Source: Methanofollis sp.
Lineage (GTDB): Archaea; Halobacteriota; Methanomicrobia; Methanomicrobiales; Methanofollaceae
Direction: 5' to 3'
DNA length: 37,545 nt
Assembly: GCF_028702905.1 (NCBI RefSeq)
Contig: NZ_JAQVNX010000012.1
Coordinates: forward strand, 1 to 37,545
Shown: positions 1 through 37,545 of the stretch, piece after piece
How positions within the stretch are numbered: the stretch's first letter is position 1
Layout of the letters: the number at the start of each line of letters is the position of its first letter
Program-made: the position numbers and the translations under genes
Notes under the pieces: model-generated
Seen by the model: the letters and a program-made list of their open reading frames with translations, nothing else
Databases searched by the model: none
Told to the model about the DNA's origin: nothing

Positions 1-527
1 TTTAAAGTCTCGTCCCTGCACCGGGCGATCGTCTCGTCGGACGGTACGAGAGTGACAGGCACGCCGGTGCGGGCCGACGCCGCCCGCATCGCCTCCCGAA
101 ACTCGCCGAGGCAGTAGGCCACCCGGCGCCTGTACGTCGTGCGGGTCTTTTCCAGGTACGCCGCAACGCGGACGGTCTCGATCCGCAGGAAAGACCGGTG
201 GACCGCCGGGTCGGGAGAGCGGCCGAGCATGTACCTGTACGAGGCATAGGGGTACATCCGTTCGAGTTCCCGCGGCACCACGCCGCAGGTGCCGAAGACC
301 ACCTTATGGACCCTCTCCGGGGAGATGGCGTCGGCGATCACCCGGTCGAAGAGGCGGTGGCTCGGGCTCGTGCTGTACGGCTTGTGGACCGAACAGGGGA
401 GGAAGATAGCGACCTCACGCTCGCGGACAGTGTAATCCCTGATGATGAACTGGAACGCCTCCTCGAACTCCGGGCGGAAGAAGGGAGGCGTCCCGGCCCA
501 GATCGGTTCTCTCTCCTCAGATGCCAT
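1..527 (-). CDS. DUF5591 / archaeosine synthase (ArcS)-like protein, 3' end outside window
   Basis: The first 175 codons of a protein read leftward from ATG at 525-527 and run off the window start. Residues 44-57 contain the run PCSVHKPYSTSPSH, followed by VHKVVFGTCGVVPREL at about 73-88 and a YPYASYRYML segment. This is the conserved core of the DUF5591 region of ArcS, the enzyme that adds lysine to preQ0 at tRNA position 15 on the way to archaeosine. Full-length ArcS proteins carry a TGT-like N-terminal half before this core; here the protein starts directly with the core, so it is either a short stand-alone form or a partner subunit. It is divergent from the tRNA methyltransferase gene at 661, which fits a tRNA-modification neighbourhood. 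The family is fairly certain; the exact reaction is inferred. Confidence 0.75.
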   Translation of the reverse strand, partial: MASEEREPIWAGTPPFFRPEFEEAFQFIIRDYTVREREVAIFLPCSVHKPYSTSPSHRLFDRVIADAISPERVHKVVFGTCGVVPRELERMYPYASYRYMLGRSPDPAVHRSFLRIETVRVAAYLEKTRTTYRRRVAYCLGEFREAMRAASARTGVPVTLVPSDETIARCRDETL

Positions 528-625
528 GGTGCTCCGAAAAAAAGTTCATATTCACTGTGGATGCCGGATTTGACCGAATAATGTGCCTTTGCTTTCGTGA
601 TGTGGTCATATGCCCTCGCACGCCC

Positions 626-633
626 CTATATAT
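626..633 (+). promoter_or_regulatory. TATA box for the tRNA methyltransferase gene
   Basis: CTATATAT lies 28-35 nt before the ATG at 661. That places the predicted transcript start about 5 nt before the gene, giving a very short leader. A GGTGG stretch at 654-658 could act as a weak ribosome binding site if the transcript starts slightly earlier. Confidence 0.5.
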
Positions 634-660
634 CTGAGAATCCCCTATTAATGGGTGGTC

Positions 661-1638
661 ATGAAACTGCTCTTTGAACTCTCAGGAGAGCACCCAACCC
701 TCCCCTTTGCCGAACTGGAATGCGTGGGCCGGATCACCGACAGGCACCCCCAGATCGCGGTGGCAGAGTGCCCGGACCCGGCGGCGACGGCCCGCCTCGC
801 CCTCACCCATACGGTCATGGAATATCTCGGCGAGTGCGCTCCCACCGCTCCGGCGCTGGAGGCCCTCCTCGACGACCTCGCCCTCACCACCGACCGCCCC
901 TTTGCGGCGCGGGTGAAGGTCATCCCCGGCCCCGGCGAATACCCCTCCCAGCTCGACCTGGAAAGGCTCATCGGGAGCCACATCCGGGGCCCCGTCTCCC
1001 TGCGGTCACCCGAAGAGGTCTACAGGGCCGTGATCTCGGGGGACAGGTGCTACTTCGGCCGCGTCATTCTGGACGGTCTCCGGAGCACCTACGAGAGCAG
1101 GGGCCCGGCAACCCGGCCCTTCTTCCACCCCGGCGTCATGATGCCGAGAATGGCGCGCACGATGGTGAACCTCTCCCTCCTCTCTCCCGGCGAGGTGATG
1201 TGCGACCCCTTCTGCGGCACAGGCGGCATGCTCCTCGAAGGGGAGATGATCGGCGTGCGGACAATCGGGAGCGACTTCGACCCTCTCATGATCCGCGGCT
1301 CGCGCCTGAACGTCCCTGCCGCCGCCCTCATGCTCGCGGACGCCACCGCCCTCCCCCTCAGGTCGTCGTCGGTCGATGCCGTCGTGACAGACTTCCCGTA
1401 CGGCCAGTCGGTCTGCATCAAGGCTGAAACCCTCAACAAACTCTACGAAGGCGCCTTCACGGAAATCAGGCGGGTACTCAAGGAAGGAAAGAGGGCCGTC
1501 GTCATCACCCACCGCGACATCAGGCCGATCGCCGAACAATATTTCACCGTACTGCAGTTCCATGAACAGAGGGTCCACAAGAGCCTTACCCGCAGGGTTA
1601 TGGTTCTTGAAAAAGAAAAACTCGCTGACCATTCATAA
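661..1638 (+). CDS. trmG10: tRNA (guanine(10)-N2)-dimethyltransferase, Trm-G10/Trm11 type
   Basis: A 325-residue protein with the two-part architecture of archaeal Trm-G10: an N-terminal THUMP/ferredoxin-like RNA-binding half (about 1-150) and a C-terminal Rossmann methyltransferase. The SAM-binding motif is DPFCGTGGMLLE at 182-193. The catalytic motif is DFPYGQS at 244-250, the N-methyltransferase (D/N)PPY-like motif with Phe in the second position. The family uses S-adenosylmethionine to mono- and dimethylate the N2 of guanine 10 of tRNA. I chose ATG 661 over GTG 655 because of the GGTGG just ahead and the typical MKLLFELSGEHP-type beginning. It is divergent from an ArcS-like gene, so two tRNA-modification genes are neighbours. 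Confidence 0.85.
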   Translation: MKLLFELSGEHPTLPFAELECVGRITDRHPQIAVAECPDPAATARLALTHTVMEYLGECAPTAPALEALLDDLALTTDRPFAARVKVIPGPGEYPSQLDLERLIGSHIRGPVSLRSPEEVYRAVISGDRCYFGRVILDGLRSTYESRGPATRPFFHPGVMMPRMARTMVNLSLLSPGEVMCDPFCGTGGMLLEGEMIGVRTIGSDFDPLMIRGSRLNVPAAALMLADATALPLRSSSVDAVVTDFPYGQSVCIKAETLNKLYEGAFTEIRRVLKEGKRAVVITHRDIRPIAEQYFTVLQFHEQRVHKSLTRRVMVLEKEKLADHS

Positions 1639-1685
1639 CGTATTTACTCTCCGAACGATCAAAACAACGAAAGACAGGACATCCA

Positions 1686-2879
1686 ATGGCATTGAATAAC
1701 GGGCTGGAGATGATCGAGTGGCTGCGGACACATTTCAATACGGTCAAGCCGACACGGACACTTGCCCTCAAAGCAACGCGTCATCTCCGCAAATCTGAGA
1801 AAAAAAACCTGTTTTCTGAAGACATATCCATGATGCGGACCGCCGAAGGGCGGTGGTACGAGGGGCTCATCTACGAGATGATGATCGAGGTGGCCTCCGA
1901 CTGCGACCTGATCAAGGGCGTCGTGCGGAAAGGGGCCGATGCCCCCTATGTCAGGCAGAAGATCTCACAGGACCAGAACGGCACCTTCTACTCGAACTAT
2001 GGCGACATCAAGGTCAGGGGCAACGGCCAGGACCTCGCCGAGGTCGATTTCCTTCTTGTCGACCGGGAGAACACCGTCGCCTTCGGCGAGATCGTCACCT
2101 CCCCCACCGACCTGAAGGAATTCGAACAGGAGATCATCTTTAAAAAACGGCTCATCGGCTATCTTTTCGGCCAGCCCATCGTCCCCTTCATCCTGGTCTC
2201 GTCTGTGGACATCTCGCGGAACTCCATCATCCAGAGGTTGATGAAGGAACCCGACTCTGTCCTGATCACGACGGCGTCCTGCGAGGAGATCAAAAGCGTG
2301 CTCAACCCGCGTGAGATCCGCTATCGGCCGAGAAAACCGATCGCCCACCCGAAACTCCTCCACCTCGCTGACATCAGGCAGAAACGGCCCTTCGACTACC
2401 GTCAACTCCATGACGAGAGAAGGGAACGGCTCCTTGAACAGATGGCCGCGGACGTCCCCCTCGAAGCACTGACCGGACCCGACGAGATCCCGCCGATCGT
2501 CAAAAAGATCGTCTTCGGTGCGCTCTATCCCCCGTCGATCCGTCTGCTCTGTCAGCGCACCGAGGTCACGATGAAGGGCGAGGCGCTCACCTTCGAGGCC
2601 ATCATGAAGGACTTCTCCAAGGTGATCCTTGCGGTCAACCTTCCCGACTGCCGGCCGATCCTCTACTTCAGGTCGAAAAATAAGAAGGAATATTACAAGA
2701 TGGTCCCCTCGAAAAACGGCGGTTTCAAGTACGAGAGCAGGCGCACGCCGCATATGGCCGGGTTCTTCCTCTGGCTCGAAGGGACAAAACCGTCTCTCGG
2801 GACGCAGATGACAAAGACGCTTCTACGGTATTTTGTCGAGCACCCCCCTTCACCCGGGGGAAAAAATAGCAAGCCCTGA
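1686..2879 (+). CDS. Conserved-looking protein of unknown function with possible PD-(D/E)XK-like core
   Basis: A 397-residue soluble protein with no signal peptide or membrane segment. I do not recognise a named family. Residues 118-136 read as a beta-hairpin, AEVDFLLVDRENTVAFGEI, which has the D...E pattern of the PD-(D/E)XK nuclease fold. The usual lysine after the second acidic residue is replaced (EIV instead of ExK), so nuclease activity is doubtful. The second half (about 240-380) is basic and contains a probable second domain ending with an FFLWLEGTKP segment. The gene starts 47 nt after trmG10 on the same strand and may be co-transcribed; AGGA at 1676-1679 lies ahead of the ATG. The C-terminal tail is low-complexity and proline-rich. 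Confidence 0.7.
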   Translation: MALNNGLEMIEWLRTHFNTVKPTRTLALKATRHLRKSEKKNLFSEDISMMRTAEGRWYEGLIYEMMIEVASDCDLIKGVVRKGADAPYVRQKISQDQNGTFYSNYGDIKVRGNGQDLAEVDFLLVDRENTVAFGEIVTSPTDLKEFEQEIIFKKRLIGYLFGQPIVPFILVSSVDISRNSIIQRLMKEPDSVLITTASCEEIKSVLNPREIRYRPRKPIAHPKLLHLADIRQKRPFDYRQLHDERRERLLEQMAADVPLEALTGPDEIPPIVKKIVFGALYPPSIRLLCQRTEVTMKGEALTFEAIMKDFSKVILAVNLPDCRPILYFRSKNKKEYYKMVPSKNGGFKYESRRTPHMAGFFLWLEGTKPSLGTQMTKTLLRYFVEHPPSPGGKNSKP

Positions 2880-2963
2880 TATTTCCGTCGTGCAGGGCGA
2901 TATCGGCGCCCTCGCCGGGACCGAGACCGGGGCAGGGGTGATCCGGCCCCGGCCGTGCGCCCA

Positions 2964-3182
2964 TCACACCACCGGCGTCTCCCCGAAGAGTTTGAGGGAC
3001 ACAGGAGCGAACCTCTTCACCTCGTCGTAGAAGTACCTGACATACTCCGGATCGGAGTCGTCAATTGCCGCCTGTATCGTTCTCCTGAGCCATTCGGGGA
3101 AGACCTCCTCTTCCTCCATCGTGTTCATGATGACGACGATTGCTTCATCAACATCTTTCCTGCTTATCCACCTGTACGGCAT
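2964..3182 (-). CDS. Small acidic protein of unknown function (72 aa)
   Basis: A short ORF rich in Asp and Glu (MEEEEVFPEWLRRTI at about 22-36) and predicted largely helical, with no membrane segment. I do not recognise it. Support for it being real: a GGGAGGGAGAG ribosome binding site immediately before the ATG at 3180-3182, a TATA-like TGCATAAATA at 3221-3230 about 40 nt upstream, and GC-rich third codon positions like neighbouring genes. It is convergent with the 1686 gene and divergent from the acyl-CoA synthetase at 3377. Confidence 0.65.
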   Translation of the reverse strand: MPYRWISRKDVDEAIVVIMNTMEEEEVFPEWLRRTIQAAIDDSDPEYVRYFYDEVKRFAPVSLKLFGETPVV

Positions 3183-3376
3183 GGCTCTCCCTCCCGTACC
3201 GCGCTATCTCCCAGCGCCTCTATTTATGCATTGCGCGGAACCTCGCGTATCCGCCGTTCCCTGACCTGTCGGCAGGGGCCGGGAGACATACGGTTTCCGG
3301 AGGTGGCGGACAGGTAGGCAGAGGTACCGGACAGATTAAAAAACCGTGACGCACCATACCTATACGGACAGATCCC

Positions 3377-5059
3377 ATGGCAGAGCATAACATGGAGAAC
3401 TACGAAGAAACCTATGCGAATTTTAAAATCGACGTCCCGGAATTCTTCAATTTCGGCTACGACGTCATTGACGCATGGGCTAAAAAAGACCGCAACCGCC
3501 TGGCCATGATCTGGGTTGACCAGAAAGGCAGCGAGAGGAAGTTCACCTATCGCGACATGATGAACCTCTCGAACCAGGCGGCGAATATCCTTCTCAAATA
3601 CGGGATTAACAAGGGTGACCGCGTACTCCTCCTCCTCCCGCGGATCCCCGAGTGGTGGATCTTTGTCATTGCTCTGATCAAGCTCGGCGCTGTATACTGT
3701 CCATGTCCCTCCCTCCTCACGCCGAAGGACCTCGAGTACCGGATCAATGCCGGGAACTTCAAGATGGTCATCACCGATCTCGAAAATTCCTGGAAGATTG
3801 AGGAGATCTGCAGGGAGTGCCCCTCTCTCCAGGTCCGCTTCCTGGTGGACGGCGAACTCGAGGGCTGGGCCAACTTCCCGTACGAACTGATCTACCCGGC
3901 TCCGGTCTCGCACCGCACGGTCTCGATGCCGGTTGCGAAGAAGACACGGGCCACCGATCCGATGCTCATCTACTTCACGTCGGGCACGACCGGCGAGCCG
4001 AAGATGGTGCTGCACAACAATGCCCATCCCCTCGGCCACATCGTCACCGCGAAGTTCTGGCACGACCTCACCGAGCACGACCTCCACCTCACCCTCTCCG
4101 ACACGGGGTGGGCGAAGTGCGGCTGGGGCAAGATCTTCGGGCAGTGGATCTGCGGTGCCGCCATCTTCGTCTACGATATCCGCGGCAAGTTCTCGGCGAC
4201 CGAGATCCTGCCTCTCCTGGAGAAGTACGAGGTCACCACTTTCTGTGCCCCGCCGACGATCTACAGGATGCTGATCCTGGCAGACCTCAAGAAGTACGAC
4301 CTCCGCGAACTCCGCCACTGCACGAGCGCGGGCGAACCCCTGAACCCGGAAGTGATCAGGATCTGGCAGGAAGGGACAGGCCTCACCATCAGGGAGGGCT
4401 ACGGCCAGACCGAGACGGTCTGTGCGATCGCCACCTTCCCGTGCATGGAGCCGAAACTCGGCTCTATGGGCAAACCCTCGCCCGGCTGGCATGTGGAACT
4501 CCATGACGAGAACGGCACGCCCTGCGAAGCATTCGAGGAGGGCCGGATCGCCATCTCCCTCAAACCGCGGCCGCCCGGCCTGATCGTCGAGTACCTCGAC
4601 AACAAGGAGGCGAACGCGGAGTCCTTCCAGAACGGCTTCTACTACACCGGCGACCGCGCCTACTTTGACGAGGACGGTTACTTCTGGTTTGTGGGCCGCG
4701 ACGACGACGTGATCAAGAGTTCGGGCTACAGGATCGGCCCCTTCGAGGTGGAGTCGGCCCTGATGGAGCATCCGGCCGTCCAGGAATGTGCGGTCGTCGG
4801 GTCCCCGGACCTCATCCGCGGCCTCCTTGTCAAGGCTTTCGTGGTGCTGAATGCCGGGTACAAGCCCTCGGAGGCGCTGGTCAAGGAACTCCAGAAGCAT
4901 GTGAAGAGGACGACCGCCCCGTACAAGTACCCGCGGGCCATCGAGTTCGTGGACGATCTCCCGAAGACGATCTCCGGGAAGATCAAGCGGAAAGAACTGA
5001 AGATGCTCGAGATGAAGAGGTACGAGAACAACCACGCGGACGAAGGCCCGGATGCCTGA
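3377..5059 (+). CDS. AMP-forming acyl-CoA synthetase (ANL superfamily), copy 1
   Basis: A 560-residue adenylate-forming enzyme that activates a carboxylic acid with ATP and CoA through an acyl-AMP. Motifs in order: phosphate-binding YFTSGTTGEPK at 199-209, GYGQTE at 341-346, a YYTGD segment, SGYRIGPFEVES in the hinge region, and the catalytic lysine K535 in PKTISGK. Length and motif set fit the acetyl/medium-chain acyl-CoA synthetase family; the Methanosarcina enzyme MacsMA, with 2-methylbutyrate as best substrate, is a characterised relative. The substrate cannot be read from sequence. The start is ambiguous: an internal ATG at 3392 aligns with an internal Met of the paralogue, and either TATA-like run (TTAAAAAA about 3336-3343, or CTATACG at 3360-3366) could serve. 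A paralogue follows in tandem. Confidence 0.9.
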   Translation: MAEHNMENYEETYANFKIDVPEFFNFGYDVIDAWAKKDRNRLAMIWVDQKGSERKFTYRDMMNLSNQAANILLKYGINKGDRVLLLLPRIPEWWIFVIALIKLGAVYCPCPSLLTPKDLEYRINAGNFKMVITDLENSWKIEEICRECPSLQVRFLVDGELEGWANFPYELIYPAPVSHRTVSMPVAKKTRATDPMLIYFTSGTTGEPKMVLHNNAHPLGHIVTAKFWHDLTEHDLHLTLSDTGWAKCGWGKIFGQWICGAAIFVYDIRGKFSATEILPLLEKYEVTTFCAPPTIYRMLILADLKKYDLRELRHCTSAGEPLNPEVIRIWQEGTGLTIREGYGQTETVCAIATFPCMEPKLGSMGKPSPGWHVELHDENGTPCEAFEEGRIAISLKPRPPGLIVEYLDNKEANAESFQNGFYYTGDRAYFDEDGYFWFVGRDDDVIKSSGYRIGPFEVESALMEHPAVQECAVVGSPDLIRGLLVKAFVVLNAGYKPSEALVKELQKHVKRTTAPYKYPRAIEFVDDLPKTISGKIKRKELKMLEMKRYENNHADEGPDA

Positions 5060-5078
5060 CGGCACAGGTCTCTCGTCA

Positions 5079-5101
5079 TCTTTTTTTTGTTTTCCTTTTT
5101 T
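5079..5101 (+). terminator. T-rich terminator after acyl-CoA synthetase 1
   Basis: Two oligo-T runs (eight T at 5081-5088 and six T at 5096-5101) lie 20-40 nt after the stop codon. This is the usual archaeal terminator pattern and suggests that the two synthetase genes are separate transcripts. Confidence 0.6.
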
Positions 5102-5375
5102 GGGCTCCGTTTGATATATCTTTCCGACCGGGTGGAGTGGGTACGGGTCCGCTGCCGTCCCCAAACTCTCTACCCGCGGCAAGCCCCTGACCCAGAACAA
5201 TTTCTCCCCGAAATCCAGTTTCGAATTTTCCGCGCGTATTCAAGCATATTGGCCCTGACAAAGACTTCCGGCACGATCCCCTCCCTGTTCTGCCCGACCC
5301 CTGAATGTGACTTCCACCACCGTCCAAAAAGTATCGTGCACTATATCTACCCCGTACCCCCATTGATATATCGTT
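5102..5375 (+). promoter_or_regulatory. Intergenic promoter region of acyl-CoA synthetase 2
   Basis: No gene is seen here. ACTATATCT at 5340-5348 lies 28-36 nt before ATG 5376. A second TATA-like ATTGATATAT at 5361-5370 lies about 30-39 nt before the internal ATG at 5400. The second would make a leaderless transcript starting at residue 9 of the annotated protein. Confidence 0.45.
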
Positions 5376-7052
5376 ATGCACGACGCCGAGCATACAAAAA
5401 TGGATCCCGAGGACGTCCTCTCCTCCTATCTGGAGGAGGTGCCGGAGTACTTCAACTTCGGCTTTGACGTCGTCGATATGTGGGCAAAGAAAGATCGCAA
5501 CCGTCTTGCGATGATCTGGACCGATCAGGAAGGGCACGAGAAGGACTTCACCTTCCGCCACCTGATGAACCTCTCGAACCAGGTGGCGAACATGCTCCTG
5601 AAGTACGGGATTAACAAGGGGGACCGGGTCATGATTATGCTCCACCGCATACCCGAGTGGTGGATCTTTGCTATTGCAGCCATTAAGCTCGGCGCCATTT
5701 TCTGCCCCTCCCCAACGATGTTGACTCCGAAAGACCTCAAGTACCGGGTGAATGCCGGGAAGTTCAAGATGGTCATCACCGACGTCGAGAACTCCTGGAA
5801 GGTCGACGAGATCTGCAGCGAATGCCCCACTCTCGTCTCCCGCTTCGTGGTGGACGGGGAGATCCCGGGATGGCTCAGTTATCCTATCGAACTCACCTAT
5901 CCGGCACCTGCCTCCACCACCCTTGTCCAGCTCCCGGGCATGAAGAGGACGAAGTCGTCCGACCCGATGCTCATCTTCTTCTCCTCCGGCACGACCGGCG
6001 AGCCGAAGATGGTCATGCACAACCAGGCCTATCCGATCGGCCATGTGATCACCGGGAAATACTGGCTTGGCATCGGGCCGAACGACCTCCACTTCACCCT
6101 TGCGGATACGGGCTGGGGCAAGTGCGCCTGGGGCAAGTTCTTCGGGCCCTGGGTGCGGGGGGCCTGCACGCTGGTCTACGACATCCGCGGCAAGTTCAAG
6201 GCGACCGAACTCCTCCCTGTGCTGGAGAAGTACGAGGTGACGAGTTTCTGCGCCCCTCCGACAGTGTACCGCATGCTCATACTCGCCGACCTCGATAAGT
6301 TCGACCTCTCCCAGCTGCGCCACTGTGTGAGCGCCGGGGAACCCCTGAACCCGGAGATCATCAGGGTGTGGAAGAAGGGAACAGGGCAGACGATCTATGA
6401 AGGCTACGGCCAGACCGAGACGGTGCTCTGCATCGGCACCCTCCTGGACATGGAGCCGAAGTTCGGGTCCATGGGCAAACCTGTGCCCGGCTGGAAGATC
6501 GAGCTCCATGACGAGAACGGCCAGCCGACCCCGGTCGGCGAGGAAGGTCGGATCGCCATCTGGAGCGAGCCGAGGCCGCCCGGCATGTTCATGGAGTATG
6601 TCGGCAACCCCGACGCCAACAGGGAGTCCTTCAGGGACGGCTGGTATTATACCGGCGACAAGGCCTATATGGACGAGGACGGCTACTTCTGGTTTGTCGG
6701 CCGTGACGACGACGTGATCAAGAGTTCGGGGTATCGGATCGGCCCCTTCGAGGTGGAGTCGGCCCTGATGGAACACCCGGCCGTGCAGGAGTGCGCGGTC
6801 GTCGGGTCGCCCGACGTCATCAGGGGCATGATCGTCAAGGCCTTCGTCATCCTCGCGCCCGGCTTCGAACCATCTGAGGCCCTGATCAAGGACATCCAGA
6901 AGTACGTGAAGCGGACGACCGCCCCGTACAAGTACCCGCGGGCCATCGAGTTCGTGGACGAACTCCCGAAGACGATCTCAGGAAAGATCCGGAGGAACGT
7001 GCTGCGGGAACTCGAACTTGAGCGGCACAACTCCAATCACGGAACCGAGTGA
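5376..7052 (+). CDS. AMP-forming acyl-CoA synthetase (ANL superfamily), copy 2
   Basis: A 558-residue paralogue of the gene just upstream, collinear over its whole length with a two-residue offset. It has FFSSGTTGEPK at 201-211, GYGQTE at 343-348, SGYRIGPFEVES in the hinge, and the catalytic Lys K537 in PKTISGK. Differences cluster in the N-terminal half around the acyl pocket, for example TGWGKCAWGKFFGPW here against TGWAKCGWGKIFGQW in copy 1, so the two may prefer different acids. The C-terminal domains are almost identical even at DNA level. The start could be ATG 5400 instead, giving MDPEDVLSSY. The gene ends close to a decayed tnpB on the other strand. Confidence 0.9.
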   Translation: MHDAEHTKMDPEDVLSSYLEEVPEYFNFGFDVVDMWAKKDRNRLAMIWTDQEGHEKDFTFRHLMNLSNQVANMLLKYGINKGDRVMIMLHRIPEWWIFAIAAIKLGAIFCPSPTMLTPKDLKYRVNAGKFKMVITDVENSWKVDEICSECPTLVSRFVVDGEIPGWLSYPIELTYPAPASTTLVQLPGMKRTKSSDPMLIFFSSGTTGEPKMVMHNQAYPIGHVITGKYWLGIGPNDLHFTLADTGWGKCAWGKFFGPWVRGACTLVYDIRGKFKATELLPVLEKYEVTSFCAPPTVYRMLILADLDKFDLSQLRHCVSAGEPLNPEIIRVWKKGTGQTIYEGYGQTETVLCIGTLLDMEPKFGSMGKPVPGWKIELHDENGQPTPVGEEGRIAIWSEPRPPGMFMEYVGNPDANRESFRDGWYYTGDKAYMDEDGYFWFVGRDDDVIKSSGYRIGPFEVESALMEHPAVQECAVVGSPDVIRGMIVKAFVILAPGFEPSEALIKDIQKYVKRTTAPYKYPRAIEFVDELPKTISGKIRRNVLRELELERHNSNHGTE

Positions 7053-7097
7053 ACTACCAAGCGCCTGTTGGGCGTGGCTTCCTGCTTCATCCTCCCT

Positions 7098-7540
7098 CTA
7101 CTGAGGCGAGTCCGCAGGCTCAACGGCGCGTTCCGCACCTGATACCCCGACAAGGTTCTGCTCTTGCAGGGCAAACTTCTTGATAGTGATCGCCGCGTTG
7201 ATGTCGCGGTCATGATGAGTGCCGCAGTCCGGGCAGATCCATTCCCTGTCTGAGAGAGTGAGATCCCGATTGAGGTACCCACACCGATTACAGATTTTCG
7301 AGGAGGGATCGAATCTCCCGATCTTCAGTAGCGTCTTCCCGTACTTCCGGCACTTATACTCTTACATCGTGAAGAACGTGCTCCATGAAACGTCTCCAAT
7401 ACCCTGCGCTAGATGATGGTTCTTCATCATCCCACCAACATTCAACAACTCTACTGCAATGGCTTGGTTCTCGCTCACGACTCGAAAGACGAGTTTGTGC
7501 AGGAAATCGTTGCGCTGGTTGGTAACCTTTTCATGGTATC
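7098..7540 (-). pseudogene. tnpB: tnpB (IS200/IS605 OrfB) remnant
   Basis: Read leftward, this is the C-terminal third of a TnpB RNA-guided nuclease. It has HEKVTNQRNDFLHK, an ENQAIAVELLNVGGMMKNHH segment, GKTLLKIGRFDPSS, then the zinc ribbon CNRCG...CPDCG, and finally THHDRDINAA with the last catalytic Asp. A TAA stop at 7362-7364 interrupts the frame where the family normally has a leucine (TM-stop-EYKC), and the frame closes at TAG 7098-7100. The N-terminal two thirds, including the earlier catalytic residues, are missing: upstream of about 7540 no TnpB sequence can be recognised in any frame. No tnpA or clear element end is visible. It is certainly inactive as a protein. It sits between the synthetase and the cas operon. 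Confidence 0.85.
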
Positions 7541-7852
7541 CGAACGATGGTACTCCACCGCGTCTGCAATCCTGTACACCTTCAGCGTGTGGGAGACCAG
7601 AGGCACACTCCGCGAGATCAGCACATCGCCCAACTCTCCGCGAAGAAGGGGTTCGTCCGCATTTCAGTGCATCTGCCCGCCACCGAAGGTAAGCATGTTC
7701 TCCTCCCCCAACTGCTCGATATGGATGAGCGCCGCTATCGTCTACAGAATGTAAAATGCTGCATGCCGCTGAGCATGAGATAATCGTCAGATTCATGAGG
7801 ATTCGTGACCCGACGAAGCACCATTATAAGTTGCAGCATAATAATCTATCCC
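7541..7852. other. Non-coding gap between tnpB remnant and cas operon
   Basis: No convincing gene. Both strands have short open frames (a 78-codon frame on plus, the non-TnpB half of a 144-codon frame on minus), but neither resembles a family I know. The stretch probably contains eroded mobile-element DNA; the last 30 nt carry the cas promoter. Confidence 0.5.
7823..7830 (+). promoter_or_regulatory. TATA box of the type I-C cas operon
   Basis: ATTATAAG lies 23-30 nt before ATG 7853, predicting a nearly leaderless cas3 transcript. No other promoter-like gap exists before the end of cas7, so the four genes are probably one transcript. Confidence 0.5.
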
Positions 7853-10294
7853 ATGAGGAACCCCCCCATGAGTCTTGCCCACTACGATTCTAAGACCAAT
7901 AGAGAACAGACACTGCTGGAACACGGTTCAACCGTCTCAACTCTCTGCAAGACATACGGCGGGGTGATCGGATGTCCCCATCTTGCAGAACTCTGCGGCC
8001 GGATCCATGATGCAGGAAAAGCAAAACAAGAGTTTCAGGCATATCTCCGCTCCGGCGATAAACACCTCCGGGGAAAGATCAATCACACCTCCGCAGGAGC
8101 CAGGTACATCTTTGAAAAATATGGGAAGTCCACAGACGTCTATCAGGTCTGCACAGCTCAGCTAATCTCCCTTGCTGTCTGCTCCCATCACAGCGGTCTC
8201 ATCGACTGTATCGATACCAACGGGCTGGACCGGTTTCACTCACGCCTGTACCCGGACAAAGACATTGGATACGACGAGAGCATAACAAACCTTGAAACCG
8301 AGTGCATCACAACAGAGAATCTGGATGCCCTCTTCCACAAAGCTGTCGAGGAGACAAGGCAGATTCTCGAACCGATCCTCCGTCGTCAGGACATCAACCA
8401 GGAAAAACCCTTCCATTTCGCCCTTTTTGCACGATATCTCCTCAGTTGTGTCATCGATGCCGATCGATACGATACCTACTGTTTTAAGGCAGGACTGCAG
8501 ACGCAGGACCCGGACTACGAACTCGAAACAACCTGGCAGGAACTTGCAGACAACCTCGAACAGTATCTCAGCACAGAGATGCGAAAAGACCGGGAGATCG
8601 ATCGCCTCCGAGCCGAGATCTCGGATACCTGTAGACGGGTTGCCGTGCATCCCGGAGGGATCTACCGGCTCTGTGTCCCGACCGGTGGGGGGAAAACGCT
8701 TGCAAGTCTCCGTTACGCCCTGCGGCATGCGGACCTCCACAAAAAACGCAGGATCATCTATGCAATCCCCTTCACTACCATCATCGATCAGAATGCGGAC
8801 GTTGTCCACAAAAGCCTCAAAAAGGATCGGGTCATCCTTGAACACCACTCCAACCTGATTCAAGATCCTGAAGAGGACAAGATTCAGGATCCGAAAAAGG
8901 ATACCCTCACCGAGCTGGACGAAGGGGATCGGCGCAGCCTGCTTACCGAAAGGTGGGATGCGCCGATCATCCTGACAACTACAGTACAGTTTTTGAACAC
9001 GTTGTTCCTCGGGAAGACCCAGTGTGTCCGGAGGATGCATAACCTTGCAAACAGCATCATAATCTTCGACGAGGTCCAGACGATCCCGATCAAATGTCTC
9101 GATATGTTCAATGCGGCATTGAACTTCCTTGCCGAGATCTGCGGCGCAACAATCATTCTCTGCACCGCAACCCAGCCCGGCTCAAACGTCGGGGTGCCCG
9201 TGAGATGTTCCTCGCCTGAAAACCTTGTTCCGGACTATGAAGGGATGTTTGGGAAGTTCCGGCGAACAACCATCCATGACGCCCGTATTCCCGGCGGCTA
9301 CTCAGCATTGACGCTTGCTGATTTTGTTGTTGAGAAGCAGCGGACTAATACCAGCGTCCTGGTCATTATGAATACCAAGAAGGCGGCAAAGAACCTGTAT
9401 GCTGCGCTCAAGCGCCGGTATCCATCCTGCTCCCTCTTCTATTACCTGAGCACTGCACTCTGTCCGGCGCACCGCAGGGCAAAACTTGAACAGTTGGATG
9501 AAGATCTCGAAGATCGAAGACCGGTGATCTGCGTCAGTACTCAACTCATCGAAGCGGGTATCGACATCTCTTTTGATTGCGTAGTCCGATCCCTTGCAGG
9601 GCTCGACAGCATTGCCCAGGCGGCCGGAAGGTGCAACCGACACGGCGAAGATGCGTGCCGTGATGTGTTTATCATCAACAGTTCCGAGGAGAACCTTTCT
9701 CATCTACCTGAGATCAGAAGAGGCCAACTGCAGACGGAGCGGGTTCTGCGTGAGTACGCAGAGGATCCTGGACAGTTTGACCACGATCTCCTCTCACCGA
9801 AGGCACTGGCGAGATATTATCTCTACTACTACGAGGTGCAGAAGAAAGAGATGCAGTACCCGGTTTCCAAGAGAAACTCAGAATTTGCAACCGACGTTAC
9901 GCTCTTCGACCTTCTATCCCTGAATAAAACGGGAGTGACGGCATATGCGAACCGTTTCGGGCACCGTCCGGGCTATCCGTTCTGCCAGGCGTTTGCCTCA
10001 AGCGGAGGTCAGTTTGCGGTGATCGATCAAGACACCGTAAGCGTTCTCGTGCCGTTCGAAAGAGGCAAGGAGGTCATAGAAGATCTAGCAAAAACATCTC
10101 ACCTTCCTGCAACGGCAGAACTCTTGAAAGGGGCGCAACAGTTTTCAGTAAACCTTTTTAAAAGTGAAGTTCTATCAATGGATAACGGGATATATCCGAT
10201 CGGGGATACCGGCGTTCTAGCACTTGCTGATATGTATTACTCTTCTGAATACGGAATTACCCCGCTCCCAGATACTGAGCCCGTTATCCTCTAA
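7853..10294 (+). CDS. cas3: CRISPR-associated nuclease-helicase Cas3 (HD + DExH), type I-C
   Basis: A single-chain Cas3 of about 813 residues that is recruited by Cascade to nick and degrade the displaced target strand. N-terminal HD nuclease domain: metal ligands H24, H52-D53 in GRIHDAGK, and the later CSHHSG histidines. Helicase: Walker A region CVPTGGGKT at 274-282, DEVQ box at 406-409, LCTATQP, then EAGIDIS from 567 and QAAGRCNRHG from 589 (motifs V and VI). All key residues are present, so the enzyme looks intact. The start is ATG 7853 from the TATA spacing; ATG 7868, five codons on, is the alternative. It is followed after 27 nt by cas5c. Base composition is more A+T-rich than the synthetase genes, which suggests horizontal gain. 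Confidence 0.93.
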   Translation: MRNPPMSLAHYDSKTNREQTLLEHGSTVSTLCKTYGGVIGCPHLAELCGRIHDAGKAKQEFQAYLRSGDKHLRGKINHTSAGARYIFEKYGKSTDVYQVCTAQLISLAVCSHHSGLIDCIDTNGLDRFHSRLYPDKDIGYDESITNLETECITTENLDALFHKAVEETRQILEPILRRQDINQEKPFHFALFARYLLSCVIDADRYDTYCFKAGLQTQDPDYELETTWQELADNLEQYLSTEMRKDREIDRLRAEISDTCRRVAVHPGGIYRLCVPTGGGKTLASLRYALRHADLHKKRRIIYAIPFTTIIDQNADVVHKSLKKDRVILEHHSNLIQDPEEDKIQDPKKDTLTELDEGDRRSLLTERWDAPIILTTTVQFLNTLFLGKTQCVRRMHNLANSIIIFDEVQTIPIKCLDMFNAALNFLAEICGATIILCTATQPGSNVGVPVRCSSPENLVPDYEGMFGKFRRTTIHDARIPGGYSALTLADFVVEKQRTNTSVLVIMNTKKAAKNLYAALKRRYPSCSLFYYLSTALCPAHRRAKLEQLDEDLEDRRPVICVSTQLIEAGIDISFDCVVRSLAGLDSIAQAAGRCNRHGEDACRDVFIINSSEENLSHLPEIRRGQLQTERVLREYAEDPGQFDHDLLSPKALARYYLYYYEVQKKEMQYPVSKRNSEFATDVTLFDLLSLNKTGVTAYANRFGHRPGYPFCQAFASSGGQFAVIDQDTVSVLVPFERGKEVIEDLAKTSHLPATAELLKGAQQFSVNLFKSEVLSMDNGIYPIGDTGVLALADMYYSSEYGITPLPDTEPVIL

Positions 10295-10321
10295 AGAAAA
10301 AACGGAGGGCGGCAAAAGAAC

Positions 10322-11026
10322 GTGGAGTATCCAAATAATGTTGAGTTCCGTGTTTTCGGAAAGTTCGCTCTGTTCACCGATCCACTGACCCGAGTCGGCG
10401 GCGAAAAGTTCAGTTACCAGATCCCCACGTACCAGGCACTGAAGGGGATTCTGGAGAGCGTCTACTGGAAACCGACGATCATGTGGGTGATCGACTCCAT
10501 CAGGGTGATGAAGATGATTCAGACCCAATCGAAGGGAATCCGTCCGATCAAGTATCAGGGTGGAAACGATCTCTCGATCTACACCTACCTCGCGGATGTG
10601 GAGTATCAGGTGAAGGCCCACTTTGAGTGGAACCAACACCGGCCCGAACTTGCATGCGACCGGAATGAAAACAAGCATTACGCTATGGCGACGCGGATGA
10701 TCGCTCGGGGAGGAAGACGGGACATCTTTCTTGGGACACGCGAATGCCAGGGGTATGTCGAGCCCCGTACATGGGGAGAAGGAGAAGGAGCCTACGACGA
10801 TTGTCCCGAACTCGCGTTCGGACTGATGTTTCACGGGTTCACCTATCCAGATGAGAGCGGCGATGGAAAACTATCCGCCCGCATGTGGTACCCAGTGATG
10901 CGGCATGGGGTTGTTGAGTTCATTCGTCCTGAGGAGTGTCCGGTCATCCGTGAGATCAAATCCCAGCGCCCGAAGAAGTTTGTTCCGGGAGAAAATTTTG
11001 ATCCTATCGAGGAGGGGATGCAGTGA
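10322..11026 (+). CDS. cas5: Cas5c (Cas5d), crRNA-processing Cascade subunit
   Basis: A 234-residue type I-C Cas5. In type I-C systems Cas5 replaces Cas6 and cuts the pre-crRNA. The Tyr, Lys and His needed for cleavage in the Bacillus halodurans enzyme (Y46, K116, H117) correspond to Y48, K118 and H119 here (YWKPT and [10 protein letters not shown]), so it should be active. The N-terminal [13 protein letters not shown] strand is the RRM beta-1, and the glycine-rich [13 protein letters not shown] follows the active site. The start is GTG 10322, with GGAGG about 13 nt before it; no better start exists. The end overlaps the cas8c start by four bases (GTGA). Confidence 0.92.
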
Positions 11027-12978
11027 CCTGGATCTCCCGACTCTGCGAGACGTACGACAACTGCAGCGTCGGCGTGCTGAAGGCAGATACGGAGAAGAGT
11101 CTGCTTCCGATCGGGCACACAACGCAGTATGCCCAGATCGAGATTGTCCTCGATGCAGACGGCAGATTCCGGTCGGCACGGGCATTGGACAAGGACGATG
11201 CTGTTACGATCATCCCCTGCACTGAGGACTCGGCGAACAGAACAAGCGGACCTGGGCCGCATCCGTTGTTTGACAAACTTCAATACGTGGCAGGAGACCA
11301 TGCCGCGTATGTTCCGGGCAAGGAGGGTGGGTTTGATGAATATAAAAAAAATCTGCAGCAGTGGTGCGACTCACCGTATTCGCACCCGATGATTCGGGCA
11401 GTGTTGTCGTATGTTCTAAAGAGAACGATGATAGCCGATCTGGTTTCGGAGAAGGTGCTTTATCTATCCGAATCCGGCGGGATTTTGGAGAAGTGGACAG
11501 GCACTGATGAAGAGAAGCCGCTGCTGTTTCGGCAGACGGTTCATCCGGCCGATGCATTTGTCAGGTTCTGTGTTGAGATACCCAGTATGCCCGACTCCCG
11601 TGTCTGGATGAACGAAGAGGTCCGGGAGCGGTTCATCGCGTATTATATGCACACATTTCAGAATATCGGGACCTGTTGCGTTACCGGGAAGACGGACGTT
11701 CCGGTCTCCCGCAAGAGTGCAGGAAAGATCCGGAATGCAGGCGACCGGGCAAAGATCATTTCTTCCAACGATGATACCGGATTTACGTTCAGAGGGAGGT
11801 TCGTCTCCCCAGACCAGGCGGTGACGCTGAGTTACGAGGCATCCCAGAAGTCGGTGAACGCTCTGAAGTGGTTGATCGCAAAGCAGGGATACCGCAACGG
11901 GGACCAGGTGATCGTTGCCTGGGGCACGAGGGATGAACCGCTCCCGCCGATCTGTGGGGACAGCGTTGATCTCTGGAGCGATCAGATGTCTGTTCCGGAT
12001 GCGATTCCCGACACCCGGGAGGAGTTTGCGTCCCGTCTGAATAAGGCGGTTGCAGGCTATTCAGCGGAACTGAATGACAGTTCCAACATGGCGGTCATGG
12101 GCCTCGATTCCACGAACGGGTTGCAGGGACGTCTATCCCTCACCTTTTACCGCGAGCTGACGGGATCGGAGTTTCTAAAACGGATCCTGCGGTGGCACAC
12201 GACATGCACTTGGTATCCGCTTTTTCGGAGTTGTCGGGACAATGAGGGAAAGGACAGATGGATCCGGTTCCGTGGTGCTCCATCTCCTGCTGATATCGCA
12301 GTTGCAACATATGGTTCCAGGCTGAACGAAAAACTCAAAAAAGCGACGGTGGAGCGGTTACTACCCTGTATCGTCGATGGGAAACCTCTACCCTGGGATC
12401 TTGTAGAGGCATCTTCGATGCAGGCTTCACGTCCGTTTGCGATGGAGAAGTGGGAGTTCAACCAGGCCCTCGGAGTTGCCTGTGCGTTAATCCGGAAGTA
12501 TTACAACGACAAGATGAATGAGCGAACGAGTCTGGAAGAGTATAGGGAGGTATGGAGTGTGGAGTTGAATTTGACGGAAACTGACCGCAGTTACCTGTTT
12601 GGCCGATTGCTTGCCTATGCAAGAAAGATTGAGGAATACTCGTTATATCTGGGCGGGGCCGATGCGCGACAGACGAATGCGGAGCGGTTTATGCTACAGT
12701 TCCGAAAACACCCCGATAAGACGTGGGATCTTGTGTATCAGAAACTTCTCCCGTATATGAGCAGGTTCAGAACCAAAGGGCCGGAATTTTTCGGAAACCG
12801 ATGTGAGGCCGGTATGAATTCTGTGATGGATGCATTGCAGAGTTCTGGCGGGTTTACCGGCGAGTCGCTTGGTCCTACGTATCTTCTTGGGTATCAGAGT
12901 CAGCTGAATCAGTTTGAGGCGGAATATCAGATGATGAAAGCGAAGAAGGCAGAAAGTACGAAAGATAATGGAGAGTAA
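11023..12978 (+). CDS. cas8c: Cas8c (Csd1), large subunit of type I-C Cascade
   Basis: A 651-residue protein at the position and length of Csd1/Cas8c, the subunit that recognises the PAM and holds the non-target strand. Family-typical stretches include a [15 protein letters not shown] region around 225-240, [16 protein letters not shown] near 285, and [14 protein letters not shown] near 305. The GTG start overlaps the cas5 stop, indicating translational coupling. A second small subunit (Cas11c) is often made from an internal start near the 3' end of cas8c. Internal ATGs near 12514, 12690 and 12814 exist, but I see no decisive ribosome binding site. Confidence 0.9.
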
Positions 12979-12983
12979 CACGT

Positions 12984-13829
12984 ATGACAAAACTTGAAAA
13001 CAAGATTGATTTCGCAGTTGTTGTGTCGGTGAAGAATGCCAACCCGAACGGTGATCCACTGAATGGAAACCGACCGCGCGAAAATTATGACGGATGCGGT
13101 GAGATCTCGGATGTGTGTCTGAAACGAAAGGTCCGGAACCGAATGCAGGATATGGGGCAACCGGTTTTTGTGAAGTCCGATGACCGCAGTGATGATGGCT
13201 TTAAGAGTTTGAAGGAGCGGGCGGATGCCTGTAAGCCATTTGCCGATGCCATTAAGAAGAAAAATGTGGAGAAGGCAAAGGAGATTGCCTGTAGTGAGTG
13301 GCTTGATGTCCGAAGTTTCGGCCAAGTGTTCGCCTTTAAGGGGGATGATGCGTCCATCGGTATTCGTGGCCCGGTTTCGGTTCATCCGGCATTCAGTGTG
13401 AATTCAATAGATGTGACGGCTCTGCAGATTACGAAGAGCGTGAACAGCGTGTCTGGTGCGAAGAAGGCGTCGGATACAATGGGCATGAAGTACCGCGTGG
13501 ACTTCGGGATGTATGTTTTTTACGGAAGCATCAACTGCCAGCTCGCAGAAAAAAACGGATTTTCAACGGAAGATGCGGAGAGTATCCGTAAGGCTCTAAT
13601 TACTCTGTTCGAGAACGACAGTTCATCGGCCCGTCCGGAGGGCAGTATGGAGGTGTGCAGGGTGTTCTGGTGGAAACACAATTCCAAGAGCGGGCAGTAT
13701 TCCTCCGCGAAGGTTCACCGGACTCTGCATGTGCAGTCGAAGACCGATGCGCCGAAGTCCGTCGAGGATTATGAGATCATGGTAGATAGGCTGGAAGGTC
13801 TTGAACCGGAGATCTTTGAGGGAGCGTAA
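12984..13829 (+). CDS. cas7: Cas7c (Csd2), type I-C Cascade backbone
   Basis: A 281-residue Cas7 of the Csd2 type that polymerises along the crRNA. The N-terminal FAVVVSVKNANPNGDP is the typical RRM strand and loop. RSFGQVFAF and IGIRGPVSVHPAFSVN follow, and HVQSKTDAPKSVEDYE lies near the end. ATG 12984 comes 5 nt after the cas8c stop, with GGAGAG at 12969-12974 as ribosome binding site. It is the last gene of the operon. The usual cas4-cas1-cas2 and repeat array do not follow; a hairpin and a truncated unrelated gene do. Confidence 0.93.
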   Translation: MTKLENKIDFAVVVSVKNANPNGDPLNGNRPRENYDGCGEISDVCLKRKVRNRMQDMGQPVFVKSDDRSDDGFKSLKERADACKPFADAIKKKNVEKAKEIACSEWLDVRSFGQVFAFKGDDASIGIRGPVSVHPAFSVNSIDVTALQITKSVNSVSGAKKASDTMGMKYRVDFGMYVFYGSINCQLAEKNGFSTEDAESIRKALITLFENDSSSARPEGSMEVCRVFWWKHNSKSGQYSSAKVHRTLHVQSKTDAPKSVEDYEIMVDRLEGLEPEIFEGA

Positions 13830-13837
13830 CAAAAACT

Positions 13838-13856
13838 CCGGCGGCTCTACCGCCGG
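13838..13856 (+). terminator. Hairpin after cas7
   Basis: CCGGCGG at 13838-13844 pairs perfectly with CCGCCGG at 13850-13856 across a five-base loop, 9 nt after the cas7 stop. It is GC-rich and has no T-run after it, so it may stabilise or end the operon transcript. It does not look like a type I-C repeat. Confidence 0.45.
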
Positions 13857-14065
13857 TGCAAATATTCCTGTTTTTCTGTGAGCCTCCGTATCCGAGAATG
13901 AAGAGATGGGTCCGGGCGGGGGTCAGCGAGAATCTCCCGCCAGGCCTTCCGGAGCGCACGGTCGTCCGCCTTCTCATCGGCATCGTGCAGGTGCGTATGC
14001 ATGGCGGGGACTGCGTCCCGGTCCGTCTCGACGGCCTGCCGCACGAGCAGCGTGTCGCTCGGCAT
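13847..14065 (-). pseudogene. GNAT N-acetyltransferase fragment
   Basis: Read leftward from ATG 14065, the protein begins MPSDTLLVRQAVETDRDAV and continues to a LRKAWREILADPR stretch. This matches the start of GNAT acetyltransferases (IRPAT-like beta-1, alpha helices, then xxILADP). After the C-run near 13918 the in-frame text stops resembling the family, while the +1 frame gives THLFILGYGG, the expected GNAT beta-4 strand. So the gene is frameshifted there, and the acetyl-CoA-binding half is missing altogether: the sequence ends against the cas7 hairpin. It starts 5 nt after the ABC ATPase stop and may once have been in the same operon. Identification is by pattern, not search. Confidence 0.6.
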
Positions 14066-14070
14066 ATACC

Positions 14071-14803
14071 TCAGTCTGCCTTTTCAATAATCTCCTTTGT
14101 TTTTATCTGGAGGCTCTCCTCATGCATACGTTCGGCATCGAGGAGGCCGTCCTTGAGGAATACGATCCGGTCGAAGTAGTCCATATGCCATGGCTCGTGC
14201 GAGACCATCACGATCGTCTGCCCGAGATCGCGTTTTATCCTCCGGAAGAGATCGAGGATGACCCGTGAGTTTACCGTATCGAGATTTGCACAGGGTTCGT
14301 CTGCATACACGATAGCAGGCGTGTTCACCAGCGCCCGTGCGATGGAGACCCGCTGCTGCTCGCCACCCGAGAGTTCGCCACCTAGGTGGTGAAGCCTGCT
14401 GCCGAGCCCTACCCGTTCGAGGACATCTCCTGCCGCAGCGTAACATTCATCGACCGGTCTTCCCCGTGCAATCGTGGGGATTGCAACGTTCTCCATCACA
14501 TCGAGATCCGTCACCAGCGCGTAGTCCGGGAAGACGTACCCGAGGTGCATGAGTTGAAAGAGCGTCCGCTCTTCATCGTTCAGTCTCGAGACTTCGGTGC
14601 CTGAAATGACGATGTCCCGGAAGTCGGGGTTCGAGGAGACCGAGCTGATGGAGAAGCGTTGACTTCCCGCTTCCGCTCGGCCCCATGGCCCCATTGATCC
14701 CGATGAACTCCCCGTCCTCTATGGTGAGGGATACTCCTTTGAGTGAGGCAACCTCGACGCTGCCCATTTGATAGATTTTTTTCAGGTCATGTACCTCGAT
14801 CAT
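14071..14803 (-). pseudogene. ABC transporter ATP-binding protein (LolD/MacB type), frameshifted
   Basis: The N-terminal part starts at ATG 14803 ([14 protein letters not shown]) and contains Walker [10 protein letters not shown]. The rest lies in another frame from about 14630 down: [18 protein letters not shown], signature LSGGEQQRVSIARAL, Walker B VYADEPCANLD and switch MVSHEP. The two halves overlap by one frameshift in 14611-14635. Two more oddities are visible. A nine-base tandem duplication at 14678-14696 adds Ala-Met-Gly just before Walker A, and the Q-loop reads YVFPDY where the family has VFQxx. No permease gene is nearby. The ATPase would normally energise a MacB/FtsX-like exporter; here it is almost certainly dead unless the frameshift is a sequencing error. 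Confidence 0.8.
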
Positions 14804-14815
14804 CCTAATCCCTGG

Positions 14816-14907
14816 GGTCATCCCAAAACTGATCAGAATCCTTTGTCACGTTGATGAAATGATCAGAATTCAGTGCTATAGAGAATGAAAGAGAGTTTTG
14901 GGATGCC
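14816..14907. mobile_element. Short inverted-repeat element (MITE-like), 92 bp
   Basis: The left end GGTCATCCCAAAACT (14816-14830) and the right end AGTTTTGGGATGCC (14894-14907) are near-perfect inverted repeats with one indel. Inside are two direct copies of TGATCAGAAT about 30 nt apart. The element is too short to code. It sits 13 nt before the start of the frameshifted ABC ATPase, so it splits that gene from its promoter. A related left end recurs at 17203-17245. Confidence 0.55.
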
Positions 14908-15234
14908 ACATATTATAATGGGACATAGTATACTATAACTATGATGAATATGTCGGAAGGGCGGCTCCGCTTTCATTCCCGCACCTATTGTCCGGGGTCT
15001 TCCCGCTCCCCCCCTTCACCCCCGCAAGATAAACTCCTTTTTTGCACCCTCTGGGTGAGGTCGATGTCTCCTCCTCGATCTCGGGGAGGGCGCGCCGACC
15101 CGTTGCTCTCCCCCAATCCAACTGGGGAGCGTGAACGCCCTACACAGGCACCTGAACGGTAATTCTCCAGATCTCTCGTGTACCTCTCCTGCAAAAAACC
15201 TCAGGGAGGTCTCAGCACCTCCCCTGCCATCCCT
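14908..15234. other. Gene-free region, A+T-rich then G+C-rich
   Basis: The first 40 nt (14908-14948) contain several overlapping TATA-like runs (ATATTATAAT, AGTATACTATAA) and could be the original ABC promoter. The rest is C-rich on the plus strand with short, unconvincing ORFs. An imperfect hairpin CTCCCC/GGGGAG spans about 15108-15130. I see no gene. Confidence 0.5.
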
Positions 15235-16458
15235 TCACCCATTCTGGTTTATCAAGTGGATGAGGGCGGCAAAGCCGTCGAGTTCCATCTGGAGGACCTC
15301 TTCTTTCCGCATCCCCATCGAGGTCTCGGCGTCGGCGGTGAGCATCTCCGGGCCGCGGAGCACCGCCCGCACCGTCCCGTCACGGCCAAGCACCTCCGCC
15401 GCCTGGCGGTCATGGACAAAGGAGCGGCCTGGCAGGACCACGGCCTCCTCCAGGTCCGCGAGGTCGAGGGCGGCAAGGTCGTCGATGGTGATCAGGCAGG
15501 CGATCTCCTTCTGCACGGGCACGACCCTGCACCCGCCACCGCAGGCGTCCAGGACCTGCTGGATGAAGGGCGTGGCGACAGTCCCGCTGACCACTGACGC
15601 CTTCCCCCGCACCCTCGGGAGTCTCGCAAGGAGGTCGGGTTCCTGGAGGATGGCGAAGGGCGACCCAATCTCCGGGTCCCAGAGAGGGGTACCGCTGATC
15701 TTGAGAGAGAACCGGGCATTCAGGTCGGTGACCCGGTCCCTGAACGCCTCGACGCTCTCGACCTGCTGGCCAGGGATGATCGGTGCATTGCCGAGGATCA
15801 GGCCCTGGTCGGTAGAATTTGCAAACCTCATCAGGATCAGGCCCTTTGCTCCTGCTTCGTCGAGCCAGGCACAGGTCTGTTCGAGATCCTCGCCGTCATT
15901 GACGCCAGGGATGACCACCGCGGCGGCATAGACGTCGATCTTCTCGCAGAGGCGGCGCATGACCGCAAGGGAGGCCTCGGGGGTAGGGTCGTGCATGTAT
16001 CGCCGCCGGCGTTCGGGGTCGGCCGAGAAGATCGTGTACGAGACCTCTGAGAGCCCGTTGTCGACGAGGAAGTCGGCGATCTCCGGGTCGTCAAAACCCT
16101 TCCCGCTGGTATAGCCGATATGGAGGGGCACGCCCATGCTTCCCAGGATCTCGACGAGGTCGCGGAATTCAGGGTAGCAACTCGGGTCTCCCCCGCCGCT
16201 GATGGTGATCCGGGAGAGATCGTCCCCGATCATCTGGAGCTGGGCAAGGGTGTCGTCGGCGACCGTGGATAGGGGTTTGAACCCGCTGTACTGCTCTTTC
16301 ACGCCTCGTGTGCAGTAATCGCAGCCCACTTTGAAGGGCAGGCAATACCTGCACCCGAAGGGTTCGACCTCCCCGACATGCTTGAAATAGCAGTACTCGC
16401 AGAAGCCCCGGCAGTCGACGCCCGGGCGCCCGCCAATGTCCACGGTCAGATGAGCCAT
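15235..16458 (-). CDS. mmp10: Methyl-coenzyme M reductase arginine methyltransferase Mmp10 (methanogenesis marker 10)
   Basis: A 407-residue radical SAM enzyme that methylates an active-site-region arginine of the McrA subunit of methyl-coenzyme M reductase. The canonical cluster motif is C16-x3-C20-x2-C23 (CRGFCEYCYFK). A second cysteine set, C36, C39, C46 and C49 (CRYC...CDYC), fits the extra metal/cobalamin-associated region of the family. ISGGGDPSCYPEF at about 135-147 is the GGD-type SAM-contacting segment. The C-terminal half (about 270-407) is the characteristic Mmp10 extension. The start ATG 16458 has a TATA box 25-32 nt upstream, so the transcript is probably leaderless. Its presence strongly marks the organism as a methanogen. 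It is a single gene with no operon partner. Confidence 0.92.
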   Translation of the reverse strand: MAHLTVDIGGRPGVDCRGFCEYCYFKHVGEVEPFGCRYCLPFKVGCDYCTRGVKEQYSGFKPLSTVADDTLAQLQMIGDDLSRITISGGGDPSCYPEFRDLVEILGSMGVPLHIGYTSGKGFDDPEIADFLVDNGLSEVSYTIFSADPERRRRYMHDPTPEASLAVMRRLCEKIDVYAAAVVIPGVNDGEDLEQTCAWLDEAGAKGLILMRFANSTDQGLILGNAPIIPGQQVESVEAFRDRVTDLNARFSLKISGTPLWDPEIGSPFAILQEPDLLARLPRVRGKASVVSGTVATPFIQQVLDACGGGCRVVPVQKEIACLITIDDLAALDLADLEEAVVLPGRSFVHDRQAAEVLGRDGTVRAVLRGPEMLTADAETSMGMRKEEVLQMELDGFAALIHLINQNG

Positions 16459-16482
16459 CTGCTACTCTGTCTGTGCTGAAGG

Positions 16483-16490
16483 GTTATATG
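16483..16490 (-). promoter_or_regulatory. TATA box of mmp10
   Basis: On the minus strand CATATAAC lies 25-32 nt before the ATG at 16458, the spacing for leaderless initiation. Confidence 0.5.
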
Positions 16491-16568
16491 GTATGGCATC
16501 CGAAGCGGTACCGGGATCTCTCCACCCTCCTCCCGGGAGGATGGAAGCCGATATCTTCATCACTTGAC

Positions 16569-16578
16569 AAATATAATT
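16569..16578 (+). promoter_or_regulatory. TATA box of small secreted protein gene
   Basis: AAATATAATT is centred about 24 nt before ATG 16597. This supports 16597 as the true start rather than the in-frame ATG-less extension that reaches back to 16564. Confidence 0.5.
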
Positions 16579-16596
16579 GTGTGCTGGTGGCGAACC

Positions 16597-17121
16597 ATGA
16601 ACATGTTTATCAGTAAAAAAAGGATGCTTGGCGGTATTCTCTCCCTTCTCCTCATCGGAGCACTCGTGATGCCTGCCGGTGCCTTTACCGCCGAGAAACT
16701 CACGATAGATGTCGAAGAAGACGGTACCGCAACGGTCACCTTCGACTATTCCCTCACCTGGCTCGAAAATATCGCGGTCTTCCTGAAGATCACAGACCCG
16801 AATGTGGAGTTTGGAAAAGCGCTGGAAAAATACTCCGGGTCTGAGGTCGAATCTGTCGCGGTGAGCGATCGGTCAGCCTCCTTCAGGGCAGAGAAATTTG
16901 CCCGCGTCTCCCTGGTCGACAATGCAACAGTCTATACAACACCGGCGCTCCATCTCGAAGAGGCTGAGAAGGCACTGAACGATTACTGGTTTGCGCCGCT
17001 GGTGCAGGCCGACTTCTCCCCTGCAGTGACCGAGATCACCTTTGCCGACGGGAAGGTCGAGACCCTCAGGGACATCGCGGAGATCCCCTCCTTCATCCAC
17101 CAGGTCCCGGCCACCCCCTGA
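16597..17121 (+). CDS. Small secreted protein of unknown function
   Basis: A 174-residue protein with a clear signal peptide: a basic start MNMFISKKRM, a hydrophobic stretch GGILSLLLIGALVMPAG, and a probable cut near PAGAFTAEK (about 30). The mature part is acidic, begins with a beta-rich LTIDVEEDGTATVTFDYSL strand pair, and has no cysteine, membrane anchor or known motif. I do not recognise the family. It is divergent from mmp10 and has its own TATA box; oligo-T follows the stop. Confidence 0.7.
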   Translation: MNMFISKKRMLGGILSLLLIGALVMPAGAFTAEKLTIDVEEDGTATVTFDYSLTWLENIAVFLKITDPNVEFGKALEKYSGSEVESVAVSDRSASFRAEKFARVSLVDNATVYTTPALHLEEAEKALNDYWFAPLVQADFSPAVTEITFADGKVETLRDIAEIPSFIHQVPATP

Positions 17122-17124
17122 ACT

Positions 17125-17131
17125 CTTTTTT
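17125..17131 (+). terminator. Oligo-T terminator after secreted protein gene
   Basis: Seven T residues lie 4-10 nt after the TGA stop at 17119-17121. Confidence 0.45.
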
Positions 17132-17187
17132 CGGCTTTGTAGAATCAGGCATGAGTCGAGAGCATGCCCGAGGCATAGTGCATGAAA
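17132..17187. repeat. Intergenic repeat R1, copy 1
   Basis: A 56-nt stretch containing GTAGAATCAGGCATGAGTCG matches 24349-24404 at 49 of 56 positions with no gap. Both copies lie just after a gene's 3' end and are followed by a G/C-rich hairpin. Confidence 0.75.
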
Positions 17188-17202
17188 CGTTTTTCCATGG
17201 AG

Positions 17203-17245
17203 GTCATCCCAAAACTGATCAGAAACGTTTGTCCTGTCGATGAAA
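17203..17245. repeat. Second copy of the left end of the 92-bp inverted-repeat element
   Basis: GGTCATCCCAAAACTGATCA is identical to 14816-14835, and similarity continues through a TTTGTC...GATGAAAT run. The right inverted repeat is not found nearby, so this is a partial copy. Confidence 0.65.
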
Positions 17246-17397
17246 TTCCTCGCATTTGGTTCTGAAAAATCCTGTTCTGGTGCCTGTTCCGGGGGTTTTC
17301 ACGCCCCGGTCCCCCCACCATTACGATAGGAGGGTGGATGGCAGACTCCTTCACGATCGAATCTACCCTTCCTGGTTTCTCTCCTGTTTTCGGGGGT

Positions 17398-17418
17398 CCG
17401 GGGGCGTCAGTCCCCCGG
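17398..17418. repeat. G/C hairpin within repeat region
   Basis: CCGGGGG (17398-17404) pairs with CCCCCGG (17412-17418) across a seven-base loop. The flank GGTGGAGAATGGGGGGAAGG resembles the flank of the hairpin at 24454-24472, so both may belong to one extended repeat with R1. Confidence 0.55.
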
Positions 17419-17627
17419 TGGAGAATGGGGGGAAGGCGGGGGTTCGCACCCTTCGCCAGAGAATCCGGGGGAACATCTACCCGAGCATGAGATTTCTCCA
17501 TAGCCAGATGAACACGAGTTCTGGGATACCCTCATGGCAAATCCTCATGCTTGGGTCGATGTATCCCCTCCGATCCCATGAGGGGACGCGCGGATACGCT
17601 GCCTTCGCCACAATCTAAACTGAGGGC

Positions 17628-17692
17628 CACTCGAAAGTCACAGATTTTCTCGAACTCGCTATCGCTCGTTGCCCCTGACCCCCCAAACTTAG
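17628..17692. repeat. Intergenic repeat R2, diverged head
   Basis: CACTCGAAAGTCACAGATTT followed by CTCGAACTCGCTATCGCTCG and a C-run resembles the heads of the R2 copies at 37031 and 37458. Confidence 0.5.
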
Positions 17693-17753
17693 GATTGTCC
17701 CCGGGAAGACAGACTGGCAATTTCAGAAGAGCCTTTTTTCTTCTCTCTTCTCT

Positions 17754-18971
17754 TCAGGCCACCATCTCGATGATCACGGCAACAGCAGCAATGACAAGAC
17801 TTGCCGCCGAGAGGGGAACGGCGTACCGCCAGAGCACCGCGGGGACGGAGTCGCCGCTTGCGTTCCTGACCACCCAGAAGAAGGGGTCACTGAAGGCGGA
17901 GACCGAGAGTGTCCCCGCTGCGATCATCAACATGAGGGGAACCTGGCCGATCGCCGTTGCATAGTCCGACGAGAGGATCATGGTTGCGGTGATCACGGCA
18001 GTCACCACCCGCGACCCCTGGGCCGCCTGGAGGAGGATGCCGAGGAGGAAAGGCACCAGCACCGGCGGAACCGCGTCCCCGAAGAGGGCGAAGGCGTCGG
18101 TGGCGAAGGTGCTTGCCATGATCGTCGCCCCGAGGGCGCCGGCCCCGCAGAGGTCGTAGATGATCACGCCGGCGTGTTTTGTCCCGTCCTTGAGGGCGGC
18201 GTACCGCAGGTCGGGCGCGAGGACGAGGAGTGCGCCAGCCATCCCGACGAGCAGTGCGGCCGAGATCGACCCTTTCCCGAAGATTGGCCAGACGACTGCC
18301 GCGGCCGTCAGGGCAAGAGGGAGGAGGAGAGGCACCCATGCCCGTCGCCCTGTCTCCGGGGTGCAGACCTGCTCCCCGGCCTCGGCAGTACTCCTCTGCC
18401 GCCCGATCCCCATGCCGACCGCGACCAGAAGGATGACGGAGAGGGGGACGGCGATGGCCATGTACTCTCCTGCTGAGAACCCCTGGACCGCCGACGCGGC
18501 GGCGATGGTGACAGGCGTCGGGTAGATGAGGGAGAACGAGAGGGTGCTCCCGATGGCGGCACCATATATCGCCTTCTTCTTATCGGAGAAACAGGAGAGG
18601 AGGGGAGAGATCACGATGAAGGCCGTGATGCAGCACATGAACGGCACCGCGAGGATAAACCCGGCGATCCCCCCGGTCAGCGCGGGACGGTGGGTAAAAG
18701 ACCTGAGGTCGCTGAAGATACGTTCCTGGAACCTCCCCTTTTCGAGCACCTTTGCGATGACCGAACCGGCAAAGACGACCACGCCGAGGAGTGCGAAGAT
18801 CTTCCCGGCCCCCTCGGCCGCAATGCCGACGACCGACTCTGCCGGGACGCCGGCAAGGACGCCGTACACGACGGCCGCCGAGAAGAGGGTGACAAAGGGA
18901 TTGAGGCGGTACCTCACCGTTGCAAGGGAGATGAGAACGAGGACAAGCACGAACGCGATGAGGGTTTGCAT
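17754..18971 (-). CDS. GntP-type (gluconate/H+ symporter-like) permease
   Basis: A 405-residue integral membrane protein with about 11-12 hydrophobic helices spread along its length. The order of segments fits the GntP family of proton-coupled carboxylate/sugar-acid carriers: N-terminal LIAFVLVLVLISLATV and RYRLNPFVTLF, then FAGSVIAKVLEKGRFQERI, an LIYPTPVTIAA loop, and a C-terminal QAAQGSRVVTAVITAT with SAFSDPFFWVV. The substrate cannot be deduced, and no catabolic partner gene lies nearby. Start ATG 18971 has a TATA box (minus strand CTATATATTC, 18992-19001) at leaderless spacing. Confidence 0.75.
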   Translation of the reverse strand: MQTLIAFVLVLVLISLATVRYRLNPFVTLFSAAVVYGVLAGVPAESVVGIAAEGAGKIFALLGVVVFAGSVIAKVLEKGRFQERIFSDLRSFTHRPALTGGIAGFILAVPFMCCITAFIVISPLLSCFSDKKKAIYGAAIGSTLSFSLIYPTPVTIAAASAVQGFSAGEYMAIAVPLSVILLVAVGMGIGRQRSTAEAGEQVCTPETGRRAWVPLLLPLALTAAAVVWPIFGKGSISAALLVGMAGALLVLAPDLRYAALKDGTKHAGVIIYDLCGAGALGATIMASTFATDAFALFGDAVPPVLVPFLLGILLQAAQGSRVVTAVITATMILSSDYATAIGQVPLMLMIAAGTLSVSAFSDPFFWVVRNASGDSVPAVLWRYAVPLSAASLVIAAVAVIIEMVA

Positions 18972-18991
18972 CAGCGGTACCTGGATTCTGG

Positions 18992-19003
18992 TGAATATAT
19001 AGA
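18992..19003 (-). promoter_or_regulatory. TATA box of the GntP-type permease
   Basis: On the minus strand ATCTATATATTC lies 21-32 nt before ATG 18971. Confidence 0.5.
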
Positions 19004-19069
19004 TTTTTAATGCGGCATGCGCCGATCAAATCCTGAAAGGAGATATGATCGGAATTATACCTCTTCTCC

Positions 19070-19327
19070 TCATGGGCCGGCCCCCTCCCTTTCCCAGATC
19101 ACATCACCCTGATAGAGGATCCTGAGCACCCGGTGGATGGGGATATACTTCGGCCCCCGGTCTGTTTCGACCACCATATGCGCCCCTTCTATCGCCGCGA
19201 TCTCCGGGCCGCCGATCTGTGAGCGGTCGCCGGGGGCCCCGCGATCGATGAAGACGACCACTACCGCCGCAAAATCGTAGGCAGGATCATGCAGGAGTCT
19301 GAGGAGGATCCGGTGGCTTGTCCGCAT
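19070..19327 (-). CDS. DUF504 / UPF0248 family protein
   Basis: An 85-residue protein starting MRTSHRILLRLLHDPAYDFA, with FIDRGAPGDRSQI in the middle and YIPIHRVLRILYQGDVIWE at the end. The RGAPGD and IPxHRILRI blocks are the hallmarks of the small archaeal DUF504 (UPF0248) family, whose function is unknown and which is suspected to act with RNA. Length fits the family. I chose ATG 19327 because a TATA box (19353-19360) lies at leaderless spacing; the longer upstream frame is only the antisense of a transporter remnant. Confidence 0.8.
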   Translation of the reverse strand: MRTSHRILLRLLHDPAYDFAAVVVVFIDRGAPGDRSQIGGPEIAAIEGAHMVVETDRGPKYIPIHRVLRILYQGDVIWEREGAGP

Positions 19328-19352
19328 CGGTGGAGGGGGTGGCGGTCTCCCC

Positions 19353-19360
19353 CTATATAT
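19353..19360 (-). promoter_or_regulatory. TATA box of the DUF504 gene
   Basis: ATATATAG on the minus strand is 26-33 nt before ATG 19327. It lies exactly where the binding-protein remnant on the other strand is cut off. Confidence 0.5.
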
Positions 19361-19370
19361 CCACCCCTCG

Positions 19371-19670
19371 TGCGGCACCACCGCCGAGATCTGGATCGAC
19401 GAGAACCTCATCCAGAAGGACCTCATGGACAAGAAGAACCTCAAGCACCATGACAACATCGATGTGGTGATGTTCGACAGCACCGTGATCAACGACGTCA
19501 TCTCCGGCAAGAAACTCCAGAAGATCGGGTCCGTCGACACCGGGGAGCAGTTCGGGATCACGGTCCGGAAGGGCGACAACGAACTCCTCTCTACGATCAA
19601 CGACGGCCTTGAGAAGTTCATGAACGACCCCTACAGGCGGGAACTCATCCCGAAGTACACGATGGAGTGA
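19371..19670 (+). pseudogene. 3' remnant of an amino-acid ABC transporter substrate-binding protein
   Basis: In frame with ATG 19425 but beginning earlier, the text reads CGTTAEIWIDENLIQ, a VVMFDSTVINDVISGKKL stretch, then GEQFGITVRKGDNELL and NDGLEKF. This is the C-terminal lobe of SBP_bac_3 solute-binding proteins (the GTT...E hinge, D for the amino acid, then the G(I/V)TVRKGD strand). The N-terminal lobe and signal peptide are absent: upstream sequence is the promoter and gene of DUF504 on the other strand. The remaining 100 codons are undamaged, so truncation may be recent. No permease or ATPase partner is present. Confidence 0.75.
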
Positions 19671-19699
19671 GTCTCTCCCCCCTTATTTCTATCCGTCTT

Positions 19700-21124
19700 T
19701 CAAAGCCCGTAATCGTCCAGAAGCCTACGATAGTCTGCCGGACTCATGAGAGATGAAAATGCTCTCTGGACGACCTCGCTGAGTGCCGGATGGATGTGCA
19801 TGCTCTCCAGGACGAGCGTTCTGGCATGCAGATCCGTGTACATCAGGGTGACGACCTCCTGAATGAGGACCGAGGCCGACGGCCCGATGATGTGGGCGCC
19901 GAGGACATGGCCGCTTCTGTTCTCGACGATCACCTTGACGAAGCCGTCGCGGATTCCCATCGCCTCCCCCTTCGCCGTGTCCTGGTACCGCTGGAAACCG
20001 ATGGAGACTCTGTCGGCCCCGTGCGCCTCGACAGCCTCCCTCTCCGTCATGCCGACAGCGGCGATCTCCGGCCAGGTAAAGACCGCATGCGGGACGACCC
20101 TGTAGTCGGCCCTGACGCGCTCGCCGAGGACGGCATTGAAGTACACGATCCGCGCCTCGTAGTTCGCCACATGTTTGAAGAGGTACTTCCCGTTTGCGTC
20201 GCCGAGCGCCCAGATGCCGGGCTGCGACGTCTGAAGGTGGTCGTCGACCTCGATCCAGCCGCGTGCGTCGGTCCTGATACCCCCTCTTTCCGGGTGGAGG
20301 ATGTCGGTGTTCGGGCTCCGCCCTGAGGCCACGAGCACGGCATCGGTGACGTACTCCGCCTCCTCTCCGGTGCCCCGGTCGCGGGCGACAAGCCCGACCT
20401 TCCCGCCGGGGCGGGTCTCCGCACTCCTGACCTCCTGGCCGGTGACGATGGTGAGGTGCTCTCCAAGCGCCTTCTGTGCCAGTGCCGAGACTTCTGGTTC
20501 CTCCTCAGGGATGAACTGCGGGTTTCTCCCGATGACCGTGACCTCGGAACCCATGGCGGCGAGGAAGTGGCCGTACTCCGCGGCGATGTACCCGCCGCCG
20601 ATGACCGCCACGGTCGGCGGGATGGCGTCCAGTCCGAGGAGGGTGTCGCTTGTCAGGTAGGGGACGCTCTCAAGCCCGGCGACCGGAGGGATGCCGGGCT
20701 TCGAACCGGTGCAGAGGAGGATCTTTTCCGCATGGATCTCGGTCCCGTCCACGGAGAGGGTGTATGGAGCGGTGAAGGAGGCGATGGCATGATAATAATC
20801 GACATTCGGCGATTCATCGAGCGCCCTCCTGATCTCCGCAACATCGCGGCCGACCGCCTCCCGCATCCTCTCCATGACCCGCAGAAAGTCGATGCCCTTC
20901 AGGCTCGCATCGATGCCGAATGCGGTCGCCCTCTCGATCTCCCGCACCAGTTCTGCCGGGTACAACAGCATCTTCGAGGGGATGCACCCACGCGTCAGGC
21001 AGATCCCGCCGGGTTCGTCCCTGTCGATGACCGCAATGCGGGTGTCCGGGTTCTCCTCAAGGACCGCGTCCACGACAGGCATCGCCGAACCTGTGCCGAT
21101 AACGATGAGGTCGTACTCCTTCAT
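19700..21124 (-). CDS. FAD-dependent pyridine nucleotide-disulfide oxidoreductase, dihydrolipoamide dehydrogenase-like
   Basis: A 474-residue two-dinucleotide-binding flavoprotein. FAD site: IVIGTGSAM at 8-15 (GxGxxM where most have GxGxxG). Redox disulfide: C42-x4-C47 in GGICLTRGCIPSK. NAD site: VAVIGGGYIAAEYG in the middle, then a GRSPNTD loop and an IWALGDANGKYLF FAD-ribityl segment. C-terminal H445-P446...E450 (HIHPALSEV) is the catalytic His/Glu pair of class I disulfide reductases. It could reduce a small disulfide such as lipoamide or another thiol; no lipoyl-enzyme genes are nearby. Start ATG 21124 follows GGGGATGGTGC, better than the longer frame reaching 21193. Confidence 0.88.
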   Translation of the reverse strand: MKEYDLIVIGTGSAMPVVDAVLEENPDTRIAVIDRDEPGGICLTRGCIPSKMLLYPAELVREIERATAFGIDASLKGIDFLRVMERMREAVGRDVAEIRRALDESPNVDYYHAIASFTAPYTLSVDGTEIHAEKILLCTGSKPGIPPVAGLESVPYLTSDTLLGLDAIPPTVAVIGGGYIAAEYGHFLAAMGSEVTVIGRNPQFIPEEEPEVSALAQKALGEHLTIVTGQEVRSAETRPGGKVGLVARDRGTGEEAEYVTDAVLVASGRSPNTDILHPERGGIRTDARGWIEVDDHLQTSQPGIWALGDANGKYLFKHVANYEARIVYFNAVLGERVRADYRVVPHAVFTWPEIAAVGMTEREAVEAHGADRVSIGFQRYQDTAKGEAMGIRDGFVKVIVENRSGHVLGAHIIGPSASVLIQEVVTLMYTDLHARTLVLESMHIHPALSEVVQRAFSSLMSPADYRRLLDDYGL

Positions 21125-21223
21125 GCACCATCCCCCTCCCCCTCCATCAAAGTCGCCGGCAATAAATAGGTGCCGGGCGCTTCCCCGGCACATTTATCTG
21201 GCCGCACCACCCCAGTCCGCGCC

Positions 21224-21925
21224 ATGTTCATCATCGGTCACCGGGGTGCCCGGGCGGCGGCCCGGGAGAACACACTGCATGCAGTGGAGGTCGGTATCGC
21301 ATGCGCCGATTATGTCGAGGTCGATGTCCGTTTGAGTCGTGAGGGTATGCCTGTTGTCATACACGACGCCACCCTCGACCGTACGACCGACGGCAGCGGG
21401 GCCGTATGCACGTACCTGCTCTCAGAACTGAAGGCGCTCGACACCGGAGACGGAGAACAGATCCCGGGTCTTCAGGAGGTCGTCTCTCTGGTCACCGGGG
21501 GCGGTGCGGCCTGTTTGTCGAGGTCAAGGAGAAGGGGAGTGAGGAGACGGTCTGCCGCGTGCTGGACGGCTATGATCCTGAAAAACTCTTAGTCGTATCA
21601 TTCCACGAAGAGAGAATTAAAAAAGTGAAGGGCCTCCTGCCCGGTGTCAGGACAGGTTTCATTTTCTCGCGAGGCGAGGGAGATCCCCTCTCGCTCGCCG
21701 TTTCGGCCGGTGCTGATGCGGTCCTCCTCAGGAAAGACCTCATCACGTCTTCCCGGATCGATCAGGCACATCGGCAGGGCCTCATTGTAATCTCCCGGGT
21801 GCCTGAATATAGAAGACGAGGCCCTGGCGGCACAGGACGCCGGTGCCGACGGCCGTGCATCAGACGACCCTTGCAGGATGAGAGCGTTTCTCAGGGACGC
21901 GGAGAAGACCCGGAGACACGAATAA
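21224..21925 (+). pseudogene. Glycerophosphodiester phosphodiesterase, twice frameshifted
   Basis: The first frame from ATG 21224 has the GDPD catalytic elements: GHRGARAAARENTLHAVEVG, an E-x-D in VEVDVRLSREG and VIHDATLDRTTDG. At a five-G run (21497-21501) the frame is lost. The protein continues in the next frame as GLFVEVKEKGSEE, then LLVVSFHEERIKKVK and SAGADAVLL. Near 21803 it shifts again, with the expected C-terminus EDEALAAQDAGADG ending at TAA 21923-21925. The intact family hydrolyses glycerophosphodiesters to an alcohol and glycerol 3-phosphate. CATTTATC at 21191-21198 is a TATA box at leaderless spacing. Both shifts are small indels, so sequencing error cannot be excluded, but two make decay more likely. 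Confidence 0.82.
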
Positions 21926-22109
21926 TGATGCTGGCCATGGAAACTTCGCGGGAGTGAGGTCATTGGGGCTATCTGGTCTGCCCGTCCAGAGGGCAGGGAA
22001 AGGTGAGAAATAATCTCAGTCATGGGAGAATAGCCTGTGAATCGCCATTATGGAGTGCACACTGGATTCGGGCACATTCATCAGGGAATCGACCCGGGTG
22101 CTGAGAAAC

Positions 22110-22120
22110 CTATATATAAC
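22110..22120 (+). promoter_or_regulatory. TATA box ahead of the polysaccharide deacetylase operon
   Basis: CTATATATAAC predicts a start near 22140 and therefore an untranslated leader of about 60 nt. That is unusual among the genes here, most of which look leaderless. Confidence 0.45.
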
Positions 22121-22203
22121 AGATCCGAATACTTACGTCTCGAACTGTTGCCTGGAAAAGGTAGTGTCGTATTTTGGGGATAATGGCGGAGGATATCTGA
22201 TTC

Positions 22204-23229
22204 ATGCTGGGAATACTCAGAGAAGATCCTGAAGTCTGGGCCCTCTATACACGGAGTGAAGAATATACTCCCGGCTTCCGCGACCGGTACGATCGTTTCC
22301 CTTTCTATCTCAGCAAGAACCGGAATATTTTCGAGCCGGTCGCCTCACGGTATCTTTTTGACCGGGGCTTCTGCCCCGAGTACCCTGACGGCAGGCAGTT
22401 CGCGCTCTGCCTGACACATGATATCGATACTGTGTACAGTTCTCTCCATGGCAAAGGGGTGAAAGCATTCAATGCCATCCGAGACGGTCGTTTCTCCGAT
22501 GCGAAACGATCCCTGATGCAGATGAAGACGAAGAGGTTGCCCTGGTGCAATTTTCAGGACATTATCGCGATGGAACAGGCCTATGGTGCCAGATCAACCT
22601 TTTTCTTTCTCGTTCTGGACCCTGACAGCGAGGATTATGCCTATGACATCGAAGACCTGGGGCCGGATCTTGGCATGATCGTGGACCAGGGACACGAGGT
22701 CGGCCTCCATGGGGGCCACCAGACCTATAATAATCCCGACGATATCAGGGAGAAAAAAAGACGGCTGGAAAAATTGCTGAATGAACCGATAGTAGGTTAT
22801 CGGAACCACTATCTCAAGATTAAAGTGCCTGAGACCTGGGAATATCTCTCAAAGGCCGGGTTTCAGTATGATTCGACGATGGGATTTGCCGATTGCGCCG
22901 GTTTCAGAAATGGGATGTGTTATCCATTCAAACCGTTTGACCTCAGGAATAACCGGCCGATGGACATCGTCGAGATCCCTCTCGCGATCATGGACAAGAC
23001 GCTCTTTTATTACATGCATCTTGACCTGGACCTCTCGTGGGAGCTGACCCGGCAGATTATTGAGAATGTGAAGCAGTGCCATGGCGTTCTCAATGTCCTC
23101 TGGCATAACAACTGCATGTCAGGGGACTATCTGAAACTGTATATAAAACTTATGGATTATTGTTCAAAGGAAGGTGCATGGATGACATCGGGCAAGGAGC
23201 TTTATGATTGGTGGTCCAGGTATCTCTGA
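22204..23229 (+). CDS. Polysaccharide deacetylase family protein
   Basis: A 341-residue cytosolic-looking protein (no signal peptide) with the NodB-fold deacetylase motifs: T71-H72-D73-I74-D75 in LCLTHDID (motif 1, the Asp base and metal ligand) and EVGLHGGHQTYNN with H169 and H172 (motif 2). It continues with VGYRNHYLKIKVPETWEYL (motif 3-like R) and VLNVLWHNNCMSGDY near the end. Such enzymes remove N- or O-acetyl groups from sugars; as the first gene of a surface-polysaccharide region it may act on a lipid-linked or nucleotide-linked precursor. The start is fixed by an in-frame TGA two codons upstream, and GGAGG lies 11 nt before. The last 26 bases overlap the next gene. Confidence 0.85.
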   Translation: MLGILREDPEVWALYTRSEEYTPGFRDRYDRFPFYLSKNRNIFEPVASRYLFDRGFCPEYPDGRQFALCLTHDIDTVYSSLHGKGVKAFNAIRDGRFSDAKRSLMQMKTKRLPWCNFQDIIAMEQAYGARSTFFFLVLDPDSEDYAYDIEDLGPDLGMIVDQGHEVGLHGGHQTYNNPDDIREKKRRLEKLLNEPIVGYRNHYLKIKVPETWEYLSKAGFQYDSTMGFADCAGFRNGMCYPFKPFDLRNNRPMDIVEIPLAIMDKTLFYYMHLDLDLSWELTRQIIENVKQCHGVLNVLWHNNCMSGDYLKLYIKLMDYCSKEGAWMTSGKELYDWWSRYL

Positions 23230-24202
23230 CATCTCGGTCCGGCGTCTTGGCATGGACGAACTCCCTGCATGGGACGCGGTCGTGAGATCTGCACCTGAGG
23301 GTTCGATATTCCATTCCAGTCCGTGGCTTTCGGTCATGAGTCGTGCACGGGGGATGGACTATAAAATCTACGGGTGTTTCGATGAGGGAAAACTTATCGG
23401 AGGGTGTCCTCTTTTTTTCTATCAGATCGGAGGGCTGCTCCATATCGGAACATCGATCCCACCGATGAATCCCTATGGCGGGATCGTTTTTCTGTCTCAG
23501 GAGGGGAGCAGTGGCCGTGCCCGCGAGCAGAGGCGGCAGGATGTGACACGGTCCCTGATCGGGTATATGAATGCGGAGGATTTTGACAGCCTTCATATTG
23601 TGAACGCTCCGGAGTGGAGAGATATCAGGTGCTTCATCTGGGAAGGGTGGCAGACCAATGTGTTGTATACGTACTATATCGACCCGGCCGCGGTCAGTTT
23701 GTCGAGAAATGCAAAGAGGAATGTGAAAAAAGGAACAGAAACCGGGATTGTAATCCGAAAATCAGAAGACATCGACACATTCTATAAACTCTTCGAGCGT
23801 ACTTTCCAGAACAGGGGCATGGCGCCACCCCTTCAGAAACCCCTGTTCCGCAGCATATTCGAGACCTTCCACGCACGCGGGAACTGCGAACTGGTCACCG
23901 CGCAGAACCAGGATGGTGAGATGATCAGCGGGGATTTCTATCTCTTCGACAACCGGAGGGTCTACCGCTGGGCCGCCGCGACCAGTCACGAGTCCAAGGC
24001 TTCCGGGGCCTCCTTCCTCCTTCTCTCCGAGTCCATCCGGGAGTTCAAGGAGAGGGGATACCGCGAGATGAACCTGATGACCGCAAATATTCCCTATCTT
24101 GCCGAGTTTACCCAGAATTTCAGTCCGAGTCTCGTCCCCTATTACGGGGTGACGAAAAAGTCCGCGTACCTGAAACTCTCTTCCGCGATCATGGGTACCT
24201 GA
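23204..24202 (+). CDS. FemAB/GNAT-fold (Acetyltransf_6-like) acyl- or aminoacyltransferase
   Basis: A 332-residue protein made of two GNAT-like halves. The C-terminal half has ISGDFYLFDNRRVYRWAAA, then the characteristic SHESKASGASFLLLSESI acyl-donor loop and helix, and RGYREMNLMTANIPYLAEF. This pattern is that of FemAB-like and PF13480 proteins found in exopolysaccharide and cell-wall clusters, which transfer amino acids (from aminoacyl-tRNA) or acyl groups to sugars or peptides. It overlaps the deacetylase by 26 nt, with an AAGGAG site just before ATG 23204, so the two are co-translated. A natural pairing is deacetylation of an N-acetyl sugar followed by re-acylation of the free amine; this is inference. 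Confidence 0.8.
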   Translation: MIGGPGISDISVRRLGMDELPAWDAVVRSAPEGSIFHSSPWLSVMSRARGMDYKIYGCFDEGKLIGGCPLFFYQIGGLLHIGTSIPPMNPYGGIVFLSQEGSSGRAREQRRQDVTRSLIGYMNAEDFDSLHIVNAPEWRDIRCFIWEGWQTNVLYTYYIDPAAVSLSRNAKRNVKKGTETGIVIRKSEDIDTFYKLFERTFQNRGMAPPLQKPLFRSIFETFHARGNCELVTAQNQDGEMISGDFYLFDNRRVYRWAAATSHESKASGASFLLLSESIREFKERGYREMNLMTANIPYLAEFTQNFSPSLVPYYGVTKKSAYLKLSSAIMGT

Positions 24203-24348
24203 CAGGGCCCATCATCCTGTTTTTTGCTCTGGAGATATCGATCTCTCGCCGGTCCGGAGTTTTTCTCGACCCCCTTCGGTCGTCCCTCATTCTGGATTGG
24301 CCCCGGAAAGATAAGACAGGGATCCTGATGAGGAGGGTTGCTATTCCC

Positions 24349-24404
24349 CGGCTATGTAGAATCAGGCATGAGTCGGGAGCACGCCTCAGGCATACCGCAT
24401 GAAA
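24349..24404. repeat. Intergenic repeat R1, copy 2
   Basis: This matches 17132-17187 at 49 of 56 positions without gaps, in the same orientation. Confidence 0.75.
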
Positions 24405-24453
24405 ATTGTTCTGAGGAGTTCGTCTGGTCGACGTGCCTTCTCGCACGCTTGCG

Positions 24454-24472
24454 CCGGGGGCAGAGCCCCCGG
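24454..24472. repeat. G/C hairpin downstream of R1 copy 2
   Basis: CCGGGGGC (24454-24461) pairs perfectly with GCCCCCGG (24465-24472) across a three-base AGA loop. Its flank GGTGCGAAGATGTAGGAAGG resembles the hairpin flank at 17418-17437. Confidence 0.65.
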
Positions 24473-24663
24473 TGCGAAGATGTAGGAAGGCGGGTGAGTC
24501 ACGTTCATACCCAGAAAATGGGAGGGGTTCTACAAAGCATATTCCCCCTCTGTCCGGGTGTGGGGCGCGAGCGCTCGTGAACTTGAGTACGGAAATACAC
24601 CTGCAGCATTTTCATGGAGCCCCCTGAAAAGAATGTTTCTGGAGGGGGTCTACGCACCATTTA

Positions 24664-26379
24664 TTACTCGATCCGACTCTCTCCGGCCTCCGGACAGGAG
24701 CCCTGGAGTCCGTCGTCAGGGATGATAAGACTCAGATAATTTTGTATGATAAGGCCGTTCAGTCTGATCTCAGGGGCTGCGCTTTCCTGGCCGACCAGTG
24801 AGACAAGGGAGGGGTATTGCATCAGCACCTCAGGAAGGGGCAGGCGGTTTTCTTCCAGCATGGCAAGAATTTTGTTGTACCATGATGTTTTTTGTCCCCC
24901 TGTACAGATGAGGTGCATGAGAAAGGACGGCCCGTGTCTTGCATCTGAGAGGAAGTTGTTCAGGGGCGTCTCAAATCTGCTCGTACATTCTATCTTGCGA
25001 AGCCCCTCATATTTTCCGACAAACAATCTCTCCCGGGCATACCTCTTGTACAATTTCTGTCCGATGCGGTGGTGGAGGGGTACATGCAGGTAAAAATTGA
25101 TCAACTCGGCATCCCATAAGGGCAAACTCCAGGAATAGCCGAAAAATTCGTACACACGAACCGCGTTTACGATGAACTTTGCCTGGCGTTCGTAGAAATC
25201 AAAATATTCAATGGCGTTTGCACAGGAGTCATTGTCGTGGACCCTGATATCCCCGCACCCCAGTGCAATCTTCTGTGAATAGAGAGAACGAAGACCATTG
25301 TGGTTCCAGCCCAGCAGGGAGTAATGTTTTGTGAGAAGATCATCTATCACTTTTTCCTGCGAATACTCCCCGTCTTTCCGGTACGATGCCGGGATATGCG
25401 ACCCGCTGAGCATATCCCCCGCGTGCCCCGGCACAAAGACTGCATTGTCCTGAACAATGCCCTCTTTTTTCAGCGTATGCACGGCAAAAAAATCCTGAAT
25501 ATGAGGTTGCGACGCAAGGTTTCCGCTATATTTCTGGTACGTCCTCATCTCAGGGGACGTGTAGCACTCTTCCCACGCGTCCTGCGTGTACTCGATGAAA
25601 TGCCAGGGGTACCCCAGTGCCTCCGCCACTTTTTGACTTGCTCTGCTCTCCCTGTTGGTGGGGTGCCCGTAATTATAGCAGACAACATCTTTCGCCCCCA
25701 CAATTCGGAGCATTGCGGCGATGATCCGGGAATCGAGTCCGCCGCTCAAAGGAACGACAATCTGTTGCCCTCTCCCGGCAGTGGATGCCATCAGCCTCGC
25801 GAAGGCCCGGTACAGGATTTCGTCCAGGGCATTCATCAATGCTGTCCCGTCCTCCTGGTAGTAGTCGCCATGAAGGTACCGATAGTAGGGGGTTGTACGG
25901 ATCGATCCCGTTCTTTTCTCTAAGACAAGGATCTCGCCTGCATTCGTCTGCTTCAGGCCCTGAAAAAGCGTGCCTTCGCTGGTCACATACCCTGTCACCA
26001 GAAATTCTGCCGCACTCTCAGGGTCCAGTGCCGGGTGCATGATGGACCTGATGACATTTGCATCGTCTGATACGATGATCTGGTCCCTGTTTGTGGCATA
26101 AAAAAGGGGGATACTCCGTGTACGGTCAGATATGCAGAAGAGGTGGCCGTCACTTTCGATGATGATGCAGAATTCGCCGATGATCCCGGATGCTATCTCT
26201 CTGAGTCGACCAATCTCCGGAGCGGCGGGATATGACCGTATTATACCCTCGATCATCTCCGAATCAGACAGGACTTCCGTGCCCCGAAAAAATGTCCCTT
26301 TGTAATAGCAATGGATCCCCCTGGATTCGGCCTGCTTCCATGGGTAATATGGATTATTCAGGAGTAGTTCCAGATGCAT
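24664..26379 (-). CDS. AsnB-like amide synthetase lacking the glutaminase cysteine, copy 1
   Basis: A 571-residue protein with the two-domain shape of glutamine-dependent asparagine synthetase. The N-terminal Ntn-fold half (about 1-165) is short and begins MHLELLLNNPYYPW; it has no Met-Cys-Gly start, so the nucleophilic Cys needed to release ammonia from glutamine is missing. The C-terminal half carries the ATP pyrophosphatase loop VPLSGGLDSR at 209-218, a YNYGHPTNRES segment, SGNLASQPHIQDFFAV and FVPGHAGDMLSGS, which fit acyl-adenylate formation. A dead glutaminase domain with a live synthetase domain is the arrangement of beta-lactam and carbapenam synthetases, which join an amine already in the substrate. 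The start has a GGAGAGAG site and a TATA box at 26434-26442. It is paralogous to the 27778 gene. Confidence 0.85.
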   Translation of the reverse strand: MHLELLLNNPYYPWKQAESRGIHCYYKGTFFRGTEVLSDSEMIEGIIRSYPAAPEIGRLREIASGIIGEFCIIIESDGHLFCISDRTRSIPLFYATNRDQIIVSDDANVIRSIMHPALDPESAAEFLVTGYVTSEGTLFQGLKQTNAGEILVLEKRTGSIRTTPYYRYLHGDYYQEDGTALMNALDEILYRAFARLMASTAGRGQQIVVPLSGGLDSRIIAAMLRIVGAKDVVCYNYGHPTNRESRASQKVAEALGYPWHFIEYTQDAWEECYTSPEMRTYQKYSGNLASQPHIQDFFAVHTLKKEGIVQDNAVFVPGHAGDMLSGSHIPASYRKDGEYSQEKVIDDLLTKHYSLLGWNHNGLRSLYSQKIALGCGDIRVHDNDSCANAIEYFDFYERQAKFIVNAVRVYEFFGYSWSLPLWDAELINFYLHVPLHHRIGQKLYKRYARERLFVGKYEGLRKIECTSRFETPLNNFLSDARHGPSFLMHLICTGGQKTSWYNKILAMLEENRLPLPEVLMQYPSLVSLVGQESAAPEIRLNGLIIQNYLSLIIPDDGLQGSCPEAGESRIE

Positions 26380-26433
26380 ATGCTCTCTCCGTACCGGAAG
26401 TCCCAGAGATATCGGTGTGAAGTCCGCCTGATG

Positions 26434-26442
26434 CTATAAATG
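26434..26442 (-). promoter_or_regulatory. TATA box ahead of AsnB-like copy 1
   Basis: CATTTATAG on the minus strand is 55-63 nt before ATG 26379, leaving a leader of about 30 nt that includes the GGAGAGAG site. Confidence 0.4.
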
Positions 26443-26549
26443 TGTTTTCTTCCCGTCTTCGAGGATCGTGATTGTTCCCTCTCATGACAGCAACAATCTT
26501 TCCTGAAAAGCGGGTTCTATCATCGGGAGGATTGGGGGCCGGAAAAATA

Positions 26550-27707
26550 TTAATCGGGAGTGTCCAGCAGATTTAACTGGCCCATCACTCTTTCCGGGAT
26601 GCCAAGCGGATCCTGCTCACCCATCCTGTCCGCCCACCCGGCATGTTTGCAATCGCAGTCGAGATCGGCAAATACCTCTGTGTTGAAATCCAGGTTATGC
26701 ATGTCGATCCGTTCAAGGATCTCCCTGTCACATGTCCCGCAATTTCTGGCGACGTCCAGCGACTGGACCGAGTACTGGGACGGACTGATGTACATGTTGA
26801 TCTCGTCCCCGTACATCCCCTTATACTGCCGTATCACCTCAAGGACGCTCCATAACATGGGTGGAGAGTAGAGGCCCTTCTTCCAGAGTTCGTGAACGAC
26901 CGTGTTCCTCTCGACCGTTGTAACCTCGAGGTCCATCCTGCGGATGCCGCGTGCATACAGATAACCGATCGTTCCGACCACATCGGAGATGGCCTCCTGC
27001 TCGGTTAAGAAGGGTGGTTTCAGCAGAAGGAGCGGTTTGAAGGATACGCCAGAGTCCTTCATCTTTGCAAGATAATGGTCGTAGTTCCTGGCAGTAAAGC
27101 CCTTGTTGATGCAGAGGTTCATGATCTCAGGATTGGCCGACTCGAATCCGAACAATATTTCCAGTTCTTTATCAGGGAGATGTTTTTTAATCCTCTGTGC
27201 CATTTCAATGGAGTCGTCATTGATCCGGGACTCGATGACCACCCTCCTGATGCCCGGGAAACTGTTGAGGACGGACGAGATCTTTTTCTGGGCTTCGAAT
27301 GAGATCTCCCTCTCGTCAAGGAAGTTCCCGTCATTGTATAATGCGACGACCGGATAGTCGTTCAGGTCCACCGTATCGGCGACATGCTCGATCTGGTTGA
27401 TATAGTCCTCGTCCGAGACCTTGACCCCCTGGTTGGTGCTGCAGTAAAAACCGCACATCGTGCACCCACCACTTTCCCGGACCCATTCACACCCTGTTGA
27501 CCGAAGAAAAATCACAAGGCGCCTGCAGGGTTTCCCGTCCATGTGGCCGACTCTCTCGTCGGTCCCGATAGGAAGCGAGTAATCAATATGATCTGTTTTA
27601 ACGGTCTCATGGCCCCGTACATTCCGGGCCAGATCCTGAACCCGTTGGAGTGCTTCGTTATATCCTGAAGAATCCGGGACCTGTATCCTGTCTGACAAAT
27701 CTGCCAC
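26550..27707 (-). CDS. RaSEA-like radical SAM protein (TIGR01210/Elp3-related)
   Basis: A radical SAM protein of about 385 residues. The cluster cysteines are in the run TGCEWVRESGGCTMCGFYC, spacing C-x8-C-x2-C, as in the RaSEA/Elp3-like group rather than the canonical C-x3-C-x2-C. FGFESANPEIMNLCINKGF is the SAM-binding G-E-S region. Further on come VERNTVVHELWKKGLYSPP and LWSVLEVI, typical of RaSEA, the enzyme that works with ArcS to make archaeosine in tRNA. A C-terminal NCGTCDRE...DCDCKHAGW cysteine cluster is also family-like. But it lies between two AsnB-like genes in a surface-polysaccharide region, so a different substrate is possible. I prefer GTG 27707 (A+T-rich promoter at 27736-27760) over TTG 27734. 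Confidence 0.75.
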   Translation of the reverse strand: MADLSDRIQVPDSSGYNEALQRVQDLARNVRGHETVKTDHIDYSLPIGTDERVGHMDGKPCRRLVIFLRSTGCEWVRESGGCTMCGFYCSTNQGVKVSDEDYINQIEHVADTVDLNDYPVVALYNDGNFLDEREISFEAQKKISSVLNSFPGIRRVVIESRINDDSIEMAQRIKKHLPDKELEILFGFESANPEIMNLCINKGFTARNYDHYLAKMKDSGVSFKPLLLLKPPFLTEQEAISDVVGTIGYLYARGIRRMDLEVTTVERNTVVHELWKKGLYSPPMLWSVLEVIRQYKGMYGDEINMYISPSQYSVQSLDVARNCGTCDREILERIDMHNLDFNTEVFADLDCDCKHAGWADRMGEQDPLGIPERVMGQLNLLDTPD

Positions 27708-27735
27708 GTGCCCCCCCCGACCATCCCATATCAAT

Positions 27736-27760
27736 ATTTATATTTATAATTATCTCATGG
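27736..27760 (-). promoter_or_regulatory. A+T-rich promoter of the radical SAM gene
   Basis: On the minus strand ATAATTATAAATATAAATAT lies between the AsnB-like copy 2 stop and the radical SAM start. It suggests that the radical SAM gene can be transcribed on its own, although it also lies only 70 nt after copy 2. Confidence 0.45.
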
Positions 27761-27777
27761 ATGAAAAGGGCGAAAAA

Positions 27778-29544
27778 TCATCGCGGAGTCTCTCTGGAAT
27801 AATCAGAAATGCCGACATCCCAGATACATTCTTTTTTGCTTTTCACGTCTCCTTCGTCAAGACGCGGAATATCTCCACACTGCAGGAGATATTCAAGGTT
27901 CAGGAGACTGATGATTGTTAATGCAGACGGATCGTGCCTGCGCTGCATCACCATCGTCCTGACGAGAGGGTACCTGCTGCTGCTGATATCTGTCATAAGA
28001 GAATTCTTTTTGAGCAGCATGGACTGGAGGTCCCGGTACCACAAGGCATAGATCCCCCTGTCCGCGATACGGTCGTATATCAGTCTGAGTTTGTTCTGGG
28101 CCGAGATCCATCTCTGAGGGAGGGAATCGTCTATTTTGGTCGTACACTCGATATATTTTAATTCTTTCAGGTCGCCGGTGAAGAGCTTCTCGCGCGCGAA
28201 TAGTTTGTACAATCTCTGCTTCATCCGGTACTGCAGGGGAACTTTCATGAAGAATTCCATGAATTCATTGTCCCAGAACGGGATCCTCCACTCATAGCCG
28301 TAATACTCGTACGTCCGAACCGAGTTGATGATATATTTTGCCTGTCTCTCTCTATAATCAAAAAATTCTATTGCATTTGCCCCTGACTCCCTGTCATCGG
28401 CACGGACTGCAGGGATAATGGACCGGATCCTCTCTTCAAAGATTTTCGTGAGCAGTCCGTCGTTGCCCCAGTCCCAGTAGGAATGGTGGTCGGCAAGAAC
28501 GTAGTGTATGGCCTCTTCCGAGGTGCATCCCCGCCTGATATTATATGATGGGGGTATTTTACACCCGGAGAGCACGTCTGCACCGTGGCCCGGGACAAAA
28601 ACCGATCCATCAGGGATTATGTCGAGTTTTTTCAGTTCCCTGACGGCGGCCATGTCCTGAATATGAGGGAGGGCAGTGAGATTTCCGCTGTACCTGAGTA
28701 CTTCCACCAGTTCAGGTGAGCAGTACATCTCTTCCCACTTTGCCGCGGTATATTCGACGAAATACCAGGGGTACCCCAGTGCATCGGCCACCTCCCTGCC
28801 GAAACGTGATTCCCGGTTGTTTCTGATCCCGTACGTGAAACAGGTTACGTCCTCGACTCCGAGCCTTTTGAGCATCGCCACAAGGATTCTGGAGTCGAGT
28901 CCGCCGCTCAAGGGGACGACGATATGTTTCCCCTGTTCGACGGTGGTTTCGATGAGGCGGTTGAAGATGTTCGTGCAGACACGATCCAGCTGCTCGATCA
29001 TCTGCTTTTCGGAGGCCGGGAAAAATTCTCCGTGCTGATAGCAATAATGGGGATACAGGTCCGTTTTTCCCGTGATCTTATCATATAAAAGAAATTCCCC
29101 TGCCTGTATCTGTTCTATCCCGTGGAAGAGAGTGCCTCTGCCGGTGACAAAACCGGTTACCAGGAATTCGGCCGCTCGTCTGTCATCCGGTCCTGTGGCC
29201 ATTGCCTCTTTCAGGGCATGTGCGTCGTCGGAGATGAGGAGTTTCCCCGGAATTTCAGAATAATAGATCGGAATGCTCCGGATCCTGTCGACGACACAGA
29301 GCACGCGATCAGGTGCATCAATGACGATCACATATTCTCCGTTCAGGTGGCTGAGCAGTCCCGCGAGATCCTTCCTGTCGGTTACGGGCCCGGATATCTC
29401 CTGGGAAAGACGTGATGCTATCTCTTCGTCGTCTGCCAGGCGGTTATCGACGAATATGTGGCCTTTGATAGAGCAATCCGCTTTATCCGTCTCTACATGT
29501 CTCCACGGTGAAAAATGGTTGGATAGACGAATTTCTACCTGCAT
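27778..29544 (-). CDS. AsnB-like amide synthetase lacking the glutaminase cysteine, copy 2
   Basis: A 588-residue paralogue of the 24664 gene, alignable from end to end. The start MQVEIRLSNHFSPW again lacks the Cys2 nucleophile of class II amidotransferases, while the middle of the N-domain keeps SDDAHALKEA and an AAEFLVTGFVTGRGTLFHGI run shared with copy 1. The synthetase half has VPLSGGLDSR at 210-219, FTYGIRNNRES, SGNLTALPHIQDMAAV and FVPGHGADVLSG. GGTGA six bases before ATG 29544 is a good ribosome binding site. Two copies that differ mainly near the C-terminus (about 480-588) suggest two related substrates or a two-subunit enzyme. It is upstream of the radical SAM gene on the same strand. 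Confidence 0.85.
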   Translation of the reverse strand: MQVEIRLSNHFSPWRHVETDKADCSIKGHIFVDNRLADDEEIASRLSQEISGPVTDRKDLAGLLSHLNGEYVIVIDAPDRVLCVVDRIRSIPIYYSEIPGKLLISDDAHALKEAMATGPDDRRAAEFLVTGFVTGRGTLFHGIEQIQAGEFLLYDKITGKTDLYPHYCYQHGEFFPASEKQMIEQLDRVCTNIFNRLIETTVEQGKHIVVPLSGGLDSRILVAMLKRLGVEDVTCFTYGIRNNRESRFGREVADALGYPWYFVEYTAAKWEEMYCSPELVEVLRYSGNLTALPHIQDMAAVRELKKLDIIPDGSVFVPGHGADVLSGCKIPPSYNIRRGCTSEEAIHYVLADHHSYWDWGNDGLLTKIFEERIRSIIPAVRADDRESGANAIEFFDYRERQAKYIINSVRTYEYYGYEWRIPFWDNEFMEFFMKVPLQYRMKQRLYKLFAREKLFTGDLKELKYIECTTKIDDSLPQRWISAQNKLRLIYDRIADRGIYALWYRDLQSMLLKKNSLMTDISSSRYPLVRTMVMQRRHDPSALTIISLLNLEYLLQCGDIPRLDEGDVKSKKECIWDVGISDYSRETPR

Positions 29545-30139
29545 GTGCGGTCACCATGACCATCATTTATTTCCTGACATCCAGAGGGGAGGTACATGCT
29601 ATAATGGCACGTACGCACGGGTTCTGGCGGTGTGCGGCGATGTCCCCCGGTTGTTTTCTCTCTGCCGGTGGAAATCTCGTGTGGTGGTTCTGACAGACAG
29701 AAAGGAACATCATGCCGGGTGCATTATCCAGTTCAATGCCGGATCTTTCACCAGCCTTATGCCCGCCTGTCCCTTGATCGGTATGGTCCGCCATCTGCTC
29801 AAACCGGCATGTATCTCTTCTGTCTTCCCCTGTTTTGTAATGCCTATACCAATGCTTTATTTATGGCTTTCGCTGGCGGCACCTGCCGGCCCCCCTTTCT
29901 TTGTTGTCGGGATTCGGGCGCAATATTTCACCCAATCTTTCGGGAAATACATGATCGAAAAAATCGGCATATGGCAATATTTCCAGAATATATTTTATCT
30001 CATCCGGGAAATTCCGGCCAGGCGTCATACTGACACTCCTGTTCTATTTATACTTTTTTCAGTCAATCCCGGCAACAGACATCTCCGCAACCTGTATCAG
30101 GATGTCCAAAAATTCCCGGACTACATCCCCTGACCGGGC
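29545..30139. other. Gene-free region between glycosyltransferase and AsnB-like copy 2
   Basis: Nearly 600 nt without a gene I can support; long open frames on the plus strand have unnatural codon use and match nothing. On the minus strand AGTATAAATAG (30043-30053) and GAAATAAATGA (29563-29573) are TATA-like. The second is at leaderless distance from the AsnB-like gene; the first would give a long leader of about 470 nt. Confidence 0.5.
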
Positions 30140-31372
30140 TTATCCCCGGTGTCCCCGGCCATTCCGCGAACGACGTGACACGACCTCCGAGCAGACATCT
30201 CCGACTTTCCGGGCGACGACCTCCCAGCTGTTGTTTTTTCTGACATACTCGCACCCGGCCCTCCCCATTTGCGTCCTCTTCTCGCGGTCGGCCAGGAGCA
30301 TCGTGACGGCCGAAGCAATGGCCTGCGGGTTCTCGGGTCTGACCGGGATACCTCCTCCTGAGAGGTCGAGCAGTTCTCTGACACCCGCGATGTCGCTTGC
30401 TACGACAGGTTTTCCGCATCCCATGTATTCATACACTTTCAGGGGAGAAAGACCGATTTTGTCATTTCTATCCCTGATAAACGGTGCGACGCAGACATCG
30501 CTGGCAGTGACATAGTCGGGTACGCTCTCATAGGCCACCCTCCCGGTGAAGTGGATTCTATCCCTGACCCCAAGTTCCTCTGCCAGGGTGGTGCACTGTT
30601 CTCTCATCACGCCGTCGCCGACAAGCAGGAAGCGGGCCGCCGGGCAGGTGTCGCGGATCAGGGGAATGGCCCTGACCAGGTCGGGCAGGCCCTGCCAGGG
30701 GGCAAAATTGCCGGTGAAACAGATATATCTTGCCGAGAGGTCCAGGCCCAGTTTTTTCCGCGCCTCTTCCTGGTCGCCCGGCCTGAAGATCCCGGTGTTC
30801 GCCCCGTTTTCGATAACGGTGATCTTTTTCTCGTCCACCCCGTACTCCTCGACCAGGTGACGCTTTATCCCCGCCGTCACGGCGATGATCGCATCGGCTC
30901 TTTTGAGCAGGTACTGTTCGGAGACGGTACAGAGGGTTCGGTTCATCCATGCGGCAATGCCTGATGAAGAGTGGTTGTCATCGATAAGCCTGATCTCGTC
31001 CCCGAAAAAGCCGTTGACCTCACATATGATCGGCGTGCCGTGGATCCTTCCGGAAAACAGATCTCCCAGGACTCCAAAGAACGAGTTTCTGGTATAGATG
31101 ACGTCATATCTCCGGGAAGAGTCCTTGCAAAGAAGCGATCTGACAATACTCCCGTACAGTCGAAGATTACCCCGGTCAGGTATGGAGGAGCAGAAGATAT
31201 GGTCCATATGCACAAAGGGCAGGTCGACGGCCGAAAAGATATGGAGCCTGTTGTGCCCGGCCGCGAGTCCGGCGATGAGTTCGCAGCTGTGAGTCACCTT
31301 CCCGTTGGCACCTTCGGATGATTTCAAAGGTTCTATGAACAAAATATCCAGGCCGCTCCCGTCTGTCGGCAT
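30140..31372 (-). CDS. Glycosyltransferase family 4 protein
   Basis: A 410-residue GT-B enzyme. The N-terminal acceptor domain includes LDILFIEPLKSSEG and, later, a YDVIYTRNSFFGVLGDLF strand. The donor domain has FTGNFAPWQGLPDLVRAIP, a FLLVGDGVMRE strand, and the GT4 motif KVYEYMGCGKPVVASD (E-x7-E region that holds the nucleotide-sugar). It probably adds a sugar from a nucleotide donor to a growing surface glycan on the cytoplasmic side. I take ATG 31372 as start because a TATA box (31397-31404) is at leaderless spacing; an upstream in-frame ATG at 31423 would include the TATA box in the gene. It is the first minus-strand gene of the cluster and divergent from the beta-helix gene. Confidence 0.85.
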   Translation of the reverse strand: MPTDGSGLDILFIEPLKSSEGANGKVTHSCELIAGLAAGHNRLHIFSAVDLPFVHMDHIFCSSIPDRGNLRLYGSIVRSLLCKDSSRRYDVIYTRNSFFGVLGDLFSGRIHGTPIICEVNGFFGDEIRLIDDNHSSSGIAAWMNRTLCTVSEQYLLKRADAIIAVTAGIKRHLVEEYGVDEKKITVIENGANTGIFRPGDQEEARKKLGLDLSARYICFTGNFAPWQGLPDLVRAIPLIRDTCPAARFLLVGDGVMREQCTTLAEELGVRDRIHFTGRVAYESVPDYVTASDVCVAPFIRDRNDKIGLSPLKVYEYMGCGKPVVASDIAGVRELLDLSGGGIPVRPENPQAIASAVTMLLADREKRTQMGRAGCEYVRKNNSWEVVARKVGDVCSEVVSRRSRNGRGHRG

Positions 31373-31396
31373 CACACGCCGTAAGTGTGCGTCGCA

Positions 31397-31404
31397 ATAT
31401 AAAG
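31397..31404 (-). promoter_or_regulatory. TATA box of the glycosyltransferase gene
   Basis: CTTTATAT on the minus strand, 25-32 nt before ATG 31372. Confidence 0.5.
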
Positions 31405-31647
31405 GTAACCCTATCTGGAGCATCCAGTGCTAGCTCTTCTTAAATCCACTGATAGAGTGATAAATTGATATTATAATCCGAGGGTGTACGAAAAAACTGA
31501 GCGAAAAGTTCTTAATTGACTAGCATAATAATGGGGTCTGCCTGCTGACGCGATGGGCACTCGTGTCGTGATCTCCCGACCTTACCGGGGATCGAAACGC
31601 AGGTCTGTCAGTGTGCACCGATTGTCCTTCCGTGGGGGTGAATACAG

Positions 31648-33066
31648 TTGATATCTGCCGCTAAACAAAAGATCATTATTCTGCTGGTAGCATCCATCCT
31701 TGTTCTGACAGGTATTGCCATTATACTTTCCCAGATCCCTTCTACCCCCCCAGAAGACAGCGAGAACGTCACCCCAGAACCTGAACGTCCTCCATGGCCC
31801 TCGGGGCCGGTCGTCGTTGTTGCCTCACAAACAAGCGTAGACGAGATCCCGTACTCCCCGGATTTTGTCTGCGACGGCCAGGACGATCAAAAAGAGATCA
31901 GGGCCGCCTTCCGCGCCATTCCTTCGCAGGGCGGCACGGTCGTCCTGACAGACGGGACATTTTACTGTACAGACTCGATCGATATTCCGACCAACTCCAC
32001 TCTTGTGGGGCGTGGCCCCGATATGACAGTCCTGAACTATCTCTCCGCAGGGTCGGTCAGGATGAATTCAGGGAAGGACATACGCCTCTCGAACGTCGGG
32101 ATCACCGGCAAAGGAAGTGTCTATATCAGCACGTCAGATGTTGATGTCGAGGATGTGGAGGTCTTCCACGTGGACAACTCCTATATCGCGGCATTCATGA
32201 TCTACGCGGCCAACGAAGTGATCAAAAATGTCAACTTCGTCAATTGCAGGGCCGTGGACGTCGATCGATGGGGTTTTGTCCACTCGGGTGAGGGAAAACC
32301 GAACATTGTGCGGGACTGTACCTATACGAACTGTCAGGCGATCAACTGCGGCCGGTATGACCAATACTACGGTGTCGATCACCAGTATGCCGAGGCCTGG
32401 GATGTGGGTTTCGATATTGCCGAGTCTCTCCAGAGCGCGGACAATATCTCCTATGTCGGGTGCCACGCCGAAGGGTGCTGGGAGTCCGGGTTTCATGCCG
32501 AAGATGCTGTCCGCCTAACCAATATCAGACTCATTAATTGCACAAGTACTGATAATGCACAGAAACAGAAGATTGGCAGAGAAGAGGTGGACTTTGGTGC
32601 CGGATTTCTGGTGAATGAGGGAATGTACCTTGAGAACTGCACCTCTGAAAACAATGCAGTCGGTTTTCACTGTTCAAGGGCCGAAGATAGTTACCTTTTC
32701 AATTGTCGCGATATTGGGTCGGAGAAGGGTTTTTTGATGCTGACCATCGGAGAAAAAGGTCTGCACCTGCGCTCATGCGCGACCGAAGGTACCGGCGAAC
32801 CGGTCTATGTCTGGACGGGACCGACACTGAACATCACTCTGGAGGATATGATGATCCGATCAAAGACCCCGTGCCCGACCGCCGGGATCACCGTGAATGC
32901 ACTGGTAAGGGACCCGGACAGGATCCTTGTCCGGGACAGCGTAATTTCAGGATATCATTCTGGTATCGTCAACCGGGCGGAGAATCGGGGACGTGTGAGG
33001 GTCGAGAATGTGTCGGTGATCCGGTCTGAGAAAAATTTTATAAATTGCAATGTGATCACTATATAA
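31648..33066 (+). CDS. Membrane-anchored right-handed beta-helix surface protein
   Basis: A 472-residue protein with a short basic N-terminus, one membrane helix (about 8-28, KIIILLVASILVLTGIAII) and an acidic proline-rich stalk (PSTPPEDSENVTPEPERPP). The rest is a parallel beta-helix made of short repeated strands ending in N, C or D turns, for example VEVFHVDNSYIAAFMIYA and NCQAINCGRYDQYYG. No retained signal-peptidase site is obvious, so it is probably a type II membrane protein with the helix outside. The start is TTG: GGGGGTGA at 31634-31641 is a near-perfect ribosome binding site six bases before it. It is paralogous to residues 27-440 of the 33484 gene. Beta-helix proteins of this type often bind or cleave polysaccharide; no catalytic residues are proven. 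Confidence 0.82.
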   Translation: MISAAKQKIIILLVASILVLTGIAIILSQIPSTPPEDSENVTPEPERPPWPSGPVVVVASQTSVDEIPYSPDFVCDGQDDQKEIRAAFRAIPSQGGTVVLTDGTFYCTDSIDIPTNSTLVGRGPDMTVLNYLSAGSVRMNSGKDIRLSNVGITGKGSVYISTSDVDVEDVEVFHVDNSYIAAFMIYAANEVIKNVNFVNCRAVDVDRWGFVHSGEGKPNIVRDCTYTNCQAINCGRYDQYYGVDHQYAEAWDVGFDIAESLQSADNISYVGCHAEGCWESGFHAEDAVRLTNIRLINCTSTDNAQKQKIGREEVDFGAGFLVNEGMYLENCTSENNAVGFHCSRAEDSYLFNCRDIGSEKGFLMLTIGEKGLHLRSCATEGTGEPVYVWTGPTLNITLEDMMIRSKTPCPTAGITVNALVRDPDRILVRDSVISGYHSGIVNRAENRGRVRVENVSVIRSEKNFINCNVITI

Positions 33067-33483
33067 TCTATCGTCATTTCTTTTCTTAATTGTATAATTG
33101 GGCCGCATTTGCCAGATGAATAGCATTTGGTATCTTTTGTCTGAAAATGAGATTGCAATTAAAAAAATTTAATACTCGTGGCAATGATGTTATTTTAGCA
33201 ATTTGTCTTGTGGCGATGTTCTGAAGATAGGAGAGATATTCTCCGGGCTCTCCAGCCATGTGTCATTTACTATATATATACCTTGCTCATGTGAATATCA
33301 TTTTTGAGTGCTCTGATCGTTTTATTGTTCACTAACACCATATCGTCCGATAATAGCCGGCAATTATGTGAATATTATAAAATAGAATTGTTTATATGTG
33401 GCTGCTCGAAACTAATTATTTGTAATACAAAAAACCAAAAAACGAGCAGAAGGTGAAGAACGAACAGATCCAGAGGACAGTAT
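33067..33483 (+). promoter_or_regulatory. Long A+T-rich regulatory region of the large surface-protein gene
   Basis: 417 nt without a gene, much richer in A+T than anything else here. TATA candidates are TACTATATATATACC (33268-33282) and TTTATATG (33391-33398). CTGCTCG at 33402-33408 and CGAGCAG at 33443-33449 form a seven-base inverted repeat around an A-rich 34-nt loop, just before or inside the predicted leader. GAGGA at 33473-33477 is the ribosome binding site, six bases before ATG 33484. Confidence 0.55.
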
Positions 33484-36400
33484 ATGAGATTGGTATCACT
33501 ATTAACACTAGTTGCGGGATTGGCCCTACTGACCTGTCTTGTTCAGGCAGCAGGTGCAGCATCCCTTGTTGTTGCAGCAAGCGACAGCAGCAACTTAGTA
33601 AAAAATCAGGCAGATTATGTCTGTGACGGCACGAGCGATCAGGTTGAGATTAACAAGGCACTTGCTGCCCTCCCCTCGGGCGGTACGGTCATTCTCTCCA
33701 GGGGTCACTATACCCTGAACGGCAATGTCGTCCCGAAAAGTTCCACGAACCTGAAAGGGGAAGGCGAAGATGCGACATTTCTGAATTTTGTCTCATCCGC
33801 AGCAGTCTCTCTCTCCAGCGTGAGCAATGTAAAAGTATCCGATCTCCAGATAAACGGGAAAGGACGCGTTTACATCAGTTCGTCCCACCACATCATTGAA
33901 AATGTGAAGGTGTACAATGTCGACAACTCGTACATGGCCGCCTTCATCATCTACGCGTACAGCAAGACGGTCGAAGACATTCAGTTCATCAACTGTAAGG
34001 CGATCGACTGCGACCGCTGGGGCTTTGTCCACAACGGTGGCGGCTGGGGTACCCCGTCGATCGTCAAGAACATCAGGTACACGGACTGCCAGGCCATCAA
34101 CTGCGGCAGGTACGACCAGTACTACGGTGAGAGGCACCAGTACGGCGAGGCCTGGGATGTCGGCTTCGACATCGCCGAGTACATCGACACCGTCCAGGAC
34201 GTCACCTACACCAGGTGCGTCGCCGAGGGCACCTGGGAGTCCGGTTTCCACGCCGAGCCACCCCCGAAGCTGAAGAACGTCAGGCTCATCGACTGTGTCA
34301 GCCGTGACAATGGCCAGAAGCAGAAGACCGGCGCTTCCCACCCCGACTTCGGTGCCGGTTACATCGTCATGGAGGGCATGACCCTTGAGAACTGCATCTC
34401 CGAGGACAACATCGTCGGCTTCATGTGCGACTACCCGGACGGCAGTTCCATTAGCGGGTCCAGCGACAAGGGCTCGAAGATCGGCGTTCGCATCCTCAGT
34501 GTCGGTGCGGGCGGCCTGAAGATCACGTCATCTTCGGTTGCGAACTCCCCCGAGCCGGTCCTCTTCCTTGCAGGCGGCTCCAAGGTGAACATGAACGGGC
34601 TGACCATCTCGTCCGGCACCTCCCGGTCAACATCGGGCATCAGGGTGCAGTCGAAGGTCTCGGCCCCGTCGTCCATCGTGGTCGCAAACTCGAAGATCTC
34701 GGGATATGCCACCGGTATCAACAACCAGGCCTCTGCAAACGGTCTGGTGCAGGTCTCCAATGTCGAAGTGACCGGCGCGAAGACCAACTTCATCGGCACC
34801 AAGGTCATTGGTCCGGTGATCCCGCCGACACCGACTCCGACTCCGACACCGACACCGATCCCAACTCCAACACCCACACCAACCATCACACCAACCCCGA
34901 CACCCACGGCTGAGCCCACACCCGAACCCACGCTCGAACCGGACAACGGCAAGGATGTGCTGCTGATCACCGGGAACTCGTACCTGAGCCCCGGCGACAA
35001 AGCTGTGAAGGATCACCTCGAGTCGAAAGGCTACACGGTGACGACGAAAGAAGACGACCTTGTTACCGCGGCATATGCGGAGGGCAAGGACGTCGTGATC
35101 ATCTCGTCCAGCTTCAACAGCGGGACTGTCGGTGCGACGCTCAAGGACGTTGCCGTGCCGGTGATCTCCTGTGAAGCATGGCAGTACGACGACCTCAAGA
35201 TGACCGGCACTGCGGTCGGCACCGACTACTCCGCGGCTGCAGGTCAGACGCAGGTGGCCATCGCCGATGCGTCAAGCCCCCTCGCCGCCGGCCTGGAAGG
35301 CACCGTGAGAGTCACGGGCACTGCCGGTTATGAGATGTACGGCCTTCCGACTGCAGGTGCAACGAAGGTCGCCACCGTCGTCGGCAAGCCCGACCAGGTG
35401 ACGGTCTTCGCCTATGACACCGGCGCCGAGATGGTCGGTATGAAGGCACCCGCACCCCGTGTTGGATTCTTCCTCCACGACCAGGTCGCAGCCAGCACCA
35501 CACCCGAAGGGTGGGCGCTCTTTGACGCAGCTGTGAAATGGGCGGCTGAAGCCGGCGGGTCGACGGAAGTCCCCCCGACCCCCGAACCCACACCTGAACC
35601 CACACCCGAACCCACACCCGAACCCGGCGAACCTGCAAAGGTGCTGCTGGTCATCGGGAACTCGTACCTGAGCCCTGGCGACAAAGCGGTGAAGAACCAC
35701 CTTGAGTCCGCGAGCTACACGGTAACGACGAAAGAAGACGACCTTGTTACCGCGGCAGATGCGGAGGGCAAGGACGTCGTGATCATCTCGTCCAGCTTCA
35801 ACAGCGGGACTGTCGGCACCACTCTCAGAAACGTCGCCGTGCCGGTGATCTCCTGTGAGGCATGGCAGTATGACGACCTCAAGATGACCGGCACTGTGGT
35901 CGGCACCGACTACTCCGCGGCTGCAGGTCAGACGCAGGTCGCCATCGCCGATGCGGCAAGCCCGCTCGCCGCCGGTCTGAAAGGCACCGTGAAAGTCACC
36001 GGCACTGCCGGCTATGAGATGTTCGGCCTTCCGACTGCAGGTGCGGCAAAGGTCGCCACCGTTGTCGGCAAGCCCGACCAGGTGACGGTCTTCGCCTATG
36101 ACACCGGTGCCCAGATGGTCGGCATGAAGGCCCCGGCACCTCGTGTCGGGTTCTTCCTCCACGACCAGGTCGCAGCCAGCACCACACCTGAAGGGTGGGC
36201 GCTCTTCGACGCAGCCGTGAAATGGGCAGCGGGTGCGGACGGTTCGACAGACGTAACCCCGACCCCCGAACCCACGCCGGAACCGACCCCTGAACCCGGC
36301 GAATCTGCAACAGTGTTGTTCATCACCGGGAAAACAACCCTGGAAACCGGGGACCTCGCCGTCAAGAAGCACCTTGAGTCCGCGGGCTACACCGTGACCG

Positions 36401-36915
36401 CAAAGGATGACGACCTTGTCACTGCAGCAGATGCCAAGGGCAAGGACGTCGTGATCATCTCATCCAGCCTCAACAGCGGGACTGTCGGCACGACGCTCAG
36501 AAGTGTTGCCGTGCCGGTGATCTCCTGCGAGGCCTGGCTCTATGACGACCTCAGGATGACCGGCACCTCCCGCGGCACCGACTACTCTGCGGCTGCAGGC
36601 CAGACACAGGTGGCCATCGCCGATGCGGCAAGCCCGCTCGCCGCCGGTCTGAAAGGCACCGTGAAAGTCACCGGCACTGCCGGTTCAGAAATGTACGGCC
36701 TTCCAACTGCAGGTGCAGCAAAGGTCGCCACCGTCGTCGGCCAGCCCGACAAGGTGACGGTCTTCGCCTATGACACCGGCGCCCAGATGGTTGGCATGAA
36801 GGCCCCGGCACCTCGTGTCGGGTTCTTCCTCCACGACCAGGTCGCAGCCAGCACCACACCCGAAGGGTGGGCGCTCTTCGATGCGGCCGTGAAATGGGCG
36901 ATCAGCAACGCGTAA
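33484..36915 (+). CDS. Large secreted protein: beta-helix domain plus three tandem Rossmann-like repeats
   Basis: A 1143-residue protein. Signal peptide about 1-26 (MRLVSLLTLVAGLALLTCLV then AAGAAS). Residues about 27-440 are a right-handed beta-helix paralogous to the upstream membrane-anchored protein (shared NCQAINCGRYDQYYG, AEAWDVGFDIAE-type and TWESGFHAE blocks). A PTPTPT linker occupies about 447-488. Then come three repeats, residues 492-687, 720-915 and 944-1139, each 196 codons with no indel. They begin VLLITGNSYLSPGD, contain DVVIISSSFNSGTVG, PVISCEAWQYDDLKMTG and PRVGFFLHDQVAAST, and are separated by PTPEPTPEP linkers. The alternating beta/alpha pattern suggests a ThuA/flavodoxin-like fold (inference). 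There is no C-terminal anchor. The A+T-rich promoter and C-ending codons suggest high expression. Confidence 0.88.
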   Translation: MRLVSLLTLVAGLALLTCLVQAAGAASLVVAASDSSNLVKNQADYVCDGTSDQVEINKALAALPSGGTVILSRGHYTLNGNVVPKSSTNLKGEGEDATFLNFVSSAAVSLSSVSNVKVSDLQINGKGRVYISSSHHIIENVKVYNVDNSYMAAFIIYAYSKTVEDIQFINCKAIDCDRWGFVHNGGGWGTPSIVKNIRYTDCQAINCGRYDQYYGERHQYGEAWDVGFDIAEYIDTVQDVTYTRCVAEGTWESGFHAEPPPKLKNVRLIDCVSRDNGQKQKTGASHPDFGAGYIVMEGMTLENCISEDNIVGFMCDYPDGSSISGSSDKGSKIGVRILSVGAGGLKITSSSVANSPEPVLFLAGGSKVNMNGLTISSGTSRSTSGIRVQSKVSAPSSIVVANSKISGYATGINNQASANGLVQVSNVEVTGAKTNFIGTKVIGPVIPPTPTPTPTPTPIPTPTPTPTITPTPTPTAEPTPEPTLEPDNGKDVLLITGNSYLSPGDKAVKDHLESKGYTVTTKEDDLVTAAYAEGKDVVIISSSFNSGTVGATLKDVAVPVISCEAWQYDDLKMTGTAVGTDYSAAAGQTQVAIADASSPLAAGLEGTVRVTGTAGYEMYGLPTAGATKVATVVGKPDQVTVFAYDTGAEMVGMKAPAPRVGFFLHDQVAASTTPEGWALFDAAVKWAAEAGGSTEVPPTPEPTPEPTPEPTPEPGEPAKVLLVIGNSYLSPGDKAVKNHLESASYTVTTKEDDLVTAADAEGKDVVIISSSFNSGTVGTTLRNVAVPVISCEAWQYDDLKMTGTVVGTDYSAAAGQTQVAIADAASPLAAGLKGTVKVTGTAGYEMFGLPTAGAAKVATVVGKPDQVTVFAYDTGAQMVGMKAPAPRVGFFLHDQVAASTTPEGWALFDAAVKWAAGADGSTDVTPTPEPTPEPTPEPGESATVLFITGKTTLETGDLAVKKHLESAGYTVTAKDDDLVTAADAKGKDVVIISSSLNSGTVGTTLRSVAVPVISCEAWLYDDLRMTGTSRGTDYSAAAGQTQVAIADAASPLAAGLKGTVKVTGTAGSEMYGLPTAGAAKVATVVGQPDKVTVFAYDTGAQMVGMKAPAPRVGFFLHDQVAASTTPEGWALFDAAVKWAISNA
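34957..35545 (+). repeat. Domain-encoding repeat unit 1 of the large surface protein
   Basis: A 589-nt unit, equal in length and phase to units 2 and 3. Long stretches, such as the one covering DDLVTAA...SSSFNSGTVG, are identical to unit 2 at DNA level. Confidence 0.85.
35641..36229 (+). repeat. Domain-encoding repeat unit 2 of the large surface protein
   Basis: Same length as unit 1 and its closest relative over the first half. The second half shares more bases with unit 3 (for example GATGCGGCAAGCCCGCTCGC at about 35949). Confidence 0.85.
36313..36901 (+). repeat. Domain-encoding repeat unit 3 of the large surface protein
   Basis: Same length again. The start is the most diverged (TTLETGDLAVKKHLES instead of SYLSPGDKAVK), while the second half is nearly the same as unit 2. 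Confidence 0.85.
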
Positions 36916-36932
36916 ATGATCCGCCCCTCCCC

Positions 36933-36939
36933 TTTTTTT
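36933..36939 (+). terminator. Oligo-T terminator after the large surface protein
   Basis: Seven T residues lie 18 nt after the TAA stop, followed by further pyrimidines. Confidence 0.5.
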
Positions 36940-37030
36940 CTTCCCCTGTCCCTGTAAGGCCGCACACACTTTTGTCCGGCGACACTCTCCGTCCCTCTGC
37001 TGCCGGGAATTCTCGACGTCTTACGGTCGC

Positions 37031-37112
37031 CACTCGAAAACCTAAGGTTTTCTCAAGCTCCCTTCGGTCGCACCCCCCCATCATCAGGATAGGCAGGGAT
37101 ACGGCAATCTCT
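37031..37112. repeat. Intergenic repeat R2, copy A
   Basis: CACTCGAAAACCTAAGGTTT followed by TCTCAAGCTC, a C-run, GGATAGG and GGCAATCTCTC. The head forms a hairpin GAAAACC/GGTTTTC. Confidence 0.7.
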
Positions 37113-37457
37113 CTCCCTGTGATACCCTGTTTCTTCCCAATCAAGTGCTGCTCTGCCAGGTGCATCCGGGTCAAATACGCTCGAATCAACCCCAGATCCG
37201 GGCATTGCGCCTCCCATCCGGGGCCGTACCGGGGAGATCCGGCGATCCCGGAATGCCGGGGCCTGTGGGCGAAACAGGACAAAATCCGGCAGGACTCAAC
37301 GCCCTCTCGCCGTTGGTATGACTGCAGGTAATGCCGTCCCCTCTCCCGGTCCCCCCGGTGCCGCCGAGGAGGAGGGAGGGGGAGCGGATATTGCCCGGAT
37401 CTGGGATCCGGGGGTGTATATGGCGGCGGTAGATCGGCGTTCTTCTCCGGGGGTTTC

Positions 37458-37545
37458 ACTCGAAAACGTTCCGTTTTCTCAAGCTCGCTCCGCTCGCACC
37501 CCCCGATCCCCTCACCATTTGGATAGGAGTGGATGGCAATCTCCC
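37458..37545. repeat. Intergenic repeat R2, copy B, cut by window end
   Basis: CACTCGAAAACGTTCCGTTT, then TCTCAAGCTCGCTCCGCTCG, a C-run and GGATAGGAGTGGATGGCAAT. The head hairpin is GAAAACG/CGTTTTC-like with a different centre from copy A, so the stem is conserved while the bases between vary. Confidence 0.7.

Follow-up and report, generated by a model that had tools for sequence, protein, structure and literature searches.

The Wbp/Vim pathway of Porphyromonas and Tannerella is among the closest described systems to the locus analyzed here. In this pathway, VimE, VimA and WbpS build 2-N-seryl-3-N-acetylglucuronamide, and similar gene neighbors occur in PEP-CTERM loci (PMC7468200). Clusters of a related kind include the Rubrivivax psc1 locus, with the order nodB-FemA-GT-WbpS-CapK (PMC3684757), and GlcNAc3NAcA and ManNAcA6Thr glycans are built by another methanogen genus (PMC2952790). 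In archaeosine synthesis, ArcS (T. kodakarensis and others) takes lysine, not NH4+, Asn or Gln, and the resulting preQ0-Lys is converted to archaeosine by RaSEA (PMC11298593).

Four of the five enzyme types encoded by the Methanofollis locus match families of one pathway kind (VimE/XrtA deacetylase, XrtA FemAB, XrtA/PEP-CTERM amidotransferase and XrtA GT4). The ground plan of the locus is therefore already known, and its new parts are a radical SAM enzyme and AsnB proteins devoid of a glutaminase site. The preliminary description of this DNA knew of no pathway with this set of enzymes, a claim that stands for the radical SAM enzyme and is wrong for the other four types, since the logic of deacetylation, re-acylation and amidation is that of the published Wbp/Vim pathway (PMC7468200).

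Layout and conservation of the locus

The window analyzed is a 37,545-nucleotide stretch of Methanofollis sp. DNA (contig NZ_JAQVNX010000012.1). The six open reading frames of the preliminary description, encoding a deacetylase, a FemAB-like protein, two AsnB-like proteins, a radical SAM enzyme and a GT4 enzyme, were found where it had placed them (Table 1). The radical SAM gene is flanked on both sides by AsnB-like genes, with AsnB2 lying upstream of it across a gap of 43 bp. Because 595 bp separate AsnB2 from the GT4 gene upstream of it, and the deacetylase/FemAB-like pair is convergent with the other genes, the set constitutes a locus rather than a single operon.

Table 1. Features of the Methanofollis locus and of the adjoining beta-helix genes.
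Feature	Position	Strand	Evidence
CE4-type polysaccharide/amino-sugar deacetylase, VimE-like	22204..23229	+	NF053580 and TIGR03006 matches; motifs
FemAB/GNAT-type acyl- or aminoacyl-transferase, VimA-like	23204..24202	+	PF13480, TIGR03019
AsnB-like synthetase 1 (AsnB1), truncated glutaminase-type N-domain	24664..26379	-	PF00733 E 2e-12; residue map
RaSEA-like radical SAM enzyme, second RaSEA paralogue	26550..27734	-	TIGR01210 210.3 bits; tree
AsnB-like synthetase 2 (AsnB2)	27778..29544	-	PF00733 E 4e-18; AlphaFold2 model
GT4 family glycosyltransferase	30140..31423	-	PF13692 E 1.6e-30; TIGR04063 E 2.7e-49, below cut-off
Pectate-lyase-like beta-helix protein, hydrophobic N-terminus	31648..33066	+	PF12708 E 1.4e-4, below gathering score
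Larger beta-helix protein, PTPT linkers, three ~200-aa repeats	33484..36915	+	PF12708 E 3.5e-6

Comparison with same-genus orthologues yielded dN/dS values of 0.07-0.24 for all six genes, which are therefore constrained by purifying selection. The locus is retained, whole or in part, in five same-genus genomes (its own included): the set is complete in its own genome, G009 and G010, lacks AsnB1 in G011, and lacks both the radical SAM gene and AsnB1 in G003. The smaller beta-helix protein is syntenic, with a same-position orthologue in each of G003, G009, G010 and G011, while the larger one, which is probably surface-exposed, has an orthologue in G009 and G010. A sequence search of solved structures returned no match for the FemAB-like, radical SAM or beta-helix protein; its sole result for the deacetylase consisted of weak DNA polymerase matches, which were discarded as implausible. 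Wbp sugar-nucleotide genes are absent from the window. NF040723 (archaeal UDP-GlcNAc 3-dehydrogenase, WbpB-like) was the one family of the WbpA/B/E/D set searched, and its closest match in the genome lies on a different contig (139.6/450 bits).

The deacetylase and FemAB-like pair

The deacetylase presents the motifs THDID, LHGGH and GYRNHYL, has orthologues at 97, 85 and 51% in the same-genus comparison, and matches the VimE family NF053580 (113 bits, E 1.3e-32; cut-off 440) and TIGR03006 (E 3.5e-8). The FemAB-like protein is the sole PF13480 protein found in its genome. Its scores against PF13480 (69 bits, E 6e-19; above the gathering cut-off of 22) and TIGR03019 (59.5 bits, E 2.8e-16; cut-off 260) bear out the identity first assigned to it from its sequence. 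Its gene adjoins that of the deacetylase, and the overlap reported for the pair was recovered as 26 bp and is preserved in three further genomes. The AsnB-like proteins reach about 40-42 bits against the WbpS-type family TIGR03108 (cut-off 816.9). All matches to Wbp/Vim and XrtA families fall under the curated cut-offs (113/440, 59.5/260 and about 42/817 bits), identifying the proteins of the locus as relatives, and not members, of these families.

AsnB-like proteins lacking the glutaminase site

AsnB1 and AsnB2 share about 40% identity. A residue map based on E. coli AsnB numbering revealed that Cys1 and the NGEIYN segment are missing in 11/11 members of the AsnB-like family, in agreement with the absence of the glutaminase Cys previously noted for the two proteins. 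His replaces E348, again in 11/11 members, and R49, N74-G75-E76 and D98 are also missing, the N-terminal ~40 residues and the segments of the Gln site being deleted. Set against glutamine-dependent asparagine synthetases (TIGR01536), the family retains the PP-loop, with SGGLDS (the ATP loop) invariant, and lacks the Cys nucleophile and the Gln-binding residues in all 11 cases. The segment of E. coli K449 is unaligned, and even the chemistry of the family may therefore differ. The AlphaFold2 model of AsnB2 resembles AsnB, beta-lactam synthetase, carbapenam synthetase and TsnB9. The glutaminase domains of beta-lactam and carbapenam synthetases are inactive.

The preserved PP-loop and AsnB fold would also suit ordinary asparagine synthetases or generic amidases in a cluster of chance neighbors. 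This reading is extremely improbable: the missing key residues (Cys1, R49, N74-G75-E76, D98 and E348) rule out ordinary asparagine synthetases, and the conserved synteny and constraint of the locus argue against chance neighbors. AsnB-like genes also occur without a neighboring radical SAM paralogue, in G003, in G378, in genus g76 and at the C53 locus of the same genome as the window. In g76, these glutaminase-less genes stand alone near argS and eRF1, outside any glycan cluster, and hence the AsnB-like family is not tied to glycans.

A second clade of RaSEA-like proteins

The radical SAM protein scores 210.3 bits against TIGR01210, just under the cut-off of 212.15, which upholds its initial description as RaSEA-like; a Methanoculleus orthologue, at 229.1 bits, lies above the cut-off. 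A possible alternative GTG start lies about 27 bp inside the TTG. The paralogue is not the only RaSEA of its genome, as a true RaSEA is encoded at C6 (320.9 bits), and one is also present in every paralogue carrier checked. In a phylogenetic tree, the paralogues form one clade of 31 rows, found only in Methanofollis and Methanoculleus and separated from 27 true RaSEA rows with support of 100/100. Both groups keep M93-C94-G95, C332, C335 and C362, and the radical SAM cluster cysteines C82 and C91 are invariant in A1. The groups differ, however, at 21 positions that are fixed within each of them, which include the FTSGS/YNDGN segment and a cluster around D268-E275, indicating that the substrate of the paralogue, and possibly its reaction, has changed. 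A Foldseek search with the model of the protein returned Elp3 and lysine 2,3-aminomutase at a TM of about 0.4-0.5 only, and neither function was read from these matches.

Given the homology to RaSEA across most of the protein length, and a Methanoculleus copy that exceeds the family cut-off, the paralogue might be envisaged as an additional archaeosine enzyme that modifies tRNA, with incidental gene neighbors. We consider this very unlikely in view of the true RaSEA accompanying it in all carriers checked, the fully supported split of the tree, the location of the paralogue in glycan clusters of both genera, and an ArcS complement that is the same with and without it. This complement comprises one full-length and one shorter PF17884 protein in either case, which also rules out a partner ArcS2.

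Gene neighborhoods in Methanofollis and Methanoculleus

Co-occurrence of the AsnB-like and RaSEA-like genes, as put forward in the preliminary description, was observed in four Methanofollis genomes, with AsnB2 adjacent to the radical SAM gene in 4/4, and in no other genus. In Methanoculleus, by contrast, the paralogue lacks AsnB and is surrounded by CapK/PaaK-like ligases and other FemABs. Since each gene is found without the other, an obligate pair is ruled out. In both genera, the paralogue resides in a glycan cluster, less than 10 kb from FemAB-like genes. Among 61 relatives, all rSAM-bearing genomes (12/12) have a PF13480 FemAB within 10 kb (Fisher test on presence and absence, p 6e-4, uncorrected for kinship). 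In 20+ Methanoculleus or related loci, the paralogue is embedded in one common gene order, in which sugar-nucleotide genes, GT4 and a gene for a two-domain oxidoreductase are followed by CapK-like ligases, FemABs and PGA_cap. Being a single syntenic block, these loci represent one event. No Pfam match was obtained for a 402-aa gene of this cluster.

The use of lysine by ArcS and the conversion of preQ0-Lys by RaSEA (PMC11298593) suggest a further alternative, in which lysine is the nitrogen donor. Much as ArcS plus RaSEA act on preQ0 in tRNA, a glutaminase-less AsnB-like enzyme would join an adenylated uronate to an amino acid, possibly lysine, and the paralogue would cleave the N-C bond of that amino acid to leave a primary amide or amidine. 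Such a scheme fits the loss of the usual nitrogen source by the AsnB-like enzymes, the 43-bp spacing of AsnB2 and the radical SAM gene and their adjacency in all four Methanofollis genomes with the paralogue, and the proximity of the Methanoculleus paralogue to other carboxylate-adenylating ligases (CapK/PaaK-like). It is nevertheless unlikely, because AsnB-like genes also occur without an adjacent paralogue, the paralogue occurs without AsnB in Methanoculleus, and the 21 changed positions set it apart from true RaSEA. The corresponding claim for the glycan, that amidation is ammonia-free, with a sugar carboxylate receiving an amino acid (by analogy, lysine) from a glutaminase-less AsnB-like ligase and a neofunctionalized RaSEA removing the carbon skeleton of that amino acid so that the amide or amidine nitrogen stays behind, appears marginally less likely still. 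If true, it would represent the transfer of the archaeosine trick from tRNA to a surface sugar.

Proposed pathway

The reading we favor, and consider moderately likely, is that of a Wbp/Vim-type surface-glycan modification locus in a Methanofollis species. Its product is best read as an amino-uronic sugar that bears aminoacyl and amide groups and is destined for a surface glycan; the RaSEA paralogue would exert its radical chemistry on the amino-acid moiety. By homology, the deacetylase would expose one of the amines on an N-acetylated amino-uronic sugar, and the FemAB-like enzyme would load an amino acid (or an acyl group) onto the freed amine. The AsnB-like ligases would then adenylate a carboxylate, either the uronic C6 or that of the amino acid, and the GT4 enzyme would finally transfer the sugar into the glycan. 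The remaining elements are suggested by analogy only: the identity of the sugar, the non-glutamine amine (free ammonia or an amino acid) to which the AsnB-like ligases would join the adenylated carboxylate, and the radical SAM chemistry that the paralogue may perform on the amino acid carried by the conjugate before glycosyl transfer. That this radical step amounts to a RaSEA-like C-N cleavage of some kind is a tentative proposal, which we regard as rather doubtful. The logic of deacetylation, re-acylation and amidation in the preliminary description is thus supported by homology, as in Wbp/Vim (PMC7468200), while the AsnB-rSAM pair is confined to four Methanofollis genomes.

The linking sugars of P. 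gingivalis are made by the same enzyme set, which elsewhere is found next to exosortases (PMC7468200), and an archaeosortase-family protein is encoded in the genome harboring the window. The product of the locus could hence be an amino-acid-bearing sugar that receives surface proteins from the archaeosortase, in the way that type IX cargo is joined to the Vim sugar. Yet the archaeosortase gene is on a different contig, and the archaeosortase is present in 12/12 same-genus genomes, whereas the deacetylase-FemAB pair is present in 5/12 only. This distribution does not support the link, which we deem quite unlikely.

Comparison with known systems

The locus shares its deacetylase, FemAB/GNAT, AsnB-family and glycosyltransferase components with the Wbp/Vim pathway (VimE, VimA, WbpS and VimF; PMC7468200). 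It differs in its scores, which are far under the cut-offs, in AsnB proteins that lack the glutaminase site expected of a WbpS-type enzyme, in the extra RaSEA-like radical SAM enzyme, and in having neither wbp genes alongside nor a tie to a sortase. The same deacetylase, FemAB, AsnB and GT4 types are found in XrtA/PEP-CTERM exopolysaccharide loci (TIGR03006, TIGR03019, TIGR03108 and TIGR04063), and the CapK-like ligases of the Methanoculleus version are shared with CapK-bearing clusters such as Rubrivivax psc1 (PMC3684757). In contrast to these loci, the one described here is archaeal and has no adjacent exosortase. The literature searched contained no exopolysaccharide locus of the XrtA/CapK kind with a RaSEA paralogue, and nothing useful on amino-acid amides of uronic acids or on Methanofollis exopolysaccharide. 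If the radical step does act on an aminoacyl sugar, radical SAM chemistry would gain a new role in the assembly of glycans, and archaea would be added to the organisms with a Vim-like logic of sugar aminoacylation.

The AsnB fold and the intact PP-loop are common to the AsnB-like proteins, beta-lactam and carbapenam synthetases and TsnB9. Here, however, the N-terminal and Gln-site deletions, the His at the position of E348 and the unaligned K449 segment set the proteins apart, and their substrate, unlike that of these enzymes, is probably a sugar conjugate. A group of AsnB proteins is thereby defined by a deleted glutaminase site and by this His.

RaSEA has been treated as an equivalog for archaeosine synthesis in tRNA, and a second clade of it now appears in two methanogen genera as part of their surface-glycan clusters. 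Automatic annotation would label at least some of the paralogues RaSEA, given the Methanoculleus copy above the TIGR01210 cut-off. With the ArcS/RaSEA system, the paralogue shares the radical SAM family, the MCG cluster motif and the C-terminal cysteines; it departs from it in forming a separate clade beside true RaSEA, in its changed diagnostic positions, and in residing in a glycan neighborhood with no ArcS neighbor.

Organization and conservation of the locus

The locus lies on contig C12 of a 2.4 Mb genome, and the assignment of each of its genes is backed by Pfam and NCBIfam matches. Comparison with same-genus orthologues yielded dN/dS values of 0.07-0.24. The cluster proposed in the preliminary description is both real and conserved. 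The glycerophosphodiester phosphodiesterase of the window, whose counterpart in the same-genus genome G011 is a single 250-aa ORF, seems to be either disrupted or affected by an error in the sequence. No cas1, cas2 or cas4 was seen beside the type I-C CRISPR effector genes of the window, and the flanking stretches that were examined contained no array.

Features of the window and of two further loci
Feature	Coordinates	Strand	Remarks
Short protein with ArcS domain	3-527	-	PF17884, 66.9 bits
Putative AMP-forming acyl-CoA-synthetase-like ORFs	3377-7052	+	tandem; 560 and 558 aa
Type I-C CRISPR effector genes	7805-13829		cas3, cas5c, cas8c, cas7c
Glycerophosphodiester phosphodiesterase	21170-21957	+	apparently in two frames (140 + 183 aa)
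Deacetylase and FemAB-like gene	within 22204-31423	+	overlapping
AsnB1, radical SAM gene, AsnB2, GT4	within 22204-31423	-	convergent on deacetylase/FemAB pair
1143-aa beta-helix-domain protein	33484-36915	+	three near-identical ~200-aa repeats with PTPT/PEPT linkers between
Third glutaminase-less AsnB of the genome (contig C53) with radical SAM/SPASM gene	L055 (G000:C53) 2853-7342		separate sugar locus
Methanoculleus RaSEA paralogue	L058 9352-10434		229.1 bits vs TIGR01210

A RaSEA paralogue in glycan clusters

The radical SAM protein of the window is RaSEA-like, as initially called: it scores 210.3 bits against TIGR01210, slightly below the cut-off of 212.15. A true RaSEA (320.9 bits) is encoded elsewhere in the genome, as in the other 11 paralogue carriers among 61 relatives. 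In a phylogenetic tree, 31 paralogues split from 27 true RaSEAs with support of 100/100, placing the protein in its own clade beside true RaSEA. Thirty-three positions, including the cluster cysteines, are fixed alike in both groups, and 21 are fixed within each group but differ between them. Given this split and these positions, we read the protein as a RaSEA paralogue that would act on a new substrate. Scores across 394 genomes of the phylum were bimodal (at least 725 bits versus at most 206 bits, with an empty gap), the high-scoring genomes belonging to Methanofollis and Methanoculleus only. Among 84,980 species scanned with two peptide patterns, which distant relatives could escape, relatives with at least 45% identity were restricted to Methanomicrobiales or to "Euryarchaeota archaeon" records with the same gene order. 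The tabulated Methanoculleus paralogue exceeds the TIGR01210 cut-off and would therefore be named RaSEA by automatic annotation. A full ArcS accompanies the short PF17884 protein elsewhere in the genome, and the same pair occurs in 12/12 genomes checked, with or without the paralogue.

The expected co-occurrence of AsnB-like and RaSEA-like genes held in part: the radical SAM gene directly follows AsnB2 in all four Methanofollis carriers, but the two kinds of gene are also found apart, and their independent occurrence contradicts an obligate pair. The Methanofollis genome G003 keeps the deacetylase, FemAB, one AsnB and GT4, with the radical SAM gene absent. Over 20 loci, Methanoculleus or related, carry the gene in one fixed place, as far as contigs reach, with a sugar-nucleotide/GT4/oxidoreductase block on one side and CapK/PaaK-like ligases, FemAB-like genes and PGA_cap on the other. 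A PF13480 (FemAB) protein lies within 10 kb of the paralogue in 12/12 carriers and is present anywhere in the genome in 22 of the 49 non-carriers among the 61 relatives (Fisher p 6e-4, kinship uncorrected); none was found in G014 or G019, two Methanoculleus genomes that lack the paralogue. The cluster FemAB is the sole PF13480 protein found in the genome studied and in two congeners (G009, G010). Identity between the Methanofollis and Methanoculleus FemAB proteins is only ~25%, so their link with the radical SAM gene does not just reflect a single tightly conserved pair of genes.

A glutaminase-less AsnB family

The PP-loop is complete in both AsnB1 and AsnB2, and an AlphaFold2 model of AsnB2 predicts an AsnB-type fold. 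Alignment of 11 family members to E. coli AsnB revealed that Cys1 and the NGEIYN segment are absent, in agreement with the missing glutaminase Cys first described; the K449 segment is likewise unaligned, and the E348 position is His in 11/11 members versus Gln in ordinary archaeal AsnB relatives. The first ~40 residues, including the RGPD motif, are missing in 10/11, the exception being the Methanoculleus G378 entry, whose N-terminal extension may be a start-codon artefact. The family was present in 9/384 genomes of the phylum (E < 1e-180): it occurs in Methanofollis, in a single Methanoculleus genome (G378) and in genus g76, which may be Methanosarcina (five genomes). In the latter (L154-L158), the gene lies near argS, eRF1 and two other proteins without a Pfam match (run on L154 only). 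A radical SAM/SPASM gene lies 1.6 kb from the AsnB on contig C53, near sugar-nucleotide and flippase genes, which makes this a second AsnB-radical SAM neighbourhood in the genome.

Proposed chemistry and comparison with known pathways

Homology suggests that the deacetylase would remove an acetyl group, the FemAB-like enzyme transfer an aminoacyl or acyl group, the AsnB-like enzymes adenylate a carboxylate and GT4 transfer a glycosyl group. The amine for the AsnB-like enzymes could be free ammonia or, by analogy with the threonine-bearing Methanococcus sugar, an amino acid. ArcS/RaSEA uses nitrogen donated from lysine (PMC11298593), which suggests a novel though unlikely case: an AsnB-like ligase would couple an amino acid, perhaps lysine, to a sugar carboxylate, and the RaSEA paralogue would then remove the carbon skeleton so that the nitrogen stays behind as an amide or amidine. 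The locus is partly explained, and the novelty claimed for the gene set narrows: four enzyme types follow a known ground plan, and what is new is the placing of a RaSEA paralogue in glycan clusters, together with the group of glutaminase-less AsnB proteins.

The nearest described pathway is Wbp/Vim, in which WbpA/B/E/D build a diacetamido-uronate, VimE is a putative deacetylase, VimA attaches serine or glycine and WbpS amidates; VimA matches, according to its authors, the XrtA FemAB family, which neighbours deacetylase, AsnB and GT genes in PEP-CTERM loci (PMC7468200). Methanococcus glycans, with GlcNAc3NAcA, threonine on position 6 of mannuronic acid and acetamidino groups, offer an archaeal precedent for the proposed chemistry (PMC2952790). 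Because the window proteins fall far below the cut-offs of the Wbp/Vim and XrtA families, we call the locus Vim-like in logic and not a family member.
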